DNA from: an uncultured Tropicimonas sp.
GTDB taxonomy: Bacteria; Pseudomonadota; Alphaproteobacteria; Rhodobacterales; Rhodobacteraceae
Assembly: GCA_947497945.1 (NCBI GenBank)
Contig: CANMIP010000009.1
Location: 62,001-126,000 of the forward strand
DNA: 64,000 bases
Direction: 5' to 3'
Positions 1 through 64,000 of the stretch are shown piece by piece. Numbering within the stretch: the stretch's first letter is position 1; each line of letters starts with the position of its first letter. Under the pieces are notes generated by a model, which was not told the origin of the DNA, made no database searches, and worked only from the letters and a program-made list of their open reading frames with translations. Position numbers and translations under genes: made by a program.

Positions 1-1
1 C

Positions 2-229
2 CTCAACTTCATCATGGATCCCGAGAACATGGCTGCGGCGTCGAACTACGTCTATTACGCCAATGGCAACCTTGCCTCTCAGGAATTCCTGGTGGAAGAC
101 GTGAGCGGCGACCCGGCGATCTACCCGGATGCGGCAACGCTGGAAAACCTCTTCACCACCACGCCGTACCCGGCCAAGGTGCAGCGCGTGGTGACCCGGC
201 TCTGGACCGCGATCAAGTCTGGCGTCTGA
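2..229 (+). CDS. Polyamine ABC transporter substrate-binding protein, C-terminal end (5' truncated by window edge)
   Basis: Only the last 75 residues are inside the window; the frame is open to base 2, so the start lies upstream. The segment fits the C-terminal lobe of PotD/PotF-type periplasmic binding proteins: a stretch placing an alanine-rich loop before NYVYYANGN, then a conserved region about a bound-state helix and a final helix ending in LWTAIKSGV. In the family this protein captures putrescine or spermidine in the periplasm and hands it to the inner-membrane permease. The assignment rests mostly on the three downstream transporter genes, which have the classical PotG-PotH-PotI order. 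Substrate is not determinable from this fragment. Confidence 0.8.
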   Translation, partial: LNFIMDPENMAAASNYVYYANGNLASQEFLVEDVSGDPAIYPDAATLENLFTTTPYPAKVQRVVTRLWTAIKSGV

Positions 230-240
230 TTCGATAGCGG

Positions 241-261
241 CCCCGCGGTTCTCCCGCGGGG
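241..261 (+). terminator. GC-rich hairpin between binding-protein gene and ATPase gene
   Basis: A perfect 8-bp stem (CCCCGCGG at 241-248 pairing with CCGCGGGG at 254-261) with a 5-nt loop lies 12 bp after the binding-protein stop. No T tract follows, so it is more likely an attenuator or 3' mRNA stabiliser. Such hairpins commonly let the binding protein be made in excess of the membrane subunits. That role is inferred. Confidence 0.5.
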
Positions 262-285
262 CTTCTCCCTCCCGGAAGGAAGCCC

Positions 286-1434
286 ATGTCCGATCCCGTT
301 TCCGCGACGCCACCCGTCTTCGCCCCCTGGGACGATCCGTCCGAGACACCGCTGATCCATTTTCAGAATGTCACCAAGCGGTTCGGCGATTTCACGGCGA
401 TCGACGACCTGACGATCGACATCTACGAGAAGGAATTCTTCGCCCTTCTCGGTCCGTCCGGTTGCGGCAAGACCACGCTGATGCGGATGCTGGCGGGCTT
501 CGAGACACCGAGCGAGGGGGTGATCAATCTCGCGGGCAAGAACATCGTCTCCGTGCCGCCGAACAAGCGGCCGGTGAACATGATGTTCCAGTCCTACGCG
601 CTTTTCCCGCATCTGACCGTGGCGCAGAATATCGCCTTCGGGCTGGAGCGCTCGAAGATGCCCAAGGACAAGGTCGGCGCCCGCGTGGACGAGATGCTGA
701 AGCTCGTCCAGCTTGAGAAATTCGGCGGTCGCAAGCCGCACCAGATCTCCGGCGGCCAGCGTCAGCGCGTGGCGCTCGCGCGCAGCCTCGCCAAGGCGCC
801 GAAGCTGCTGCTGCTCGATGAACCGCTCGGCGCGCTCGACAAGAAACTGCGCACCGAAACCCAGTTCGAGTTGATGGAAATCCAGGAAAGCACCGGTACG
901 ACCTTCGTCATCGTCACCCATGATCAGGAAGAGGCGATGACCGTCGCCTCCCGCATCGCGGTGATGGATCACGGCCGCATGGTGCAGGTCGACACGCCGG
1001 ACCGGATCTACGAGACGCCGAACAGCGCCTACGTGGCCGATTTCATCGGCGATGTGAACCTGATCGAAGGCAATGCCGCCTCCCATCACAAGGATGGCAA
1101 GATCGAGATCCACTGGCGCGAGGGCGAGCCGCCCGTTGTCGGCACGCCGATGGTGCCGATCGAGGACGGCACGCGCTGCACCTTCGCGATCCGGCCAGAG
1201 AAGGTGCATATCTCCAAGGAGCATCCCGAGGGGAAGGCCAATATCCTGCATGGCAAGATCCTCGACATCGCCTATCTCGGCAATATCTCGACCTATCATG
1301 TCGAACTCCCCAATGGGCATGTGGTCAAGGCCCAGAGATCGAACAGCCTGCGGATCGAGCGGCGAAAATTTACCTGGGAGGACGAGGTCTGGCTCTGGTG
1401 GACGGACACCGCCGGCGTCGTGTTGACAGCGTGA
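286..1434 (+). CDS. potG: Putrescine/spermidine ABC transporter ATP-binding protein
   Basis: This is the ATPase subunit that powers polyamine import at the cytoplasmic face of the inner membrane. All nucleotide-binding motifs are visible: Walker A GPSGCGKTT (residues 56-64), Q-loop FQSYALFPH (about 101-109), signature SGGQRQ (about 155-160), Walker B LLLLDEP (174-180) and the switch histidine in THD (about 212). A C-terminal TOBE-type regulatory region occupies roughly residues 290-380, and the total of 382 aa is usual for PotA/PotG. The start at 286 follows a GGAAGGAAG ribosome-binding site. The PotG name rather than PotA is based on the putrescine-type order with a PuuB-like oxidase downstream. 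Confidence 0.92.
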   Translation: MSDPVSATPPVFAPWDDPSETPLIHFQNVTKRFGDFTAIDDLTIDIYEKEFFALLGPSGCGKTTLMRMLAGFETPSEGVINLAGKNIVSVPPNKRPVNMMFQSYALFPHLTVAQNIAFGLERSKMPKDKVGARVDEMLKLVQLEKFGGRKPHQISGGQRQRVALARSLAKAPKLLLLDEPLGALDKKLRTETQFELMEIQESTGTTFVIVTHDQEEAMTVASRIAVMDHGRMVQVDTPDRIYETPNSAYVADFIGDVNLIEGNAASHHKDGKIEIHWREGEPPVVGTPMVPIEDGTRCTFAIRPEKVHISKEHPEGKANILHGKILDIAYLGNISTYHVELPNGHVVKAQRSNSLRIERRKFTWEDEVWLWWTDTAGVVLTA

Positions 1435-1444
1435 GGGCGAAGCA

Positions 1445-2341
1445 ATGAGACCCGGCCGCACCCTCCTGATCCTCGTCCCGTATCTCTGGCTGCTGGCGCT
1501 GTTCCTCGTCCCCTTCGGGATCGTCTTCAAGATCTCGCTCTCGGACACCGCGCTCGCCATCCCGCCCTATCTTCCGACGCTGGATCTCTCCGCTGGCTGG
1601 TCCGGCTTCATGGAGTTTCTCTCAGAGCTGGACTTCGAGAATTACGTCTTCCTGACAGAGGACGATCTCTACCTGAAGGCCTATCTCTCCAGCCTCTCCA
1701 TCGCCTTGTTCTCGACGGTGCTGACACTGCTTGTCGGTTTTCCAATCGCTTATGGCATGGCGAATGCGCCCGAACACTGGCGTCCGGCGCTGATGATGCT
1801 GGTGATCCTGCCCTTCTGGACCTCTTTCCTGATCCGGGTCTACGCTTGGATGGGCATTCTCGCCAACGAGGGCTTTCTCAACCAGTTCCTGCTCTGGACC
1901 GGGATCATCGCCGAGCCGCTGCAGATCATGAACACCAACAAGGCGGTCTATATCGGCATCGTCTATACCTACCTGCCCTTCATGGTCCTGCCGATCTACG
2001 CGACGCTGGAAAAGCTCGACGGCTCGCTGCTGGAGGCGGCCGAGGATCTCGGCTGCGGCCGCACGGAAGCCTTCTGGCGCGTGACTTTCCCGTTGTCGCG
2101 ACCGGGCATGGTGGCTGGTTCTTTCCTCGTCTTCATCCCGGCGCTGGGCGAGTTCGTCATCCCGTCGCTGCTCGGCGGCTCCTCGACCCTGATGATCGGC
2201 AAGGTGCTCTGGGAGGAGTTCTTCTCCAACCGCGACTGGCCGGTGGCCTCTGCCGTCGCCGTGGTGCTGCTCTTGATCCTGATCATCCCGATCGTGCTCT
2301 TCCAGCGCAACCAGCAGAAGCAGCAGGAGGCGGAGCAATGA
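1445..2341 (+). CDS. potH: Putrescine/spermidine ABC transporter permease (PotH/PotB type)
   Basis: This inner-membrane permease has 298 aa and about six transmembrane helices: one near the N-terminus (residues 7-29), a large periplasmic loop, then the BPD-type core. The cytoplasmic EAA coupling motif is present as EAAEDLGCGRTEAF (about residues 197-210), the contact site for the ATPase. The gene starts 10 bp after potG. Its partner permease is not directly adjacent as usual: a 238-bp non-coding insert follows the stop. Family assignment is firm; exact polyamine specificity is inferred from context. Confidence 0.9.
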   Translation: MRPGRTLLILVPYLWLLALFLVPFGIVFKISLSDTALAIPPYLPTLDLSAGWSGFMEFLSELDFENYVFLTEDDLYLKAYLSSLSIALFSTVLTLLVGFPIAYGMANAPEHWRPALMMLVILPFWTSFLIRVYAWMGILANEGFLNQFLLWTGIIAEPLQIMNTNKAVYIGIVYTYLPFMVLPIYATLEKLDGSLLEAAEDLGCGRTEAFWRVTFPLSRPGMVAGSFLVFIPALGEFVIPSLLGGSSTLMIGKVLWEEFFSNRDWPVASAVAVVLLLILIIPIVLFQRNQQKQQEAEQ

Positions 2342-2579
2342 GTGTCGCAATGCCCATTGCAAAGCGCGGAGGGCCGCGCCCGACCCTGGGTGGGCGCACC
2401 GCAACGCTGATTCGAAGCGATTTATCCCAATGCTCCGGGCTCGCTCTGTGTGGTTCGCGACATCGCAAAGGCGCCCTCCCGGGGGGAGGGTCGTGCGCGG
2501 CCCGGGCTGGTCGCCCGGGCACACGGATGAACGCAGCTTCGCTGCCCGTTCTGAGTTTGGCGGGTCCGAGGGCGGTCGA
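2342..2579. repeat. Palindrome-rich non-coding insert splitting the permease genes
   Basis: These 238 bp lie between potH and potI, which normally overlap or nearly touch. No convincing coding frame exists. The segment carries several inverted repeats, such as CCCTCC around GGGGGGAGGG and GCCCGGG-N5-CGCCCGGGC near 2480-2520. This is the composition expected of a small dispersed palindromic element (REP/MITE-like). An open frame runs through it into potI from 2430, but residues before the Met at 2580 do not resemble a permease. Potential effects on mRNA processing are inferred. Confidence 0.45.
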
Positions 2580-3395
2580 ATGAGAAAGTTCACCTGGTTC
2601 AACGCCGTCTCCCTGACGCTCGGCTTTGCCTTCCTCTACATCCCGATGCTGATCCTGATCATCTTCTCCTTCAACAGCTCCAAGCTGGTGACGGTCTGGG
2701 CCGGATTCTCGACCAAGTGGTATGTCGAGCTCCTGCAGAACGAGGCTTTCCTCGATGCCGCCTGGGTCACGATCAAGGTCGCCGTTGCGTCTTCTACCGC
2801 CGCCACCGTGCTTGGCACCATGGCCGCCTATGTCCTCGTCCGCGGTGGCCGCTTCGCCGGGCGCACGCTATTTTCGGGCATGATCTACGCCCCGCTCGTC
2901 ATGCCGGAAGTGATCACTGGCCTGTCGCTGCTGCTGCTCTTTATCGCCATCGGGCTGGATCGGGGCGTCTTCACCATCGTGCTGGCGCATACAACCTTCT
3001 CCATGTGCTATGTCTCCGTCGTCGTCTCCTCGCGGCTGGTCTCCTTCGACCGCTCCGTCGAGGAAGCCGCGCTCGATCTCGGCTGCACCCCGTTCGAGGC
3101 GTTCCGCCTCGTTACCCTCCCGATTATCTTCCCGGCCGTCATTTCCGGCTGGCTGCTGGCCTTCACCCTCTCGCTGGACGACCTCGTCATCGCCTCCTTC
3201 ACTGCCGGCCCCTCCTCGACAACCCTGCCGATCAAGATATTCTCTTCCGTGCGCCTCGGCGTCTCGCCAGAGATCAACGCGCTCTCGACGATCATGATCG
3301 CCATTGTCGCCATCGGCGTGATCGCCGCCTCGCTGGTATCCAAGCAGGCCATCGCCCGCCGCAACCGCGAGAAAAAGGAAGCGATCCAGGCGTGA
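2580..3395 (+). CDS. potI: Putrescine/spermidine ABC transporter permease (PotI/PotC type)
   Basis: This is the second inner-membrane permease of the polyamine importer, 271 aa with about six transmembrane helices. The ATG at 2580 is chosen because the protein from there (MRKFTWFNAVSLTLGF) matches the typical PotI/PotC N-terminal helix, while the open extension upstream is insert sequence. The EAA loop is EEAALDLGCTPFEAFRLVTLP (about residues 161-180). The stop overlaps a downstream GTG start by the GTGA arrangement at 3392-3395, implying translational coupling with the oxidase gene. Family call is firm. Confidence 0.9.
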   Translation: MRKFTWFNAVSLTLGFAFLYIPMLILIIFSFNSSKLVTVWAGFSTKWYVELLQNEAFLDAAWVTIKVAVASSTAATVLGTMAAYVLVRGGRFAGRTLFSGMIYAPLVMPEVITGLSLLLLFIAIGLDRGVFTIVLAHTTFSMCYVSVVVSSRLVSFDRSVEEAALDLGCTPFEAFRLVTLPIIFPAVISGWLLAFTLSLDDLVIASFTAGPSSTTLPIKIFSSVRLGVSPEINALSTIMIAIVAIGVIAASLVSKQAIARRNREKKEAIQA

Positions 3396-4726
3396 GGCGG
3401 ATCTACGAACCCTATGCCTATGGCGATGGTCCCATCGCGAACAGCTATTGGACGCGCACTGTTGAAGCACCGGACTGGCCCCGCCTCGAAGGCACGGCCA
3501 GCGCCGAGATTGCCGTAATCGGCGGCGGCTATACCGGACTCACCGCGGCGCTCCACCTCGCCGAAGCCGGCGCCGATGTCATCCTCCTTGACGCCCAGTC
3601 CCCTGGCTGGGGCGCATCGGGCCGGAATGGCGGCTTCTGCTGTCTCGGCGGCACCGCCCTGGGCGCAACCGACCTGCTCAAACGCCACGGCGAGGCCGAT
3701 ACCCGCCTCTATTACGACGCGGAACGCGAAGCCGTCGCGCTCGTCGCGGAGACGCTCGCGCGCCTTGGCATCGAGGCCGACACCCACTCGCGCGGCGAAA
3801 CCATGCTCGCCCACAGCCCCGCCGCTATTCCGGATCTGAAAGCCACCGCCCGCCACATGCGCGCCTATCACGGCGCCACCTGCGAGATCCTTTCGCGCGA
3901 GGAGTTGGCTGCGAACGGTATGGCCTCGCCGGAGTTTCACGGCGCGGTCACCACCCCCATCGGCTTTGCGCTCAATCCGCTGAAATACGCGCTCGGGCTG
4001 GCGCGGGCGGCGCAGGCAGCGGGGGCGCGGATCTATGGGCGCTCGCCCGCCGGGAGCATCACTCGCCAGAATGACATCTGGCGGATTGCGTCCGATGCCG
4101 GGCAGGTCCAGACGAAACGCCTCATCTTCGCCACCAATGGCTACAGCGCCGACGATGTGCCGCCCTGGCTGGCCGCCCGCTACCTGCCGCTGCAATCCAA
4201 CATCATCGTCACCCGTCCGCTGAGTGAAGCCGAACGCGCCGCGCAAGGCTGGACCACCCGGCAGATGAGCTTCGACAGCCGCCAGTTGCTGCATTATTTC
4301 CGCCTGCTGCCGGACAACCGCATGCTGTTCGGCATGCGCGGCGCCATCCGCTCCACGCCGAAGGCCCTGGGCGAGATCCGCGCAAGGACCCGCGCCGACT
4401 TCGACCGCTTCTTCCCGGCCTGGAAAGGTGTCGAAACCGAGCATTTCCAATCCGGTTTCGTCTCCCTTGCCCGCGATCGCACGCCCTTCGCCGGGCCCAT
4501 CCCGGAGATGGAGAACGCTTTCGGGGCCTTCAACTATCACGGCAACGGCGTCGCCATGGGCAGCCATGCCGGCGCCATCCTTGCCGATCTCGCCCTTGGC
4601 CGGCCGCTCTCGCGCCCCTGGCCGGATTTTGCCACTCGCCCGCCGAGGCGGTTTCCCTTCGGCCGGTTCAGGCGCGCCCTGTTGCGTCCCGTCCTCGCCG
4701 CGCGCGCAAGACGGGATGGCGGCTGA
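3392..4726 (+). CDS. FAD-dependent amine oxidase, gamma-glutamylputrescine oxidase-like
   Basis: This 444-aa DAO-family flavoprotein is probably cytoplasmic. An N-terminal Rossmann dinucleotide fold is visible as IAVIGGGYTGLTAALHLAEA (about residues 37-56), followed by the GASGRNGGF segment typical of PuuB/OrdL oxidases. Near the C-terminus is the FAD-contact loop NYHGNGVAMGSHAG. Family members oxidise glutamylated putrescine or secondary amines to an aldehyde plus hydrogen peroxide. The gene begins with GTG at 3392 inside the potI stop, so import and catabolism are likely co-expressed. No gamma-glutamylputrescine synthetase is in the window, so the true substrate is open. Confidence 0.82.
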   Translation: MRRIYEPYAYGDGPIANSYWTRTVEAPDWPRLEGTASAEIAVIGGGYTGLTAALHLAEAGADVILLDAQSPGWGASGRNGGFCCLGGTALGATDLLKRHGEADTRLYYDAEREAVALVAETLARLGIEADTHSRGETMLAHSPAAIPDLKATARHMRAYHGATCEILSREELAANGMASPEFHGAVTTPIGFALNPLKYALGLARAAQAAGARIYGRSPAGSITRQNDIWRIASDAGQVQTKRLIFATNGYSADDVPPWLAARYLPLQSNIIVTRPLSEAERAAQGWTTRQMSFDSRQLLHYFRLLPDNRMLFGMRGAIRSTPKALGEIRARTRADFDRFFPAWKGVETEHFQSGFVSLARDRTPFAGPIPEMENAFGAFNYHGNGVAMGSHAGAILADLALGRPLSRPWPDFATRPPRRFPFGRFRRALLRPVLAARARRDGG

Positions 4727-5379
4727 CTTGCGTCATCAAGGCGGCGTCGAAAACCGCCAACTCTCCGCCAGAACAGGGCGCCCGTCCGGCTGTCGGGCGT
4801 TCTCGGGACAGATCACTCCGAGCTATCGCGAATTCGCCGCCGACCTTCCCCGCGTCCCCGCCATCGCGGCCCATCGACGCGCGTGGGCGGACGCCCCCGA
4901 GACCAGCCTCGACGCCATCTCCGCGGTGGCCAAAGCCGGTTAGGAGATCGTCGAGATCGACGTGCAGATGAGACCCGACGGGCAGCTCTTCCTGATGGAT
5001 GACGACCCACTCGCCCGCATGACCAATCTGTCCTCGCTGCGCCTGCTGCAGGAAAGTGGCAGCGCGGCGGCCGGACCGACCGAGGAGCGTATCCCCACGC
5101 GTTGCAGCACCGGCGCCCGCGTCGTCGAGACCCAGTTCGATGATGTCGAGATGCTGCGCCAACTCGCCCCGGCCTTCGCCGCAGCAGGGCTGGTGCGCTG
5201 GATCAACACACTTACCCCGGTCGCGCCCTGTGGCTATACCGATTCGGCAGCGCTTGCGGATCCGGGTGCGATCTGGGGCGCTGATGACGGCCGGGGCAGG
5301 GGTCTTTCAGACCGATGCGCCCGAGGCCCTGGTGCGTTGGCACCGCGAGAGACTGGAAGACCGAGAGGAAGTCGCATGA
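4716..5379 (+). pseudogene. Decayed glycerophosphodiester phosphodiesterase (GDPD) gene
   Basis: Reading frames here carry recognisable GDPD pieces in the right order but broken. One frame begins at ATG 4716 and contains IAAHRRAWADAPETSLDAI (family AHRG...APENT...AI) and hits a TAG at 4941-4943. The same frame continues EIVEIDVQMRPDGQLFLMDDD, matching the family VEIDVQxxxDG...HDD block, where the catalytic His appears as Asp. After an apparent internal deletion, a C-terminal segment LVRWINTLT...DPGAIWGA follows. A frameshift near 5280 is needed to reach GVFQTDAPEALVRW, the usual GVDxxQTDxP...L end. The final frame stops at 5377-5379, overlapping the next ATG by ATGA, a remnant of operon coupling. 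Confidence 0.75.
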
Positions 5380-6203
5380 TCCCCACCAAAGCCCAGGAAC
5401 AGGCCCTGATCGACGCCGTGCGCGCCGCCGCAAAGGCCGAGATCCTGCCGCGTTTCCGCAATCTCGGCGCCGAGGGTGCCGATGCCAAGACCCATGCCGA
5501 CGACCTCGTCACCGAGGCCGACCGCCGCTCGGAGCTGGCGATCACCGCCGCTGTCGGGGATATCCTGCCCGGCGCCGCCGTGGTCGGCGAGGAGGCTGTT
5601 TCGGCAGACCCGTCGGTTCTTGCGCGGATTGGCGAGGCCGAGACCTGTGTCATCATCGATCCCGTGGACGGGACGTGGAATTTCGCCAAGGGCCTGTCCA
5701 CCTTCGGCGTCCTGTTGGCCGTCACCCACGAGGGTCAGACCGTCTTCAGCCTGCTCTATGACCCGATGGGAGATGACTGGATCCTGGCGCGGCGCGGCGT
5801 CGGGACCTGGTTCTGCGATGCGACGGGACGCAGTGAAAAGCTGGACATCTCTGCAACGCCGGAGCCCAAGACTGCGTTCGGGTGTCCCTGGCTCGTCCCG
5901 GAGGATATCCGTCCGCGTTTCCTGCAGGATCTGATCCCCTATGGGCGCGTCCGCGATCTCGGCTGCGCCTGCCACGACTACCGGATGATGTGCCTCGGCC
6001 ATGGTCGCTTCGCCTTTGCCATCAAGCTGATGCCCTGGGATCACGCGGCGGGAGTGCTCGCGGTCCAGGAGGCCGGCGGCCATGTCGGTTTGCTCGACGG
6101 GCGGGAATATGCCCCGACGCTGACGAGCGGCTACATGGTCTCCGCGCGCGACGCGGCGACTCTGGCGGAGATGCGCGAGAAATTCGGCTGGATGGCCGAG
6201 TAA
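5376..6203 (+). CDS. Inositol-monophosphatase-family phosphatase
   Basis: This 275-aa Mg-dependent sugar-phosphatase-superfamily enzyme is probably cytoplasmic. Metal-site motifs are intact: DLVTEAD (about residues 43-49), GEE (70-72), DPVDGTWNF (95-103, the family DP(I/V)DGTxNF) and the C-terminal WDHAAGVLAVQEAGG (about 215-229). Members dephosphorylate inositol-1-phosphate, histidinol phosphate, PAP or related compounds, and the sequence alone does not decide which. A longer frame extends upstream to 4962, but those residues belong to the broken GDPD gene, so ATG 5376 is preferred. The ancestral neighbour was a phosphodiesterase, which hints at phosphodiester or phospho-sugar salvage. Confidence 0.85.
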   Translation: MIPTKAQEQALIDAVRAAAKAEILPRFRNLGAEGADAKTHADDLVTEADRRSELAITAAVGDILPGAAVVGEEAVSADPSVLARIGEAETCVIIDPVDGTWNFAKGLSTFGVLLAVTHEGQTVFSLLYDPMGDDWILARRGVGTWFCDATGRSEKLDISATPEPKTAFGCPWLVPEDIRPRFLQDLIPYGRVRDLGCACHDYRMMCLGHGRFAFAIKLMPWDHAAGVLAVQEAGGHVGLLDGREYAPTLTSGYMVSARDAATLAEMREKFGWMAE

Positions 6204-6324
6204 CGGATTTTCGGGGCTGAGCGGAGGAAGAGGCAGGCGGTTCGCGACCGCCGGCCATTCTTCTGCCACCAGATCGTCAACACAAGTCGTGGCAACCGGC
6301 TCGTTGCGCCGGGAATCAGCCGTC

Positions 6325-6418
6325 GGGTGGGGCTCCCGCCCGTCGTCGGCGCATCACAGATGCGCTCCTCCCGTTGGGCGTGGCCGCGCGCCTGCGGCGC
6401 GCGGCGGTTGCTCCCGAG
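6325..6418. repeat. Dispersed palindromic repeat, family A, copy 1
   Basis: This element sits between the convergent phosphatase gene and cobM. It contains nested inverted repeats: CCGCGCGCC...GGCGCGCGG around 6385-6405 and GCGCATC-ACA-GATGCGC around 6350-6365. Its reverse complement aligns over about 75 bp, at roughly 80 percent identity by eye, with 18012-18085. A short separate hairpin (GGCGGT/ACCGCC, 6236-6252) just after the phosphatase stop could serve as a weak terminator. The rest of 6204-6418 holds no gene I can see. Confidence 0.55.
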
Positions 6419-7183
6419 TCAGGCCTTGGGTCTAGGACGCAAGACGTGCGGGATTTCGGGGTCGTAGAGCGCCGAATCCGGGAAGTTGTGATCCTCGAAG
6501 ACCCGCCCGACAAAGACCAGCGCCGTGCGAGTCAGCTTCTCGGCCCGCACCTTGTCGCGGATATCCGACAGCGTGCCACGCACATACATCTCGTCCGGCC
6601 AACCGACGCGATAGGCGACGATGACCGGGCAGTCCGGGCCATAGATCGGCGAGAGTTGCCGCTCGATCTCCAGCAGGTTGCGCACAGAAAGGTGGATGGC
6701 CAGCGTTGCGCCGGACGCGCCGAGCGTGGCGAGGTCTTCGCCCTCCGGCATGCCGGTCGACTTCATCGAGGTCCGGGTCAGGATCACCGATTGCGCCACT
6801 TCGGGCACGGTCAGTTCCTGCCCCATCCCGGCGGCGGCGGCGCAATAGGCCGGCACGCCGGGGGTGATGTCATAGGGGATGCCGAGCGCGCGCAGGCGAC
6901 GGACCTGTTCGGCAATGGCGCCATAGAGCGACGGGTCGCCGGAATGGACCCGGGCCACGTCCTCGCCGCGTTCATGCGCCGCCGCAATCTCGGCGATGAT
7001 GTCGTCGAGGTCGAGCGGGGCGGTGTCGATGACGCGAGCGTCTTCCGGCGCACCGGCCACGACCTCCGCCGGAACCAGCGAGCCGGCATAGAGGCAGACA
7101 GGGCAGGCGCCGATCAGGCGCTGCGCCTTGAGGGTGAGAAGCTCCGGATCGCCCGGACCGGCGCCGATGAAATGAACGGTCAT
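6419..7183 (-). CDS. cobM: Precorrin-4 C11-methyltransferase (cobalt-precorrin-4 methyltransferase)
   Basis: This 254-aa tetrapyrrole SAM-methyltransferase acts in corrin-ring synthesis, methylating C11 of (cobalt-)precorrin-4. Evidence: the N-terminal VHFIGAGPGDPELLTLKAQ loop (residues 3-21), HSGDPSLYG in the centre, and TPGVPAY followed by the CobM/CbiF-typical AAAAGMGQELTVPEV and RTSMKSTGMPEGEDL segments. The ATG at 7183 overlaps the upstream cbiG-cobJ stop by ATGA, making it the last gene of a coupled six-gene operon. Length is normal for the family. Confidence 0.93.
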   Translation of the reverse strand: MTVHFIGAGPGDPELLTLKAQRLIGACPVCLYAGSLVPAEVVAGAPEDARVIDTAPLDLDDIIAEIAAAHERGEDVARVHSGDPSLYGAIAEQVRRLRALGIPYDITPGVPAYCAAAAGMGQELTVPEVAQSVILTRTSMKSTGMPEGEDLATLGASGATLAIHLSVRNLLEIERQLSPIYGPDCPVIVAYRVGWPDEMYVRGTLSDIRDKVRAEKLTRTALVFVGRVFEDHNFPDSALYDPEIPHVLRPRPKA

Positions 7184-8994
7184 TGGGTCTCTCCGTCGAT
7201 ATGTTTCGCATAGCCGCGCGGGGTGTAGATCCATTCGCCTTCCGCGCCGGCCGAGATGTCGCCGCTGGTGATGCGGCGGGAGGCCGCGGAGCCGATGAGG
7301 ACGATGGTCATCATGTCGACCTCGTCCACCTCCAGCGCGTCGAGCCGGCGCAGGGTCAGCCTCTCCTCAGGCCGGCCAAGCGAGGTGGCCAGCAGGACCG
7401 GCGTGTCAGCCGGGCGGTGCTGGAGCAGGATTTCGCGGGCTTCGGCCAGCAGCGTACGGCGGCGGCGCGAGACCGGGTTGTAGAAGGCGATGACGAAATC
7501 GCCCTGGGCGGCGGCGTGGAGCCGCTGGACGATGGTCTCGCGCGGCGTCAGAAGGTCCGAGAGGGAGATGGCGCAGAAGTCATGCCCAAGTAGTGCGCCG
7601 GCGCGGGCCGAGGCGGCCTGCAGCGCGGAAATGCCAGGGGCGTGGGTCAGGGCAACGCGCTTGGCGGCGTCCGAGACACCGCCCGCATCGCCGTCGCGGT
7701 CCAGCAGTTCCATGACCAGCGCGCCCATGGCGAAGATGCCGCCATCGCCGGAGCAGATCAGCGCCACCTTGCGGCCTTCGCCAGCGGCTTCAAGCGCGTA
7801 GCGGCAGCGGGCCTCTTCTTCGCCGAGTTCGAAATCGCGGCGCATACGACCGCGGGCTTGAGGGCCAAGGAGGTCGATATAAAAGCCGTAGCCGACAAGC
7901 TCGTCAGCTTCCGCGATGAGCCGCGTGGCTTCGGGCGTGCGCCACTCGGTCTGGCCGGGGCCGATGCCGATGACGGAAAGCTGTCCGCGCGGCGTGCCCT
8001 CGGCGCCGCCACCGGCGATGCGGGCGACCGCACAGGTCGCATCCGAAGACTTCACCTTCTCGACGAGGAGCGCGCCGTCCGGTCCGGCGGCGGCAAGGGC
8101 CGCGCCTTCAGCGACACCGTGACAGCCGACTTCGGCAAAAACGACATCGGACGGGTTGGCCAGCCGCGATGCCTCTTCTTCCAGCCGCGTGGCGGTGTGG
8201 AAGCGGGCGGGTACGCCGAGATTGCGGGCCAGCGCATGAATGGCGGCTTCGTTGGATTTGAGGTCGATGGAGTGGATCGCGGCGATCTCACCGGCGGAAA
8301 TCCCGGCTTCGGCGAGGGTCTTGCCGACAAGGCCGATGAGCTGGTCCGGATCGCAGCCGCGTGCGCAGCCGACGCCGAGTGCCAGCGCGGTGCGGCGGTA
8401 GATCAGCGGCGCAGCGCCGGGCACGGAGAGCACGAGCGGCGCGTCCGCGTCGGCGGCGAGACGGTCGACGGCGCCAGCCGCTTCGAGCGGGGCGAGCCAC
8501 TCGGCTTCGGGGCCGGAAAGCTGGCCCTTGGTGCCGGAGAGCAGGGCTGCCATGACCGGCTTCGCCTCCTCCGGTTTCTCCAGCTGCCAGCCTTCGGGCG
8601 GCTCATCCAGCGCCACGCCGAGCGAGACATCGCCTGCCGTGGTGACGGCTGCCTTGGTCCCGAGCAACTCTGCGATGCGTCGGGCCAGCGCGTTGGCGCC
8701 GCGATGGCCGCCAAGCAGCGGCACGACCGCGGAGCTGTCTTCGGCCAGTGCGAGGACGGGTGGTTCAGCGCGCTTGTCGCCCAGATGCGGGGCGAGGATG
8801 CGGATGAGGATGCCGGCAGAGGCGATGCCGATCACCGGGTGGCCGGCGAGGAAGATCGATGTCAGATGCGGCGCAACCTCGTCGAAATCCGTCCCGCGGA
8901 TGTCGAGCCGGGCGCCTAGCGCGGCGGCGACCTTCTCTCCGAGCGGCGCGGCCGAGGGCAGCAGGCAGAGGACGACCGGGGTCAGCTCAGACAT
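7180..8994 (-). CDS. Fused cobalt-precorrin-5A hydrolase (CbiG) - precorrin-3B C17-methyltransferase (CobJ/CbiH)
   Basis: This 604-aa bifunctional protein has two parts. Residues about 1-325 are CbiG: IGIASAGILIRILAPHLGDK and LLGGHRGANALA match the N-terminal CbiG block, and LALGVGCARGCDPDQLI plus IHSIDLKSNEAAI match the C-terminal one. Residues about 330-600 are a SAM methyltransferase of CobJ type, starting VIGIGPGQTEWRTPEA and containing SGDGGIFAMGA and FYNPVSRRRR. Together they contract the ring: C17 methylation and then opening of the delta-lactone with loss of C20 as acetaldehyde. ATG 8994 is preferred over an upstream in-frame start because it gives the usual CbiG N-terminus. It overlaps the cobI end by 8 nt and cobM by ATGA. 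Confidence 0.9.
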   Translation of the reverse strand: MSELTPVVLCLLPSAAPLGEKVAAALGARLDIRGTDFDEVAPHLTSIFLAGHPVIGIASAGILIRILAPHLGDKRAEPPVLALAEDSSAVVPLLGGHRGANALARRIAELLGTKAAVTTAGDVSLGVALDEPPEGWQLEKPEEAKPVMAALLSGTKGQLSGPEAEWLAPLEAAGAVDRLAADADAPLVLSVPGAAPLIYRRTALALGVGCARGCDPDQLIGLVGKTLAEAGISAGEIAAIHSIDLKSNEAAIHALARNLGVPARFHTATRLEEEASRLANPSDVVFAEVGCHGVAEGAALAAAGPDGALLVEKVKSSDATCAVARIAGGGAEGTPRGQLSVIGIGPGQTEWRTPEATRLIAEADELVGYGFYIDLLGPQARGRMRRDFELGEEEARCRYALEAAGEGRKVALICSGDGGIFAMGALVMELLDRDGDAGGVSDAAKRVALTHAPGISALQAASARAGALLGHDFCAISLSDLLTPRETIVQRLHAAAQGDFVIAFYNPVSRRRRTLLAEAREILLQHRPADTPVLLATSLGRPEERLTLRRLDALEVDEVDMMTIVLIGSAASRRITSGDISAGAEGEWIYTPRGYAKHIDGETQ

Positions 8995-9685
8995 GGGCGT
9001 CCTTTCCCGGCACGACAATCATCGAAAAATAGGGCGCCGTATCAGGAGCTTCCGAGAGCGGGCAGACATGTTGCTGCGGCAGCGAGGCGTGGGACACGAA
9101 AACCGCGCGCTCCGCCATGCCGAGCCGTTCGAGCACGGCGCGGGTGCGGCCAAAGTGGCGGCCGAGTTTCATGATCGCGGCGGCGTTGGCGGCTTTCAGG
9201 TGCTGCTCCAGTTCCGGCTCGTCCAGCGTCGCGGGGACCACAGTCAGCACCTCTTCGCGGGCGATGAGCGGCTGACGGGCGACCGCCGTTACCGCGCCCA
9301 GTGAAGAGACGCCGGGGACGATTTCGGCCGGGAAGCGCTCGGAGAGGCGCGAGAAAAGGTACATGAAGGAGCCGTAGAAGAACGGGTCGCCCTCGCAGAG
9401 CACGACGACATCCTCGCCGGCCTCCAGCGCGGCGGCGATGGTCTCGGCGGCGGCGTCATAGACATCCTGCGCCGGGAATCGCTCGGTGCGCATCGGGATG
9501 ACGATGGGGATCTCGCGCGCGCCGTCGGGGATGTAGCGCGCGACGATGGCGCGGGCGAAGCTCTCGCCACTGTCGGGGGCCGGGTAGGCGATGACCTTGG
9601 CGGAGGTCAGCAGGCGATGCGCCTTCAGCGTCAGCAGTTCGGGATCGCCGGGGCCGACGCCCAGGCCGTAGAGGGTTCCACTCAT
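8987..9685 (-). CDS. cobI: Precorrin-2 C20-methyltransferase
   Basis: This 232-aa SAM-dependent methyltransferase, CobI/CbiL type, converts (cobalt-)precorrin-2 to precorrin-3 by methylating C20. Family marks are LYGLGVGPGDPELLTLKAHR at the N-terminus, the VAYPAP-like VIAYPAPDSGESFA, CEGDPFFYGSFMYL (the GDPxxYxTFxYL motif) and VPGVSSLGAVTA. The start ATG 9685 overlaps the cobL stop (ATGA). It should not be confused with the CbiL-type transporter component encoded at 15840. Length is typical. Confidence 0.93.
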   Translation of the reverse strand: MSGTLYGLGVGPGDPELLTLKAHRLLTSAKVIAYPAPDSGESFARAIVARYIPDGAREIPIVIPMRTERFPAQDVYDAAAETIAAALEAGEDVVVLCEGDPFFYGSFMYLFSRLSERFPAEIVPGVSSLGAVTAVARQPLIAREEVLTVVPATLDEPELEQHLKAANAAAIMKLGRHFGRTRAVLERLGMAERAVFVSHASLPQQHVCPLSEAPDTAPYFSMIVVPGKDAHV

Positions 9686-10878
9686 TTGGTGAGACTCCAT
9701 TGGGTTACGGGCATCGCCGGTTTCCAGCCATGCAGGCGGCCAACCGGTGTGGCGCGGGAGATGGCGATGCGAATGAGGGAGCCGCCATGCTTCATGTGCA
9801 GGGCGGTGAGGAGGGATTCGGATTCGAGCGTGACGGCATTGGCGACCAGCCGCCCGTGGGCGGGCAGGGCGGCAAGCGCGGCCTCGGCGGTTTCCTCGGA
9901 GAGGCCGCCGCCGATGAAGATCGCGTCGGGCTCCGGCAGGTCCGCCAGCGCTTCGGGGGCGTGGCCGGGCCGCAGGTCCAGGCGCGGCGCGCCGAGGCGG
10001 ACGGAATTGGCCGCCGCCATGCCGAGATGCTTGTGCGAGATGTCGAGGCCGATGGCGCGCATGTCGCGGGCTGCGCGCATCCACTCGACGGCGACCGAGC
10101 CGCAGCCGGTGCCGATATCCCAGAGCATCTGACCGCGTCTGGGCGCCAGCGCCGAGAGGGTCAGGGCGCGGATCTCGCGCTTTGTCATCTTGCCGTCATT
10201 GAGGAAGGCATCGTCCGGCAGGCCGGTGCGTGGGGAAAGGCGCGCGCCTTCAGCGCCGATGCATTCGATGGCGAGGACGTGAAACTCCGGCGCGATGCCG
10301 GACCAGTCGGCGGCGGTCCCCTCGGAGCGGCTCTCCTGCGGGCCGCCCATTGCGCCGAGCACGGTCAGGCGGCTGGCGCCAAGTCCGGTTTCGGTCAACA
10401 GCTCGGCGATCTTGGCCGGGGTGCCGCCATCGGCGGTCAGCAGCAGCAGGCGCTGGCCATGGGCGAAGAAGGGGATAGCCTGCTCGGCGGGGCGGCCATG
10501 CACGGTCAGCGTCTCGACATCGGCCAACGACCATTTCATCCGCACGGCGGCGAGCTGGAAGGCGGAAAGCTGCGGGTGGAAGAGCACCGCGTCCGGGCCG
10601 AAGCGGCGCAGGAAAAGCGCGCCGGCGGAATACCAGAGCGGGTCCCCGGTCACCAGCACGGCGACCTTGCGGCCGCGCAGCCGCTCCAGTTCCTCGGCCA
10701 GTTCGCGGAAGGGCGAGGGCCATTCGAGCCGCTCTGCCGCCAGATGCGGGACCAGCGCCTGGTGCCGCGCGCCACCGACGACGATTTCCGCCGCCTCCAG
10801 CCGGGCCCGGGCAGAGGGGGCGAGCCCCTCCCAGCCATCCTCGCCAATGCCGATCACGTCGAGCCAGGGCGCAGTCAT
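9682..10878 (-). CDS. cobL: Precorrin-6Y C5,15-methyltransferase (decarboxylating), CbiE-CbiT fusion
   Basis: This 398-aa bifunctional enzyme performs two ring methylations (C5 and C15) and decarboxylation of the C12 acetate. The N-terminal half (about 1-200) is CbiE-like (LDVIGIGEDGWEGL, VTGDPLWYSAG, FHPQLSAFQLAA). The C-terminal half (about 210-398) is the CbiT class-I methyltransferase with the SAM-binding LWDIGTGCGSVAVEWMR and GGGLSEE. ATG 10878 is selected because the protein then starts MTAPWLDVIGIG; it overlaps the cobH stop by ATGA. Fusion of the two halves is the norm for CobL. Confidence 0.93.
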   Translation of the reverse strand: MTAPWLDVIGIGEDGWEGLAPSARARLEAAEIVVGGARHQALVPHLAAERLEWPSPFRELAEELERLRGRKVAVLVTGDPLWYSAGALFLRRFGPDAVLFHPQLSAFQLAAVRMKWSLADVETLTVHGRPAEQAIPFFAHGQRLLLLTADGGTPAKIAELLTETGLGASRLTVLGAMGGPQESRSEGTAADWSGIAPEFHVLAIECIGAEGARLSPRTGLPDDAFLNDGKMTKREIRALTLSALAPRRGQMLWDIGTGCGSVAVEWMRAARDMRAIGLDISHKHLGMAAANSVRLGAPRLDLRPGHAPEALADLPEPDAIFIGGGLSEETAEAALAALPAHGRLVANAVTLESESLLTALHMKHGGSLIRIAISRATPVGRLHGWKPAMPVTQWSLTK

Positions 10879-11516
10879 GTTCCGTCTCCCTTGAGGCCGA
10901 GGGTCAGCGCATTTACCGCCGCCGCCGCCATGGCCGAGCCGCCTCGCCGGCCCAGGACCGTGGCGAAGGGCACGCCATGGTCGATCTCGGCCAGCGCCTG
11001 CTTGCTCTCCGCCGCGCCGACGAAGCCGACGGGAAAGCCGAGGATCACGGCCGGTTTCGGCCAGCCCTCTTCGAGACGCTCCAGCAGGTGGAAAAGCGCA
11101 GTGGGCGCGTTGCCGATGGCGACGATACTGCCTTCGATGCGCTCGCCCCAAAGCTCGACCGCCGCCGCCGAGCGGGTCGTGCCCAGCAGTTTCGCGAGGT
11201 CGGGCACGGTGGGGTCGTTCAGCGTCACGATCGGGGCGGTGCCGTCCGGCAGGGCGCGCGCGATGATGCCGCGCGCGACCATCTCGCTGTCGCAGAAGAT
11301 CGGCGCGCCCGCGGAGAGGGCCGCGCGCCCGGCTTCGACCGCGCCACGGGTGACGCGCAAGTCCTCGACCACGTCGACCATACCGCAGGCATGGATCAGA
11401 CGGATGGCCATTTTCCGCGCGGTGAGCGGGAGCGCAGAGAGATCCGCTTCCGCTTCGATCGTGGCGAAGCTCTGGGCGTAGATCGCCTTCGGGTCGCGCT
11501 CGTAGTCTAGGGTCAT
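10875..11516 (-). CDS. cobH: Precorrin-8X methylmutase
   Basis: This 213-aa enzyme migrates a methyl group from C11 to C12 to give hydrogenobyrinate (or cobyrinate in the cobalt-early route). The catalytic histidine lies in RLIHACGMVD (His42), the family signature, and ILGFPVGFVGAAESKQAL near residue 165 is the conserved C-terminal block. The start ATG 11516 overlaps the cbiX stop by ATGA. No unusual features were seen. Confidence 0.93.
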   Translation of the reverse strand: MTLDYERDPKAIYAQSFATIEAEADLSALPLTARKMAIRLIHACGMVDVVEDLRVTRGAVEAGRAALSAGAPIFCDSEMVARGIIARALPDGTAPIVTLNDPTVPDLAKLLGTTRSAAAVELWGERIEGSIVAIGNAPTALFHLLERLEEGWPKPAVILGFPVGFVGAAESKQALAEIDHGVPFATVLGRRGGSAMAAAAVNALTLGLKGDGT

Positions 11517-12628
11517 TCGTCCTTCAGGTGCTTGCGCACGCTTTCCGGACCCATCGGGTGGTCGGCATGGGGATAGGCCGGGTGATGATGGCCATGGTCA
11601 TGCGAATGCCCGTGGCCATGGTCATGATCGTGGTCATGGCTGTGACCGTGATCGTGCGAGTGGTCATGCGCCGCATCGAGTCGGCAGGCGCCGGTGCAGA
11701 ACGTGTCGCAAAGCTCGCAATCCTCGACATTGGACCCCGGCGCGCTCGCGCCCTGTCCCTCGACATGATGGTGATGGCTCTCCTGCGGGGCGCCGACCTC
11801 GGCCTCGAAGCCGAGTACCTGGGTGCGGTATTTGCAGAGCCCGCAATTCATGTCGTTCTTGCCCTCGAGGATCTCGGTGATCCGCTCGGCGAAGGTCTCC
11901 AGAACAAGCGGGTGATCGTTGAGGTAATCGGCCTTGATCCACTGGGCTTGCGGGTTGGCCGCGGCGACCATGTCCGTGAAGCCGTAGATCCGGTCGATCA
12001 ACACGCCGGTGAAGAGGAAATAGGGGAAGACGATATAGCGCTTGAAGCCGAGCTTGGCGGCCTGTTCCAGCGCTGGCTCGACGAGCGGGAAGGTGACGCC
12101 GGAATAGCCGACCTCGCACCAGCCGAAGCCCATCCCTTCCCAGAGCATCCGGGCAATCTTGGAGACATTGGCATTGGCATCCGGATCGGACGCGCCCCGA
12201 CCGATCACGACAAGGCAGGTCTCGTGCAGCGGCACCTCGCCCTGCTCTTCATTGGCCTTGGCGACGGCGGTTTCCACACGCTCGGCGGCGGCGGCGATCA
12301 TCTTCGCATCGACGCCGAGGTCGCGGCCATAATCGACCTGTATCCCGTGTTCGGCCCCATAGGCGTTGAGCACCGAGGGGATGTCGTTCTTGGCATGCAT
12401 GGCGGCAAAGAGCATGCCCGGCACGGCGAGGATGCGCTCGCAGCCGGCTTCGCGCAAGTTGTCCAGCCCGACGCGGATCACGGGGTTGGCGAATTCGAGA
12501 TAGCCGTAATCGACCATCCAGTCCTGCGGTAGCAACGCGGGGAGTTTGTCGGCCAGCACCGCGAACTGATCCACGGCAGCCTGGGACCGCGAGCCATGCC
12601 CGCACAGCATCACACCGATCTTGCTCAT
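11513..12628 (-). CDS. cbiX: Sirohydrochlorin cobaltochelatase CbiX with MxCxxC motif and polyhistidine tail
   Basis: This 371-aa chelatase inserts Co2+ into sirohydrochlorin/precorrin-2 at an early step. Duplicated CbiX-like halves occupy about residues 1-255, with active-site candidates His11 (CGHGSR) and His78 (FAAMHAKND). The tail contains MNCGLC (Cys262, Cys265), the MxCxxC pattern known from long CbiX proteins that carry an Fe-S centre. A second cysteine cluster (304, 307, 311, 315) follows, then 18 histidines within residues 321-357, probably a metal store. It is the first full gene of the operon. ATG 12628 overlaps the stop of a 14-codon leader ORF. A longer open frame to 12739 exists but lacks family character. 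Confidence 0.88.
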   Translation of the reverse strand: MSKIGVMLCGHGSRSQAAVDQFAVLADKLPALLPQDWMVDYGYLEFANPVIRVGLDNLREAGCERILAVPGMLFAAMHAKNDIPSVLNAYGAEHGIQVDYGRDLGVDAKMIAAAAERVETAVAKANEEQGEVPLHETCLVVIGRGASDPDANANVSKIARMLWEGMGFGWCEVGYSGVTFPLVEPALEQAAKLGFKRYIVFPYFLFTGVLIDRIYGFTDMVAAANPQAQWIKADYLNDHPLVLETFAERITEILEGKNDMNCGLCKYRTQVLGFEAEVGAPQESHHHHVEGQGASAPGSNVEDCELCDTFCTGACRLDAAHDHSHDHGHSHDHDHDHGHGHSHDHGHHHPAYPHADHPMGPESVRKHLKDE

Positions 12629-12669
12629 GCGCGGGTCTCCCCGAGGCGGGTCTTGCGGAAAACATACAT
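12625..12669 (-). CDS. 14-residue leader ORF overlapping the cbiX start
   Basis: The ORF reads MYVFRKTRLGETRA and its TGA overlaps the cbiX ATG (ATGA). A good Shine-Dalgarno (AAGGAG) sits 7 nt before its ATG, whereas cbiX itself has only GGGGAG inside this ORF. The arrangement suggests translational coupling of the whole cob operon to the leader. Whether the peptide has a function, or merely delivers ribosomes, cannot be told. It is unsupported by homology, and conservation across relatives would decide. Confidence 0.45.
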   Translation of the reverse strand: MYVFRKTRLGETRA

Positions 12670-12923
12670 GGCCTGGCTCCTTCGCTTGCCCTGCTGGCGG
12701 CAATACGGGGCCAGTGCGGGCACTGCAAGCGCCCGCCATGACGACGATCAGTCGCTCCCCCGGTTTGGGTCGGAGCTTCCTTTCTCCCGTTCAGCCTTCC
12801 GGCATCGTCGAGTGCTGGCGTATCAGCGCAAGCAGAGCGCCGCAAGACGACGTGCCGGGCCTGCGACAGCGGGGGCCTCTTTCGGGTCCAGCGGGCAGTG
12901 CCGCCGCGCGGACCGCCGACAGG
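12670..12923 (-). promoter_or_regulatory. Structured 5' leader/promoter region of the cob operon
   Basis: About 250 bp lie between the co-oriented exporter gene (12924-13799) and the cob leader ORF. On the minus strand there are a strong hairpin GCGGGC-N9-GCCCGC (12716-12736) and a longer-range pairing GCTCC/GGAGC (12754-12776). The canonical cobalamin-riboswitch conserved segments are not found, although they are clear at 14.1 kb. The operon promoter should lie here; no convincing -35/-10 pair was identified. Confidence 0.4.
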
Positions 12924-13799
12924 TCAATCGGCTTTGGCCATCTTTCGCTCGCGGTTGATGAGGTAGAACCCGGTGGCGACGATGATGATGGCGCCGATCC
13001 ATGTCCACAGATCCGGCAGTTGGTCGAAGACCAGCCAGCCCCAGAACGTGCCCCAGATTATCAGGCTGTAATGCATCGGCGCGAGCACAGCGGCCTGTGC
13101 GATCTCCAGCGACTTGATGATCAGTAATTCACCAAGCGCCGCGAACATGGCCATCCCGAACAGCAGCGCCCATTGCCAGTCCGCCTCGGGCGCCGTCCAC
13201 AGGAAGGGCAACGGAAAGGACAGCGCCAGCACGCTGGCAAGGGCGGTATAGGCGACGGTGGTGATCGTCCGGTCGCTCGAGGCCAGGTGTCGCGACACCA
13301 CCTGCCGCGCCGCGAAGGCCGTCGCCGCGACCAGGACCAGCAGCACCGCCGGGTGCATGACGCCCATCCCTGGCCGGATCACGATCAATGTGCCGACAAA
13401 GCCGACAAAGACGGCGGTCCAGCGTCTGGGGCCGACGCGCTCGCCCAGCAGCAGCGCACCCATCGCCGTCACCAGGAACGGAGCGACGAAACTGACGGCA
13501 ACAGCATCCGCCAGCGGCACGAATTTCACGGCAGAGATGAAGCAGGTCGCGGATATCACGGCCAGCCCGCCGCGCGCGATCTGCAGGACAGGGTGCCGGG
13601 TGCGGAAGATCGACGGTCCCAGCACGAATAGCGCAATCACCACGCCGGAGAGCAATCCGAGCTGGCGAAACCAGGCGATCTGCACCGGATGGAAGGATTC
13701 CGTCAGCAGCTTTGCCTGTATGTCGGCGGTCGAGAAGAGCAGGAAGCCCAGCCCCATCAGCAACAGCCCGCGCAAGTTGTCTGTTTCGCGCGCTTGCAT
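12924..13799 (-). CDS. EamA/DMT-family membrane exporter
   Basis: This 291-aa integral membrane protein has about ten hydrophobic helices arranged as two EamA repeats (first half about 10-140, second about 150-285). Family-like segments include FLLFSTADIQAKLL at the start, FVPLADAVAVSFVAPFLV and the second-half equivalent AQAAVLAPMHYSLIIWGTFWG. Members export metabolites, often amino acids or nucleotides; the substrate cannot be read from sequence. The start at 13799 is chosen because the upstream open frame crosses the riboswitch on the opposite strand. No clear ribosome-binding site was seen. It is flanked by two B12/cobalt operons, which may be coincidental. Confidence 0.85.
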   Translation of the reverse strand: MQARETDNLRGLLLMGLGFLLFSTADIQAKLLTESFHPVQIAWFRQLGLLSGVVIALFVLGPSIFRTRHPVLQIARGGLAVISATCFISAVKFVPLADAVAVSFVAPFLVTAMGALLLGERVGPRRWTAVFVGFVGTLIVIRPGMGVMHPAVLLVLVAATAFAARQVVSRHLASSDRTITTVAYTALASVLALSFPLPFLWTAPEADWQWALLFGMAMFAALGELLIIKSLEIAQAAVLAPMHYSLIIWGTFWGWLVFDQLPDLWTWIGAIIIVATGFYLINRERKMAKAD

Positions 13800-14074
13800 G
13801 CGCGGTCTCGGCAGAGTGAAGGATTTCGAGGTCAAGGCGATGTCTCGCGTTCGGTGTCGCGGGATGTCACCTCCGCGAAGAAAAGGCGTTGGCCAGATCC
13901 GGCACTCCGGAGCCAACCCGCGAACCCTATCTGAACCATCGGGATAAGGCGACGCCGGAAATGAAGTGAACGGCCATTCCGCGCAGGCAGCACGGCACGG
14001 GTTGCCCGCGCGGCCGAAAAGCTTTCGACCGCCATTTGCCCGATTGACAAGTGGGGGTCCCGGGGCCAACAAGG

Positions 14075-14275
14075 CCACATCTTCGGTTCCCCGGACGGAT
14101 TCAAGCGACAGGGGAGGAAAGAGGGAACACGGTGCGGCGTACCCATCAGGGACCAAACCCGTGGCTGCCCCCGCAACTGTGAGCGGTGAGCGCGGTCGAA
14201 CAAGCCACTGGGGAGCGCCCCCGGGAAGGCCGACCAAGCTGAGACCCGCGAGCCAGGAGACCTGCCGAGGAGACC
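14075..14275 (+). promoter_or_regulatory. Cobalamin (adenosylcobalamin-type) riboswitch
   Basis: The conserved core is easily recognised: GGGAACACGGTGCGGCG near 14133, GTGGCTGCCCCCGCAACTGT at 14161-14180, GCCACTGGGGA near 14204, GGGAAGGCCGAC near 14223 and the B12 box AGCCAGGAGACCTGCC at 14251-14266, in the correct order and spacing. It reads toward the cobalt/nickel uptake operon starting at 14422. A following hairpin CGGACGC-N8-GCGTCTG (about 14301-14322) and no T-rich terminator suggest control of translation initiation, though this is inferred. When B12 is abundant the operon should be repressed. Confidence 0.95.
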
Positions 14276-14421
14276 TGTGGGCGTGCCCGCAGGGAGTCCA
14301 CCGGACGCCGGGGTGAGCGTCTGGCGCGGAGCGGTCCTGGTGCAATCCACCCACTTCGAGCCAAAACCCCGTCCGTCCTTTCAGATCCGCCGCACCCGCG
14401 GCATTTTGAGAGGCGACGTTG

Positions 14422-15213
14422 ATGAACGTACGTAACTATCTGCTGGCCGGTTTCGCCAGCCTTGGCCTTGCAGGCGCGGCGCACGCGCATTTCCAGCTGG
14501 CCTATACCGCCTACACGCTGATCGAGAAGCCCGGAGATGTTCCGGTCAAGCTGATCTTCTGGCACCCGTTCGAGAACGGGCATGTCATGGATATGGCCCC
14601 GCCGCTCGAATTCTATGCCGTGCATCGGGGCGAGAAGATCGACCTCATGGAGACCCTCCAGCCTATCACCTTCAAGGGAAGTTCGAACGAGGCGGCGGCT
14701 TTTGACGGTTCGGTCCCGGTGAAGCGATCCGGCGACTATGTGCTCGTCGTGGTCCCCGAGCCCTATTTCGAAGAGAGCGAGAATCTCTTCATCCAGCAGA
14801 TCACCAAGGTCTACCTGAACCGCAACACGATACCGACAGACTGGGACCGGCCGCTGGGGCTCGCGACCGAGATCCTGCCCCTGACCAAGCCGACCAACGT
14901 GCTGGCCGGCTCCAGCTTCACCGGGCGGGTGCTCTCGGAGGGGCAGGCGGTCGCCGGTGCCGAGATCGAGGTCGAATACATAGCGGCGGAGCCCAGTTTC
15001 GAGACCAACAGCCCGCAAGCGGCCACCGCGCAGCCGAGCCCGGCCGGCACCGTCGTCGTGCTCTCGGACGAGAACGGTTATTTCAGCTTCGGCATTCCGA
15101 AGGCCGGGCATTGGGGCTTCGCCGCGCTCGGAACCGGCGCCGAGACCGAGCATGACGGCAAGGAACTCAGTCAGGACGCGGTCATCTGGATCCGCGCCTG
15201 GGATATCGAATGA
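14422..15213 (+). CDS. DUF4198-family periplasmic component of Co/Ni ECF transporter (NikK-like)
   Basis: This 263-aa exported protein has a signal peptide at about residues 1-24 (NYLLAGFASLGLAGAAHA) and a mature N-terminus beginning HFQLAY, leaving a His at the tip. DUF4198 features are seen: PVKLIFWHPFENGHVMDM, VPEPYFEESENLFIQQITK and NVLAGSSFTGRVLSEGQAV (an Ig/peptidase-regulatory-like domain). In NikKMLQO systems this component is thought to assist metal delivery to the M subunit. ATG 14422 is preferred over TTG 14419. It is the first gene after the riboswitch. Confidence 0.82.
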   Translation: MNVRNYLLAGFASLGLAGAAHAHFQLAYTAYTLIEKPGDVPVKLIFWHPFENGHVMDMAPPLEFYAVHRGEKIDLMETLQPITFKGSSNEAAAFDGSVPVKRSGDYVLVVVPEPYFEESENLFIQQITKVYLNRNTIPTDWDRPLGLATEILPLTKPTNVLAGSSFTGRVLSEGQAVAGAEIEVEYIAAEPSFETNSPQAATAQPSPAGTVVVLSDENGYFSFGIPKAGHWGFAALGTGAETEHDGKELSQDAVIWIRAWDIE

Positions 15214-15225
15214 GGAGCGCATAAC

Positions 15226-15843
15226 GTGCATATCGTTGACGGAGCCCTGTCCAACCCGGTCGTGATCGGCGGCGCCGTGCTCGCCATCGGCGGGCTGGCA
15301 CAGGGCCTGCGCCACCTGCCGATGGAGAAGATCCCGGCCGCCGGTGTGCTGTCGGCCACCTTCTTCGTGGCCTCGCTGATCCATGTGCCCATCGGTCCGT
15401 CCTCCGTGCACCTGATCATGAACGGTCTTGCCGGGCTGGTGCTCGGCTGGGCCGCTTTCCCGGCGCTGTTTGTCGGGCTGTTGCTGCAGGCGGTGTTCTT
15501 CGGCTTCGGCGGGCTGACGGTGCTGGGCGTCAACACGCTGGTCATTGGCGGGCCGGCCGTGCTTGTCGGGCTGCTGCTCGCGCCGCGCGTGCAGGCGGGC
15601 AGCCAGAGATCCGCCGCCATCTGGGCCACGATCGGCGGCGGCTCGGCCATCGCCCTGACAACCGGCTTCGTCGCCGTCGCGCTTGCCCTGACGGGCGACG
15701 AGTTCCTGCCCGCCGCGAAGCTGGTCTTCGTCGCGCATATTCCTGTCATGGTCGTCGAGGCGCTCCTGACCGGCGCCGCTGTCTATCTTGCCAAGCAGGT
15801 CAAACCGGAGCTTTTCGACGATCTGCAGGGAGTGCCGCAATGA
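15226..15843 (+). CDS. cbiM: ECF transporter S component for cobalt/nickel (CbiM)
   Basis: This 205-aa integral membrane protein binds the metal ion. The N-terminus MHIVDGALS keeps the essential Met1-His2 metal ligand pair of CbiM/NikM, which fixes the start at GTG 15226. A second conserved His region is PSSVHLIMNGLAGLVLGW (about residues 61-78). About six to seven hydrophobic helices are present. Neighbours provide the NikK-like and NikL-like accessory proteins, CbiQ and CbiO. The riboswitch argues for cobalt; accessory subunits of this kind are more often described with nickel systems. Confidence 0.9.
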   Translation: MHIVDGALSNPVVIGGAVLAIGGLAQGLRHLPMEKIPAAGVLSATFFVASLIHVPIGPSSVHLIMNGLAGLVLGWAAFPALFVGLLLQAVFFGFGGLTVLGVNTLVIGGPAVLVGLLLAPRVQAGSQRSAAIWATIGGGSAIALTTGFVAVALALTGDEFLPAAKLVFVAHIPVMVVEALLTGAAVYLAKQVKPELFDDLQGVPQ

Positions 15844-16517
15844 TCCGCAATCTCGTTCTCGCGCTGGTCGTTGCGGCGACACCGCTTCCGGCCCTGGCGC
15901 ACAAGGTCATCATGGGGGTCTTCGCCTCCGGCGCGCAGATCGAAGGCGAGTTGGGGTTTTCCGGAGGGGACGCGCCGGAGGGTCAGGTGATCGAAGTGTT
16001 CGACGATGCGGGCACCCGGCTTGGCGAGGCCGTGACCGATGCCGACGGGTTTTTCCTGTTCACGCCGGAACAGCCCGTGACCCATGTCTTCAGGGCCGAT
16101 ATGGGGGCCGGACATGTGGCAGAGGTCGAGATGTCGGCCGAGGATGTTGCCACGATTGTCGCCAAGGGGGCGGGGGCCACGCCTGGCGCCGGGGCGACCA
16201 TTGGCTGGACGGCCAGTGATGGGGCGGCGCAACCGCTCATGCCGGCCACAGGCAATGCGGCGGCAGCGCCCGCCGCGCCAGCAGGGACGGCGCCGGTTGC
16301 CATGCCGCAAATCACTGTCGCGTCGCTTTCGGCGGAGGAGGTCGAGGTCGTTTCCAAGGCGGTTCGCGACGAGATGCGTCCGCTTCGGCAATCAATCGAC
16401 AGCTACAAGGAAAAGAACGATCTGCAGGCGATCCTTGGCGGGATCGGCTACATTGTCGGGCTGTTCGGCGTCGGCTTCTACATCGCAGCACGCCGCAAGC
16501 TGAAAGGCACCGCATGA
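15840..16517 (+). CDS. NikL/CbiL-type accessory component of Co/Ni ECF transporter
   Basis: This 225-aa protein has an N-terminal signal peptide (about 1-20, ending ALAHK), a periplasmic domain with EGELGFSGGDAPEGQVIEVFD and a DADGFFLFTPEQP motif, an Ala/Pro-rich linker at about 115-155, and one C-terminal transmembrane helix (about 198-217, YIVGLFGVGFYIAARRK). It replaces the CbiN subunit of CbiMNQO systems. ATGA overlaps tie it to cbiM before and cbiQ after. It is unrelated to CbiL methyltransferases despite the shared name. Confidence 0.82.
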   Translation: MIRNLVLALVVAATPLPALAHKVIMGVFASGAQIEGELGFSGGDAPEGQVIEVFDDAGTRLGEAVTDADGFFLFTPEQPVTHVFRADMGAGHVAEVEMSAEDVATIVAKGAGATPGAGATIGWTASDGAAQPLMPATGNAAAAPAAPAGTAPVAMPQITVASLSAEEVEVVSKAVRDEMRPLRQSIDSYKEKNDLQAILGGIGYIVGLFGVGFYIAARRKLKGTA

Positions 16518-17308
16518 GCCCTGTCATCTCCACCCTCGACAAGCCGCTGACTGCAACCGGCGCCAACCGCCAGTTGAGCTGGCTCGGCCGGATCGACCCG
16601 CGCGCGCGGATCGTCGCGGCGGCGGCTTTCGCGGTGGTCGTGGTCGCCTGCGAGAGCTTCCTGGTGCTTGGTGCGGCGGTCGGCGTGGCGTTTGCATTGC
16701 TGTCGGTTTCGCGGCTGCCGGCGGTGCGGACAATGAAACGCGTCGCTGCGATGGACAGTTTCATCCTTTTCATCCTGGCGCTCCTGCCTTTCACGGTCCC
16801 CGGCGAGCCAATCTTCACGCTTTGGGGTTTCCCGGCCTCCTGGGAGGGGTTGTGGCAGGCCGTCGAAATCGCGCTCAAGGCCAATGCCATCGTGCTGGCG
16901 CTGATGGCGCTGGTCTCGACCATGGAGCCGGTGACGCTCGGCCACGCGCTGCATTCGCTGAAAGTGCCGGAGGCGCTGGTGCATCTTCTGATGTTCACGG
17001 TGCGCTATATCGATGTGCTGCGAGAGGAATATCTCCGCCTGCGCCAGGCAATGAAGGCGCGCGGCTTTCGGCCGGGCACCAACTGGCATTCCTATCGCAG
17101 CTTCGGCTACCTCGTAGGCATGATGCTGGTGCGCTCGCTGGAACGCTCCGAGCGCATCCTCGGCGCCATGAAATGCCGTGGATTCACCGGGCGTATCCCG
17201 CTGCTGGACCGCATGGCCTGGCGGCCGGGAGATGCCGTCTTCGCGGCTGGTTTCGCGCTGATGCTGGTCGGGCTGGCGGTCATGGAGCTGTCCTATGGCG
17301 CTGCTTGA
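16514..17308 (+). CDS. cbiQ: ECF transporter T component CbiQ
   Basis: This 264-aa membrane scaffold couples ATP hydrolysis to the S component. It has four or more hydrophobic helices, and the two cytoplasmic coupling motifs are clear: AMKARGFRPG (about residues 172-181) and AMKCRGFTGR (about 217-226), each with the invariant Ala-x-x-x-Arg-Gly. The start overlaps the upstream gene (ATGA) and the end overlaps cbiO by 14 nt. Confidence 0.92.
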   Translation: MSPVISTLDKPLTATGANRQLSWLGRIDPRARIVAAAAFAVVVVACESFLVLGAAVGVAFALLSVSRLPAVRTMKRVAAMDSFILFILALLPFTVPGEPIFTLWGFPASWEGLWQAVEIALKANAIVLALMALVSTMEPVTLGHALHSLKVPEALVHLLMFTVRYIDVLREEYLRLRQAMKARGFRPGTNWHSYRSFGYLVGMMLVRSLERSERILGAMKCRGFTGRIPLLDRMAWRPGDAVFAAGFALMLVGLAVMELSYGAA

Positions 17309-17984
17309 ACTCACCGGGATCCATTTCGCCTATCCGCATCACGCGCCGGTCCTGAACGGGGCGACGATGGTGCTGGAGGCCGGCGAGCGGCTCTGCATCA
17401 CCGGCCATAACGGCGCCGGCAAGTCGACCTTGCTGCGGATCGCCGTGGGGCTGCTCAAGCCGTCCTCCGGTCAGGTTCGCGCCTTTGGTGCGGAACGCCG
17501 GGTGGAGGGAGATTTCCACGATGTTCGGCGCCGGGCGGGGTTTGTTTTCCAGGACCCCGACGACCAGCTCTTCTGCCCGACCGTGGCGGAAGACATCGCC
17601 TTTGGTCCGCTCAATCTCGGTGCCAGCCGCGAGGCGGCGATGGAAATTGTCGATACAACGCTGGCGCAGCTCGGGCTCATGCATCTGCGTGACCGTATCA
17701 CGCACAAGCTCTCGGGCGGCGAGAAACGCCTGGTGACTCTCGCGACGGTGCTGGCGATGGAGCCGGAATTGCTGCTGCTGGACGAACCGACCAATGCGCT
17801 GGACGAGGCAAACGAGGCGCGGCTGATCGAGATCCTTCTGGGGCTGCCGCAAGCCATGGTGATCGTCAGCCACAACCCGCATTTTCGCCACAAGCTCGGA
17901 ACGCGTGTGCTGCGCCTGCAGGACGGACAGCTGGTGACGCCGGAGCCGAACTGCCGCCACTCTCTCAACCAGGAGCAAGCTTGA
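17295..17984 (+). CDS. cbiO: ECF transporter ATPase CbiO
   Basis: This 229-aa ATPase energises cobalt/nickel uptake. Motifs: Walker A GHNGAGKST (about residues 36-44), Q-loop FQDPDDQLFCPTV, signature LSGGEKRL (about 139-146), Walker B LLLLDEPTNALD (about 156-167) and switch His in VSHNPHF. It is the only ATPase of the operon, so it presumably works as a homodimer. Downstream is a 351-bp non-coding palindromic stretch. Confidence 0.93.
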   Translation: MALLELTGIHFAYPHHAPVLNGATMVLEAGERLCITGHNGAGKSTLLRIAVGLLKPSSGQVRAFGAERRVEGDFHDVRRRAGFVFQDPDDQLFCPTVAEDIAFGPLNLGASREAAMEIVDTTLAQLGLMHLRDRITHKLSGGEKRLVTLATVLAMEPELLLLDEPTNALDEANEARLIEILLGLPQAMVIVSHNPHFRHKLGTRVLRLQDGQLVTPEPNCRHSLNQEQA

Positions 17985-18335
17985 CCCCTTCGTACAAGCG
18001 GTGCCGATATCCCACCGCGCGCAAGGCGCGCGGCCACGCCCGTCCGGAGGGCACGCATCTTTGATGCGGTGCAAACGGACGGGAACGCCCGGCGCCCATG
18101 TCCGTCGGCCGGTTCAACGCGCCACGCTTCCGATGTGGTGAAGAGCCCGTCTTCCCCGTTCGGGGCCCGGGGGAAGCGGGGCTTGCCGCCGAGAACTCGA
18201 TGGGAGCGCGGTCGCTTGCGCGACCACGCTCCCAACTCGTCTCGAGCGGCGGTGGCGCCGCTTCGCGGCGCAGCCCATGGGCCCCGTCTGCGCGAGAGCA
18301 TGGACAGGGCAGGGCGCAATGCGAGATAAGGCGGC
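17985..18335. repeat. Palindrome mosaic containing dispersed repeat family A, copy 2
   Basis: No gene is visible in this 351-bp gap. Bases 18012-18085 match, inverted, the element at 6340-6410: a GCGCGC/GCGCGC dyad, CGGCCACGCCC, and a GCATC/GATGC dyad. Further right is a near-perfect 14-bp hairpin (arms 18202-18215 and 18220-18233, one mismatch, loop TTGC) and GCGCCGC-TTC-GCGGCGC near 18260. The hairpins could end transcription of the uptake operon, but there is no T tract. Confidence 0.55.
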
Positions 18336-18596
18336 ATGACACATGCTTCCCACCCGGCCATTTCCAAGCGGCTTAAACGCTCGCACGGGCATCTGCGCAA
18401 GATCATCGAGATGATCGACGAGGGTCGTCCCTGTGCCGAGATTGCCCAACAGCTTCATGCAGTGGAGAAGGCTGTACAGCAGGCCAAGAAGACGTTGATT
18501 CACGACCATATCGACCATTGCCTCTCCGATGTAACCGAACACGAGGACCCGCAGGAAATGCTCGCCGAGTTCCGGGATATCTCGAAATACCTTTGA
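18336..18596 (+). CDS. CsoR/RcnR-family metal-sensing transcriptional repressor
   Basis: This 86-aa all-helical DUF156 protein has the metal-ligand spacing Cys33-His58-Cys62 (25 and 4 residues), matching the Cys-His-Cys set of CsoR and InrS, plus N-terminal His3/His6 as in RcnR. RSHGHLRKIIEMI and the Gln-rich LHAVEKAVQQAK helix are typical. Such tetramers release operator DNA when Cu(I), Ni(II) or Co(II) binds; the N-terminal His residues and the adjacent Co/Ni importer favour nickel or cobalt, an inference. No obvious target operator was pinned down. Confidence 0.87.
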   Translation: MTHASHPAISKRLKRSHGHLRKIIEMIDEGRPCAEIAQQLHAVEKAVQQAKKTLIHDHIDHCLSDVTEHEDPQEMLAEFRDISKYL

Positions 18597-18640
18597 TCCG
18601 GACGCCCTTCCTGTCCTGACTGGAGGCAAAGGTAACTGAA

Positions 18641-18874
18641 ATGAAAGAGAAAACGCCCCGCGTTCGAGCCGAGTTGATAGTGAGCGACCTGCTGCTGACA
18701 ATCTACGGCTTCCGCAACGCAACGCGTGATCCCCGGCACATCACCGGGCCGCGGATCATCTTCATGGCCGCTTTCTTCGTGTTCGGATATGCGCTCCTGC
18801 GCGAAATCGTGGAAGCTCTTGGGCAAGGGAAACATCCACCCCACCTGAATGACATGACGGCGCTGGCTGGCTGA
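18641..18874 (+). CDS. Small single-pass membrane protein, unknown function
   Basis: A 77-aa protein begins at ATG 18641 with a Shine-Dalgarno GGAGGCAAAGG upstream. One hydrophobic helix (about residues 38-56, IIFMAAFFVFGYALLREIV) follows a charged N-terminus. I do not recognise a family. It lies 44 bp after the metal sensor and is probably co-transcribed with it, so it might take part in metal homeostasis, but nothing in the sequence shows this. Confidence 0.55.
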   Translation: MKEKTPRVRAELIVSDLLLTIYGFRNATRDPRHITGPRIIFMAAFFVFGYALLREIVEALGQGKHPPHLNDMTALAG

Positions 18875-18959
18875 TACCGGCGCGCTGGACTGACAACGCC
18901 CCCCAAGCCACGACCCATCCATTTGCTGTAGCGTCGCCTCAGCAAGAACTCAGATGGCA

Positions 18960-19130
18960 CGGGAATCAGCAAACCTGGCAACAACGCATGGCGTTGGACG
19001 CGTCCCCGTTTTGGTTTGCCTGGGCAAGATGATTTGGGCAGCCCAGGAGAAGCCGGAGAACGGGGAACACATCATATTCAAGAACCGGTGGCGATCATCG
19101 CTTTGCGCCGCTCCACAGAGCGGCGTCCGT
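18960..19130. other. Non-coding stretch with three perfect hairpins
   Basis: The gap 18875-19277 holds no protein I recognise. Three perfect dyads occur in order: CAACGC-ATG-GCGTTG (18982-18996), CCTGGGC-N15-GCCCAGG (19019-19047) and GCCGCTC-CACA-GAGCGGC (19107-19124, extendable to 9 bp with one G-U). This is compatible with a structured RNA or a small mobile-element relict. An 88-codon open frame crosses it, but without a ribosome-binding site or familiar residues. Confidence 0.35.
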
Positions 19131-19277
19131 CCTGACTGCAACTGGCTGCAACAGCGTCAGCTTTTTCGACTGCGCGAGCATCTGGTGCATTTGGTCGGAT
19201 GTCCGGGCCAGACAAGTTGAGGTTCATTCTCTCGGCAAAAAAACAGTCCGTATTTCGTGGGGGGGGGTGGTATGGCC

Positions 19278-19706
19278 ATGAGGTTGTTTGCCAGGACAGT
19301 TGCGGTTGTCTTTATTTTGTCGTTTGGAGCGGCAAACGCCGAGCAAGTTATCCTGCAATCGGGCGCGAGAGGTGAATCAAGCGCCACTGTTGCTTCAGCA
19401 CCCGCTCGATACGGTGGACCCTCTGCTGGGAACATTCTTGGGTTGAAGCTGTCGTTTGAAGGCGACACGCAGCCGAACCTCGGTGCCGATGCACGGTCGC
19501 TTTGCCATCTTCACGGTGCGATCACCTATGAGAAACTCATAGCGAGTGCCGCCTTATCGGCAAACATCCAGAGCATCGTTCGCCTTGATGCCCCTCTGGT
19601 CGCCGTCCGTATCGAGTTCGTGCCGAAAGACGCAAGCGGAGCATTCACTGTATGGTTCCGCGATTTTGACATGCGGGGACTCTCGAAATGTCGCCCCTTC
19701 GAGTGA
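19278..19706 (+). CDS. Secreted hypothetical protein preceded by a G9 tract
   Basis: This 142-aa protein has a clear signal peptide (MRLFARTVAVVFILSFGAANA, cleaved near residue 21). The mature part contains two cysteines (in RSLCHLHG and LSKCRPFE) that could form a disulphide, and no domain I recognise. Alternative ATGs are at 19272 and 19278; a GTG at 19257 is less likely. A run of nine G (19259-19267) lies immediately upstream, where the ribosome-binding site should be. Function unknown. Confidence 0.55.
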   Translation: MRLFARTVAVVFILSFGAANAEQVILQSGARGESSATVASAPARYGGPSAGNILGLKLSFEGDTQPNLGADARSLCHLHGAITYEKLIASAALSANIQSIVRLDAPLVAVRIEFVPKDASGAFTVWFRDFDMRGLSKCRPFE

Positions 19707-19848
19707 AACGCAAAGCGGACGCTTCCGGAAATGACGCCAACGGCCGCGACGTCACGGTCGCAGCCACACCCAAGAAAATGGCGGGCACCCACGACTTCCG
19801 GTTTTCCCTCCCTCGCATCCCGTGCCGAGACAGCCCATATTCCCAGAT

Positions 19849-20610
19849 ATGTGGTTTATGGCTTCCCTGTTCCTCATGCTCTTCGCGAGCATCGCGTCGG
19901 CCGACACACGCTGTGTCGTCCTGCTCCACGGGCTGGCCCGGGGCGAGGCGTCCTTCGCGGTCATGGAACAGGCTCTCGAGAGGCACGGTTACGTCACGGT
20001 CAACCGTGGCTATCCCTCGACCAGCGAACCGATCGAGTCGCTGCTGCCCAATGTCTTCGAGGCGATCGAGGCATGTGGCACGGCTCGGACGGTGGATTTC
20101 GTCACCCATTCCATGGGCGGGATCCTGTTGCGCGCCTGGGCTTCCCAATACGGAGCCGAAAGGATCGGCCGCGTGGTCATGCTCGGCCCGCCCAATGCCG
20201 GCAGCGAACTTGTCGATGCGCTCCGGGACCTTCCCCTGTTCGAGCAACTGAACGGCCCGGCCGGGAGCCAGCTCGGGACCGGCGCGGACAGCGTTCCGAT
20301 CCGGCTGGGATCGGCGGATTTCGAACTCGGCATCATCGCGGGCAAGACCTCTCTGAACCCACTCTATTCCGCGCTCGTCCCCGGCAAGGATGATGGCAAG
20401 GTCTCGCTCCAGTCGACCCGCCTGGAGGGCATGGCGGATCATGTGACCGTCGCCACGACCCACACTTTCATGATGAACAACCCAATCGTCATCGCCCAGA
20501 CGCTCGCTTTCCTGAAGGATGGACGTTTCTGCCCGGGCCTGACCTGGGTCTCGGCGACGCGCGCGGTTCTCGAGCCGGAGCCGGATCCCTTCTGCGACTT
20601 GCAGCGCTAG
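19849..20610 (+). CDS. Secreted alpha/beta-hydrolase, triacylglycerol-lipase-like
   Basis: This protein of about 253 aa has an N-terminal signal segment (about 1-18, [18 protein letters not shown]). The oxyanion-hole motif VVLLHGLAR (about 23-31) and nucleophile elbow THSMGG (Ser88) are intact; a late His in TTHTFMMNN and the preceding Asp are candidates for the rest of the triad. Two cysteines in the last third may form a disulphide. It probably hydrolyses esters in the periplasm or outside the cell. The start is uncertain: GTG 19822 or ATG 19858 are alternatives. Confidence 0.75.
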
Positions 20611-20620
20611 GGCCGCGCCG

Positions 20621-22150
20621 TCAGGTCACCGCACCGACCAGCCAGGGCAGGAACTCGTTGTCGCCGAAGCCGAGCGCCTCGCTCTTGCTGTGCTCGCCGG
20701 AGGCCACCGCAAGGAAGCGCTCGAAGATCCGCTGGCCCATCTCTTCGGTGCTCACCCCCTCGGAAATCACCACCCCGCAGTCGATATCCATGTCATCGGA
20801 CATGCGCGCGTAGAGTGCGGAGTTAGTCGCCAGTTTGAGCGAGGGGGCGGGCTTGTAGCCGAAGACCGAGCCGCGCCCGGTCGTGAAACAGACGATATTG
20901 GCGCCCGAAGCAACCTGTCCGGTGACCGAGGCGGGATCGTAGCCGGGGCTGTCCATGAAGACGAAGCCGGGCGTGGTGACCTTCTCGGCATATTCGTAGA
21001 CGCCGACAAGATTGCTCGAGCCGCCCTTGGCCGATGAGCCGAGTGACTTCTCAAGGATCGTGGTAAGCCCGCCGGCTTTGTTGCCGGGGCTGGGATTGTT
21101 GTCCATCGAACCGCCGTTGCGTTCCATATAGGCTTGCCACCACTCGATCCGCTCCAGCAGCTTCGTGGCCACCTCCGGATGCTCAGCGCGGCGGGTCAAC
21201 AAATGCTCGGCGCCGAAGATCTCCGGCGTCTCGGCGAGAATCGCGGTGCCGCCATGGCGCACAACGAGGTCGGCGGCATGGCCGAGCGAGGGGTTGGCGG
21301 TGATGCCGGAATAGCCGTCCGAGCCGCCGCATTGCAGCGCCACCGAGAGATGTTCGGCGCCGACCAGCTCGCGCCGGGCCGCATTGGCGGCGGGCAGCAT
21401 GGCCTCGATCCGGGCAATGCCTTCGTCGACGGTCTTGCGGGTGCCGCCCGATTCCTGGATCACCATGCGATGAAAGCCAGCGCTTTCGCTCAGCCCATGC
21501 GCCTCCATCAGCAGCGAGATCTGCGCCATCTCGCAGCCCAGCCCGACCATCAGCACGCCGGCGAAATTCGGGTGAGTCGCATAACCCGCCAGCGTGCGCA
21601 TGAACATGCGATAGCCCTCGCCGCCCATGACCATGCCGCAGCCCGTGGAATGCACGAAGGCCGTCACACCGTCGACATTGGGGTAGTCGGCCAATTTCTC
21701 CGGGGTGAAATGTCCCGCGATCATGCGCGATACGGTGGCCGAGCAGTTCACCGTGCTGATGACAGCAATATAGTTGCGTGTGCCGACACCGCCCCCGGGC
21801 CGGCGGAAGCCCCGGAACTGCGCCCGCTCTTCGGCCGGGACGAAATCGGTCGGGGTGGCGCCGGCGCAGGGCTCGTGACTGCGTTCGAAATCGCCGCGAT
21901 AGGTGCAGTTCTGCGTGTGAACGTGCTCTCCGGCGGCAATCGGCTGGCCGGCGAAACCGATCACCTGACCGTATTTGCGGATCTCCACCCCTTCCGCGAT
22001 CTCGGCTGACGCCACCTTGTGACCCATCGGGATGTCCGACACTGCCGTCAGGCCCGGGACCAGGATCTCTCCCGCAGCGATGGGCCTCAGCGCCACGCGA
22101 ACATTGTCACTGTCATGAAGGCGGAGGGAAGACGGTTTCTGGCTTGTCAT
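20621..22150 (-). CDS. UxaA-family hydro-lyase (altronate/galactarate dehydratase-like)
   Basis: This 509-aa enzyme dehydrates a sugar acid. The N-terminal SAF domain (about 1-100) includes LRPIAAGE, IPMGHKVA and GEHVHTQNC; the catalytic part includes GGVGTRNYIAVISTVNCSATV, HSTGCGM, GCEMAQ, QCGGSDGYSGITANPSLG and CFTTGRGSVFG, all typical UxaA/GarD blocks with metal-ligand cysteines. ATG 22150 gives the normal SAF start; a longer frame to 22258 adds unlikely residues. No other uronate genes are nearby, so the true substrate is unknown. It is divergent from marR, sharing a 176-bp control region. Confidence 0.85.
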   Translation of the reverse strand: MTSQKPSSLRLHDSDNVRVALRPIAAGEILVPGLTAVSDIPMGHKVASAEIAEGVEIRKYGQVIGFAGQPIAAGEHVHTQNCTYRGDFERSHEPCAGATPTDFVPAEERAQFRGFRRPGGGVGTRNYIAVISTVNCSATVSRMIAGHFTPEKLADYPNVDGVTAFVHSTGCGMVMGGEGYRMFMRTLAGYATHPNFAGVLMVGLGCEMAQISLLMEAHGLSESAGFHRMVIQESGGTRKTVDEGIARIEAMLPAANAARRELVGAEHLSVALQCGGSDGYSGITANPSLGHAADLVVRHGGTAILAETPEIFGAEHLLTRRAEHPEVATKLLERIEWWQAYMERNGGSMDNNPSPGNKAGGLTTILEKSLGSSAKGGSSNLVGVYEYAEKVTTPGFVFMDSPGYDPASVTGQVASGANIVCFTTGRGSVFGYKPAPSLKLATNSALYARMSDDMDIDCGVVISEGVSTEEMGQRIFERFLAVASGEHSKSEALGFGDNEFLPWLVGAVT

Positions 22151-22229
22151 GGCGCACCTGCTATCTGCTCGGCGCGCAGCATAGCGACCGGAGTTCTGTC
22201 TACAATCCGTAAAAAACATCTCGCCCCGG

Positions 22230-22296
22230 TTTGCATGCCCGGCTTGACTACTTTGCATGCCAAATTATTTAGTTCTTGAACATTTCGAAATTCGAA
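22230..22296 (+). promoter_or_regulatory. Candidate promoter and operator sites for the marR-efflux operon
   Basis: A perfect 10-bp direct repeat TTTGCATGCC occurs at 22230-22239 and 22252-22261, 22 bp apart (two helical turns), overlapping a possible -35 TTGACT (22244-22249) with a weak -10 TATTTA. Just downstream is the near-palindrome TTCGAAATTCGAA (22284-22296). Either could bind the MarR protein encoded next and also affect the divergent dehydratase gene. Confidence 0.4.
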
Positions 22297-22326
22297 GTAT
22301 TTCGGCGCAAGCAACAGGAGGGCAGC

Positions 22327-22812
22327 ATGCCGGACCCGAGGAACCGCATCTTTGGCAACGAGATTCACCGGATTCCGCAGGAAGTGCGGATCATCTTCGG
22401 CAATTTCGTCCTCACCCATGCGCTTGAAGATCAGATCGAATGCTTCCAGCCCGATGTCTCGCTGAGCAAGCCGGAACGCCATGTACTGGTCCAACTCGGC
22501 GTGCCGCAGCGGATGGGACAGATGGCGGAGGACCTCAACACGCTGCCCTCGAAAGTCACCGCCGTGGCCGACCTGCTGGAGGCCAAGGGGCTCGCCCGTC
22601 GCGAGCGCGACCCGGAGGATCGCCGCGCCTGGCGGCTGCTTCTGACCGAAGCCGGCGAACAGGCGCGCCGGGAACTGATCGAGACAACTGTCGAGAAATT
22701 CCGCGAGATCACGGGATTGACGGAAACTGAAATGGAACACCTTGCCGCGCTTATGGATCGCATCGCAGAGCGAATCCTTGAGAACGGTTTCCCCAAGGGA
22801 CTGACGCTATGA
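22327..22812 (+). CDS. MarR-family transcriptional regulator
   Basis: This 161-aa winged-helix regulator has recognition-helix and wing residues in LNTLPSKVTAVADLLEAKGLARRERDPEDRRAWRLLLTEAG, of which DPEDRRAW is the DxRxxx wing signature. ATG 22327 follows an excellent AGGAGGG site; an earlier in-frame ATG at 22276 lacks one. Its stop overlaps the adaptor start by ATGA, so it is the first gene of the efflux operon and likely autorepresses it until a drug-like ligand binds. Confidence 0.9.
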   Translation: MPDPRNRIFGNEIHRIPQEVRIIFGNFVLTHALEDQIECFQPDVSLSKPERHVLVQLGVPQRMGQMAEDLNTLPSKVTAVADLLEAKGLARRERDPEDRRAWRLLLTEAGEQARRELIETTVEKFREITGLTETEMEHLAALMDRIAERILENGFPKGLTL

Positions 22813-23888
22813 AAACTCGCAATATCCTTGCCATTGCGCTGACAGCAGTGGTCGCAGCGGGCCTTGCCGCGCTCGCGCAGACGGGGCTTGAACAAGATCC
22901 CGCGCCGCAGGAGACGACCCTGAAGCCCGTCAAGCTGATGACGGTCGAGGCGGAAGCCCGCAGGCTGGAGCGGCAGTTCTTCGGCAAGGTCGCCGCGCGG
23001 CGGACGGTGGATCTCGCCTTCCAGGTCAGCGGGCAGATCCAGCGTTTCCCGTTGACCGAAGGCAGCGAGATCCGCAAGGACGGCTTGATCGCGGAGCTGG
23101 ACCTGCGCCCCTTCGAGCTGGCGCTGGAAACGGCGAAACTGTCGAAGGACCAGGCAGACCGGACGGTGGAGCGCCTTGAGAAGCTTAAGGGCAGCACGGT
23201 GGGCCAGGTCGCCATCGACGATGCGAACACGGCGGCCCAGCTGGCCGAGATCGCCGTCGAGAACGCGGAGATCGCGCTGGAGGATGCCACGCTGCTGGCG
23301 CCTTTCGATGCGCTGGTCGCCTCGCGCAGCGTCGAGAATTTCACCACGATCAGCGCCGGAACGCCGGTTGTCCGCCTGCATGACATGTCGGAAATCCGGG
23401 TCGAGATCGATGTGCCGGAAGTGCTCGTGCAAAGGGCGAATATCGCCGATGATGTCGATGTCTCCGCGCGCTTTCCAACTTCGGACCGGGAATACGCGAT
23501 GTCGGTGCGGGAACTGACCGCCGAGACCTCCGCCATCGGCCAGACCTATCGCGCCACTTTCGGAATGGCACCGCCCGAGGGGCTGACGCTGTTGCCGGGA
23601 TCCTCGGTCAGCGTGCATGTCGCGCTCAATCGCGATGGCGGCCGGATTGTCATCCCCGCCTCCGCGATCCTGATCGATACGGATGGCTCCACCCATGTCT
23701 TTCTCTACGAGCCGAAAGGCGCTGCGGAAGGCCGCCTGACGCGCATCCCGATCGAGATCGCGCCGACCGAGACCGGCGAGGTCGAGGTGATCTCGGGGCT
23801 CGGCATCGGGGCGGAGATCGTCCTGGCCGGGGTACACGGCCTGGAAGACGGCATGGCGGCCCGCCGCTTCACCGGTTTCGGCAACTGA
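22809..23888 (+). CDS. RND efflux periplasmic adaptor (membrane fusion protein)
   Basis: This 359-aa HlyD/MFP-type adaptor has an N-terminal membrane anchor or signal (about 1-24, ILAIALTAVVAAGLAALA), a lipoyl-like half-motif VDLAFQVSGQIQRFPLTEGSEIRKDGLI, a short alpha hairpin (about 105-150) and beta-barrel/membrane-proximal domains to the end. It links the inner-membrane pump to an outer-membrane channel, none of which is encoded nearby, so a shared TolC-type channel is presumed. Confidence 0.9.
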   Translation: MKTRNILAIALTAVVAAGLAALAQTGLEQDPAPQETTLKPVKLMTVEAEARRLERQFFGKVAARRTVDLAFQVSGQIQRFPLTEGSEIRKDGLIAELDLRPFELALETAKLSKDQADRTVERLEKLKGSTVGQVAIDDANTAAQLAEIAVENAEIALEDATLLAPFDALVASRSVENFTTISAGTPVVRLHDMSEIRVEIDVPEVLVQRANIADDVDVSARFPTSDREYAMSVRELTAETSAIGQTYRATFGMAPPEGLTLLPGSSVSVHVALNRDGGRIVIPASAILIDTDGSTHVFLYEPKGAAEGRLTRIPIEIAPTETGEVEVISGLGIGAEIVLAGVHGLEDGMAARRFTGFGN

Positions 23889-23898
23889 GGATGGCGAC

Positions 23899-26800
23899 AT
23901 GACGATTGCACGCGCCTCCATCGAGCGGCCGATCTACACGTGGCTGGTGATCCTGGGCTGCCTTCTGGGCGGGATCTTCGGCTTCAACTCCATCGGTCGG
24001 CTCGAAGACCCGGCCTTTACCATCAAGAACGCCGTTATTGTCACCTACTATCCGGGCGCCTCGGCCGAACAGGTGGCGACGGAAGTGTCCGAACCCATCG
24101 AGTCCGAAATCCAGAAGATGGGCGAGGTGGACACGATCACCTCGATGAACCGTCCTGGCTATTCGCTGATCGAGGTCGAGATCAAATCGACCTATGACGG
24201 CAGCGAGCTGCCGCAGGTCTGGACCGACCTGCGCAACCGCGTGGATGATGCGACCTTGCCCGACGGGGTCAGCACGCCTTACGTCAATGACAGTTTCGGC
24301 GATGTCTTCGGCCTGTTCTACGCGATCACGGCCGAGGGCTATTCCGATGCCGAGAAGCATGACCTTGCAACCTTCCTGCGCCGCGAGTTGCTGGCCGTGG
24401 AAGGTGTCGCCGATGTCGAGGTCTCCGGGCTGCCCGACGAGGCGGTTTTCGTCGAGCCGGACATGCGCCAGGCGGTCAATCAGAACATCTCCCCGGCGGC
24501 GCTGGGCGCGGCCATTGCAACCGCGGATTCCGTGTCCGATCCGGGGGCGGTCGATAACTCCCCGATCCGCACGATCATCCAGCGCCCGCAGGGCGACGAC
24601 ACGGTCTCGGCCATTGCCGGCCTGACGGTCGGTGTCGGCGGCGAGGTGCTCAATCTCTATGACATCGGCGATGTCTATCGCGCCCGGCAGGACAATCCCG
24701 ACCTGATCATTCGCCATGACGGCCAGGATGCGTTCACGCTCGGGGTCGCGGGCCTTGCCACCGAGAATATCGTCGCCGTCGGCAAGCGGGTCGATGCGCG
24801 GCTGGCCGAGCTCGATGCGGAGATCCCCTTCGGCGTCGAGCTGTCGCCGATCTACCAGCAACACGTCGTTGTGGACCAGTCGGTCAACGATTTCCTCGAG
24901 AGCCTCGCGATGTCCGTGGGCATCGTCGTCGTGGTGCTGGCGCTGGCCATGGGCTGGCGCGCGGCCATCGTTGTCGGCGCGACGCTGCTGCTGACCGTGG
25001 TCGGCACGGTCTTCTTCATGGACATGTTCTCCATCGAGCTGGAACGGATCTCGCTCGGTGCGCTGATCATCGCCATGGGCATGCTGGTGGACAATGCCAT
25101 TGTTGTCGCCGAGGGCATGCAGGTCGCGATGCTGCACGGGCGCAAGGGGCCGGAAGCGGCCGACGAGGCGACGAAGAAGACGCAGGTCCCGCTGCTCGGC
25201 GCCACCGTCATCGGCATCATGGCCTTTGCCGGCATCGGCACCAGCCCGGACGCCACCGGCGAGTTCCTCTTCTCGCTCTTTGCGGTGATCGGCATCTCGC
25301 TGATGCTGTCCTGGGTGCTGGCGATCACGGTAACGCCCTATCTGGGCAACAAGCTCTTCCGCGAGATCGACGAGGGTGATCGTGACGCCTATGGCGGGCC
25401 GCTCTTCCGTGCCTATGGCTGGACGCTGGGGCTTGCCCTGCGGCTGCGCTGGCTGGTCGTCGTCGGCCTGGCCGGCATAACCATCGTCTGTTTCAACGCC
25501 TTCGCGAACCTGCCGCAGCAGTTCTTCCCGGACAGCAACACGCCGCTCTTCTTCGTCCATTACAAGCTGCCCCAGGGCAACTCGATCGAGACGACCTCGC
25601 AGCAGATGAAGCTGGTGGAGGACTGGCTGGAAACCCGCGACGAGGTTGTCGCGGTGACGACCTTTGTCGGCCAGGGGGCCTCGCGCTTCATGCTGACCTA
25701 CTCGGCAGAGAACCAGAACCCGACCTATGGCCACCTGATCGTGCGCACTCACAATCTCGACGAGATCCCGGCGCTGAAGGCTGACCTGGACCGTTTCGGG
25801 TCCGAAGCGCTGCCGGAGGGCGAGTTCCGCACCGAGCGGCTGGTCTTCGGTCCCGGTGGCGGCGCCGATATCGAGGTCAGGCTGTCGGGCAACGATCCCA
25901 AGGTGCTGCGCGACCTGGCCAGAGATGCGATGGAGATCCTGGACCAGGAGACGGAGAACATCCTGCGCATGCGCACCGACTGGCGCGAGCAGGAGCTTGT
26001 CCTGCGTCCGATCTACTCGACCGACCGTGCCCAGTCTGCCGGCATCACGCGGGACGACATCTCCGACACGCTGCTCTACGCGACCGACGGCTCGCGCGCC
26101 GGCACCTATCGCGAGGGCGAGCGGCTGATCCCGATTATCGTGCGCGAATCGCGCGAGTCCTCCCTGACCCTGATGGACCAGGTGATCTATTCCAGTTCGG
26201 CCGGCTCGTTCGTCCCGTTGGAGCAGGTGATCGACGGGTTCGAGTTCATCCCGGAGAACACGCTGGTCCACCGGCGCGACCGTCAGCTGACCATCACCAT
26301 CGGCGCCGACATCAAGGACGGAATGACCGCCGCCGGTGTGCATGGAGAGATCCGCGGCGCGATCGAGGCGATGGAGCTTCCGATTGGTTACAAGATGGAA
26401 TGGGGCGGCGAGTTCGAAAGCTCGTCGGATGCCCAGGCCGCGCTCGGAACCCAGCTGCCGATGTCCTTCCTGATCATGGTGCTGATCTCGATCCTGCTCT
26501 TCAACGCGATCCGGCAGCCGCTGGTGATCTGGCTGCTGGTGCCGATGTCGGTCAATGGCGTGGTGATCGGGCTCGGCATGACGGGGCTGCCCTTCAGCTT
26601 CACGGCGTTGCTCGGCCTGCTCTCGCTGTCCGGTATGCTGATCAAGAACGGGATCGTGCTGGTCGAGGAAATCGACTTCCTGCGTGCCGAGGGGCAGGAC
26701 CTGAAGCCGGCGATCATCCGGGCCTCCACCTCGCGTGTGCGGCCGGTGGTTCTGGCGGCGGCGACGACGATCTTCGGCATGATCCCGCTCCTGGGCGATG

Positions 26801-26970
26801 CCTTCTTCGTCTCGATGGCGGTGACGATCATGGGCGGGCTGGCCTTCGCCACGATCCTGACGCTCGTCGCGGCGCCGACGCTCTACTACATCTTCTTCCG
26901 GCGCAGCGAGATCCGGGAGACGCGGGCGGAGGTGGCGCGGAGCGCCAACCAGGCATCGCAAGGAGCCTGA
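23899..26970 (+). CDS. RND-superfamily efflux permease
   Basis: This 1023-aa inner-membrane pump has the normal 12-helix, two-porter-domain layout. The proton-relay region of helix 4 reads GMLVDNAIVVAEG (Asp398, with Asn399 in place of the second Asp seen in many AcrB-type pumps), and helix 10 carries LIKNGIVLVEE (Lys916). The N-terminal ERPIYTWLVILGCLLGGIFG and YYPGASAEQVATEV are family marks. It exports drugs or other amphiphiles by proton antiport; the substrate is undefined. It is co-transcribed with marR and the adaptor. Confidence 0.92.
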   Translation: MTIARASIERPIYTWLVILGCLLGGIFGFNSIGRLEDPAFTIKNAVIVTYYPGASAEQVATEVSEPIESEIQKMGEVDTITSMNRPGYSLIEVEIKSTYDGSELPQVWTDLRNRVDDATLPDGVSTPYVNDSFGDVFGLFYAITAEGYSDAEKHDLATFLRRELLAVEGVADVEVSGLPDEAVFVEPDMRQAVNQNISPAALGAAIATADSVSDPGAVDNSPIRTIIQRPQGDDTVSAIAGLTVGVGGEVLNLYDIGDVYRARQDNPDLIIRHDGQDAFTLGVAGLATENIVAVGKRVDARLAELDAEIPFGVELSPIYQQHVVVDQSVNDFLESLAMSVGIVVVVLALAMGWRAAIVVGATLLLTVVGTVFFMDMFSIELERISLGALIIAMGMLVDNAIVVAEGMQVAMLHGRKGPEAADEATKKTQVPLLGATVIGIMAFAGIGTSPDATGEFLFSLFAVIGISLMLSWVLAITVTPYLGNKLFREIDEGDRDAYGGPLFRAYGWTLGLALRLRWLVVVGLAGITIVCFNAFANLPQQFFPDSNTPLFFVHYKLPQGNSIETTSQQMKLVEDWLETRDEVVAVTTFVGQGASRFMLTYSAENQNPTYGHLIVRTHNLDEIPALKADLDRFGSEALPEGEFRTERLVFGPGGGADIEVRLSGNDPKVLRDLARDAMEILDQETENILRMRTDWREQELVLRPIYSTDRAQSAGITRDDISDTLLYATDGSRAGTYREGERLIPIIVRESRESSLTLMDQVIYSSSAGSFVPLEQVIDGFEFIPENTLVHRRDRQLTITIGADIKDGMTAAGVHGEIRGAIEAMELPIGYKMEWGGEFESSSDAQAALGTQLPMSFLIMVLISILLFNAIRQPLVIWLLVPMSVNGVVIGLGMTGLPFSFTALLGLLSLSGMLIKNGIVLVEEIDFLRAEGQDLKPAIIRASTSRVRPVVLAAATTIFGMIPLLGDAFFVSMAVTIMGGLAFATILTLVAAPTLYYIFFRRSEIRETRAEVARSANQASQGA

Positions 26971-27062
26971 GCGGAAGCCCCGGGACTGCTCTGCTGCGCC
27001 GTTCTCGATGGCGGGGCAGGGCTTGGGCCTGTCTCGGAGAGCCGCCTGCGGGGAACTGAGCC

Positions 27063-27200
27063 GTGATTGGCACGGAATCAAGGCGAAGCCGCCGTGCCAG
27101 CGCCGGCCCGTCCCGGCGGGCTGGCGCAGTGCCACCCGTGCGCAAAGCTCAGATCTATTTCGGATTTGGTGGGATTGAGCCCGGACCACGACTGTCGTTG
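27063..27200 (-). repeat. Dispersed intergenic repeat family B, left copy
   Basis: The gap 26971-27334 contains no gene. A 40-bp core at 27088-27127 matches, in inverted orientation and with few differences, 54385-54424. Weaker similarity continues on both sides (27063-27200 against about 54300-54440), including the same reading-frame relic (NPTK against IPTK). The core itself forms an imperfect hairpin. The rest of the gap shows no further recognisable feature. Confidence 0.6.
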
Positions 27201-27334
27201 CGGAGAATGGATTCGGCCCCTGCCTCCGCAGGGCGGACCCGCAGAATGCGGAACGCGCCACGTTTGCACGACAGCGTGAATCGGTCCGGCTGGTTGCGCG
27301 ACGGATTGCAGGACAGGGCGATGCCTTCGGCGCC

Positions 27335-29170
27335 TCAGTTCCTCGGACCGGTTTCGACGAAGAAATAGACCCATTCGCCCTTGAAGTCCGGCGTCCGCGC
27401 GCGCGCGTCGGCCACGCGCTCTGCAAGATCGGCGAGATAAGGCGCGGCAGGTTCGACCAGCGGCCGCAGACCGTCGTAAAGCGGGGCGGAACTCGCGAAG
27501 GCGACGACGATCTCCTCCGCGAAAGGCGGTGCGATGAAGCTGCGCAGGAATGGCCGGTCACTGCGTTCGATGCCGGAGGTCAGGCGGCTTGCGGGCGGCT
27601 CCGGCCGGAGCGGAACGGTTTCGTTGGGCTGAAGGTGGATCACGTTCCCGGCGGCGTCGAAATAGTCGATATAGACCACCGCCTCGTAATCCGGCGTGAC
27701 CAGCTCGAGTTCCAGCGGGTCGCCCTCGCGGAACGCATAGGCGCGCACATGGGCATTCTCGCCGATCACAAGCGGGTTGGTTCGCTGGTCGTCAGATTGC
27801 GGCAACCCGACCGCGGCGATTCCCGCAAGCGCCCCGCATTGTGGCGCCGGCAACAGGCGCATTTCGTCCGCAACGCGGATCGAGCCGCCCATCTGCGCCT
27901 GCAGCGCGTCGAGAAGCGGTCCGCGCAACCCGTCTTCCGGGATATGACCGCGCAGTTCCAGTGTTGCTGTCTCCGGACGAAACTCGGTCTGCACCCGTGC
28001 GCAGGGAATGTCGGCCAGCAGCGCGGCCAGCCCATCCCGGAGCTTCTTGCCGTCGCCTTGCGAGAGCGCCTCGGGCTGCATGAAGGCCTGAATCGCGGCC
28101 ATGGAGACCGGGTCTGCCTCGCTTTCGGCCCCTGCCTGCCAGGCGAGCGCCGCGGTCAGGCGGGGCGCGGCTGTGGCAGTATCGGTTTCGACGGCGGGCG
28201 GCGCATCGGACGCACTTGCCGCGACATCCGCCGCCGCCGGGGCCAGATCCGCAAGCGCGGGGGCGGGCGGGCGTTCGGTCTGCGCCTGCCGTGGCGCGGT
28301 GTCGGCGGGGGCGACGGGTCTTGCGCCGAGTTTCGCGACCGGGGCCGCGGTGGCTGAGGGCGGTTCGAAGCGGACCGGAACCGGACGCCCCGCTTCCGCG
28401 TCCACGGGCGTGGTGGAGGGGCGGCGCGTCTCTAATGGGCGTCCCACCGCCGCCTGCAACGCTGATGCGGTTGGTCGCTCCCTCTGCGCGAGGAGCGCCT
28501 GTGCTGCCGGGGCAGCGGCAAGGGCGGTTGCACCTTTTGCCGGGAGCGCCGTGCCGGCCCGCGGGGCCGGCGCTGTTTGCGCCAGATGTTGCGCCGCGCT
28601 GTCCAGCGCGGCAGCGGTGGCCGGGGTCGGGGTGCCGCTCACGGCAGCGGTTGCGGGCGGGCGGGTTTCGCGGGCTGATCCCTGCTCGGGCGCTTGCGAG
28701 GAGAGCGGCTTGGCGCCGGCTGCAAGCGATGCCGAAGGTTGCGGCTGCGCGGACTGGGCGGCTGCCTGCCGTCCCTTCGCATCGAGTGGCGCGGGGGCTG
28801 CGCCGTCCGGCAAACGTCCGGCAAGCGAAACCGCCTCCGGCGTGTCGGCGGCTGCAATCTGCGGTTGCGGGACCCGGGGCGCCAGCCGGGTTTCCGGAGG
28901 TGCGCTGGCGGCGGCCTGGGTGCGCCGGGGCGCATCCTGATGCAGCGCCAACCCCTCGGTCGCCTGGTCGGGCACGGGAGCGGCTTCCGGGGTTGCGGGG
29001 CGGGCCTCGGCGCGACGGACCGGCTCCGCAGCCAGAACGACCTCCGTTGGTGGCGGCGTTTGCTGGGCGACTTCGTCGGGGCGAACCGACAGCGCGAGCC
29101 CGGCCAGCCCCGCTGCGTGCAGCGCGAGCGATGCCGCTCCGGCGAAGGCCCAGTTTGCCGCGCGCGCCAT
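27335..29170 (-). CDS. TonB-shaped envelope protein with PpkA-like C-terminal domain
   Basis: This 611-aa protein has one N-terminal helix (about 10-29) reading SLALHAAGLAGLALS. Ser14, His18 and Leu25 keep the spacing of the Ser-His-Leu residues in the TonB anchor that contact ExbB/ExbD. Residues about 33-330 are a low-complexity Ala/Pro linker, long enough to span the periplasm. The C-terminal part (about 355-611) is folded-looking and, instead of a TonB domain, resembles the PpkA C-terminus (DUF4384-like): both have a GEN motif, then HLxPN, then APL(Y/F)D(G/A)LRP. ATG 29170 overlaps the exbD stop (TGATG). Likely role: force transducer from the inner membrane to an outer-envelope or T6SS partner. 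Confidence 0.7.
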   Translation of the reverse strand: MARAANWAFAGAASLALHAAGLAGLALSVRPDEVAQQTPPPTEVVLAAEPVRRAEARPATPEAAPVPDQATEGLALHQDAPRRTQAAASAPPETRLAPRVPQPQIAAADTPEAVSLAGRLPDGAAPAPLDAKGRQAAAQSAQPQPSASLAAGAKPLSSQAPEQGSARETRPPATAAVSGTPTPATAAALDSAAQHLAQTAPAPRAGTALPAKGATALAAAPAAQALLAQRERPTASALQAAVGRPLETRRPSTTPVDAEAGRPVPVRFEPPSATAAPVAKLGARPVAPADTAPRQAQTERPPAPALADLAPAAADVAASASDAPPAVETDTATAAPRLTAALAWQAGAESEADPVSMAAIQAFMQPEALSQGDGKKLRDGLAALLADIPCARVQTEFRPETATLELRGHIPEDGLRGPLLDALQAQMGGSIRVADEMRLLPAPQCGALAGIAAVGLPQSDDQRTNPLVIGENAHVRAYAFREGDPLELELVTPDYEAVVYIDYFDAAGNVIHLQPNETVPLRPEPPASRLTSGIERSDRPFLRSFIAPPFAEEIVVAFASSAPLYDGLRPLVEPAAPYLADLAERVADARARTPDFKGEWVYFFVETGPRN

Positions 29171-29574
29171 CACGGCTCTCCGGGCGTGACGACCAGCACG
29201 ACATCGCGCGCGCCAAGCGCCTCGATCCGGGCCACGAGCGGGAGCATCTCGCGCAGTTCGGCATCGCGATGGGCGTTGATCCGGATCAGGCGGTCGGGGC
29301 GCTCGGCGAGAATGGCGGCCAGGGCGTCAAGCAGGGCAGGGGAGTCGGTCGCGGCGCCGTTGAGCGCCAGCGCCCCATCGGCGCCGATGGCGACAGTCTC
29401 GCCGCCGCCGGGCAGGGCCGCGCCGGAGGTGCTGTGCGCGGGGTCGACCAGGAAGGGTGCGGTGGCGTCCATCCGCCCGGCCAGCATCGAGAAGACCAGC
29501 AGGAAGAAGACCACGTCGATCAAGGCGATGATCGGCTCGGGCTGGTCGCGGCGGGGGCGGCGGGCGAGCTTCAT
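29170..29574 (-). CDS. ExbD/TolR-family protein, copy 2
   Basis: This 134-aa protein has a single helix (about 15-33, IIALIDVVFFLLVFSMLAG) carrying the proton-path Asp (Asp20) in the family LIDV motif. A periplasmic domain of about 95 residues follows and ends VLVVTPGEP. ATG 29574 overlaps the preceding exbD stop (ATGA). With the ExbB-like protein it should form the proton channel of a TolQR/ExbBD-type motor driving the TonB-shaped protein encoded next. Confidence 0.85.
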   Translation of the reverse strand: MKLARRPRRDQPEPIIALIDVVFFLLVFSMLAGRMDATAPFLVDPAHSTSGAALPGGGETVAIGADGALALNGAATDSPALLDALAAILAERPDRLIRINAHRDAELREMLPLVARIEALGARDVVLVVTPGEP

Positions 29575-29990
29575 TGCGCTTCCCCCATGCGGACAATGCG
29601 CAGCCGCTCGATCCCGGCCTCGGTCGTGATCTCCAGCAGGGAGACGAGATCCTGGTTGCTGGCCTGGCCGGAGGGCAGGAGCACGACCGAAAGGGCGGGG
29701 TCCGCCTCCCGCCGGCTGCGCAGCAGCTCCGCCAGTGCATTCGCGGCGATGGGCTGGCCGCGCAGCAGGGCCTGTCCGGCGGCGTCGAGGCGGATCAGGA
29801 GCGTGCTGGCGGAGGGCGCAGGGCCGGCGCGTGCGGGCGCGGGGGCATCGGCCTGTGCGGCGAGGGGGATCATCCGCAGGTTGAGCCAGGTCGAGGTGAC
29901 CATGAAAAACACGAGCAGGATCATCAGAACGTCGATCATCGGCACGAGCCGGATCACCGCGCTGGCCTGCCTTGTCCTGTTCAGCTTCAT
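29571..29990 (-). CDS. ExbD/TolR-family protein, copy 1
   Basis: This 139-aa protein has the classic N-terminal anchor VPMIDVLMILLVFFMVTS (about residues 16-33) with Asp20 in the PMIDV motif, then a periplasmic domain with an Ala/Pro-rich start (about 47-60). It is closer to textbook ExbD than its neighbour. It starts 26 bp after the ExbB-like gene. Two different ExbD-type subunits in one operon suggest a heteromeric channel core or division of labour. Confidence 0.87.
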   Translation of the reverse strand: MKLNRTRQASAVIRLVPMIDVLMILLVFFMVTSTWLNLRMIPLAAQADAPAPARAGPAPSASTLLIRLDAAGQALLRGQPIAANALAELLRSRREADPALSVVLLPSGQASNQDLVSLLEITTEAGIERLRIVRMGEAQ

Positions 29991-30016
29991 GCCTGGCCCT
30001 CCCCCGGTCCGGCCGA

Positions 30017-30631
30017 TCAGCGCGCCTCCAGCGACAGCAACCGGCCGATCGCGACCTCAATCGCCACGCCGACCCGGTCCAGCCGCGTGCCCAGAAGGTT
30101 GGCGGCGACGGCGGCGGGAATGGCGACGACGAGCCCGACGGCTGTGGTCAGGAGCGCCTGCCAGATGCCGCCGGCGAGGATCGAGGCATTGGCCGCGCCT
30201 TCGGCCAGCGCAAGCTCCTGGAATGCCTCGATCATGCCGAGCACCGTGCCGAGCAGCCCCAGCAGCGGCGCGATCATGCCGACCAGCTCCAGCGTGCGGA
30301 TATGGCGGCCGAGCCGGTCGAGCGTGCGGTTGCCGCGCCATTCCAGATCGGTCTCCAGCGCGTCGCGGGAGCGCCCCGCGAGGGCGCCCTCCATCGCGGT
30401 CGCAAGCAGATCGTCGACCGGCCCGCTTCCGGCCCTGGTCTTCGTCAGCGCCTCCTGACGTGCGCCGGCCTCCCATTCGGTCAGCGCGGCCTCGCGGGTC
30501 TCGGCGCCGGACAGCGCGCCGCGCAGCTCCAGCACCTTGACCACGATCAGCGCAAGGCTCGCCACCGACAGCACCAGCAGCAGCCCGACAATCGGCCCGC
30601 CGCGCGCAAGCATCGCCACGATCTCGTTCAT
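30017..30631 (-). CDS. MotA/TolQ/ExbB-family proton channel protein
   Basis: This 204-aa protein has three helices: about 10-32, about 112-135 (LELVGMIAPLLGLLGTVLGM, the family LLGLLGTVxG signature) and about 155-180 (ALLTTAVGLVVAIPAAVAAN). It provides the pentameric scaffold around ExbD subunits and converts proton flow into motion. It is encoded between a small exported protein (4 bp upstream) and two exbD genes. Confidence 0.9.
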   Translation of the reverse strand: MNEIVAMLARGGPIVGLLLVLSVASLALIVVKVLELRGALSGAETREAALTEWEAGARQEALTKTRAGSGPVDDLLATAMEGALAGRSRDALETDLEWRGNRTLDRLGRHIRTLELVGMIAPLLGLLGTVLGMIEAFQELALAEGAANASILAGGIWQALLTTAVGLVVAIPAAVAANLLGTRLDRVGVAIEVAIGRLLSLEAR

Positions 30632-30635
30632 GGCG

Positions 30636-31073
30636 CTATTTCACGAATCCGGCCGGGGTCTTCGAGGACAGGTCCATGAAGTCGAAGCAATCCACCGGGT
30701 CGGCATTCTGCGGCTTGCAGGCCGTCATCTCGTGCAGCAGCACCTCCGAGATATCGTCGCAGGCGATATCCGGGATCTCGAAGAGTTTCAGTGTCGTGCG
30801 GGCAATCGGCAGCGGTGCGGCATCGATGCTCAGCAGCTGGTCGATCACGCCATTGCCATCCAGGATGGCCAGCGACATCTCGAAGCCATCCAGCGTCTGC
30901 CCGCTCTGGTTGCGGAACAGGAAGAAAGCCCGGCAGCCGCCCGTCTCTCCCTGTTCGAATTTGTTGAGCTCGACCCCGAGCCGTCCTTCCTCGGCCATGC
31001 CGGGAAATACCGGAAGCAGCGCCGCCAGAAGCAGGGCGCGCCCGCCCCGCGCCGTCAAATACCGTCGTGTCAT
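30636..31073 (-). CDS. Small exported four-cysteine protein, first gene of the ExbBD-like module
   Basis: This 145-aa protein starts with a signal peptide (about 1-27) whose TRRYLT could be a twin-arginine motif. The mature domain has four cysteines (in GGCRAF, IACDD, TACKP, VDCFD), presumably two disulphides, and beta-rich composition. I do not recognise a family. It is the promoter-proximal gene of the operon divergent from tssA and lies 4 bp before the ExbB-like gene, so it is probably a periplasmic partner of the motor. Confidence 0.7.
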   Translation of the reverse strand: MTRRYLTARGGRALLLAALLPVFPGMAEEGRLGVELNKFEQGETGGCRAFFLFRNQSGQTLDGFEMSLAILDGNGVIDQLLSIDAAPLPIARTTLKLFEIPDIACDDISEVLLHEMTACKPQNADPVDCFDFMDLSSKTPAGFVK

Positions 31074-31193
31074 GTCAAAAACCTCCCTCTCGCCTGTCCC
31101 TAGGAAGCGGGATGGGAGCCTTTGCGGTCAAGAGAAGAAATGGTCGGGCGCGGGCGGGCGCGCGAAATGAAGTGTAGATTTGTCGGGCGCTTC

Positions 31194-31209
31194 TGGTAAC
31201 GTTGGTGCA
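31194..31209 (+). promoter_or_regulatory. Possible sigma-54 promoter for the T6SS operon
   Basis: TGGTAACGTTGGTGCA has GG and GC separated by 10 nt, as in the -24/-12 consensus TGGCAC-N5-TTGCA, with several mismatches in between. It lies 59 bp before the tssA start in the 194-bp region shared with the divergent ExbBD-like operon. T6SS clusters are often sigma-54 dependent; no activator gene is in the window. Confidence 0.3.
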
Positions 31210-31267
31210 GTGATCGGTGAATTTTTGATCTTTCTAGCCGGTGTATTTTGATCGGAGTTTCCTAATT

Positions 31268-32284
31268 GTGACCTTGGAACTTGCCAGTTTCGCAGATGAT
31301 GCTCCCAGTGGAGAGAATCTCGAATACGACCCCGTTTTCACGGCGCTCGAGATCGCGGCCCAGCCTGGACAAGAGCGCCAGATGGGGTCCGAGATCGTCG
31401 CCGCCGAAGAGCCTGACTATGTCGATATCATAGCGAAGGCGCGTGAGGTCCTGTCGCGCAGCCACGACCTGCGCGCGGCGATCTACCTGGCCCATGCCGA
31501 GCTGCGGCGAAACGGGTTCGAGGGCTTCGCCGAGGCGACCGGCTATATCCGCGGCTGCCTGACCGAGTTCTGGGAGAGCTGTCATCCGCAGCTCGATGAA
31601 GAAGATGACAACGACCCGACGATGCGGGTCAACGCCATGCGCGGGCTGGCGGCACCGGAGACGATTGTGCACGCGCTGCGACTGGCGCCGATGGCCAAGA
31701 GCAATGCTTTCGGGCCGATGACCCTGCGCCACCGGATGATTATCGATGGCGAGCTGGAACCGCATGAGGATGAGCCCACGCCCGATGCGGCGGCCTTCTC
31801 CGCCGCGTTCCAGGACATGGCTGCCGAGACGCGGGATGCGATTTTCGGCGCCGTAAGCCAGGCGATCGAGGATGTCGCGGCGATCGACGCGATTTTCGAC
31901 GAGAAGATCCCGACTTTGGGCCCCGATCTGAACGAGTTGAAGAAGATGCTGGCCCGGATTTCCTCGATCATTTCGGCGGAGACCGGGGTCAGCGCCGACC
32001 CCGTGGCCGAGGAAGTTGCCGAGGACGGTGGAGATGTCCCGGCCGCGGCTGCAACGGCCGTGTCCGCTCCGGGGACGATCACGTCGAGCCGGGACGTGCT
32101 GCTCGCGCTGGACAAGATCATCGAATATTACGAACGGAACGAACCCTCCAATCCGGTGCCGCTCCTGTTGAAGCGGGCACGCAGGCTGGTGGGCGCGGAC
32201 TTTCTTACCATTCTCAATGACCTGGCACCTCTGGGGCTCGATAACGTCAAGCTTGTTGGCGGCATCGGGGACGCAGAGGAGTAA
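31268..32284 (+). CDS. tssA: T6SS component TssA (ImpA N-terminal domain)
   Basis: This 338-aa cytoplasmic protein caps and times sheath polymerisation. The ImpA_N domain is recognised at the start (LASFADDAPSGENLEYDP, about residues 4-21) and through RSHDLRAAIYLAHAELR and GCLTEFWESCHPQLDEEDDNDPTMRVNAMRGL (about 70-145). The C-terminal end with PVPLLLKRARRLVGADFLTIL is the usual TssA tail. GTG 31268 is preferred since it restores the family start; a GTG at 31241 is possible. It opens the T6SS operon. Confidence 0.87.
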   Translation: MTLELASFADDAPSGENLEYDPVFTALEIAAQPGQERQMGSEIVAAEEPDYVDIIAKAREVLSRSHDLRAAIYLAHAELRRNGFEGFAEATGYIRGCLTEFWESCHPQLDEEDDNDPTMRVNAMRGLAAPETIVHALRLAPMAKSNAFGPMTLRHRMIIDGELEPHEDEPTPDAAAFSAAFQDMAAETRDAIFGAVSQAIEDVAAIDAIFDEKIPTLGPDLNELKKMLARISSIISAETGVSADPVAEEVAEDGGDVPAAAATAVSAPGTITSSRDVLLALDKIIEYYERNEPSNPVPLLLKRARRLVGADFLTILNDLAPLGLDNVKLVGGIGDAEE

Positions 32285-32341
32285 AATAACAAGACGGGTC
32301 CGTCGCGGTCGAAGACGGATCGGATTTTAAGGGAGACGCTG

Positions 32342-32860
32342 ATGTCAAGTTCACAGAAATTCATTGCCCGTAACAGGGCGCCGAGGGTGCAGATCGAATA
32401 TGATGTCGAGCTCTACGGCGCCGAGAAAAAGGTCCAGCTGCCCTTCGTCATGGGCGTGATGGCCGACCTTGCGGGCAAGTCGGAGGTGGAACAGCCCGGT
32501 GTGGACGACCGGAAATTCCTCGAGATCGATGTCGACAATTTCGACTCCCGGATGAAGGCGATGAAGCCGCGCGCGGCCTTTGCCGTGCCCAACACGCTGA
32601 CCGGCGAGGGCAATCTCTCGGTAGACCTGACCTTCGAGAGCATGGACGAGTTCTCGCCGGCTGCGATCGCCGAGAAGGTCGGGCCGCTGCGGGAGCTGCT
32701 CGAGGCCCGCAAGGAGCTGGCCAACCTGATGACCTACATGGACGGCAAGCCGGGCGCCGAGGACCTGATGGCCAAGGTGATGGCCGATCCCGCGCTGATG
32801 AAGTCGCTCGCCGCGCAGGCGGCTCCGAGCGAGGATGACGCCAGCGAGGGGGAGGAGTGA
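32342..32860 (+). CDS. tssB: T6SS sheath protein TssB (VipA)
   Basis: This 172-aa small sheath subunit pairs with TssC to form the contractile sheath. Signature residues: SSQKFIARNRAPRVQIEYDVE at the start, LPFVMGVMADLAG (about 36-48) and FLEIDVDNFDSRMKAMKPR. A GGGAG ribosome-binding site precedes ATG 32342. It is separated from tssC by 3 bp. Confidence 0.95.
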   Translation: MSSSQKFIARNRAPRVQIEYDVELYGAEKKVQLPFVMGVMADLAGKSEVEQPGVDDRKFLEIDVDNFDSRMKAMKPRAAFAVPNTLTGEGNLSVDLTFESMDEFSPAAIAEKVGPLRELLEARKELANLMTYMDGKPGAEDLMAKVMADPALMKSLAAQAAPSEDDASEGEE

Positions 32861-32863
32861 TCC

Positions 32864-34360
32864 ATGGCTGAAGAAGCCCTTGAATCCGCCGCTGGCGGTG
32901 CCGCTGCCGAAGCAACGGAATCCGATTTCGCATCCCTTCTGAAGCAGGAGTTCCGCCCGCGCACCGATGCCGCGCAATCGGCGGTGGAGAGTGCGGTCAA
33001 GACCCTGGCCCAGCAGGCGCTGGAAAATGCCAATGTCATCTCCGACGACGTGCTGAACTCGCTGGAGTCGATCATTTCCCAGATCGACAAGAAGCTGACC
33101 GAACAGGTCAACCAGATCATCCACCACGAGGAATACCAGAAGCTCGAGAGCGCCTGGCGTGGCCTGCATCACCTGGTCAACAATACCGAGACCGACGAGA
33201 TGTTGAAGATCCGGGTGATGAACATCTCGAAGAAGGATCTCCACAAGACCCTGCGCAAGTACAAGGGCACCGCCTGGGACCAGTCGCCGATCTTCAAGAA
33301 GCTCTATGAAGAGGAATATGGCGTCTTCGGTGGCGAGCCTTATGGCTGCCTTGTCGGCGATTACCATTTCAACCACAGCCCGCCCGATGTCGAGCTGCTG
33401 GGCGAGATGGCCAAGATCTCGGCCGCGATCCACGCGCCCTTCATCACCGGGGCCGATCCCTCGCTGATGCAGTTCGACAGCTGGCAGGAGCTGTCCAACC
33501 CGCGCGACCTGACCAAGGTCTTCACCACGCCGGAATATGCCGCCTGGCGCAGCCTGCGCGAGAGCGAGGATTCCAAGTATCTCGGCCTCACCATGCCGCG
33601 TTTCCTGGCCCGCCAGCCCTATGGCGCCAAGGGCGACCCGGTGGACGAGTTCGCCTTCGAGGAAGAGACCGGCAATGCCGAGTCCGAGTATTTCTCCTGG
33701 GCCAACTCGGCCTATGCGATGGCGGCGAACATCACCCGGTCCTTCAAGATGTATGGCTGGTGCTCGCGCATCCGCGGCGTGGAATCCGGCGGCACGGTCG
33801 AAGGCCTGCCGACCCATACCTTCCCGACGACCGATGGCGGTGTGGACATGAAATGCCCGACCGAGATCTCGATCCCCGAGCGGCGCGAGGCGGAGCTTTC
33901 CAAGAACGGGATGCTGCCGCTGATCCATCGCAAGAACTCGGATCTCGCGGCCTTCATCGGCGCCCAGTCGCTGCATGCGCCGGCCGAGTATGACGACCCG
34001 GACGCGACCGCAAACGCCAACCTGGCCGCGCGGTTGCCCTATCTCTTCGCGACATGCCGTTTCGCGCATTACCTGAAGAAGATGGTCCACGACAAGATTG
34101 GCTCCTTCAAGAGCCGGGACGACATGCAGGCCTGGTTGCAGAAGTGGATCAGCCAGTATGTCGATTACAACCCGGCCCATTCCACCGAAGAGACCAAGGC
34201 GATGAAGCCGCTCACGGCGGCCGATGTCGTGGTCGAGGAGGTCGAAGGCAATCCCGGTTTCTACACGTCGCAGTTCTTCCTGCGGCCGCATTACCAGCTC
34301 GAGGGCCTGACCGTCTCGCTTCGGCTGGTGTCCAAGCTGCCCTCCGAGAAGGGCGCGTAA
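32864..34360 (+). CDS. tssC: T6SS sheath protein TssC (VipB)
   Basis: This 498-aa large sheath subunit has family blocks ESIISQIDKKLTEQVNQIIHH, ESAWRGLHHLVNNTETDEMLKIRVMNISKKDL, YGVFGGEPYGCLVGDYHF and the C-terminal PGFYTSQFFLRPHYQLEGLTVSLRLVSKLP. ClpV recognises the N-terminal region of this protein after contraction. Length and order with tssB and hcp are standard. Confidence 0.96.
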   Translation: MAEEALESAAGGAAAEATESDFASLLKQEFRPRTDAAQSAVESAVKTLAQQALENANVISDDVLNSLESIISQIDKKLTEQVNQIIHHEEYQKLESAWRGLHHLVNNTETDEMLKIRVMNISKKDLHKTLRKYKGTAWDQSPIFKKLYEEEYGVFGGEPYGCLVGDYHFNHSPPDVELLGEMAKISAAIHAPFITGADPSLMQFDSWQELSNPRDLTKVFTTPEYAAWRSLRESEDSKYLGLTMPRFLARQPYGAKGDPVDEFAFEEETGNAESEYFSWANSAYAMAANITRSFKMYGWCSRIRGVESGGTVEGLPTHTFPTTDGGVDMKCPTEISIPERREAELSKNGMLPLIHRKNSDLAAFIGAQSLHAPAEYDDPDATANANLAARLPYLFATCRFAHYLKKMVHDKIGSFKSRDDMQAWLQKWISQYVDYNPAHSTEETKAMKPLTAADVVVEEVEGNPGFYTSQFFLRPHYQLEGLTVSLRLVSKLPSEKGA

Positions 34361-34367
34361 TTCCCAA

Positions 34368-34421
34368 GCCGGGCGTCTGAGGAGGACGCCCGGCCATCAC
34401 GAACGGGGCCGAATTCGCCCC
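34368..34421 (+). terminator. Tandem hairpins between tssC and hcp
   Basis: A 10-bp perfect stem (GCCGGGCGTC 34368-34377 with GACGCCCGGC 34385-34394, 7-nt loop) is followed by a second (GGGGC 34405-34409 with GCCCC 34417-34421). No U tract follows. They probably act as an mRNA processing or stability element that raises hcp expression relative to the rest. Confidence 0.55.
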
Positions 34422-34443
34422 ATTGCTCCAAGGAGAAAGTACT

Positions 34444-34938
34444 ATGGCTGTTGACATGTTTCTTATTCTCGACGACGGCGCTGTTGCCGGCGAGACCAAG
34501 GATTCTGTTTACGAAGGCGAGGGCGGTATTGACGTCCTGGCATGGTCTTGGGGGATGTCGCAGGGCGGCACCTTCCATGGCGGTGGCGGCGGCGGCGCCG
34601 GCAAGGCGAATTTCCAGGACATCTCGTTCACCAAGTGGATCGACAAGTCCTCGCCGATCCTGATGCTGTATTGCGCCAATGGCGACCACTTCGAGAATGC
34701 CAAGCTCGTTTGCCGCAAGGCCGGCAAGAAGCCGATGGAATACCTGACCATCAAGATGAACAAGGTTCTGGTCACCTCGGTGAGCACGGGCGGGTCCGGT
34801 GGCGAGGATCGCCTGACCGAGAATGTCACGCTGAACTTTGCTGAATCCGAAGTCTACTATATCGAACAGACCGACGATGGCGGCGAGGGGGCCAAGCCGG
34901 AGTTCAAGTGGGATATCCGCGCGAACAAGCCGAAGTAA
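34444..34938 (+). CDS. hcp: T6SS tube protein Hcp (TssD)
   Basis: This 164-aa subunit stacks as hexameric rings forming the inner tube and is also secreted. Family marks: MAVDMFLILDDGAVAGETKD, DVLAWSWGMSQGGTFH, WIDKSSPILMLYCANGDHFENAKLVCRKAG and the final EFKWDIRANK. ATG 34444 follows AAGGAGAAAG. It is flanked on both sides by strong hairpins, unusual inside this compact operon. Confidence 0.96.
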   Translation: MAVDMFLILDDGAVAGETKDSVYEGEGGIDVLAWSWGMSQGGTFHGGGGGGAGKANFQDISFTKWIDKSSPILMLYCANGDHFENAKLVCRKAGKKPMEYLTIKMNKVLVTSVSTGGSGGEDRLTENVTLNFAESEVYYIEQTDDGGEGAKPEFKWDIRANKPK

Positions 34939-34961
34939 GCCCATTGCTTTCCAAGAGAATT

Positions 34962-34988
34962 GCACCACCGGGCCGGGCCCGGTGGTGC
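34962..34988 (+). terminator. Perfect 11-bp hairpin after hcp
   Basis: GCACCACCGGG (34962-34972) pairs perfectly with CCCGGTGGTGC (34978-34988) around a 5-nt loop, 24 bp after the hcp stop. No T run follows, so partial termination or 3'-end protection of an abundant hcp transcript is the likely effect. Confidence 0.6.
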
Positions 34989-35019
34989 GGTGCGAACTTG
35001 CATCCGAGGGGAGCCATTC

Positions 35020-35835
35020 ATGTCCAGCCGCGCCCATGAGCTTCTGCTCGCCAATGATCTGTCCGGGGCTCTCGACGCGCTTCAGGATGCCGTTCGTGCC
35101 AATCCCGCGGATTCGAAACTGAGAGTATTCCTGTTCCAGCTGCTCTGCGTGACCGGAGACTGGAAACGCGCCATCAGCCAGCTCAAGCTCTCGGCGACGA
35201 TGGACGAGGGTGCGGTCGAGATGGCCAAGGCCTATCGCGAGGTGATCCGCTGCGAAGTGTTCCGCGAGGCGGTTTTTGCCGGTGACCGTGAGCCGCTTGT
35301 CTTTGGCGAGCCGCAGGAATGGGTCGCCCTGCTGATGGAAGCGTTGAAACTGCTGGCCTCTGGCAAGGCGAGCGAGGCCGCCGAGTTGCGGGCCCGCGCC
35401 TTCGAAGACGCCCCCGCCCTTGGCGGGTCAATCAACGACACCCGCTTCGACTGGGTCGCCGATGCGGATATGCGGCTGGGGCCGGTGCTGGAGGCAGTGG
35501 TCAATGGCCGCTATTTCTGGATGCCCTTCGCGGCAATCTCGGAGCTTCACGTCGACGAGCCGACGGACCTGCGCGACGCGGTCTGGACCGGGGCGCGGAT
35601 CACGCTTCAGAATGGCGGCGAAGTGACCGCCTTCATCCCGACCCGCTACCCCGGCACCTGCGAGAGCGGCGAGGGCGCGGCGATGCTGGCGAAGCGGACC
35701 GACTGGACCGATGCCGGCGCCGAGACCTTCATCGGGATCGGCCAGCGGCTGCTGGCGACCGAGGCGGAGGACGTGGCGCTGATGGATCTGCGCAGCCTCA
35801 AGATGGACGAGGCCGCGCCGCCTTCCGAGACCTGA
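35020..35835 (+). CDS. tagJ: T6SS accessory protein TagJ (ImpE/SciE family)
   Basis: This 271-aa cytoplasmic protein begins with a TPR-like part (about 1-110, HELLLANDLSGALDALQDAVRANPADSKLRVFLFQLLCVTGDW) and continues with the ImpE core FDWVADADMRLGPVLEAVVNGRYFWMPF and DLRDAVWTGARI. TagJ binds the sheath protein TssB and may help ClpV recycle sheaths. ATG 35020 follows GAGGGGAG. Confidence 0.92.
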   Translation: MSSRAHELLLANDLSGALDALQDAVRANPADSKLRVFLFQLLCVTGDWKRAISQLKLSATMDEGAVEMAKAYREVIRCEVFREAVFAGDREPLVFGEPQEWVALLMEALKLLASGKASEAAELRARAFEDAPALGGSINDTRFDWVADADMRLGPVLEAVVNGRYFWMPFAAISELHVDEPTDLRDAVWTGARITLQNGGEVTAFIPTRYPGTCESGEGAAMLAKRTDWTDAGAETFIGIGQRLLATEAEDVALMDLRSLKMDEAAPPSET

Positions 35836-35838
35836 TTC

Positions 35839-36336
35839 ATGGCCGACAAGACGATAGACGACCGATTGCAGCCCTCGCTGCTGGACCGGCTGACCGATGA
35901 CGCGCCGGGCGAGCTGTCCGAGTCCCGCGCGGCGCGGGTGATCGATATCCGCCGCCTGCGCGATATCCTGCGCCGTGACCTGGCCTGGCTGCTCAACACC
36001 AATAACAACGAGGCCTGGATCGATCGTGACCTTTACCCGCACGTCTTTGCCTCCGTGCTCAATTACGGCGTCTCGCCGGTGGCGGGCGGGGCGACGAACG
36101 AGAAGCGGGTCGAGGTGATCCGCAGCGCGCTCATCGCTGCCGTGCGCCAGTTCGAGCCGCGCCTGCGGGCGGAGACGCTGGACGTTCGGCTGCGCCAGGA
36201 CGAGCAGACGGGCCCGATGTCGATCTTTTTCGACATTCACGGCGACATGTGGGCCCAGCCGCTGCCGCTGGAGCTTTACCTGCGCTCGGAGATCGACCTG
36301 ATGACCGGCCACCTTGAACTGGAAGAGCGGGGCTGA
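35839..36336 (+). CDS. tssE: T6SS baseplate protein TssE (gp25-like)
   Basis: This 165-aa lysozyme-like-fold baseplate wedge protein has family residues QPSLLDRLTDD, RRLRDILRRDLAWLLNT, VLNYGVSPVAG and the C-terminal IFFDIHGDMWAQPLPLELYLRSEIDL. It nucleates sheath assembly. It starts 3 bp after tagJ and ends 4 bp before tssF. Confidence 0.93.
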   Translation: MADKTIDDRLQPSLLDRLTDDAPGELSESRAARVIDIRRLRDILRRDLAWLLNTNNNEAWIDRDLYPHVFASVLNYGVSPVAGGATNEKRVEVIRSALIAAVRQFEPRLRAETLDVRLRQDEQTGPMSIFFDIHGDMWAQPLPLELYLRSEIDLMTGHLELEERG

Positions 36337-36340
36337 ACGC

Positions 36341-38218
36341 ATGGACACACGCCTTCTGCGCCATTACGAGACCGAGCTGGCCTATCTGCGCGAGATGGGC
36401 GAGGAATTCGCCAACGCCTATCCGAAGATCGCCGCGCGGCTCGGAATGGAGGCGTTGGAGGTCCATGACCCCTATGTCGAGCGCCTGCTGGAAGGCTCGG
36501 CCTTCCTCTCGGCCAGGGTGCAGCTCGAGCTGGAGCTGCAATATCCGCAATTTACCGGCCACCTGCTGGAGATCGTCTACCCGCATTACCTCGCGCCGAC
36601 GCCCTCGATGATGATCTCCCAGCTCCATCCCGACATGGAGAATGCCGACCTCGAAGACGGCTACACGGTCCCACGGGGCACACAGCTGCGCTCGGCCTCG
36701 CCTGACGGCGCCTCCTCGCCTTGCGTGTTCCGCACCGGTGCGGACCTGACGCTCTGGCCCGTGACGGTTTCCGAAGCGGAATATATCGATGGGCGCGGCG
36801 AGCTTGTCGCGGCGGGCGTGGCCGGGGCGACCGAGGCCCGCGCCGGGATCCGCCTGCGCCTGCGCCGTCATGGCGGGGCACCGCTGGCCGAGCTGACGAA
36901 GCTCGATGCGCTGACCTTCTTCCTGGGCGGGCAGGGCGGCGCTGGCTGGAAGCTGCTGGAACTGCTCTGCACCGAGACGACCGGGCTTGTCGCGCGCTCC
37001 ACCGACCGCCGGGCCGACTGGGTCGCGCCGCTGCGGGGCGCGCTCAACCATCGCGGTTTCGAGCCCGACGAGGCGCTGCTGCCGACCCCGCGCCGTTCCT
37101 TCGACGGCTATCGCCTGCTGCAGGAATATTTCGCCATGCCGCAGCGCTTCTTCTTCACCGAATTGACCGGGCTGGCGCCGGCGATGATGCGGGCGGCGGG
37201 GGAGGAAGTCGACATCTACATCCTGCTGCGCGACGGCCTTCCGGAGATCGCCCCGGCGATCAAGCCCGAGGCGTTCCAGCTCAATTGCGTGCCGGCGGTG
37301 AACCTGTTCGAGAAGCGTTGCGACCGGGTCCATGTCACACGCGGCGATTTCGAGCAGCATGTCGTGCCGGACCGCACCGCGCCGCTCGATTACGAGATCC
37401 ACAGCGTCCAGAGCGTGACTGCGATCAGCACCGAGGGCGATATCGACGTGCCTTTCGAGCCGTTCTTCTCGGTCGACGACCTGACGCCGCTGGGTGAGGG
37501 CGGCAAGTGTTTCTACACGGTCGCGCGCAAGATGCGGCAGCGCAACGAGCGCGAGCGGCTGCGCGGCGGGCGGACGAATTATCTCGGCTCCGAGGTCTTC
37601 GTCTCGCTGGTCGATGGCGACAACGCGCCCTACCGCTCCGATGTCAGCCAGCTTGCCGTGCGTGCGGTGGTGACCAACCGCGACCTGCCGCTCTTGCTCT
37701 CGACCGGCGCGCCGGACCTCTTCCACCTGCCCGAGGGGGGGCCGGTGGCGCAGGTCACGACCCCGGTCTCGCCGACCCGCCCGCGCCCGACCCTGGCGCA
37801 GGGCGACACGGCCTGGCGGCTGATCTCGCATCTGAGCCTGAACTACCTCTCCATCGCCGATAGCGAGGGGGGGGCCGCGGCGGCGGCCCTGCGCGAGATG
37901 ATCGGGCTCTACGCGCCCGAGAGTGACCGCGCGGTCCGGCGCCAGCTCGAGGGGATCACCGATGTCTCTTCCCGCCCGATCGTCCGGCGGATGAGCGACG
38001 GGATGCTGTCCACGGCGGTGCGTGGGCTGGAGGTGCGGATCGATTTCGACGAGAGCTTCTTCGAGGGCGTCTCGGTCTATCTTCTCGGCGCGGTGCTGGA
38101 GCGCTTCCTGCGCGGGCATGCGACGATCAACTCATTCACCGAAACGGCTCTCGTGAGCCAGCAGCGAGGGGAGCTGAAGCGATGGCGACCGGCGACGGGC
38201 CACGGCAGGATCATCTGA
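36341..38218 (+). CDS. tssF: T6SS baseplate protein TssF (VasA)
   Basis: This 625-aa protein begins MDTRLLRHYETELAYLRE and continues EFANAYPKIAARLGMEALEVHDPYVERLLEGSAFLSARVQ, the canonical TssF N-terminus. It forms the wedge with TssG, TssE and TssK. ATG 36341 is chosen on this basis. The 3' end overlaps tssG by 37 nt in another frame. Confidence 0.95.
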   Translation: MDTRLLRHYETELAYLREMGEEFANAYPKIAARLGMEALEVHDPYVERLLEGSAFLSARVQLELELQYPQFTGHLLEIVYPHYLAPTPSMMISQLHPDMENADLEDGYTVPRGTQLRSASPDGASSPCVFRTGADLTLWPVTVSEAEYIDGRGELVAAGVAGATEARAGIRLRLRRHGGAPLAELTKLDALTFFLGGQGGAGWKLLELLCTETTGLVARSTDRRADWVAPLRGALNHRGFEPDEALLPTPRRSFDGYRLLQEYFAMPQRFFFTELTGLAPAMMRAAGEEVDIYILLRDGLPEIAPAIKPEAFQLNCVPAVNLFEKRCDRVHVTRGDFEQHVVPDRTAPLDYEIHSVQSVTAISTEGDIDVPFEPFFSVDDLTPLGEGGKCFYTVARKMRQRNERERLRGGRTNYLGSEVFVSLVDGDNAPYRSDVSQLAVRAVVTNRDLPLLLSTGAPDLFHLPEGGPVAQVTTPVSPTRPRPTLAQGDTAWRLISHLSLNYLSIADSEGGAAAAALREMIGLYAPESDRAVRRQLEGITDVSSRPIVRRMSDGMLSTAVRGLEVRIDFDESFFEGVSVYLLGAVLERFLRGHATINSFTETALVSQQRGELKRWRPATGHGRII

Positions 38219-39213
38219 GATGGCTTGCCGGACTCGAAGCGGAGCCCGGCGCCCATCACATCTGGCTGGCGATGCGGCTGATCGATGCCGCGCGCACGGG
38301 CCGGCACGGGCTTGGCGAGACGCGGCGCCCGTCCGAGGACGGGATGCGTTTCGGACAGGAGCCGTCGCTTGCTTTCCCGCCGGTCACGTTGACGGCGTTC
38401 GAGCAGGGAGAGGACGACGCGCCGGACCGGTTGACCAACCGGTTTTTCGGCTTTTTCGGCCCCTCCGGCCCGCTGCCGTTGCACCTGACCGAATATGCGC
38501 ATGGGCGCCAGGCCAATGAGCGCGACGAGACCTTCGTCGCCTTCGCGGATATGCTCACGCACCGGATGGCGACACTTCTTTTCCGCGCCTGGAAGACCGG
38601 CCAGCCCGCGGCCGATCTCGACCGGGGGGCGGGCGGCCCGCTGGAAAGCGCCGTGGCGGCGCTGTCGGGGCTGCATGGGGATCACCTGCGCGCCCGCGAC
38701 CGGATGCCGGATCTCGCCAAGCGCCATTTCGCCGGCCATCTCGCGCCCGGGCCGAAGACGCCGGAGGCGCTGGTCTCGATGCTCTCCGCCTTCTTCGCCG
38801 CCGAGGTGCACCTGGAGGAGTTCATCGGCGACTGGCTGGAGCTGGAGCCGGAAGACCACTGGCATCTCGGCGGCCCGGTCGGGCTCGGGCAGGGCAGCGT
38901 GGTCGGGGATCGGGTCTGGAGCCGGGCGGCCAAGTTCCGCCTGCGCGTCGGGCCGTTGAGCCGGGAGGATTACGAGCGGCTGCAGCCTGGCGGGGCGTCG
39001 CTCGAACGGATGGCGGACATCGTGCGCAACCATCTGGGCGAGGTGCTGGACTGGGATGTGAACCTGGTGCTGCGCGCCGGGGACGTGCCGGCCGCGCAGC
39101 TCGGGGCGGACACTCGGCTCGGCCTGACAAGCTGGATCGGCGACCGGGCCGGGATGGGCGATGCGGACGAGCTGTATGTAAGCCCGCAGAGGGATATTCG
39201 GCCCGCGGCCTGA
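38182..39213 (+). CDS. tssG: T6SS baseplate protein TssG (VasB)
   Basis: This 343-aa wedge protein has family segments WLAMRLIDAARTGRHGLGETRRPSEDGMRFGQEPSLAFPP, TNRFFGFFGPSGPLPLHLTEYA and the C-terminal LGADTRLGLTSWIGDR. The start ATG lies inside tssF and is retained because the residues from about 14 onward are needed for the family fold. Confidence 0.93.
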   Translation: MATGDGPRQDHLRWLAGLEAEPGAHHIWLAMRLIDAARTGRHGLGETRRPSEDGMRFGQEPSLAFPPVTLTAFEQGEDDAPDRLTNRFFGFFGPSGPLPLHLTEYAHGRQANERDETFVAFADMLTHRMATLLFRAWKTGQPAADLDRGAGGPLESAVAALSGLHGDHLRARDRMPDLAKRHFAGHLAPGPKTPEALVSMLSAFFAAEVHLEEFIGDWLELEPEDHWHLGGPVGLGQGSVVGDRVWSRAAKFRLRVGPLSREDYERLQPGGASLERMADIVRNHLGEVLDWDVNLVLRAGDVPAAQLGADTRLGLTSWIGDRAGMGDADELYVSPQRDIRPAA

Positions 39214-39250
39214 CGGCTGCCGGGGCAATTTTTGAGGGAAGGGACGTTTC

Positions 39251-41995
39251 ATGTCAGAGATCAGCAGGGTTGCATTGTTCGGCAAGCTCAATGAGGTGGG
39301 GTACAAGGCGGTCGAGGGGGCGACGGTCTTCTGCAAGATGCGCGGGAACCCATACGTGGAGATCGTTCACTGGATGGCGCAGATCCTGCAGCTTCCCGAC
39401 AGCGACATTCACAGGATCATGCAGCATTACGACCTGGAGCCCGCGCGTCTCGCCGCCGACATGCAGAGGGCGCTGGACGCGCTGCCGCGCGGGGCGAGTT
39501 CGATCTCCGACCTCTCGGCGCATCTGGAGAATGCGATGGAGCGGGCCTGGGTCTATGGCTCGCTGATGTACAATTCCAACCAGGTTCGGACGGGGCATCT
39601 TGTGCTCGGCATGGTCAAGACCTCCGAGCTGCGCCATGTCCTGCACGGGATCTCGGGCGAGTTCCGCAAGGTGGGGCCGGACGATCTCTCCGACAATTTC
39701 GGCACTGTTGTCGATGGCTCTCCCGAAGACCGCCTGCGGCCGCAGGACGGCTCGGTCACCGGCGGCGGGGCTGTGCCCGGCGAGGCATCCGGCGCGATGG
39801 CCCCGGCCCAGATGGGCAAGGAAGAGGCGTTGGAACAGTTCTGCACCGACATGACGGCGCAGGCCCGCGACGGCAAGATGGACCCGATTGTCGGGCGTGA
39901 TGACGAGATCCGCCAGATCGTCGATATCCTGATGCGGCGGCGGCAGAACAACCCGATTCTGACCGGCGAGGCCGGGGTCGGCAAGACGGCCGTGGTCGAG
40001 GGCTTTGCCCAGCGGATCGCGCGCGGGGATGTGCCGCCGACGATGAAGGATGCGCGGCTCTTGTCGCTGGATGTGGGGCTGTTGCAGGCGGGCGCGTCGA
40101 TGAAGGGCGAGTTCGAGAACCGGCTGCGTTCGGTGATCGACGAGGTGCAAGCGAGCACGGTCCCGATCATCATGTTCGTCGACGAGACCCATACGCTGGT
40201 CGGCGCTGGCGGCGCAGCCGGGACGGGCGACGCGGCGAACCTGCTGAAGCCGGCGTTGGCGCGCGGCACGCTGCGGACCATCGGCGCGACGACCTGGGCC
40301 GAATACAAGAAACATATCGAGAAGGACCCGGCGCTGACGCGGCGCTTCCAGGTCATCCAGGTGGACGAGCCGGATGTGAAGAAGGGCGTGCTTATGATGC
40401 GCGGCATCGCCTCGATGCTGGAGAAGCACCACAAGGTGCAGGTGCTGGACGAGGGGATCGAGGCGGCGGTGACGCTCTCGGCGCGTTATATCCCGGCCCG
40501 CCAGCTTCCCGACAAGTCGGTCTCCGTGCTCGACACGGCCTGTGCGCGGGTCGCGGTGAGCCAGCATGCGGTGCCGGCGGAGGTCGATGACTGTCGCAAG
40601 CGGATCGATGCGCTGACCACCGAGCTGGAGATCATCGATCGCGACGAGAGCGCGGGCTATGACGTGGATGAGCGTCGCGAGGCGATCTCGGCGCTCAAGG
40701 CCGAGGAAGAGGCACGGCTGACCGAGCTGGACGCCCGTTGGGAGCGCGAGAAGAGCGTGGTCAACGGAATCCTGGAGCTTCGGGCGAAGCTGCGCGCCGG
40801 CGGGATGCCGGTCGATGAGGCCGGTGCAGAGGTGGCCGAGGCCGAAGCGGAAGTGGCCGAAGAGGGGGCCGATGCGGCCGCAGATGCCGCCGCGACCGGC
40901 GAGGCGCGCGCGGCGCTCATGGCGGAGCTGCGGGCGAAGAATGCCGAGCTGATCGAGATCCAGGGCGAGCACCCGCTGATCCTGCCCATTGTGGATTCGC
41001 AGGCGGTGGCCTCCGTCATCGGCGACTGGACCGGAATCCCGGTCGGCCGCATGGTGCGCGACGAGATCCAGACCGTCCTGAACCTCGAAGACCATCTCGG
41101 CAAGCGCGTGATCGGACAGGATCACGCGATGGCGATGATCTCCAAGCGCATCCAGACCAGCCGCGCCGGGCTCGACAACCCGTCCAAGCCGATCGGCGTC
41201 TTCATGCTCGCGGGCACCTCCGGTGTCGGCAAGACGGAGACCGCGCTGGCGCTGGCCGAAGTGCTTTACGGCGGCGAACAGAACGTCATCACCATCAACA
41301 TGTCCGAATACCAGGAGGCACACACGGTCTCCTCGCTCAAGGGCGCGCCTCCGGGCTATGTGGGCTACGGAGAAGGCGGCGTGCTGACCGAAGCGGTGCG
41401 GCGCAAGCCCTATTCGGTGGTCCTGCTCGACGAGGTCGAGAAGGCGCATCCGGACGTGCATGAGCTCTTCTTCCAGGTCTTCGACAAGGGCCATATGGAG
41501 GATGGCGAGGGCCGCTCCATCGACTTCCGCAACACGTTGATCCTGCTGACCTCCAATGCCGGATCGGACCTGATCATGGATATGTGCGCCGATCCGGACC
41601 TGATGCCGGAGCCGGAGGGGATCGCCAAGGCGCTGCGCGAGCCGCTGCTGAAGATCTTCCCTGCAGCACTTCTGGGCCGGTTGGTGACCATCCCCTATTT
41701 CCCGCTTTCCCCGGACATGATCGGCAAGATCACCGTGCTACAGCTCAACCGGATCAAGAAACGCGTCGAGGAGAGCCATGGCGTGCCTTTCACCTACACG
41801 GACGCGGTGGTCGACACGATTGTCGAACGCTGTCAGGAGCTGGAATCGGGCGGTCGGATGATCGACGCCATCGTCACCAACACCATGCTGCCGGAGGTCT
41901 CGGCCGAGTTCCTGCGCCGGATGATGCAGGAGGAACCGATCAAAGGTGTCAATGTCGACGCGGCGGAGGGCGATTTCACGTATGATTTCGGCTGA
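39251..41995 (+). CDS. clpV: T6SS sheath-disassembly ATPase ClpV (TssH)
   Basis: This 914-aa AAA+ unfoldase recycles contracted TssBC sheaths. N-domain about 1-150; first AAA module with GEAGVGKT (239-246); coiled-coil middle domain including an Ala/Glu-rich expansion at about 515-555; second AAA module with GTSGVGKT (about 655-662) and VVLLDEVEKAHPDV; C-terminal D2-small domain to the end. The Ala/Glu-rich insertion is longer than in typical ClpV. It starts 37 bp after tssG. Confidence 0.96.
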   Translation: MSEISRVALFGKLNEVGYKAVEGATVFCKMRGNPYVEIVHWMAQILQLPDSDIHRIMQHYDLEPARLAADMQRALDALPRGASSISDLSAHLENAMERAWVYGSLMYNSNQVRTGHLVLGMVKTSELRHVLHGISGEFRKVGPDDLSDNFGTVVDGSPEDRLRPQDGSVTGGGAVPGEASGAMAPAQMGKEEALEQFCTDMTAQARDGKMDPIVGRDDEIRQIVDILMRRRQNNPILTGEAGVGKTAVVEGFAQRIARGDVPPTMKDARLLSLDVGLLQAGASMKGEFENRLRSVIDEVQASTVPIIMFVDETHTLVGAGGAAGTGDAANLLKPALARGTLRTIGATTWAEYKKHIEKDPALTRRFQVIQVDEPDVKKGVLMMRGIASMLEKHHKVQVLDEGIEAAVTLSARYIPARQLPDKSVSVLDTACARVAVSQHAVPAEVDDCRKRIDALTTELEIIDRDESAGYDVDERREAISALKAEEEARLTELDARWEREKSVVNGILELRAKLRAGGMPVDEAGAEVAEAEAEVAEEGADAAADAAATGEARAALMAELRAKNAELIEIQGEHPLILPIVDSQAVASVIGDWTGIPVGRMVRDEIQTVLNLEDHLGKRVIGQDHAMAMISKRIQTSRAGLDNPSKPIGVFMLAGTSGVGKTETALALAEVLYGGEQNVITINMSEYQEAHTVSSLKGAPPGYVGYGEGGVLTEAVRRKPYSVVLLDEVEKAHPDVHELFFQVFDKGHMEDGEGRSIDFRNTLILLTSNAGSDLIMDMCADPDLMPEPEGIAKALREPLLKIFPAALLGRLVTIPYFPLSPDMIGKITVLQLNRIKKRVEESHGVPFTYTDAVVDTIVERCQELESGGRMIDAIVTNTMLPEVSAEFLRRMMQEEPIKGVNVDAAEGDFTYDFG

Positions 41996-42078
41996 TTGGC
42001 GCGAAGACGGGCAGCGCGTGTTTGGTGGAACGGCCGGGTCGTGGTTAGACTGGTCCATATTGAGAGATTGGATTTGCC

Positions 42079-44244
42079 ATGCGTATTGATCCCGAGGCCA
42101 TCGCCGAGTTCCCGCTCCGCATGCTCTGCGAGAGCTGTCCCAACACGCTTGTGCCGATTGCGGCGCGGCTGGAGGAAGGGTTCAACCAGCCCTGCGTGGC
42201 GGATGTGGACTTCGTCTCCGACACTGCGCGGATCGATCTCGACACGTTGATGGGCCAGAAGGTCGAGTTGATCTTCAAGGTCCCGGACGCGCCGGACCGG
42301 CTGGAGGCGGGCCTGCGGGAGCGCCGGCATGTCGGCATCTGCACCAATGTGCGCTTCGTCGGGGCGCCGGACGGGACCTGCCATTACCGGGCCGAGATCC
42401 GCTCGCGGCTGGCGCTGCTGTCGCTGAACCGGGATTGCCGGATCTATCAGGAGATGACCGCGCCGGAGATCATCGCCGAGGTGCTGCGCGACTATGCCGT
42501 GATGTTCGACGAGGCCTATACCGAGGATTTCCCGACCCGCACCATCACCGTCCAGTATCGCGAGAGCGACCTGGATTTCCTGCATCGGTTGATGGAGGAG
42601 GAGGGGATCCACTATTTCTTCGAGCATGATGGCAGCGAAGAGACGCTGAAGCTGCATGACGACTCGGCGGCGCACGATCCGGTCGAATGCGAGGCGACGA
42701 TCGAGTACCTGGAGCTGGAGGAGGCGGATCGGCGCAATCTCGAACATCTCTCGGAATGGTACCCGATCCACGAGGCCACGACGGGCCGCTACACGCTCAA
42801 CGACTATGACTTCACCAATCCCCGCGCGCTGCTCGAAAGCTCGCGCAACCTGCCAAAGGGAAGCCACGGGCTCAACGAGCGTGAGTTCTACGATTACCCC
42901 GGTCACTTCCGCACCGGCACCGAGGGCGAGCGCTATGCGCGCATTCGCATGGAAGAACGGGCTCTTCACCACCGGACCTGGCAGGCGGCGGGCCTGGCGT
43001 CCAATCTCGAGGTCGGGCGCAGCTTCAGCGTGAAGGGTCACCCGTCGACCGACGAGGCGGATGAATTCGTCACCAGCTGGACCAGCCATGTCTACCAGCT
43101 CAACGAGGAGCATCTCGCCGGGATCGAGATCGGCCGTCTGCCGGGAGATTCCCTGCTGGAAGAGATCCGGGGCCCGGATCCCTACCGCGTGCGGCTGCGG
43201 GCGATCCCGAAGAAGGAGAAGTTCCGCCCCGAGGCCGTCACCCCCTGGCCGGAGATCGCAGGCTGCCACACGGCGGTGGTGGTCGGGCCGTCCGGCGAGG
43301 AGATCCACACCGATCAATATGGCCGTATCCGTATCCAGTTTCACTGGGACCGGCTCGGCAACTCCGATGACAAGTCGACCTGCTGGGTGCGCTGCATGAT
43401 GCCCTGGACCGGCAAGAACTGGGGCATGATCGCCATCCCGCGCATCGGCCAGGAGGTCGTGGTGCAGTTCGAGGAGGGCGACCCGGACCGGCCGCTGGTC
43501 ATCGGCATGCTTTACAATGCCGACACGATGCCGCCCTATGAGCTGCCTGCGAACAAGACCCAGAGCGGGATCAAGACCCGCTCGTCCAAGGAGGGAAGCT
43601 CTAGCAATTTCAACGAGCTGCGCTTCGAGGACAAGAAAGGGTCCGAGGAGGTCTATCTCCATGCGGAGAAGAATTACACGCAGGTTGTCGAGAATGACGC
43701 CTCCATCGAGATCGGCTTTGAAGACCAGTCCAAGGGCGATCTCACGCAGAAGGTCTATCACGACAAGATCGAGGAGATCGGAAACGATTACACGCTCAAG
43801 ATTGGCTCCGGGGATGGTGGCAAGAGCCCGGGCGATCTCGTGCACGAAGTGTTCAACGACCGTACCGAGAAGATCGGCAACCATTTCACGACCACGGTCG
43901 AGAAGGGCAATCACAAGACAACCGTGTCCCAGGGAAACCAGGAAAACACGGTGAAGATGGGCAACCAGAAAAACACGGTGAAGATGGGAAACTTCACCGA
44001 AGAGATCTCGATGGGCAACCACACGACCAAGGTGAACCTGGGAAAGACCACGCATACGGCGATGCAGTCCATCGAGTTCAAGGTTGGAGCGAATTCGATC
44101 AAGATCGACCAGATGGGCGTGACCATCAAGGGGATCATGGTCAAGATAGAAGGCACCGCGATGCTCGATGCCAAGGCGCCGATGACGACCGTGAAGGGGG
44201 ATGGAATCCTGATCCTCAAGGGCGGCATCATGATGATCAACTAG
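42079..44244 (+). CDS. vgrG: T6SS spike protein VgrG (TssI)
   Basis: This 721-aa trimeric spike protein has a gp27-like half (about 1-370, with MTAPEIIAEVLRDYAV, RESDLDFLHRLMEEEGIHYFFEHD), a gp5 OB fold with GPSGEEIHTDQYGRIRIQFHWDR and CWVRCMMPWTGKNWG, then a needle of short GN(H/Q)-type beta repeats (about 600-660). It ends about residue 721 without an effector domain, so cargo must be carried by partners. The gene follows clpV after an 83-bp gap. Confidence 0.95.
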   Translation: MRIDPEAIAEFPLRMLCESCPNTLVPIAARLEEGFNQPCVADVDFVSDTARIDLDTLMGQKVELIFKVPDAPDRLEAGLRERRHVGICTNVRFVGAPDGTCHYRAEIRSRLALLSLNRDCRIYQEMTAPEIIAEVLRDYAVMFDEAYTEDFPTRTITVQYRESDLDFLHRLMEEEGIHYFFEHDGSEETLKLHDDSAAHDPVECEATIEYLELEEADRRNLEHLSEWYPIHEATTGRYTLNDYDFTNPRALLESSRNLPKGSHGLNEREFYDYPGHFRTGTEGERYARIRMEERALHHRTWQAAGLASNLEVGRSFSVKGHPSTDEADEFVTSWTSHVYQLNEEHLAGIEIGRLPGDSLLEEIRGPDPYRVRLRAIPKKEKFRPEAVTPWPEIAGCHTAVVVGPSGEEIHTDQYGRIRIQFHWDRLGNSDDKSTCWVRCMMPWTGKNWGMIAIPRIGQEVVVQFEEGDPDRPLVIGMLYNADTMPPYELPANKTQSGIKTRSSKEGSSSNFNELRFEDKKGSEEVYLHAEKNYTQVVENDASIEIGFEDQSKGDLTQKVYHDKIEEIGNDYTLKIGSGDGGKSPGDLVHEVFNDRTEKIGNHFTTTVEKGNHKTTVSQGNQENTVKMGNQKNTVKMGNFTEEISMGNHTTKVNLGKTTHTAMQSIEFKVGANSIKIDQMGVTIKGIMVKIEGTAMLDAKAPMTTVKGDGILILKGGIMMIN

Positions 44245-44253
44245 GGGTGTGTA

Positions 44254-44862
44254 ATGTCGGGTCGATTTGACGGGCTGAGCAAGATCCCGCAGGAGCCGGC
44301 AGCACGGCTGCTGGCGGGGACGAACCTGAAACTGGAGACGGCGCTTGCCGGCCCGGCCACGGCCGGTGTTGCCGACGTGCTTGCGGAGCTTGAGGCGGCC
44401 GGCGCGCTGGTCGACATGCTCAAGCTGCTGGCGGCGAGCCTGCCGGCGCGCGAATGCGCCTGGTGGGCCTGCCTGGCGGGGCGCGACGTTATCGGCCCGG
44501 AGGCGGACCCGTCGCCCTCGCTGGCGGCGGCCGAGGCCTGGGTCTTCCGCCCGAGCGAGGAGACACGCGCGGCCGCCTTCCGCGCCAGCGAAGCGGCGGA
44601 TCCGATGGACGACACCTCGATCTGCGCGGCCATCGCGGTCTATGCCGACGGCACGCTGGGGCCGGACGATCTCAAGGAATACCCGGCGCCGGAGGGGGCG
44701 CTGCAGGCGATGGCCTTCGGCATCAATCTCAAGGCGGTGGATGCGATGGGCGGCGATTTTGTCGGGCCGATGAACCATGTGATCGACCGCGGCCTCGACA
44801 TCGCGCGGGGCGGCAATGGCCGCATCGACCGCGCGACGAAGAGCGAAGAGGATCGCGAATGA
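44254..44862 (+). CDS. DUF6931-like T6SS cluster protein
   Basis: This 202-aa soluble, acidic, Ala-rich protein lacks a signal peptide or membrane helices. It resembles the DUF6931 proteins often found in alphaproteobacterial T6SS loci (LLAASLPARECAWWACLAGRD, MDDTSICAAIAVYADGTLGPDD), recognised by pattern and not verified. It sits between vgrG and the FHA gene, the position typical of VgrG adaptors or chaperones. ATG 44254 begins 9 bp after vgrG, and its stop overlaps the fha start by ATGA. Confidence 0.7.
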   Translation: MSGRFDGLSKIPQEPAARLLAGTNLKLETALAGPATAGVADVLAELEAAGALVDMLKLLAASLPARECAWWACLAGRDVIGPEADPSPSLAAAEAWVFRPSEETRAAAFRASEAADPMDDTSICAAIAVYADGTLGPDDLKEYPAPEGALQAMAFGINLKAVDAMGGDFVGPMNHVIDRGLDIARGGNGRIDRATKSEEDRE

Positions 44863-46472
44863 GCGTGGTGGTGCAATTCCAGTCCTCGGGCGCGATCCCC
44901 GGCGACGGGCGACCGGTTTCGATGGTCGGCAACTCGCTGACCATCGGGCGCGGCAATGGCAATGACCTTGTGCTGCCGGACCCGGAACGGGTCGTTTCTT
45001 CGCATCACTGCGCCATCGAGGACCAGAACGGCAACGTGGTGGTGATCGACCTCTCGACCAATGGCACTTTCCTCAATTACGGCAAGATCCCCCTGGGTCG
45101 CGTACCCACGCCGCTCAATGATGGCGACATCCTGAGCATCGGCAATTACGAACTTTCCGTTCGGATTTCCTCGGCGGCCGCTTCCGGCCCGCAGATCCTC
45201 GACCCCGCTGGCCAGCAGGCCGTCGCACCCTCCGGTGCGCGGCCCGATACCGGCCTGTCCGACCTGCTCGACGCGCCCTCGTCCAGCGGCGGGCGCGACG
45301 TGATCAACGACCTGCTTGGCGAGGGACCGGTGGGGCCGAGCGGGATCAAGCGCCCGGAACTGGGCGAGGACGGGCTGTTGCCGCCTTTGGGGGGAGATGA
45401 CGCGGCCGACGACCTGCTTACCCCCGGTCCGGACCCGGATTCGTTGCTGGGCGAGAGCCAGTCCGTACATTCCCGGTCGGTCGAAGACCACATGCCGCTG
45501 CCGCGAGTGTCCAATGCGGCAATCCCGGATGACTGGGATCTCGACTTGCCCAGCAGCCCGCTCGCCCGAGACAGCATCGCGCCTCCCGCGGATCCTTTTG
45601 CCGAGCCGTCGGAACCGGAGCCCGCCGCCCCGCAGACGCCTGCGGCCGAGGCCGGAGAGATCGGTGCCGGCAGTGCTTTCATTCCAGAGGACATGGATCT
45701 CGGTCTCGAGGAGACGCCCGCATCGCCCGCCAGTGGCGGCGACGCGAGCGACCCCTTTGCCGTCGGGACCGAACCCGGGGACGTTCCGGCGCCGCCTGCC
45801 AGCGCTCCCGTGGCGCCGGCGGCCGAAGCCGCTCCCGCGCCCTCTCCCGTCACGCCCGCGCCTGTGCCCCCGGGCGGCGCGGATGTCGGAGCGGCGCTGG
45901 AGGCGCTCCTGAATGCGGCCGGGGCAGGGGAGCTGGATCTCTCCGAAGAGGCGCCCGAGGAAACCGCCGCGCGGCTCGGTGCAGTGCTGCGGATCGTGAT
46001 CCACGGGCTGCGCGAGATCCTGATGACCCGCAGCGCCATCAAGTCCGAGTTCCGCATGGACCAGACCCGGATCTCCGCGTCCGGAAACAACCCGCTGAAA
46101 TTCTCCGTCACGCCGGAGCAGGCCGTGGAGGTGATGATCCGCCCGCCGCAGCGTGGCTACCTCTCCGCCGAGACCGCAGCCGAGGAGGCGATGCGCGATA
46201 TCAAGGCGCATGAGGTCGCCACGATGACCGGCATGGAGGCGGCGCTGAAGGGGGTGCTGGAGCGGCTTTCGCCGCAGGTTCTGGAGGGGCAGATCACCGG
46301 CTCCGGGGGCCTGGGCGGCATGTTGAAGGGCAAGAAGGCCCGTTACTGGGAAACCTATGAACGCATCTATGCCGATGTGGCCGATGCGGCCGAGAATGAT
46401 TTTCACGAGCTGTTCAGCCGGGAGTTCACCCGCGCCTACCAGGAACAGCTCGAAAAGCTGAAGGACCGATAA
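44859..46472 (+). CDS. tagH: T6SS FHA-domain regulator (Fha/TagH)
   Basis: This 537-aa protein has an N-terminal FHA domain (about 5-100) in which phosphothreonine-binding residues are intact: SLTIGRGNGNDLVLPD (Arg31), SSHHCAI (Ser48/His50) and LSTNGTFLN (Asn68). A long disordered Pro/Ala/Asp-rich middle (about 105-340) leads to the C-terminal ImpI/VasC-type domain (about 345-537) with FRMDQTRISASGNNPLKFSVTPEQAV. It reads phosphorylation by PpkA and promotes assembly. It is translationally coupled to the preceding gene. Confidence 0.93.
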   Translation: MSVVVQFQSSGAIPGDGRPVSMVGNSLTIGRGNGNDLVLPDPERVVSSHHCAIEDQNGNVVVIDLSTNGTFLNYGKIPLGRVPTPLNDGDILSIGNYELSVRISSAAASGPQILDPAGQQAVAPSGARPDTGLSDLLDAPSSSGGRDVINDLLGEGPVGPSGIKRPELGEDGLLPPLGGDDAADDLLTPGPDPDSLLGESQSVHSRSVEDHMPLPRVSNAAIPDDWDLDLPSSPLARDSIAPPADPFAEPSEPEPAAPQTPAAEAGEIGAGSAFIPEDMDLGLEETPASPASGGDASDPFAVGTEPGDVPAPPASAPVAPAAEAAPAPSPVTPAPVPPGGADVGAALEALLNAAGAGELDLSEEAPEETAARLGAVLRIVIHGLREILMTRSAIKSEFRMDQTRISASGNNPLKFSVTPEQAVEVMIRPPQRGYLSAETAAEEAMRDIKAHEVATMTGMEAALKGVLERLSPQVLEGQITGSGGLGGMLKGKKARYWETYERIYADVADAAENDFHELFSREFTRAYQEQLEKLKDR

Positions 46473-46494
46473 TGACGAATGACGAGGGCCGCTG

Positions 46495-47832
46495 ATGTCC
46501 TGGGAAAGCAAGGTACTCTGGAGCGAAGGGCTCTTCCTGCAGCCGCATCACTTCCAGCAGGCGGACCGCTACATGGAAGCGCAGCTGGGCGGGCTGGCCG
46601 GGCGGATTTCGCCCTATGCCTGGGGCGTGAGCGCGCTGGAGATCGACCGCGAGGTGCTGAAAGTGGGGCAGTTCGCCATCCGCAGCGCCTCGGGCGTGAC
46701 GCCGGACGGCGCCGTCTTCCGCGTGCCGGAGACGGAGGATCACCCGCCGGCGCTGGAGGTGCCCTCGACGATCAAGGATTGCGTGGTCTATCTCAGCCTG
46801 CCGCAGCGCCGCCAGGGCGCGCTGGAGGTCGACATGACCGGGGCCGAGCTCTCGGCTGCCCGGCTGCGCGCCGCCGAGCTGGACGTGACCGACACGATGG
46901 GGACGGGGCGCAAGCCTGCCACGCTCGGCATCGGCAAACTCCGGCTGCAATTCGCGCTGGAGGTGGACGATCTCGCGGACCGGCTGGTGATCCCGATTGC
47001 GCGCATCATCGAAGTCAAATCGGACCAGGAGGTGGTGCTGGACACCGGCTTCGTGCCCTCGGCGATGGATCTGCGCGCGGCGCAGCCGTTGCATGGCTTC
47101 CTCGGTGAGCTTGAAGGGTTGCTGAACCACCGCGCCACCGCGCTTGCCGGACGGCTGACCCAGGGCGGGACCAAGGGCTCGGCCGAGATCCAGGATTTCC
47201 TGCTGCTGCAATGCATCAACCGCGCCCTGCCGCGGGTCCAGCACATGCTGGCGATCGAGAATGTCCACCCGGAGGGGTTCTTCCGCGAATGTGTCTCGCT
47301 GACCGGCGAACTGGCCACCTTCATCGACCCGAAGATGCGCCCGCCCGCCTTCCCGCCCTATCAGCATCACGACCTGACGGGCAGTTTCGCGCCCGTCATT
47401 CGCGCACTGCGCACCTATCTCTCCGCCGTGCTGGAGCAGAACGCGGTGTCGATCCCGCTGGAGCCACGCAAATACGGTATCTCCGTGGGCGTCATCGCCG
47501 ACCGCAAGCTGATCACCACCGCCGGCTTCGTCCTCGCCGTCACCTCCGAGGCGCCGGCGGAAAACGTGAGGCGGCATTTCGGCGGCCAGTCCAAGATCGG
47601 GCCGGTCGAGGAGATCCGCCAGCTGGTCAATTCCGCCCTGCCGGGGATCACGCTGCGCCCGCTCCCCGTCGCGCCGCGGCAGATCCCCTATACGGCCGGC
47701 TCGGTCTATTTCGAGCTCGACCCCGAGAGCCCCTATTGGGGCAAGATGACGACCTCCGGTGGCATCGCGGTCCATGTGTCCGGCTCCTATCCGGGGCTGA
47801 AGATGGAACTCTGGGCGATCCGTCAGGGGTAA
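46495..47832 (+). CDS. tssK: T6SS baseplate-membrane linker TssK
   Basis: This 445-aa protein begins WESKVLWSEGLFLQPHHFQQADRY, the classical TssK start. It connects the baseplate wedges with the TssL/TssM membrane complex. Other marks are DLTGSFAPVIRALRTYLSAVLEQNA and PLPVAPRQIPYTAGSVYFELD. It starts 22 bp after tagH. Confidence 0.95.
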   Translation: MSWESKVLWSEGLFLQPHHFQQADRYMEAQLGGLAGRISPYAWGVSALEIDREVLKVGQFAIRSASGVTPDGAVFRVPETEDHPPALEVPSTIKDCVVYLSLPQRRQGALEVDMTGAELSAARLRAAELDVTDTMGTGRKPATLGIGKLRLQFALEVDDLADRLVIPIARIIEVKSDQEVVLDTGFVPSAMDLRAAQPLHGFLGELEGLLNHRATALAGRLTQGGTKGSAEIQDFLLLQCINRALPRVQHMLAIENVHPEGFFRECVSLTGELATFIDPKMRPPAFPPYQHHDLTGSFAPVIRALRTYLSAVLEQNAVSIPLEPRKYGISVGVIADRKLITTAGFVLAVTSEAPAENVRRHFGGQSKIGPVEEIRQLVNSALPGITLRPLPVAPRQIPYTAGSVYFELDPESPYWGKMTTSGGIAVHVSGSYPGLKMELWAIRQG

Positions 47833-47851
47833 GGAAAGGAACGGGAGGAAC

Positions 47852-49276
47852 ATGGCCAGCGACGATCCTTTCTCGGAAAGCGGCGACAATGAACGCACGG
47901 TGATCCGGCCCAACCCGGGCGGGCGGCGGCCACAGGCCGCGCCGCAGCCGACCGCGCAGCCGGCGCCGCAAGCAGAGCCCCAGCCGTATCAGCCCGCCCC
48001 ACCGGCGGGCGGCGCCTCCGGCTATGGCGTGCCGCCTGGCAGCAGCCCGCAGCCTGCCCGCCCCTCAGGCGAGGCGGCGCTGTTGCCGCTGGCCTCCACC
48101 GGCATCAACCAGCTCGTCGCCTGCGCCGCGCCGCTTTTCGCGCTGACCTCCCGCATCTCCAACCGCGCCCAGCATGCCGACCCGGACGGGTTGCGCCAGA
48201 AGGTGATCGGCGAAGTGCGCGAATTCGAAAGCCGGGTCCATCAGGCCGGCTGCCCGGATCAGGCCGTCAAGGTCGCCCGCTACGCGATCTGCGCCACGCT
48301 GGACGATGTCGTGCTGAACACACCCTGGGGCGAGCATTCCTCCTGGTCGGTGCAGTCCATGGTCGCGACCTTCCACCGCGAGGTGGTTGGCGGGGACCGG
48401 TTCTTCGACCTGCTGGCGCGGCTGGAGCAGGACCCGGCCAATAATATCGACCTGCTGGAATTCCTCTACATGTGCCTCTCGCTCGGCTTCGAGGGCCGGT
48501 TGCGCGTCGAACAGGGCGGGCCGCAGCGGCACCTGGAGGTGCGCTCCGGGCTGGCACGGATCATCCGCAGCCAGCGCGGACCGGTCGAACGTGAGATCTC
48601 GCCGCGCTGGAAGGGGCTGGAGGTCGCGCATAAGGTGCTGTCGATCTGGCGGCCGGTCTGGATCGCGCTGAGCGTGGCCGCGCTGCTGCTGACGGCCGGC
48701 TTCTTCGGTCTGAGCTGGGCGCTTGGCGGCGATACAGAACGGCTCGCCGGGCAGTTCTCGGTGCTGGAGACAGGCGCGGCGCCTTCCATTGCCATCAAGG
48801 CCCCGCCGCCGCCACCGCCCCCTGCGCCGGTGGTCAATGTGCCGGAGAAGTTCAAGGAGTTCCTGTCCGCCGAGATCCGGGATGGGCTGGTCGAGGTCCT
48901 GAGCGACGGCAATACGATCGTCATCCGGATCAAGGGCTCGGGCATGTTCGCCCCGGCCTCGCCGGTGCTGACGGAGAAATTCGTCAACCCGGTAAACCGT
49001 GTCGCCGAAGCGCTTAATGACGAGCCGGGGCCGGTGGTCGTGGTCGGGCATTCGGATTCGATCCCGATCAAGTCGGCGCGGTTCTCCTCGAACATGGAGC
49101 TGTCGCTGGCGCGTGCGCGCACGGTCGAGAAGATGATCTCGGGCAAGCTCGAGGACAGGGGCCGGGTCTCCGCGGAAGGACGGGCGGACAAGGAACCGCT
49201 GGCCTCCAACGATACGAAGGAAGGGCGGGCACAGAACCGCCGGATCGAGGTTTTGCTGGTGAGGAACCAAAACTGA
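47852..49276 (+). CDS. tssL: T6SS membrane protein TssL with OmpA-like peptidoglycan-binding domain
   Basis: This 474-aa protein has a disordered N-terminus containing ERTVIRPNPGGRR (Thr16, a likely PpkA target and FHA ligand) and a Pro/Ala linker to about 70. The DotU domain follows (about 75-260), then a transmembrane helix (about 266-290), a Pro stretch and an OmpA domain (about 325-474, VVVVGHSDSIPIKSARFSSNMELSLARA). The OmpA extension anchors the complex to peptidoglycan, replacing help from a TssJ-type system that is absent here. It overlaps tssM at TGATG. Confidence 0.94.
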   Translation: MASDDPFSESGDNERTVIRPNPGGRRPQAAPQPTAQPAPQAEPQPYQPAPPAGGASGYGVPPGSSPQPARPSGEAALLPLASTGINQLVACAAPLFALTSRISNRAQHADPDGLRQKVIGEVREFESRVHQAGCPDQAVKVARYAICATLDDVVLNTPWGEHSSWSVQSMVATFHREVVGGDRFFDLLARLEQDPANNIDLLEFLYMCLSLGFEGRLRVEQGGPQRHLEVRSGLARIIRSQRGPVEREISPRWKGLEVAHKVLSIWRPVWIALSVAALLLTAGFFGLSWALGGDTERLAGQFSVLETGAAPSIAIKAPPPPPPPAPVVNVPEKFKEFLSAEIRDGLVEVLSDGNTIVIRIKGSGMFAPASPVLTEKFVNPVNRVAEALNDEPGPVVVVGHSDSIPIKSARFSSNMELSLARARTVEKMISGKLEDRGRVSAEGRADKEPLASNDTKEGRAQNRRIEVLLVRNQN

Positions 49277-52200
49277 TGGCTGTGCTGCGTTTTTTCACCT
49301 CGGCCTATTTCGTCATCCTGATGGTGGCGACGGTGCTGTCGCTCTGTTTCTGGTTCTTCAGCCCCTGGATCGGCACCGAGACCTGGCAGCCCTTCGCCGG
49401 CTATCTCTGGCGCGGGGTGGCCCTGGGCGTCATCTGGTTCATCGCCCTGCTGTGGATCCTGATCCTCGCCATCCGTCGTTCGAAGCGCGACGAGAAGATG
49501 ACCGAGGAGATCGTCGAAGCGGTCGAAGCCGATGTCGATGACGAGCTGGTCAAGGAGGAGCTGGAGGAGCTCAAGGAGAAGCTGCGCGGCGGGCTCAAGC
49601 AGCTGCGCAAGTCGAAACTGGGGCGCAAGCATCTCTACGAGCTGCCTTGGTATGTGATGATCGGCCCGCCGGGCGCGGGCAAGACGACGGCCATTGTCAA
49701 TTCCGGCCTGCGCTTTCCGCTCGAAGGCGAGGAGGGCGTGCAGAGCTTTGGCGGTGTTGGTGGGACGCGGAATTGCGACTGGTGGTTCACCGAGGACGCC
49801 GTGTTGCTGGACACGGCCGGACGCTACACCACGCAGGAGAGCAATGCCGAGGCCGACAATGCCGCCTGGCTGGGCTTTCTCAAGATGCTGCGGAAATACC
49901 GCAAGCGGCAGCCGATCAACGGCGCCATCGTCGCGGTCTCGCTGCAGGATCTGTCGCTTCAGGACGAGACGACGCGGGCGGGTCATGCCGCCGCCATCCG
50001 CCGCCGGCTGGGCGAGCTGCGCGAGGAACTGGGGGTGCGCTTCCCGGTCTATGTGCTCTTCACCAAGTCGGACCTGATCGCGGGCTTCACCGAGTGTTTC
50101 GAGCCGATGGGCAAGGAGGAGCGCGAGCAGGTCTGGGGCTTCACGCTGCCACTCGACAAGAGCAAGGGCGCGCGCTCGCCCGTGGCCGAGTTCGGGGCCG
50201 AGTTCTCGGCGCTGATGGAGCGGCTCAACGGCCAGCTCGTGGACCGGATGCAGGCCGAGACAGACCCGGCACGGCGCGGGCTTGTCGCGGGTTTCCCGGG
50301 GCAGGTGTCGTCCGTCCGGCAGGTGGCGCAGGATTTCCTCGCCGAGGTCTTCGTCGACAGCAAATACGAGCAGCGCCATATCCTGCGCGGGGTCTATTTC
50401 ACCTCCGGCACCCAGGAGGGCAACCCGATCGACCGGCTGATGCTGGGCATGGCCGAGAGCTTCGGCATCGGCCGGCAGGCAATCGGCTCGGGCAAGGGCT
50501 CCGGGCGCAGCTATTTCCTCACCCGGCTCTTCGAAAGCGTCATCTTCCCTGAGGCCGGGCTGGTCTCCATCGACGACAAGGTCGCCCGCCGTTACCGCTG
50601 GTCGCGGCGTTTCGCGATCCTCGCGGCGGTGCTGGTCGTGGCCGGTGTCGGCGGGCTCTGGGCTCGCTCCTATCTTGGCAACAAGGCGATGCTGGCCGAT
50701 ACGGCAACCCGCGTGGACGCCTATACCGAGGCCGCCGCCGTCATTCCGCCAAGCCCGGTGGGCGACACGGATTTTCCCGGCATCGTGCCGGCGCTGAACA
50801 TCCTGCGGGACATGCCGCTCAACCCGACGACGCAGGATGTCTCGCGTCCGACCCGGCTCGGCTTCGGTCTCTGGCAGGGCGATCTCGTCGCCAACGAGAC
50901 GGCACAGACCTATCGCGCGGCGCTCAACCAGCATCTCCTGCCGCGCATCCTGCTGCGGCTCGACGAGCAGATGCAGTCCTCGATGAGCGACCCCGACCGG
51001 CTCTACGAGGCGCTCAAGGTCTATCTCATGGTCGGCCAGCAAGGCCCGCTCAACAAGGACCAGGTGCTCGACTGGATGGCGCAGGACTGGGAACAGTTCT
51101 ATTCCGGCGCAGCGCGCGAGGAGTTGCGGGCGGACCTGCTGGGGCACCTGGAGGCCATGCTCGACCGGCCGATGCGCAAGGTCGAGCTCAATGGCCACCT
51201 GATCGAGACCGTGCGCGGCGTCATCAAGGCGATGCCGCAATCGGACCGGATCTATACCGGCATCATCAACTCGGCCGAGGTCCGCGCCCTGCCCAAATGG
51301 CGGCTGACCGATGGCAACCCGATGATTGGGCGGGCGATGAAACGCTCCTCCGGGGCCGCGCTCGGCGACGGGATCGACGGCATCTTCACCCGCTGCGCCT
51401 TCCACGATGTCTTCGTGCCGGAGGCGCTGAAGGTCAACGAACAGCTCGCCAGCGAGGCCTTTGTGCTCGGGGCGGAGGCCGAGGAGCAGTCCGAGACCTT
51501 CAAGATCGAGACCACGGCGGGTGTCTTCCAGCTCTATTTCACCGACATGATCGGCCGTTACGAGGCGATCCTGGCCGATCTCGATATCATCCCGCTGGAT
51601 TCCGTCGAGCGCGCGGTGGAGGTGACCAATGTGCTCTCCAGCCCGTCTTCGCCGATTGCCAATGTGCTTGAGGCAGTGGCGAACGAGACCCGGCTGACCG
51701 AGGAATGCGTCGATCCCGCCGAGGCGGATGCCGCCGCGGCCGAACAGGCGGGCGGGTCGGCGGTGAGCCGGCTGGCGCAATTCGAGCTACGCCGTCGGCT
51801 CGGCAACCGGCAGCGCATCCTGAAGGAAGCGGTCGAGGAGAGCTTCGGCGAGGCTTCCGGCGCCAATCCGCGCCCGCTGGGCACCCAGGTCGAACTGCGC
51901 TTTGCCGGGCTGCACGAGATGACCGGCCGGCCGGAGGGCCAGCCTTCGGAGCTGGACGAGTATCTCAACCTTCTCAAGGAGGTCTACCTGGAGCTCAACA
52001 AGCTGAGCATCGGCGGGGCGGGGCAGGTGCTCGCGAGTCCGGTCGTGCAGCGGTTCCAGCAGGCGGCCTCGCTCAAGCCGGACCCGCTCAAGCGCTGGTC
52101 GACCCAGATCACCACCTCCTCCTCCGGCATTGGCCGCAAGGGGGTGCGGACCTCGCTCAACGAGGAATGGGTATCCAATGTGGCGCCGCTCTGCCAGCAG

Positions 52201-52842
52201 GCGCTCGCCAACCGCTACCCGTTTGACCGCCGCGCCCGGGCCGATGTGGCCCAACAGGATTTTGCCAAGCTCTTCAGCCCCGGTGGGCTGATCGACGGCT
52301 TCTTCACCACCCATCTGGCCGAGTTCGTCGACCAGCAGGTCAATCCCTGGGCCTTCCGGCCGGGTACTGGCGAGGATCTCGGCATCTCGCCGGCGGTGTT
52401 GCAGCAATTCCAGCGCGCCGCGCTGATCCGGGACACGTTCTTCGCGTCCGGCCAGCTCGGGGTTTCGCTTCAGATCACGCCTCAGGCGCTGGACCCGGCG
52501 GCGCGCGAGATGCTGCTGGAGCTGCATGGCTCCAAGCTGCGGGCGATCCGTGGCGGGCGGCCGACCCCGGCCAATATCAGCTGGCCGGGCACGGTCGGGC
52601 TGGCGCGGCTGACCGTGGCGCCGCCGGGCAATGGCGAGAGCGAGATCAGCCGCGACGGACCCTGGGCCATGTTCCGCCTGCTCGACACCGGCCAGATCCG
52701 GGGCACGCCCGCGCCGGACCGCAAGCGGCTCATCTTCCGCGTCGGTGGCCGGCAGGTGGTTCTGGTGATGCAGCTCGGCTCCGTCAACAACCCGTTTGGC
52801 CTGGCGGCGCTGAGCGAATTCAAATGCCCGACCTCGTTCTGA
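49276..52842 (+). CDS. tssM: T6SS membrane protein TssM (IcmF)
   Basis: This 1188-aa protein has helices at about 6-30 and 42-66, a cytoplasmic NTPase-like domain with intact Walker A GPPGAGKTT (130-138) and DTAGRYT, and a third helix near 440-462. The large periplasmic part includes the IcmF-related domain and the C-terminal VasK-like end. It spans inner membrane and periplasm to form the docking channel. The start overlaps the tssL stop by 1 nt, the end overlaps tagF. Confidence 0.95.
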   Translation: MAVLRFFTSAYFVILMVATVLSLCFWFFSPWIGTETWQPFAGYLWRGVALGVIWFIALLWILILAIRRSKRDEKMTEEIVEAVEADVDDELVKEELEELKEKLRGGLKQLRKSKLGRKHLYELPWYVMIGPPGAGKTTAIVNSGLRFPLEGEEGVQSFGGVGGTRNCDWWFTEDAVLLDTAGRYTTQESNAEADNAAWLGFLKMLRKYRKRQPINGAIVAVSLQDLSLQDETTRAGHAAAIRRRLGELREELGVRFPVYVLFTKSDLIAGFTECFEPMGKEEREQVWGFTLPLDKSKGARSPVAEFGAEFSALMERLNGQLVDRMQAETDPARRGLVAGFPGQVSSVRQVAQDFLAEVFVDSKYEQRHILRGVYFTSGTQEGNPIDRLMLGMAESFGIGRQAIGSGKGSGRSYFLTRLFESVIFPEAGLVSIDDKVARRYRWSRRFAILAAVLVVAGVGGLWARSYLGNKAMLADTATRVDAYTEAAAVIPPSPVGDTDFPGIVPALNILRDMPLNPTTQDVSRPTRLGFGLWQGDLVANETAQTYRAALNQHLLPRILLRLDEQMQSSMSDPDRLYEALKVYLMVGQQGPLNKDQVLDWMAQDWEQFYSGAAREELRADLLGHLEAMLDRPMRKVELNGHLIETVRGVIKAMPQSDRIYTGIINSAEVRALPKWRLTDGNPMIGRAMKRSSGAALGDGIDGIFTRCAFHDVFVPEALKVNEQLASEAFVLGAEAEEQSETFKIETTAGVFQLYFTDMIGRYEAILADLDIIPLDSVERAVEVTNVLSSPSSPIANVLEAVANETRLTEECVDPAEADAAAAEQAGGSAVSRLAQFELRRRLGNRQRILKEAVEESFGEASGANPRPLGTQVELRFAGLHEMTGRPEGQPSELDEYLNLLKEVYLELNKLSIGGAGQVLASPVVQRFQQAASLKPDPLKRWSTQITTSSSGIGRKGVRTSLNEEWVSNVAPLCQQALANRYPFDRRARADVAQQDFAKLFSPGGLIDGFFTTHLAEFVDQQVNPWAFRPGTGEDLGISPAVLQQFQRAALIRDTFFASGQLGVSLQITPQALDPAAREMLLELHGSKLRAIRGGRPTPANISWPGTVGLARLTVAPPGNGESEISRDGPWAMFRLLDTGQIRGTPAPDRKRLIFRVGGRQVVLVMQLGSVNNPFGLAALSEFKCPTSF

Positions 52843-53471
52843 TGGCCGGCGCGGCGCTTCTCGGGCCCTTCGGGGCCTTCGGCAAGATGCCCTCGCTCGG
52901 GGATTTCTTTCGGCTCGACGTGCCGCCGGGCTTCACCTCGACCTGGGATGGCTGGCTAAGCGGCGTGCTGCCGGTCGCGCGGCAGCAGCTTGGGCCACGG
53001 TGGCAGGACTGCTATTACAACGCCCCGATCTGGCGCTTCACGCTGGCGGCGGGGCTGGTGGGGCGGCATGCGGTGGCGGGGGTGATGATGCCCTCCGTGG
53101 ACCGTGTGGGGCGGGCTTTCCCGCTCTCGCTGGCCGCGCCCGTCACGGAGGCCGGGCCGGAGGTGCATATGGCGATGACCGGAGGGTTCGAGGCGCTTGA
53201 GGCGGTGGCACTTGCCGCACTGGAGTTCACCACGACACAGGCGGTGCTGCGCCAGCGTCTGGAAACGCTTTCCTCGGAATTCGAAGCGATGGCGGGACCG
53301 GTACTGGCGGTGCCGCCGGCCTTCGAGCGCGCCGGCGCATCGGGATTCTGGAGCGCGCTGGACGGGGAGAGGGTCGAATACCTTGCGACCCGCGACCTGC
53401 CCGATGCCGGGACGTTCCGAGCCATGCTCGACCGGGCCGATGCGCGCTGGCAGACGGAGGCGGAGACATGA
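52842..53471 (+). CDS. tagF: T6SS regulator TagF (ImpM)
   Basis: This protein of about 209 aa (215 from an alternative ATG at 52824) is a posttranslational repressor. The family start GAFGKMPSLGDFFRLDVPPGFTSTWDGWL is clear. ATG 52842 is preferred because it forms the same TGATG coupling as tssL-tssM. TagF opposes T6SS assembly, independently or through Fha. The stop overlaps the pppA start (ATGA). Confidence 0.92.
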   Translation: MAGAALLGPFGAFGKMPSLGDFFRLDVPPGFTSTWDGWLSGVLPVARQQLGPRWQDCYYNAPIWRFTLAAGLVGRHAVAGVMMPSVDRVGRAFPLSLAAPVTEAGPEVHMAMTGGFEALEAVALAALEFTTTQAVLRQRLETLSSEFEAMAGPVLAVPPAFERAGASGFWSALDGERVEYLATRDLPDAGTFRAMLDRADARWQTEAET

Positions 53472-54181
53472 GGCGGGTTCGACACAACGCGGTCACCCAT
53501 CTGGGCCATGTGCGCAAGATCAACGAGGATTCGATCCTGTCGCTGCCCGAGCGCGATCTCTGGGCGGTTTCCGACGGGATGGGCGGCCATGCGGCGGGGG
53601 ATTTCGCCAGCCAGACGGTGATCGAGGCGCTGATCACGGCGCCCGAGAATGGCGATCCGGCGGAGCGGATGCGCGCGGTGCGGTTGTCGCTGCTGGCCGC
53701 GCATGACCGGGTTGTCGCCCATGCCGCGGATCTCGGGGCGGGCACGATCGGGGCGACCGTGGTCGTGCTCCTGCTGGCCGAGGCGCATTTCATGGCGTTC
53801 TGGGCCGGGGACAGCCGCCTGTACCGGATGCGCAACGGGCGGATCGAGATCCTGACGCATGACCACTCGGTCGTGGGCGAGATGGTCGAGGCCGGCAAGA
53901 TGAGCTGGGACGAGGCAGAGGCGCATCCGCAATCCAACGTGATCACCCGCGCCGTCGGCGTGGGCGACGTTCTGGAGCTGGACAAGATCCGGGGCGATCT
54001 TCAGGCCGGCGACCGATTCCTGCTCTGCTCGGACGGGTTGAACAAGTATATCGGCCTTTCGGAGATGGCGTGTTTCCTGAACGACGCGCCCATCGAGACG
54101 ATCAGCCAGACGCTTGTGCAGACCGCGCTCGACCGGGGCGGGGCAGACAATATCTCCGTGATCGTGGTGGACGCACTCTGA
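53468..54181 (+). CDS. pppA: T6SS PP2C-family phosphatase PppA
   Basis: This 237-aa Mn/Mg-dependent Ser/Thr phosphatase reverses PpkA action. Metal motifs: INEDS (19-23), VSDGMGGH (35-42), GDSRLYRM, HS(V/x)VGEMVEAG and the late GGADNISVIVVD. It is soluble, without targeting signals. It is the last recognised gene of the plus-strand T6SS operon. Confidence 0.94.
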   Translation: MRRVRHNAVTHLGHVRKINEDSILSLPERDLWAVSDGMGGHAAGDFASQTVIEALITAPENGDPAERMRAVRLSLLAAHDRVVAHAADLGAGTIGATVVVLLLAEAHFMAFWAGDSRLYRMRNGRIEILTHDHSVVGEMVEAGKMSWDEAEAHPQSNVITRAVGVGDVLELDKIRGDLQAGDRFLLCSDGLNKYIGLSEMACFLNDAPIETISQTLVQTALDRGGADNISVIVVDAL

Positions 54182-54215
54182 CATACGGTCCCTGGGCGTA
54201 TCGCGGCAGGGAGAG

Positions 54216-54380
54216 ATGTTCCGGGTTCGAGAGGTCTGCGTTGCGGACCGTCGGCGTGGAGGCAAGAAAGCGAATCGTGAGCCGTGCCGGGGCCTGCCCG
54301 TGGGATGGCGCTGCAACGAATGTGGTCTGCGCTTTATCCCGACCAAACCCGAAGAAGTTCAAGTCGTTGCCCAAGGATGA
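54216..54380 (+). CDS. Possible 54-residue cysteine-rich (zinc-ribbon-like) protein
   Basis: An ATG at 54216 with GGGAG just upstream opens a 54-codon frame ending TGA at 54378, 34 bp after pppA. Residues 24-40 include PCRGLPVGWRCNECGLRF, that is Cys24, Cys33 and Cys36, with Cys8 earlier, looking like a zinc ribbon. The frame lies inside the region of intergenic repeat B, so it may be coincidental; the left repeat copy does not preserve the cysteines. Confidence 0.3.
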   Translation: MFRVREVCVADRRRGGKKANREPCRGLPVGWRCNECGLRFIPTKPEEVQVVAQG

Positions 54381-54440
54381 CAAAGCGCCAGCCTGCCGGG
54401 ACGGGCAGGCGCTGGCACGGCGGCCTTTGGCCTTGCTTCC
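54286..54440 (+). repeat. Dispersed intergenic repeat family B, right copy
   Basis: The core 54385-54424 is nearly identical to the inverse of 27088-27127. Flanking bases 54300-54384 and 54425-54440 are more weakly similar to the left copy, including the ACCAAA(T/C)CCGAA segment. It forms an imperfect GCCAGC...GCTGGC hairpin. The remainder of 54381-54556 shows nothing else I recognise. Confidence 0.6.
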
Positions 54441-54556
54441 GTGCTCACAGCGCGCAACCTCCACTTCTGCTGTCGGCACGCGACGGACAGGTTTCGGCGC
54501 AAGGAGCGACCCGTTCCGGCAGGAATGCAGGAATGCCGAAAACTCGCGCGGGCGTC

Positions 54557-56695
54557 TCAGGGTTTCGCGAGCGTCAGCACCCGGCTGTCAAGCGAGGCAC
54601 CGGATGCCTCTACCCCGTTCAGGGCCTCGGCATATCCGGCCACGCTCTCTGTTGTCGGGCGCAGCGCATCGAAGAGTGGGGCGGTGGCATGCAGCACCAG
54701 CACCTTGCTCTTTCCCAGCAGGCTGTCATCGACAAGAAAGGCGATCTTGTTCGGCGCGCCTTCCGAAACCGGGTAGGCCACCCGGATGCGCATCTCGCCG
54801 CCCTGGCCGCCACGCAGCTCCGCGACCGCGTTGCCGGAACGGTTCACGTTCGGCAGCAAGTGAAAGACGCTCCCGGTCACGTCGATGATCGAGACATAGA
54901 GGAAACCGTCGGCCATCCCCGCGGGCAGGATCAGGTCGATCACCGGATTCTCGCCAACGAAGAAACGCCCCGAGGCATTGGTCTGGCCGGTATCGCCAAA
55001 GGCGAAATCGATGCCGATGCCACCCGAGGGCAGCTCCGGCAGGCTCGCCTGCGCCTCGCACAGGGCCGGGTTCAGGATCTCGGTCTCGATGCGGATATCA
55101 CGCCCCTCGGCGGCCGATTCCAGCCGGTCGAACAGAGCGAGGCGGTTCTCGCTGGCCGGCAGGGTGCCGGTGACATGGATCGTGTCGTCGATCGCGTAAC
55201 CATCGGCTGGCGCTTCGGCCAGTACCAGCGGGCCACAGGCCGCGAAATCGGCGAGGATCGGGTCCAGCGCCTCCAGCGGCAAGAGCGGCGGGTCATAGGC
55301 GATATCGCCCTCGATGCGCATCCCATGGGGCGGGGCGGCGGCGAGCCAGGCGGCGAAACCGTCGCGGACCTCGGCCACGCCGGTGCGCCCCGTCAGCGAG
55401 ACGAGATTGTCCTCGACCCGCAGCGAGTAGACATCCAGCATCTCCGCCCGCTCCAGCGTCGCGTCAATGGCCGCTTCCCAGTCCGAGGCGAGTTCGCCAC
55501 GCGCAAGCGCGAGGTCTTGCGAGCCGCCGCGGTCCTCCGCGATGGCGGTGAACCGGTCGAGCATTGCCTGCGAGGGCACGACGCCAGACAGAACCGGGCC
55601 GCCGATCTGACCGCGCTCGACCGTCAGGACGAACGGGTCGGCCACGGGCAGGCGGGCGCCGAACAGCCCGGCGAACCAGGCCGCCGCGCCACCGCCGGCG
55701 AGCAGCAGCACGAGCAGGATCGGCAGCAGCGGCGCGCGGCGCGCCTTCTCGGGGGCGGGCGTTCCCGGCTTGTCCTGTTCGGGTTTTGGCGCCGTGGCCG
55801 GGCGGATCACCGTCGCGTCTTCTGCCGCGGGCACGTTCAGGAGCGCGGCCATGGTGTCGTCGCCACCAGCCTGGATCCTGTCGATTTCAGCCACGATCTC
55901 CCGACAGTTCTGGAACCGATGCGCAGGCTCGGGCGCGGTCATGCGGGCGAGCAACCCGGCAAACGGTTCGGGCACATCCGCGAGATTCAGGGGCTCTTTC
56001 TTGCGCTCCAGAACCTCCAGCAGGTTGGAGCCGGAATTCGGACTCGCGCCGCGGAAGGTGGCGAGCAGCGTGGCGCCGAGCGAATAGATGTCGGAGCGGG
56101 CATCGGTATGCCCACCGAGCTGTTCGGGCGCGGCATAGGAGAACTTGCCGGCAAACTCGCTGCCGACAATGGTGTGGGCGCCGGGATTGGCATCCTTGGC
56201 GATGCCGAAATCGATGATCACGGCGTGATTGGGCGCCCCCCCCTTGAGGATGATATTGTCCGGCGAGAGGTCACGATGCACGATTCGGCGCTCATGCGCT
56301 GCAGACAGCCCTTCGCAGACGCGGCGGCCGACGGTGATCAGCTCCTCGGCCGGCATACCGCCCGATTTCATCTTCGCTTCGAGCGAAGGGCCGTCGACGA
56401 AATCCATGACCAGGTAGATATGGCCCTCGGCGGTCCGGTGGTTCTCCGAATAGCCGACCACGGCATCGTGGCGGATATCGCGCATCTCCTCCTCGCGCTT
56501 CATCAGCACGAGGAAATCCTCGTTTCCGGCGAATTCCGCCTTCAGCACCTTCAGCGCAACCAGGCGCCCCGAGATCTCGTTGCGCGCGCGGAAGACTTCC
56601 GAGGTGCCCCCCCGGCCCAGTATGGCCTCGATGCGGAACGTGTTGTTGAGCAGGTCACCGACCCGAAAGGTCGTATCGCCGGTCGCCATTGTCAT
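54557..56695 (-). CDS. ppkA: T6SS Ser/Thr protein kinase PpkA
   Basis: This 712-aa membrane kinase is catalytically intact: Lys49 in VALK, HRDLSPDN (140-147), DFG (162-164) and APE (189-191). The cytoplasmic juxtamembrane stretch contains ATVIRPAT (Thr295), like TssL. One helix (about 322-345) separates it from a periplasmic part whose last 133 residues (about 580-712) are DUF4384-like and shared with the TonB-shaped protein. Phosphorylation via Fha activates secretion. ATG 56695 follows GGGAGG. It is transcribed toward the T6SS operon end, with ompA upstream. Confidence 0.93.
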   Translation of the reverse strand: MTMATGDTTFRVGDLLNNTFRIEAILGRGGTSEVFRARNEISGRLVALKVLKAEFAGNEDFLVLMKREEEMRDIRHDAVVGYSENHRTAEGHIYLVMDFVDGPSLEAKMKSGGMPAEELITVGRRVCEGLSAAHERRIVHRDLSPDNIILKGGAPNHAVIIDFGIAKDANPGAHTIVGSEFAGKFSYAAPEQLGGHTDARSDIYSLGATLLATFRGASPNSGSNLLEVLERKKEPLNLADVPEPFAGLLARMTAPEPAHRFQNCREIVAEIDRIQAGGDDTMAALLNVPAAEDATVIRPATAPKPEQDKPGTPAPEKARRAPLLPILLVLLLAGGGAAAWFAGLFGARLPVADPFVLTVERGQIGGPVLSGVVPSQAMLDRFTAIAEDRGGSQDLALARGELASDWEAAIDATLERAEMLDVYSLRVEDNLVSLTGRTGVAEVRDGFAAWLAAAPPHGMRIEGDIAYDPPLLPLEALDPILADFAACGPLVLAEAPADGYAIDDTIHVTGTLPASENRLALFDRLESAAEGRDIRIETEILNPALCEAQASLPELPSGGIGIDFAFGDTGQTNASGRFFVGENPVIDLILPAGMADGFLYVSIIDVTGSVFHLLPNVNRSGNAVAELRGGQGGEMRIRVAYPVSEGAPNKIAFLVDDSLLGKSKVLVLHATAPLFDALRPTTESVAGYAEALNGVEASGASLDSRVLTLAKP

Positions 56696-56743
56696 CCGCG
56701 CCTCCCTGCGCAAACCCGCCCACCCCGGACGGGCGAAAGGGGA

Positions 56744-57337
56744 TCAGCTGATGAGCTGGAACTCGACGCGGCGGTTTTCTTCGGCGGTCGGGTCCGACGC
56801 GTTGACCGGGTGGTCTTCCCCGGCGCCGATGGCGATCAGCCGGTCCTCGGCGATGCCGCAGGAGCTGACGAGAAACCGCTTCACCTCGGAGGCGCGCAGC
56901 AGCGACAGGTTGCTGTTGTAACTCTCGCTGCCCTTGGAGTCGGTGTGGCCGACGATGCGGAACACCTCTTCTTCCATGTTCTGCATGGCTTCGCAGAGCG
57001 CGGTCAGCTTGGGTTTTTCATTTTCGCGCAGCAGCGCGGAATCGAAGTCGAAGGAGATGCGGATATTGATCTCCGTACCGGCGGCGACCGGGGTGTAGAC
57101 GGTTGCGTCCGTCGCGGCGGGGGCGGCCGTCACGGCGGCCTCGCCACTGGCCTGGCTGGTGCTTCCGCCATTGCTGGCAGGCGCGATCACAAGCCCGCGA
57201 GTCTTCTGTTCCTCGAAGAGCTGTTGCAGCTCCTGCGCGGATTTCAGGGAGGCATCCGTGCCTTGGGCAAGGACCGGCAGGGCCAGTCCAATGGCGGCGA
57301 TAACTGTCGCTGTCGCCGTAATAATCCTGCGGCTCAT
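56744..57337 (-). CDS. OmpA-family peptidoglycan-binding protein
   Basis: This 197-aa exported protein has a signal peptide (about 1-24), a linker rich in Ala/Thr/Ser (about 48-82) and an OmpA-like domain (about 85-197) with ISFDFDSALL and VGHTDSKGSESYNSNLSLLRASEV plus EENRRVEF. It would bind peptidoglycan in the periplasm. It lies 48 bp before ppkA on the same strand, so it is probably co-transcribed; a T6SS or PpkA sensory partner is possible but not shown. Confidence 0.88.
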   Translation of the reverse strand: MSRRIITATATVIAAIGLALPVLAQGTDASLKSAQELQQLFEEQKTRGLVIAPASNGGSTSQASGEAAVTAAPAATDATVYTPVAAGTEINIRISFDFDSALLRENEKPKLTALCEAMQNMEEEVFRIVGHTDSKGSESYNSNLSLLRASEVKRFLVSSCGIAEDRLIAIGAGEDHPVNASDPTAEENRRVEFQLIS

Positions 57338-57516
57338 ATGAGACTCCAATAGCATTCGATAACTGCAAGCAGCCTACAGCAGGCTTTCCCTCGCGGCAAC
57401 GCAGAACGCGTGCGGACAGGTGCCCTCTGGAAGCGCCAATCCGGGCTTGCCTGATTGACGCCGGGAGAGTTTACTCGAGGCCGAAGTTATTGATCAAAAA
57501 CTGACAGGTTGACCGA

Positions 57517-58413
57517 ATGAAATTGGTTCCGGCGATCATCATCGCTGTTGCGCTTCTGATTGCCCCGGTTCTCTGGATCGTTCTTCCACGGGCGTTGGAC
57601 CTCGGGCGAAAGCCGGTCCTCGGGCCGGAAGCCGACGCGGCCAGCATCGCGGCGGCGGTCGAGGATGTGATCATTGAAAACCTCAACCAGGAGAACCAGG
57701 TCATCCTGCTCCAGGAGAGCGTCGAGGCGCTGCGCGAGACCGTCGAGAAGCTCTCGGCGCGGGTGCAGAAGCTGGAGGCGGAGGTTGCCCAGGCAATGGT
57801 GTTCGGCGGGCGGACACAGGGCGGCGGAACCGGCGGCAGCCAGGCCCCGATCGGCGAGATCGAGGGCAACGAGTATACCGAGGTGGTGCTGATCTTCGAC
57901 CGCACCAATTTCAACAAGCCGCTGACCGTTGCCGGGTCCAGTTTCATCGTCGAGATGCTGGGAAAGCCGCGCGAGGTGCTGTCCGACGATTGCCAGCCGA
58001 TGACCAATCCGAAGCTCAAGGGGATGCTGCGCACAGAGCAGGTCGGGCCGGTCCGGGTGACGATGCTGGAGCCGGCCCTGGAGTCGCTGCATACGGTGTT
58101 CGACAATATCAAGCGGGCCGATCCCAAGCTGCATGACCTGATCAACACGGCCGGCGCGCTCTGCGTGCGCCAGATCCGGGGCACCAGCGGGCGCTATTCC
58201 AACCATGCCTTCGGGCTGGCGGTCGATCTCAACATCAACGGACAGCTGGACAATTTCACCGATGGCAAGACGCAGCTCGGCCTGACCATCATTGCCGATT
58301 TCTTCCATGAGGAAGGCTGGATCTGGGGGGCGGGGTTTCGCCGCGAAGACAGTATGCACTTCGAGATCAGCAAGGAGAAACTGCAGGAGTGGCGTGCGGC
58401 TGGCCTGATCTAG
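57517..58413 (+). CDS. Membrane-anchored M15-like D-Ala-D-Ala carboxypeptidase/endopeptidase
   Basis: This 298-aa protein has an N-terminal anchor (about 5-25), a coiled coil (about 52-92), a Gly-rich linker and a C-terminal peptidase M15_4-type domain (about 185-298). Zinc ligands fit the family: SNHAFGLAVD (His230, Asp237) and SMHFE (His281); HEEGW (Glu265/266) may be catalytic. It should cut peptidoglycan stem peptides in the periplasm. It lies next to the T6SS locus with the envelope genes that follow and could remodel cell wall around the machine. Confidence 0.8.
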   Translation: MKLVPAIIIAVALLIAPVLWIVLPRALDLGRKPVLGPEADAASIAAAVEDVIIENLNQENQVILLQESVEALRETVEKLSARVQKLEAEVAQAMVFGGRTQGGGTGGSQAPIGEIEGNEYTEVVLIFDRTNFNKPLTVAGSSFIVEMLGKPREVLSDDCQPMTNPKLKGMLRTEQVGPVRVTMLEPALESLHTVFDNIKRADPKLHDLINTAGALCVRQIRGTSGRYSNHAFGLAVDLNINGQLDNFTDGKTQLGLTIIADFFHEEGWIWGAGFRREDSMHFEISKEKLQEWRAAGLI

Positions 58414-58438
58414 CGGCGCGCGGAGGGGAGTTCCGAAG

Positions 58439-59929
58439 GTGTTGAAGCGAATTCTGAGTCTGTTTCTGGTGCTGTTGCCGCTTCAGGCGGTGGCGGCTGC
58501 CGACCGTGTGGCGCTCGTGATCGGGATGGGCGGCTACGCGCATGTCGAGGCGCTGGACAACCCGGTGAACGACGCGGCGGCGGTCGCCGACACGCTGGAA
58601 GAGATCGGCTTCAAGGTGACCGAGCTGATAGATGCGCCACTGCAGACACTGCTGGAGACGCTGGAGGATTTCGCCTTCCGCTCGGAAACGGCGGAGCTGG
58701 CGCTGATCTATTTCGCGGGGCACGGGGTGCAGGTGCAGGGCGAGAACTTCCTGCTGCCGGTGGATGTCGAGCCGCGCAGCAATGACGACCTGCGCCGGCA
58801 GGCGATCTCGCTGGACACGCTGCTGGCGGTGGTCGACCGGGCGCGGCGGATGCGGATCGTGATCCTCGACGCCTGTCGCAACAACCCGTTGGGCGGCGGG
58901 ATCGCATTGGCCGGCGATGCGGGTGCGACCGATGCGGGCGGCGCGCGCGGTATCGGCGGTGGCGGCGGGCTGGCCGCCTCTTCGCCCGAACGCGGCACGC
59001 TGGTTGCCTATGCGGCCAAGGGCGGCTCGGTGGCGCTGGATGGCGTGGGCGGCAACAGCCCCTATGCGGCGGCGCTGATCGAGACGCTGCCGCAGCCGGG
59101 GGTCGAGATCAGCCTGATGTTCCGGCAGGTGCGGGACAAGGTCCTGGCGGCGACAGGAAGCCGGCAGGAGCCCTATTCCTACGGGTCGCTCTCGGGAACG
59201 CCTTTCTACCTTGCCGGTCCGGCTGCGGGGCAGGGCACATTGCCGACCGAAAACTTCGTCGCGGCGTGGTCGGCCCTGCCGGCGGAGAAGGAGCCGGAGC
59301 TGATTGCGCTGGCGGAGACCGGGGACACGCGCTCGATGGTGGCACTGGCGGCGCGCCGGATGAATCCGGGCGGCGATTTTCGACCCGCGGATGCGGTCAC
59401 CTGGTATGAACGCGCCGCGCAGGCCGGCGATCCGCAGGCGCAGTTCCAGTTGGCGAAGATCTACGAGGAAGGGCTCCTTGTCACGGGGGATCCTGCGCGG
59501 GCGAAGGCTTTGTTCGAAGCCTCCGCCGCGCAGGACTATGCCGACGCGCTCAACGATGTCGGTTTCTTCCATTTCCACGGCCAGCTCGGCTTCGCGAAGG
59601 ACCCGGCGCTCGCGCTGGACTTTTTCCGCCGCGCGGCCGATCAGCGCCACGCCAAGGCGCAGCACAATTACGCCGTGCTGGTCGATCGCGGACAGGTGCC
59701 CGGGAAGGGGCCGGAGGAGGCCGCGGATTACCTCTATGCGGCGTTGCGCTCCGGCGTGACCGAGGTGCTGATCAACCTGCAGGAGAAACCGGAGCTTTTC
59801 AGCCGCGAGACCCGCGCCGCGCTCCAGCGGCGGCTTCAGGAACGCAATTTCTATTCCGGTGCCATCGATGGCAGCTTCGGACCGGGCACGGAGCGCGGGC
59901 TGCGGCGCGCTTTCGGGCTCGAGGAGTGA
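58439..59929 (+). CDS. Exported caspase-like (C14) protein with Sel1 repeats and peptidoglycan-binding tail
   Basis: This 496-aa protein has a signal peptide (about 1-21), a caspase-like p20 domain (about 22-255) with catalytic dyad His95 (YFAGHG) and Cys146 (LDACRNNP), Sel1-type repeats (about 315-440) and a C-terminal peptidoglycan-binding_1 motif (about 460-496, RNFYSGAIDGSFGPGTERGL). GTG 58439 is supported by GGAGGGGAG; TTG 58442 is possible. It is an exported protease candidate rather than a cytoplasmic one. Substrate unknown. Confidence 0.85.
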   Translation: MLKRILSLFLVLLPLQAVAAADRVALVIGMGGYAHVEALDNPVNDAAAVADTLEEIGFKVTELIDAPLQTLLETLEDFAFRSETAELALIYFAGHGVQVQGENFLLPVDVEPRSNDDLRRQAISLDTLLAVVDRARRMRIVILDACRNNPLGGGIALAGDAGATDAGGARGIGGGGGLAASSPERGTLVAYAAKGGSVALDGVGGNSPYAAALIETLPQPGVEISLMFRQVRDKVLAATGSRQEPYSYGSLSGTPFYLAGPAAGQGTLPTENFVAAWSALPAEKEPELIALAETGDTRSMVALAARRMNPGGDFRPADAVTWYERAAQAGDPQAQFQLAKIYEEGLLVTGDPARAKALFEASAAQDYADALNDVGFFHFHGQLGFAKDPALALDFFRRAADQRHAKAQHNYAVLVDRGQVPGKGPEEAADYLYAALRSGVTEVLINLQEKPELFSRETRAALQRRLQERNFYSGAIDGSFGPGTERGLRRAFGLEE

Positions 59930-60049
59930 TGCATCACGGACAGCATCGCGCAATAGCTGCTTTCCCAAGCGTCAAAGCTTTTGAACTGGAGGCGGCGCGG
60001 TGCCAACCTTCGATGCGTGTGGAGAGCATTGTCAGATTTGGAGCAGGAC

Positions 60050-60850
60050 ATGACCAGTGAGACCCGCAATATCGGGGCAGGTGGACATTTGGGGCGCAGT
60101 TTCGCACTGGCAGCGGCCATCGCGGCGCTGGCCGGCGGTGCAGCGGCACAGCAATCCATCAGCCAGGAGGAGAAGGTTCGCGCCTTTTCCAAGAACGTGA
60201 CCTTGCTTGGCATTCCCGCGGCGACGGTGGCGCCGGACGGGTTGGTCTTCGCCGCTGTGGCGTTCACCGATCAGCGGGAACGCAACGGGTTGGTAGATGA
60301 CTGGGACGGTTCGGCGGCCTTCGGCTTCGGTATCGGCGTTGGCGACGACCTGTTCGACCTGCAATTCACCGCCCATATCACGTCGCTCGAAGATGATTTC
60401 GGCGATTCCGGCTTCCTGGGCGTGCGCGGCTCCAAGCGGATCGATTCCGGCGGCATCCCGACCTATCTCGGCCTGGGCGTGCGCAATATCGCTCCCTGGG
60501 GCGACGCGGAAGCGAATGACGACCTGGCCTATTCAGGCTCGATCACGAGCTTCCCCGTGGCGCGGATCGGAGGCGATGTCTATCCGCTGATGCTGACCCT
60601 CGGCGCGGGCAACAAGGTGCGCGATCTCGACCGCGAAGCCGGCGTCTTCGCCGGGCTTGGCATCGGCTTGCACGAGTATTTCGGCACGTCCGTGGCCTAT
60701 AACGGGGACAATGTCGATCTTGGCGCCTCCTTCCGGATGCCGGGGCTGGAAAGTGTCGGCTTCAATGTCATTCTCAACGACGCTTTCGATCAGGACGATC
60801 GCCAGCGTGTTGTCTTCTCGCTCAACTGGATCGCCAAAGATGTCTTCTGA
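60050..60850 (+). CDS. Exported beta-barrel-like outer-membrane protein, unknown family
   Basis: This 266-aa protein has a signal peptide (about 1-36, ending AAAQQ). The mature region alternates hydrophobic/Gly residues with acidic turns (for example AAFGFGIGVGDDLFDLQFTAHI) and ends with a phenylalanine, as barrel proteins do. I do not recognise a specific family. ATG 60050 has a GGAGCAGG site. Its last 11 nt overlap the next gene. Confidence 0.65.
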   Translation: MTSETRNIGAGGHLGRSFALAAAIAALAGGAAAQQSISQEEKVRAFSKNVTLLGIPAATVAPDGLVFAAVAFTDQRERNGLVDDWDGSAAFGFGIGVGDDLFDLQFTAHITSLEDDFGDSGFLGVRGSKRIDSGGIPTYLGLGVRNIAPWGDAEANDDLAYSGSITSFPVARIGGDVYPLMLTLGAGNKVRDLDREAGVFAGLGIGLHEYFGTSVAYNGDNVDLGASFRMPGLESVGFNVILNDAFDQDDRQRVVFSLNWIAKDVF

Positions 60851-61592
60851 TTTGAAATTCCTTTCGCGCACGGTGGCACGGCTCTCGCTGGCCGCGCTCT
60901 TTGCTTCACTGGCGGGGGTCGCGATGGCCCAGACCTTTACGGAGGAGCCTATTCTGGACATCGAGCCGCCCGTTGAAGTTCCGGTCGAGGTCCCGGTCGA
61001 GGTTCCGGTCGAAGTCCCGATGGATGTGCCGGTCATGAGCTACACGCCGACCCCGGTTCCGCATCAGTCGCTGCCGGGCGTCCTGCCGGTATTTGTGCAT
61101 GTGGAACCGCGCGAACAGCTCCGCATCGAGGGCGTGGCCGGGACGATCGACCTGGCCCGGAACTTCTGTGCTTCGCTGCCGGAAGAATACCAGATCGACT
61201 GTCTTGCCGATCAGTTGAAGCAGGTTGCCCTCTCGCTGCCCAAGACGCCGGAAAACCGCGAAATGCGGAAGGTCCTCCTGCAGACATCCGGCAAGCTGGA
61301 GAAAGTGGTGCGGGAAAATCGCGACCGCTCCAAGCCGCGGATCAGGGCCAAGTCGGCCACGGCCCCCGCGCCGACCCCGGAGCGTCCGCAGACGGCACCC
61401 GTTGCCACGAGCCGTCAGTTAACCGCAGTGAAGACCGATGCCCTGCCGCAAGCGGAACAAGAGGCGGCTGCCATCCTCGAAGAGGCCGGCCTGTTGTTGC
61501 TGCGCTCGTCGAGCCAGTCGCAGGAGACGACGGAACATTACCAGACTGTGTCCACGGCGCTGGATTCAACGGCATTGCTGTTGCGGTCCTGA
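60840..61592 (+). CDS. Exported protein with Pro-Val-Glu-Val repeat, unknown function
   Basis: This 250-aa protein has a signal peptide (about 1-31, ending AMA) followed by PVEVPVEVPVEVPVEVP (about residues 45-61), a rigid extended spacer that resembles TonB/PilE-like periplasmic linkers. A domain with two cysteines (ARNFCASLP, QIDCLAD) lies at about 98-125, then a Lys/Arg-rich and Ala/Pro-rich tail. The gene overlaps the previous stop by 11 nt. Function unknown. Confidence 0.6.
   Translation: MSSDLKFLSRTVARLSLAALFASLAGVAMAQTFTEEPILDIEPPVEVPVEVPVEVPVEVPMDVPVMSYTPTPVPHQSLPGVLPVFVHVEPREQLRIEGVAGTIDLARNFCASLPEEYQIDCLADQLKQVALSLPKTPENREMRKVLLQTSGKLEKVVRENRDRSKPRIRAKSATAPAPTPERPQTAPVATSRQLTAVKTDALPQAEQEAAAILEEAGLLLLRSSSQSQETTEHYQTVSTALDSTALLLRS
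60969..61030 (+). repeat. 12-bp tandem repeat encoding PVEV units
   Basis: About four to five imperfect copies of a 12-bp unit (consensus CCGGTCGAGGTT) lie in frame, so copy-number changes would lengthen or shorten the protein spacer without frameshifting. Confidence 0.75.
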
Positions 61593-61620
61593 TCTGACGC
61601 TCTGAAGATCCGACATTGGC

Positions 61621-61648
61621 GGGCGGGACGGCACGGGCTGTCCCGCCC
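61621..61648. terminator. Hairpin between convergent genes
   Basis: GGGCGGGAC (61621-61629) pairs with GTCCCGCCC (61640-61648), 28 bp after the stop of the plus-strand gene and before the convergent hydratase end at 61743. A short T-containing tail follows on the + strand. It probably ends transcription from the left, perhaps both ways. Confidence 0.6.
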
Positions 61649-61742
61649 GTCCCGTTTCCGGCTGTCTCCGGATAGCGGACAGGCTGGGGCCGATTTCCCT
61701 TTCGGCCCCCCCGCGCCAAGGGACCCCGGGGCTCGCCTTGTC

Positions 61743-62528
61743 TCAGCGCCCTTTCCAGACCGGATCCCGTTTCTCGGCGAAGGCCCGCGCGCCCTCCAGC
61801 TGGTCCTCGGAGCTGTACAGCGTTTCGACCGTTGCGAACTGGCTGCGCGTGATCTTGTTGAGCGCGTCCTGGAACTTCATGTCCTCCGCTTCGCGCACGA
61901 CCTCCTTGATCGCGGCATAGACAAGCGGCGGTCCGCTCTCCAGCAACCGGGCAAGCTCCCAGCATTTCTCCAGCAGGTCCTCGGGCCGGGTGATCTCCTT
62001 GAGCAGACCCCATTGCCTGGCCTCCTCCGCATCGAACCAGCGGCCCGTGAGCAGCAGGTCCATTGCCACGTGATAGGGGATGCGCTTGGGCAGCTTGATC
62101 GATGCCGCATCGGCAACGGTTCCCGAGCGGATCTCCGGCAGCGCGAATGTCGCCGTCTGCGAGGCCAGGATCAGGTCGCAGGAAAGCGCCAGTTCCAGCC
62201 CGCCGCCACAGCAGATCCCGTTGACGGCGCAGATCACCGGTTTGTTGAGCCGTGGCAATTCCTGCAGGCCGCCGAAGCCGCCAACGCCGTAATCGCCATC
62301 GACCGCGTCACCCTCCGCCGCCGCTTTCAGGTCCCAGCCGGGACAGAAGAACTTCTCGCCCTCCGCGCGCAAGATCGCCACGCGCAGCGTTTCGTCATCG
62401 CGGAAATCTCGGAAGGTCTCGCCCATGATGCGGCTGGTGGCGAGGTCAATCGCATTGGCCTTGGGTCGGTCCAGCGTCACTTCGAGAATTCCGCCCTCGC
62501 GGCGGGTGCGGATCGGTGTCTGGGTCAT
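61743..62528 (-). CDS. caiD: Enoyl-CoA hydratase family, crotonobetainyl-CoA hydratase-like
   Basis: This 261-aa crotonase-fold enzyme has both acid/base glutamates: GGGLELALSCD (Glu about 112) and FALPEIRSG (Glu about 132). The early LDRPKANAIDLATSRIMGE and late RDPVWKGR resemble CaiD. Members hydrate CoA-linked alkenes; a carnitine/crotonobetaine role is suggested mainly by similarity and by the adjacent NDP-forming CoA ligase, with which it is coupled (ATGA at 62525-62528). Confidence 0.8.
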   Translation of the reverse strand: MTQTPIRTRREGGILEVTLDRPKANAIDLATSRIMGETFRDFRDDETLRVAILRAEGEKFFCPGWDLKAAAEGDAVDGDYGVGGFGGLQELPRLNKPVICAVNGICCGGGLELALSCDLILASQTATFALPEIRSGTVADAASIKLPKRIPYHVAMDLLLTGRWFDAEEARQWGLLKEITRPEDLLEKCWELARLLESGPPLVYAAIKEVVREAEDMKFQDALNKITRSQFATVETLYSSEDQLEGARAFAEKRDPVWKGR

Positions 62529-64000
62529 TCCATGTCCTTCCGTATCAGTGCATCCACGGCCACGCCGCCGCTTTCGCGCAGGATGAGCGGGTTGATTTCT
62601 ATCTCTCTATAGGCGGGATCCGTCGCCATCAGCGATTGCAGTTTCAGCGCCGTGTCGATGGCCGCGTCGATATCGGCCGGCGGCCGGCCGCGATACCCGC
62701 TCAGCAGTGGTGCCAGTCGCAACCGTCCCAGGGCTGCCCGGATCCCCGACGCGTCCACGGGCAGAACAAGCGTGACCGTGTCCGCCAGGAGCTCCGCCGT
62801 GATCCCGCCAAGGCCCACCGTCAGTGTCGCGCCATAGACCGGGTCTCGCCGCAGCCCGATGAGCAACTCGGCCACGCCGTCCGTGACCATCTCTTCCAGG
62901 AGATAGCCTTGCGCTCCCGGCATCGGATCCTGCCCGTCGAGCGAGGTTACCTGAAGCCGCACCCCTCCGGCTTCGGTCTTGTGCGCCAAGCCAAGCGCCT
63001 TGAGCGCGAATGGCGGCGACAGGGTCCCGGCGGCCTCGGACAGGCCCTCCAGGCTCCCAGCGGACACTCCGCGGGGGACGGTGATCCCTGCCTTTGCAAG
63101 CTCGTGCTTGGCCGCCGCTTCGAAGAGCACCCGCGATCGACCTTCCGGACGGACGGGCCAGGGCAGCCAACCTGCCGGCCCGGTCTGGGTGGTGGCCGCC
63201 GCGAGGGCGGTCAGGGCCGTCTCGAGGCCCGAAAGCGGCGCGATTCCGCGCTCGATCAGCGAAATCGCCAACGCCTCGTCGAAGTTCTCCGGCAGGGTCG
63301 CGACCGGGAAGGCCGGCTTGCCGGTGGCCCGCGCGGCGGCTTCGGTTGCCGCAAGAGAATGCATGAAGGATGCGGGGTCGCAACGATCCGGGCGCGGCGG
63401 GTCGATCACGAAGATCCCGGCGTCGTAGCCTTCGAGCATCGTGGCGAAGACAGCTTCGGTCCGCGCGCTGTCGCCCCAGATATAGGTGTTGTAATCCAGC
63501 GGGTTGGAGATGGGGACGCGAGGACCGAGCAGTTCTGACAGGCGCTTGGCCTGATCGGGGGAGGGCGGCGGAAACTCGAGAACAGACCGGTCCGTCAGAT
63601 CCGCCACCAGCGTTGCCTCGCCGCCGGAACAGGAAAGGGAACAGAACCGCGCTCCCTCGAGCGGGCCGTGGGTGTGATAGACATTCAATGTCTCGATCAG
63701 CTCGGCCAGGGTCGAGACCTCGGCGATACCGCATTGTCGGAGATAGGCCGAAGAGGCCGCCGCCGTTCCGGCCAGCGCGGCCGTGTGGCTTGCGGCGGCG
63801 GACGCGCCGGCAGCCGTCTTTCCGGCCTTGACCATGACCACCCCCTTGCCGGCGGCGCGCATCGCCTGTGCCACGCAGGCAAGCGCAACCGGATCGTCGA
63901 TCCCTTCGGCATAGAGGCCGAGCGCAGTGACCCTTTCATCGGCAACGAGGGCCTCGGCGAGTTCCGCCATGCCGACCTGGGCGGCATTGCCGAGACAACC
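62525..64000 (-). CDS. NDP-forming acyl-CoA synthetase (acetate-CoA ligase family), 5' end beyond window
   Basis: The frame is open to the right edge, so the N-terminal CoA-binding part is missing. Visible are the succinyl-CoA-ligase-like middle domain with the phospho-histidine motif SHTAALAG, SNPLDYNT, and the C-terminal ATP-grasp domain (GYLLEEMVTDGVAELLIGLRRDPVYGATLTVGLGG). The enzyme forms an acyl-CoA from an acid with ATP giving ADP and phosphate. An operon partner of the CaiD-like hydratase, it may activate carnitine-like or other branched acids. Confidence 0.85.
   Translation of the reverse strand, partial: GCLGNAAQVGMAELAEALVADERVTALGLYAEGIDDPVALACVAQAMRAAGKGVVMVKAGKTAAGASAAASHTAALAGTAAASSAYLRQCGIAEVSTLAELIETLNVYHTHGPLEGARFCSLSCSGGEATLVADLTDRSVLEFPPPSPDQAKRLSELLGPRVPISNPLDYNTYIWGDSARTEAVFATMLEGYDAGIFVIDPPRPDRCDPASFMHSLAATEAAARATGKPAFPVATLPENFDEALAISLIERGIAPLSGLETALTALAAATTQTGPAGWLPWPVRPEGRSRVLFEAAAKHELAKAGITVPRGVSAGSLEGLSEAAGTLSPPFALKALGLAHKTEAGGVRLQVTSLDGQDPMPGAQGYLLEEMVTDGVAELLIGLRRDPVYGATLTVGLGGITAELLADTVTLVLPVDASGIRAALGRLRLAPLLSGYRGRPPADIDAAIDTALKLQSLMATDPAYREIEINPLILRESGGVAVDALIRKDME

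Follow-up and report, generated by a model that had tools for sequence, protein, structure and literature searches.

A TonB-type motor cassette dedicated to a type VI secretion system in Rhodobacteraceae, with a transducer that ends like the kinase PpkA

Why should a motor of the TonB/ExbBD type be encoded back to back with a type VI secretion system (T6SS)? The question is raised by a 64,000-nucleotide stretch of DNA (hereafter, the window) from an uncultured Tropicimonas sp. of the Rhodobacteraceae (contig CANMIP010000009.1, positions 62,001 to 126,000). Our comparisons suggest that the motor helps to decide when the T6SS is built or fired.

A compact cassette divergent from a T6SS cluster

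Five genes are packed on the minus strand at 27335-31073, and all five open reading frames (ORFs) are present as a first-pass annotation of the window had described them. The first encodes C4 (30636..31073), a 145-aa protein with a signal-like N-terminus, four invariant Cys residues, and a predicted all-beta fold. It is followed by an ExbB/TolQ-family proton-channel subunit (30017..30631; PF01618, E 1.2e-29), two paralogues that both match the ExbD/TolR family PF02472 (ExbD1, 29571..29990, E 4e-20; ExbD2, 29170..29574, E 1.4e-13), and a transducer (27335..29170). The transducer has a TonB-like N-terminal helix, a Pro/Ala-rich linker, and a C-terminal BON/DUF4384-like domain (approximately residues 370-611). 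It is 611 aa long from an ATG that overlaps the ExbD2 stop codon, or 612 aa from a GTG. Consecutive genes are separated by gaps of 4 bp and 26 bp, and then by two stop/start overlaps. The same five genes occur in identical order in 73 of the best 80 of 136 public loci from a GTDB scan, and the arrangement is thus not due to chance.

C4 is separated from the divergent, plus-strand tssA (31268..32284; NCBIfam TIGR03363, E 7.5e-57), whose GTG start at 31268 is preceded by GGAG, by 194 bp (31074..31267). This spacing agrees with the first-pass annotation. Promoter and terminator prediction gave nothing in the interval (sigma-70-like sites: 0, against 0.1 expected by chance), so a promoter region common to both genes is an inference. 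Downstream of tssA, the plus strand carries tssB, tssC, hcp, impE/tagJ, tssE, F, G, H, vgrG, a DUF6931 gene, fha, tssK, tssL-OmpA, tssM, tagF, and pppA (PP2C) (32342..54181). Two of these genes are taken to be tssB and tssC from their position and from their homology to public loci, the annotated L234 among them. Next come, on the minus strand, a PpkA-type Ser/Thr kinase (54557..56713; PF00069, E 5.3e-34) and an adjoining OmpA-family, Pal-like protein (56744..57355; PF00691, E 3.4e-18) and, on the plus strand, a caspase-family (C14) protein that also carries Sel1 and peptidoglycan-binding domains (58439..59929). A relative of the C14 protein lies inside the locus in 54 of the best 80 of 136 public loci.

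The first-pass annotation had also seen no TonB-dependent receptor or tol/pal gene nearby. Apart from the module genes themselves, the 45 window ORFs covered by our Pfam scan indeed include no member of a TonB-receptor or Tol family. The absence of pal is not strictly shown, because a Pal-like protein adjoins ppkA.

The module is dedicated to the T6SS

We find that the five-gene module (t1) follows the T6SS across the family. TssF, our marker for a T6SS, was found in 45 of 198 family genomes. All 21 module-bearing genomes fall within these 45 (hypergeometric P = 3.4e-16), which strongly supports the suspected dedication by a genome co-occurrence check of the kind that had been proposed for it. 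One further genome (G122) was excluded from the module count, reducing it from 22 to 21, because its match is a kinase. Module-type C4 scores at least 205 bits in exactly the 21 module genomes, while everything else scores at most 85. In 17 of the 21, C4 or the transducer lies on the TssF contig within ~15 kb. Two others (G093 and G094) have kept both T6SS and module far apart or on different contigs.

The public loci show the same association. Among the best 80 of 136, 68 contain at least two core T6SS genes. For 11 of the 12 loci with fewer, TssF was sought in 10 genomes, at least one of which (L151) is also among the 198; nine were positive. Five public loci have no T6SS marker; TssF is present in four of their genomes and absent from the L090 assembly. 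Homologues of the five-gene module with its PpkA-like end are therefore not found mainly away from T6SS loci, although relatives of its four-gene core do occur away from them.

The PpkA C-terminus was found in 21 of 21 module genomes versus 9 of the 24 other T6SS-positive genomes (Fisher P = 3.9e-6). Two of these nine (G009, G026, G068, G088, G118, G122, G162, G175, and G197), G026 and G175, have the second cassette described below. Thus, a kinase of this type can do without the t1 module.

The transducer couples a TonB-type helix to a PpkA-like end

At its N-terminus, the window transducer carries the motif SLALH. Of the 90 t1 transducers that could be read at this position, 84 have S-x3-H and the remaining six S-x3-N. 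L088 was omitted from this count because of a stop, and L048 from the transducer alignments because of a stop codon in the stretch. The N-terminal transmembrane helix of TonB transducers bears such a Ser/His motif, Ser16/His20 in Escherichia coli TonB (PMC12215075).

The C-terminus of the transducer, as the first-pass annotation had noticed, is PpkA-like and not a TonB domain. It matches the C-terminal periplasmic domain of the local kinase by BLASTP (7e-6, 25% identity) and by hhalign (98.0%, E 2.9e-13, 194 columns), and at E ≤ 1 this transducer has no Pfam match to TonB_C or TonB_2 (PF03544/PF13103). Pfam matches to this end, BON_like and DUF4384, are below cut-off only (DUF4384, 16.6 of 27 bits). 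Against solved structures, there is a weak match to YscD (E 0.002), with others at E ~0.1 or worse. The t1 profile matches two kinases from another family of the phylum (E 2.3e-21 and 3.5e-18) far better than it does local PpkA (E 4.1e-6). The domain need not, then, derive from the local kinase; the idea that t1 took it from local PpkA is not supported, as kinases in other bacteria score higher.

The motor residues are conserved. ExbB scores 103.1 bits against a PF01618 cut-off of 22.9, and its transmembrane Thr residues are present in 98 of 98 rows. The transmembrane Asp is conserved in 98 of 98 ExbD1 rows and 97 of 97 ExbD2 rows, and the four Cys of C4 in 98 of 98. Removal of near-identical rows retained 71 of 89 and 73 of 98; alignments A3 and A4 comprise public-locus rows and the window only (53 and 57 rows). 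Judged from conserved residues only, the complex would be a proton motor. Zorya (ZorAB) was considered and rejected: the PADLOC ZorA and ZorB models gave 0 matches among the five proteins at E ≤ 0.01, and NCBIfam ZorA2 scores 15.2 of 700 bits against ExbB.

A second cassette and the origin of the motor

We examined relatives of the core in 20 stretches recovered from C4 matches and 20 from weaker C4 matches. Elsewhere in Alphaproteobacteria, core relatives serve ordinary TonB systems, and their transducers end in ordinary TonB. Where the stretch around a cassette contains no T6SS genes, all seven transducers scanned with Pfam have TonB_C (L175, L180, L183, L186, L191, L223, and L230). TonB receptors lie beside L180, L193, and L223, and the neighbours of L193, L223, L230, and L231 read as haem-transport-like.

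A second T6SS-associated cassette (t2) was also found, and we abandoned a simple module/no-module split of the T6SS-positive genomes once it appeared. A further 10 of the 198 genomes carry its transducer, and every one of them is TssF-positive (P = 1.6e-7). The t2 profile matches 14 of the 198, weakly in G004, G028, G121, and G131; G028 has no TssF, and the match in G131 is a kinase. In six of the 10, the cassette lies away from TssF, either on another contig (G026, G056, G147, and G166) or at a distance (G149 and G175). Three of these (G026, G056, and G175) carry TssF of the t1 lineage. Another genome, G159, has a t2 cassette that is interrupted by a contig end. The t2 cassette lies beside pppA/kinase genes in L214, L215, L217, L221, L224, and L262, five of which are also beside tagF/tssM. 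Five t2 loci are inside T6SS clusters, one of them from a genome outside the 10.

Pfam scans of four t2 transducers (E ≤ 0.1) gave neither TonB_C nor TonB_2. As in t1, the t2 transducer end resembles its own kinase (profile comparison, 99.5%, E 1.5e-22, from thin profiles of 8 and 5 rows), while the t1/t2 cross-pairs reach 0.27, 0.65, 1.7, and 15%. The kinase cross-pair, at E 0.0017, indicates that the t1 and t2 ends may be remote kin. A single clade of t1 and t2 was rejected (p-AU 0.015) in a concatenated tree that omitted L180, which was too short. The t2 cassette was thus probably derived separately from t1, to judge by these alignments, although a single recruitment followed by concerted change may be an alternative to two. 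The TonB-cassette origin of the core and the existence of t2 are both additions to the first-pass annotation.

A proposed role in PpkA signalling, and its alternatives

We propose that a TonB cassette of Alphaproteobacteria supplied a motor of the TonB/ExbBD type that is now dedicated to the neighbouring T6SS, as an arm driven by proton motive force that feeds PpkA/Fha control of T6SS assembly. We give this proposal as a whole a probability of about 65%. ExbB and the two ExbD paralogues would use the proton motive force. The S-x3-H helix of the transducer would couple to ExbB, and the long Pro/Ala linker would span into the periplasm, where the outer-membrane-binding TonB_C has apparently been replaced by a domain of the PpkA periplasmic-sensor kind. 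With such a domain in that place, the transducer most likely binds PpkA itself or PpkA's envelope ligand. It might probe or pull this partner in the manner of TolA and TonB, and would in this way feed the kinase PpkA, the phosphatase PppA, and Fha, licensing T6SS assembly. C4 would have come along from the TonB cassette as an accessory. Energised PpkA signalling, one of several roles floated by the first-pass annotation, is thus our best reading of the genes.

The module resembles TonB-ExbB-ExbD systems, including those with two ExbD proteins, in its ExbB and ExbD families, the ExbD Asp, the ExbB Thr, the S-x3-H helix, and the Pro-rich linker, and its cassette is related to C4-ExbB-ExbD1-ExbD2-TonB sets. 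Unlike them, it lacks TonB_C, has an end of the PpkA-sensor type, and has a T6SS, not a TonB-dependent receptor, as its genetic partner. The Tol-Pal motor (TolQRA-TolB-Pal) comes from the same ExbB/TolQ family and pulls an envelope partner. In contrast, the module scores 86.4 of 221 bits for NCBIfam tolQ (TIGR02796, ExbB) and 40.1 of 127.3 for tolR, and no TolA or TolB was found among the scanned window ORFs. ExbB is also below the curated cut-off of TIGR02797 (66.1 of 206.2 bits). Tol-Pal and plain TonB uptake were thus rejected on equivalog scores far under cut-off and the lack of TonB_C.

Envelope inputs to PpkA do have precedents. TagQRST of Pseudomonas aeruginosa includes an ABC transporter. 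No TagS/TagT transporter, TagQ, or TagR was found among the module genes. The periplasmic domain of PpkA is described as receiving input from TagR or RtkS (PMC6082577), and by analogy the module may provide an envelope input to the same domain, as TagQRST and the RtkS of Serratia do. RtkS, however, is a single periplasmic protein, whereas the module is a TonB-type motor that is not homologous to either by gene make-up. A further parallel is the TssW-PpkA-Fha axis of Acidovorax citrulli, in which PpkA drives Fha-dependent T6SS assembly and an envelope protein acts with PpkA on that assembly (PMC12607579); TssW is an outer-membrane protein, unlike the motor described here.

A structural role deserves to be weighed first among the alternatives. 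The motor might provide outer-membrane or peptidoglycan coupling to a T6SS membrane complex whose lipoprotein TssJ is lost, in place of TssJ, and have no part in PpkA signalling. TssJ (PF12790) was found in 11 of the 45 T6SS-positive genomes: in one of the 31 with a t1 or t2 transducer versus 10 of the 14 without (Fisher P = 3.1e-6; G159 among the 14). It gave no match in the window's own genome. The Roseobacter T6SS1, reported to have every core gene except tssJ (PMC9515649), also counts for this idea. However, TssJ changes only three times on the TssF tree (43 rows), and independent pairs, from which G022 and G083 were excluded for having two TssF each, give 2 versus 0 (sign test P = 0.5). 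With so few changes, the near-exclusion may reflect relatedness. Furthermore, three genomes lack TssJ as well as a complete cassette (G121, G131, and G197), G031 has both, and a divergent TssJ may escape PF12790. C4 itself was rejected as a TssJ: it has no Pfam match at E ≤ 1, PF12790 included, which also counts against this role, and a profile search against solved structures found none. We regard TssJ replacement in place of signalling as unlikely.

Quite unlikely, too, is a hitch-hiker at T6SS loci: a transport motor, for TonB-like uptake or for handling effectors of the T6SS or polymers of the envelope, that plays no role in T6SS control. The ordinary TonB systems served by core relatives, with their TonB_C domains, receptors, and haem-transport-like neighbours, are what such a motor would predict. 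Yet none of the five transducers scanned from T6SS-type cassettes (one t1 and four t2) has TonB_C, and no TonB receptor occurs among the scanned window ORFs. T6SS and module stay together even when not adjacent, as in G093, G094, and four of the five public loci that show no T6SS marker, and in t1 and t2 alike the end of the transducer matches that of the local kinase. Finally, the transducer could be a decoy that sequesters the PpkA ligand and damps the T6SS while the motor recycles it, a sign variant of our best explanation to which the shared kind of domain and the co-occurrence of cassette and kinase lend themselves, with no specific point against it, and which we think highly improbable.

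Energised PpkA signalling can also be put more boldly. Proton motive force would gate the T6SS: on two occasions, each in its own T6SS setting, the receptor-binding tip of a TonB motor would have given way to a sensor domain like that of its partner kinase PpkA, and the resulting force-transmitting arm would load or strip the kinase's envelope ligand and take over envelope coupling where TssJ is missing. This fuller version is tentative, and we consider it rather doubtful.

Implications

A literature search found no description of such a T6SS-linked TonB-type motor. To our knowledge, the signal and sensing device of PpkA are settled in few species only, and the known inputs differ. If our proposal is correct, a TonB-derived motor with a kinase-type sensor domain would be a new sort of PpkA input. 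We know of no earlier input that ties T6SS activity to proton motive force. The question can be addressed by single point mutations in the ExbD Asp or the TonB-type His, and the matched kinase and transducer ends, found in two lineages, lend themselves to a ready-made test of specificity. The near-exclusion with TssJ, in turn, is relevant to the question of how T6SSs of Alphaproteobacteria do without the TssJ lipoprotein.

T6SS cluster and motor cassette

The contig that carries the window is part of a 5.8-Mb assembly. Its T6SS cluster opens with tssA (start 31268), followed by tssB, tssC, hcp, impE/tagJ, tssE-H, vgrG, DUF6931, fha, tssK, tssL with an OmpA domain, tssM, tagF and pppA, while ppkA and an OmpA-family gene are divergent from it. 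We take the tssB and tssC names from homology to related loci. The DUF6931 protein (44254-44862) lies between vgrG and fha. The window ORFs confirm the five minus-strand genes of the first-pass annotation (27335-31073): C4, an exported four-Cys protein, ExbB, ExbD1, ExbD2 and a 611-aa TonB-shaped transducer, divergent from tssA across 194 bp, with stop/start overlaps at ExbD1/ExbD2 and ExbD2/transducer. We call this cassette t1. On the one Leisingera plasmid opened, the annotation reads hypothetical protein, MotA/TolQ/ExbB family, ExbD, ExbD and DUF4384 protein, and this cassette is also divergent from tssA, with one extra hypothetical gene in between.

The motor residues are conserved. The Asp is present in 98/98 ExbD1 and 97/97 ExbD2 rows, the ExbB transmembrane Thr residues in 98/98, and the four C4 cysteines in 98/98. 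The transducer N-terminus has S-x3-H in 84/90 rows and S-x3-N in 6/90; this His-to-Asn change in the TonB-type motif occurs at loci L081, L082, L086, L093, L118 and L131. Asn is reportedly able to replace His20 of E. coli TonB, according to the title of one paper. Ser16 and His20 of that protein touch ExbB (PMC12215075).

Dedication of t1 to the T6SS

We searched 198 genomes (197 genera) of the window's own family with the 243-aa transducer end, its C-terminal BON/DUF4384-like domain. Matches were found in 22 genomes; the one in G122 was rejected as a t1 transducer because the protein is a kinase, leaving 21. TssF, used as the T6SS marker, is present in 45 of the 198 genomes, and these include all 21 t1 genomes (hypergeometric 3.4e-16), which bears out, genome-wide, the proposed dedication of the motor to the T6SS. 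The C4 profile scores at least 205 bits in exactly the same 21 genomes and at most 85 bits in any other, with 64 genomes matched in all. C4 or the transducer lies on the TssF contig, within about 15 kb, in 17 of the 21. Module and TssF are on different contigs in G037, G124 and G094, the module adjoining ppkA in the first two and also tssK-M in G124; in G093 they are about 750 kb apart.

Across 84,980 species genomes, 136 C4 relatives were detected; we analyzed the best 80 loci, which partly overlap with the 198 family genomes. All five genes are present in 73 of these 80; the other seven are cut short and lack only the transducer. Homologs of t1 do not sit mainly away from T6SS loci: 68/80 loci contain two or more of seven core T6SS genes, 75/80 contain tssA, a core gene or ppkA, and 5/80 contain none of these. 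Among the 12 loci with fewer than two core genes, TssF was found in 9 of the 10 genomes searched, the TssF search of the L090 assembly giving no match; for the five loci without any marker, TssF is present in four of their genomes. Among 385 genomes sampled across the class, no further genome had a module-type C4 score, the highest remaining score being 125 bits. Among 378 genomes sampled across the phylum, the transducer-end profile matches nine: the window's genome, two that bear kinases (checked) and six weaker.

By title and opening abstract, the open-access literature yielded no description of an ExbB/ExbD/TonB module serving a T6SS among the matches listed; subscription papers lie mostly outside this coverage. 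A paper covering roseobacter T6SS clusters remarks on missing tssJ, and ExbB, ExbD, TonB, TolQ and PpkA do not occur in its main text (PMC9515649).

Link to the kinase PpkA

The C-terminus of PpkA, the T6SS Ser/Thr kinase, is found in 21/21 t1 genomes versus 9/24 other T6SS-positive genomes (eight from the C-terminus search plus G122; Fisher 3.9e-6). The PpkA-like transducer end of the first-pass annotation holds up: the two ends align over 194 columns (98.0%, E 2.9e-13). In the predicted structure of the transducer end (pLDDT 83), one half is alpha/beta and BON-like and the other is rich in beta structure. The t1 transducer-end profile matches the local PpkA at E 4.1e-6, whereas two kinases from another family of the phylum reach E 2.3e-21 and 3.5e-18. 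The domain is thus, judged by homology, of a kinase-sensor kind; since these distant kinases outscore the local PpkA, the data do not identify it as a copy of the local kinase's own domain. Both kinases (loci L252 and L253) are Ser/Thr kinases with the ends closest to that of the t1 transducer found outside the window's family, and an ORF resembling FGE-sulfatase, read by eye, adjoins each; we take these ORFs to be TagR-like.

Relatives in ordinary TonB cassettes

In 385 alphaproteobacterial genomes, the C4 profile matches 38, and 20 stretches with matches from this search were examined. An ExbB-like gene and ExbD genes are present in 13 of the 20, in four cases about 5 kb from C4, and T6SS profiles have no match within these 13 stretches. 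C4 occurs without ExbB in the other seven. One of these, on contig C3 of the window's genome (about 169113-169511), is a lone second C4 relative with neither ExbB nor ExbD in its stretch. In 7/7 scanned cassettes without T6SS genes in the stretch (class and family C4 sets), the ExbDs are followed by the gene for a TonB that has a TonB_C domain. TonB-dependent receptors adjoin cassettes L180, L193 and L223, and haem-transport-like genes, identified by reading, flank L193, L223, L230 and L231. Given the TonB_C, receptor and haem-type neighbors, the core's relatives are ordinary TonB cassettes, and C4 is part of the cassette rather than of the T6SS.

A second cassette, t2

Weaker C4 matches in family genomes (20 stretches examined) revealed a second cassette, t2, comprising C4, ExbB, ExbD1, ExbD2 and a transducer that lacks TonB_C and is roughly 415-590 aa long. 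It adjoins PP2C and Ser/Thr kinase genes at six loci (L214, L215, L217, L221, L224 and L262), and also tagF/tssM of a T6SS cluster at all of these except L224. At L224 (G026, contig C44), the t2 cassette shares one locus with pppA, kinase, caspase and OmpA genes; the stretch read has no T6SS core genes, and TssF of this genome is on another contig.

The t2 transducer profile matches 14/198 family genomes, 10 strongly (E<1e-60) and four weakly. All 10 strong t2 genomes are TssF-positive (p 1.6e-7), and none is among the 21 t1 genomes. The weak matches are G004, G028 (without TssF), G121 and G131 (a kinase). The TssF lineage is separate from the window's in seven strong genomes and the same in G026, G056 and G175; the cassette lies away from TssF in 6/10. 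A class sample of 318 genomes gave one t2 match, a family member (G458) with the cassette inside the T6SS cluster. In G121, a C4 relative adjoins tssF-G-H and a caspase gene (L216), and ExbB/ExbD have no match in that stretch.

The window also encodes a caspase-family (C14) protein (58439-59929) that has a signal-like start and carries Sel1 and peptidoglycan-binding domains. Relatives occur in the locus of 54/80 t1 cassettes (best 80 of 136 C4 relatives) and adjoin several t2 cassettes; this protein may be an additional component of the machinery.

Within t2, the transducer and kinase ends match each other (99.5%, E 1.5e-22), whereas scores are low for t1 transducer versus t2 kinase (0.27%, E 0.23), t2 transducer versus t1 PpkA (0.65%, E 0.087), t1 versus t2 transducer (1.7%, E 0.029) and t1 versus t2 kinase (15%, E 0.0017). 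Each transducer is therefore closer to its own kinase than to its counterpart, on t2 profiles that are thin (8 and 5 rows). In a 43-row tree built from C4+ExbB+ExbD1+ExbD2, t1 (100/100) groups with cassettes from other families, several of which have TonB_C, and t2 (100/100) with haem-type cassettes (100/99; TonB_C scanned in two of those seven). A single t1+t2 clade is rejected (p-AU 0.015). Two recruitments of the cassette are the best fit; a single recruitment, with concerted change afterward, is a less probable history.

TssJ and the cassettes

TssJ (PF12790) had no match in the window's genome. It is present in 11/45 T6SS-positive family genomes: 1/31 with a t1 or t2 transducer versus 10/14 without (Fisher 3.1e-6). 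One of these 14 is G159, where a contig end truncates the t2 cassette. Among the 27 genomes that we assigned to the window's group on TssF score, TssJ is present in 0/22 with a transducer versus 3/5 without (p 0.003). Since a TssF tree (43 rows used) has only three TssJ changes and independent pairs stand at 2 to 0 (p 0.5), we treat this near exclusion as a lead, not a result.

Proposed mechanism

The PpkA periplasmic domain, which differs between Pseudomonas and Serratia, receives activating input from TagR in the former and RtkS in the latter (PMC6082577), and phosphorylation of Fha by PpkA promotes T6SS assembly (PMC12607579). On the simplest reading, a motor arm with a PpkA-homologous domain would bind PpkA's ligand or PpkA itself. 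The analysis shows the cassette's make-up, its T6SS dedication, the homology of the transducer and kinase ends and the conserved motor residues; we infer force generation, contact with PpkA or its ligand, and the sign of the effect. In contrast to the TagR and RtkS inputs of Pseudomonas and Serratia, the proposed input to PpkA here would be the motor arm.
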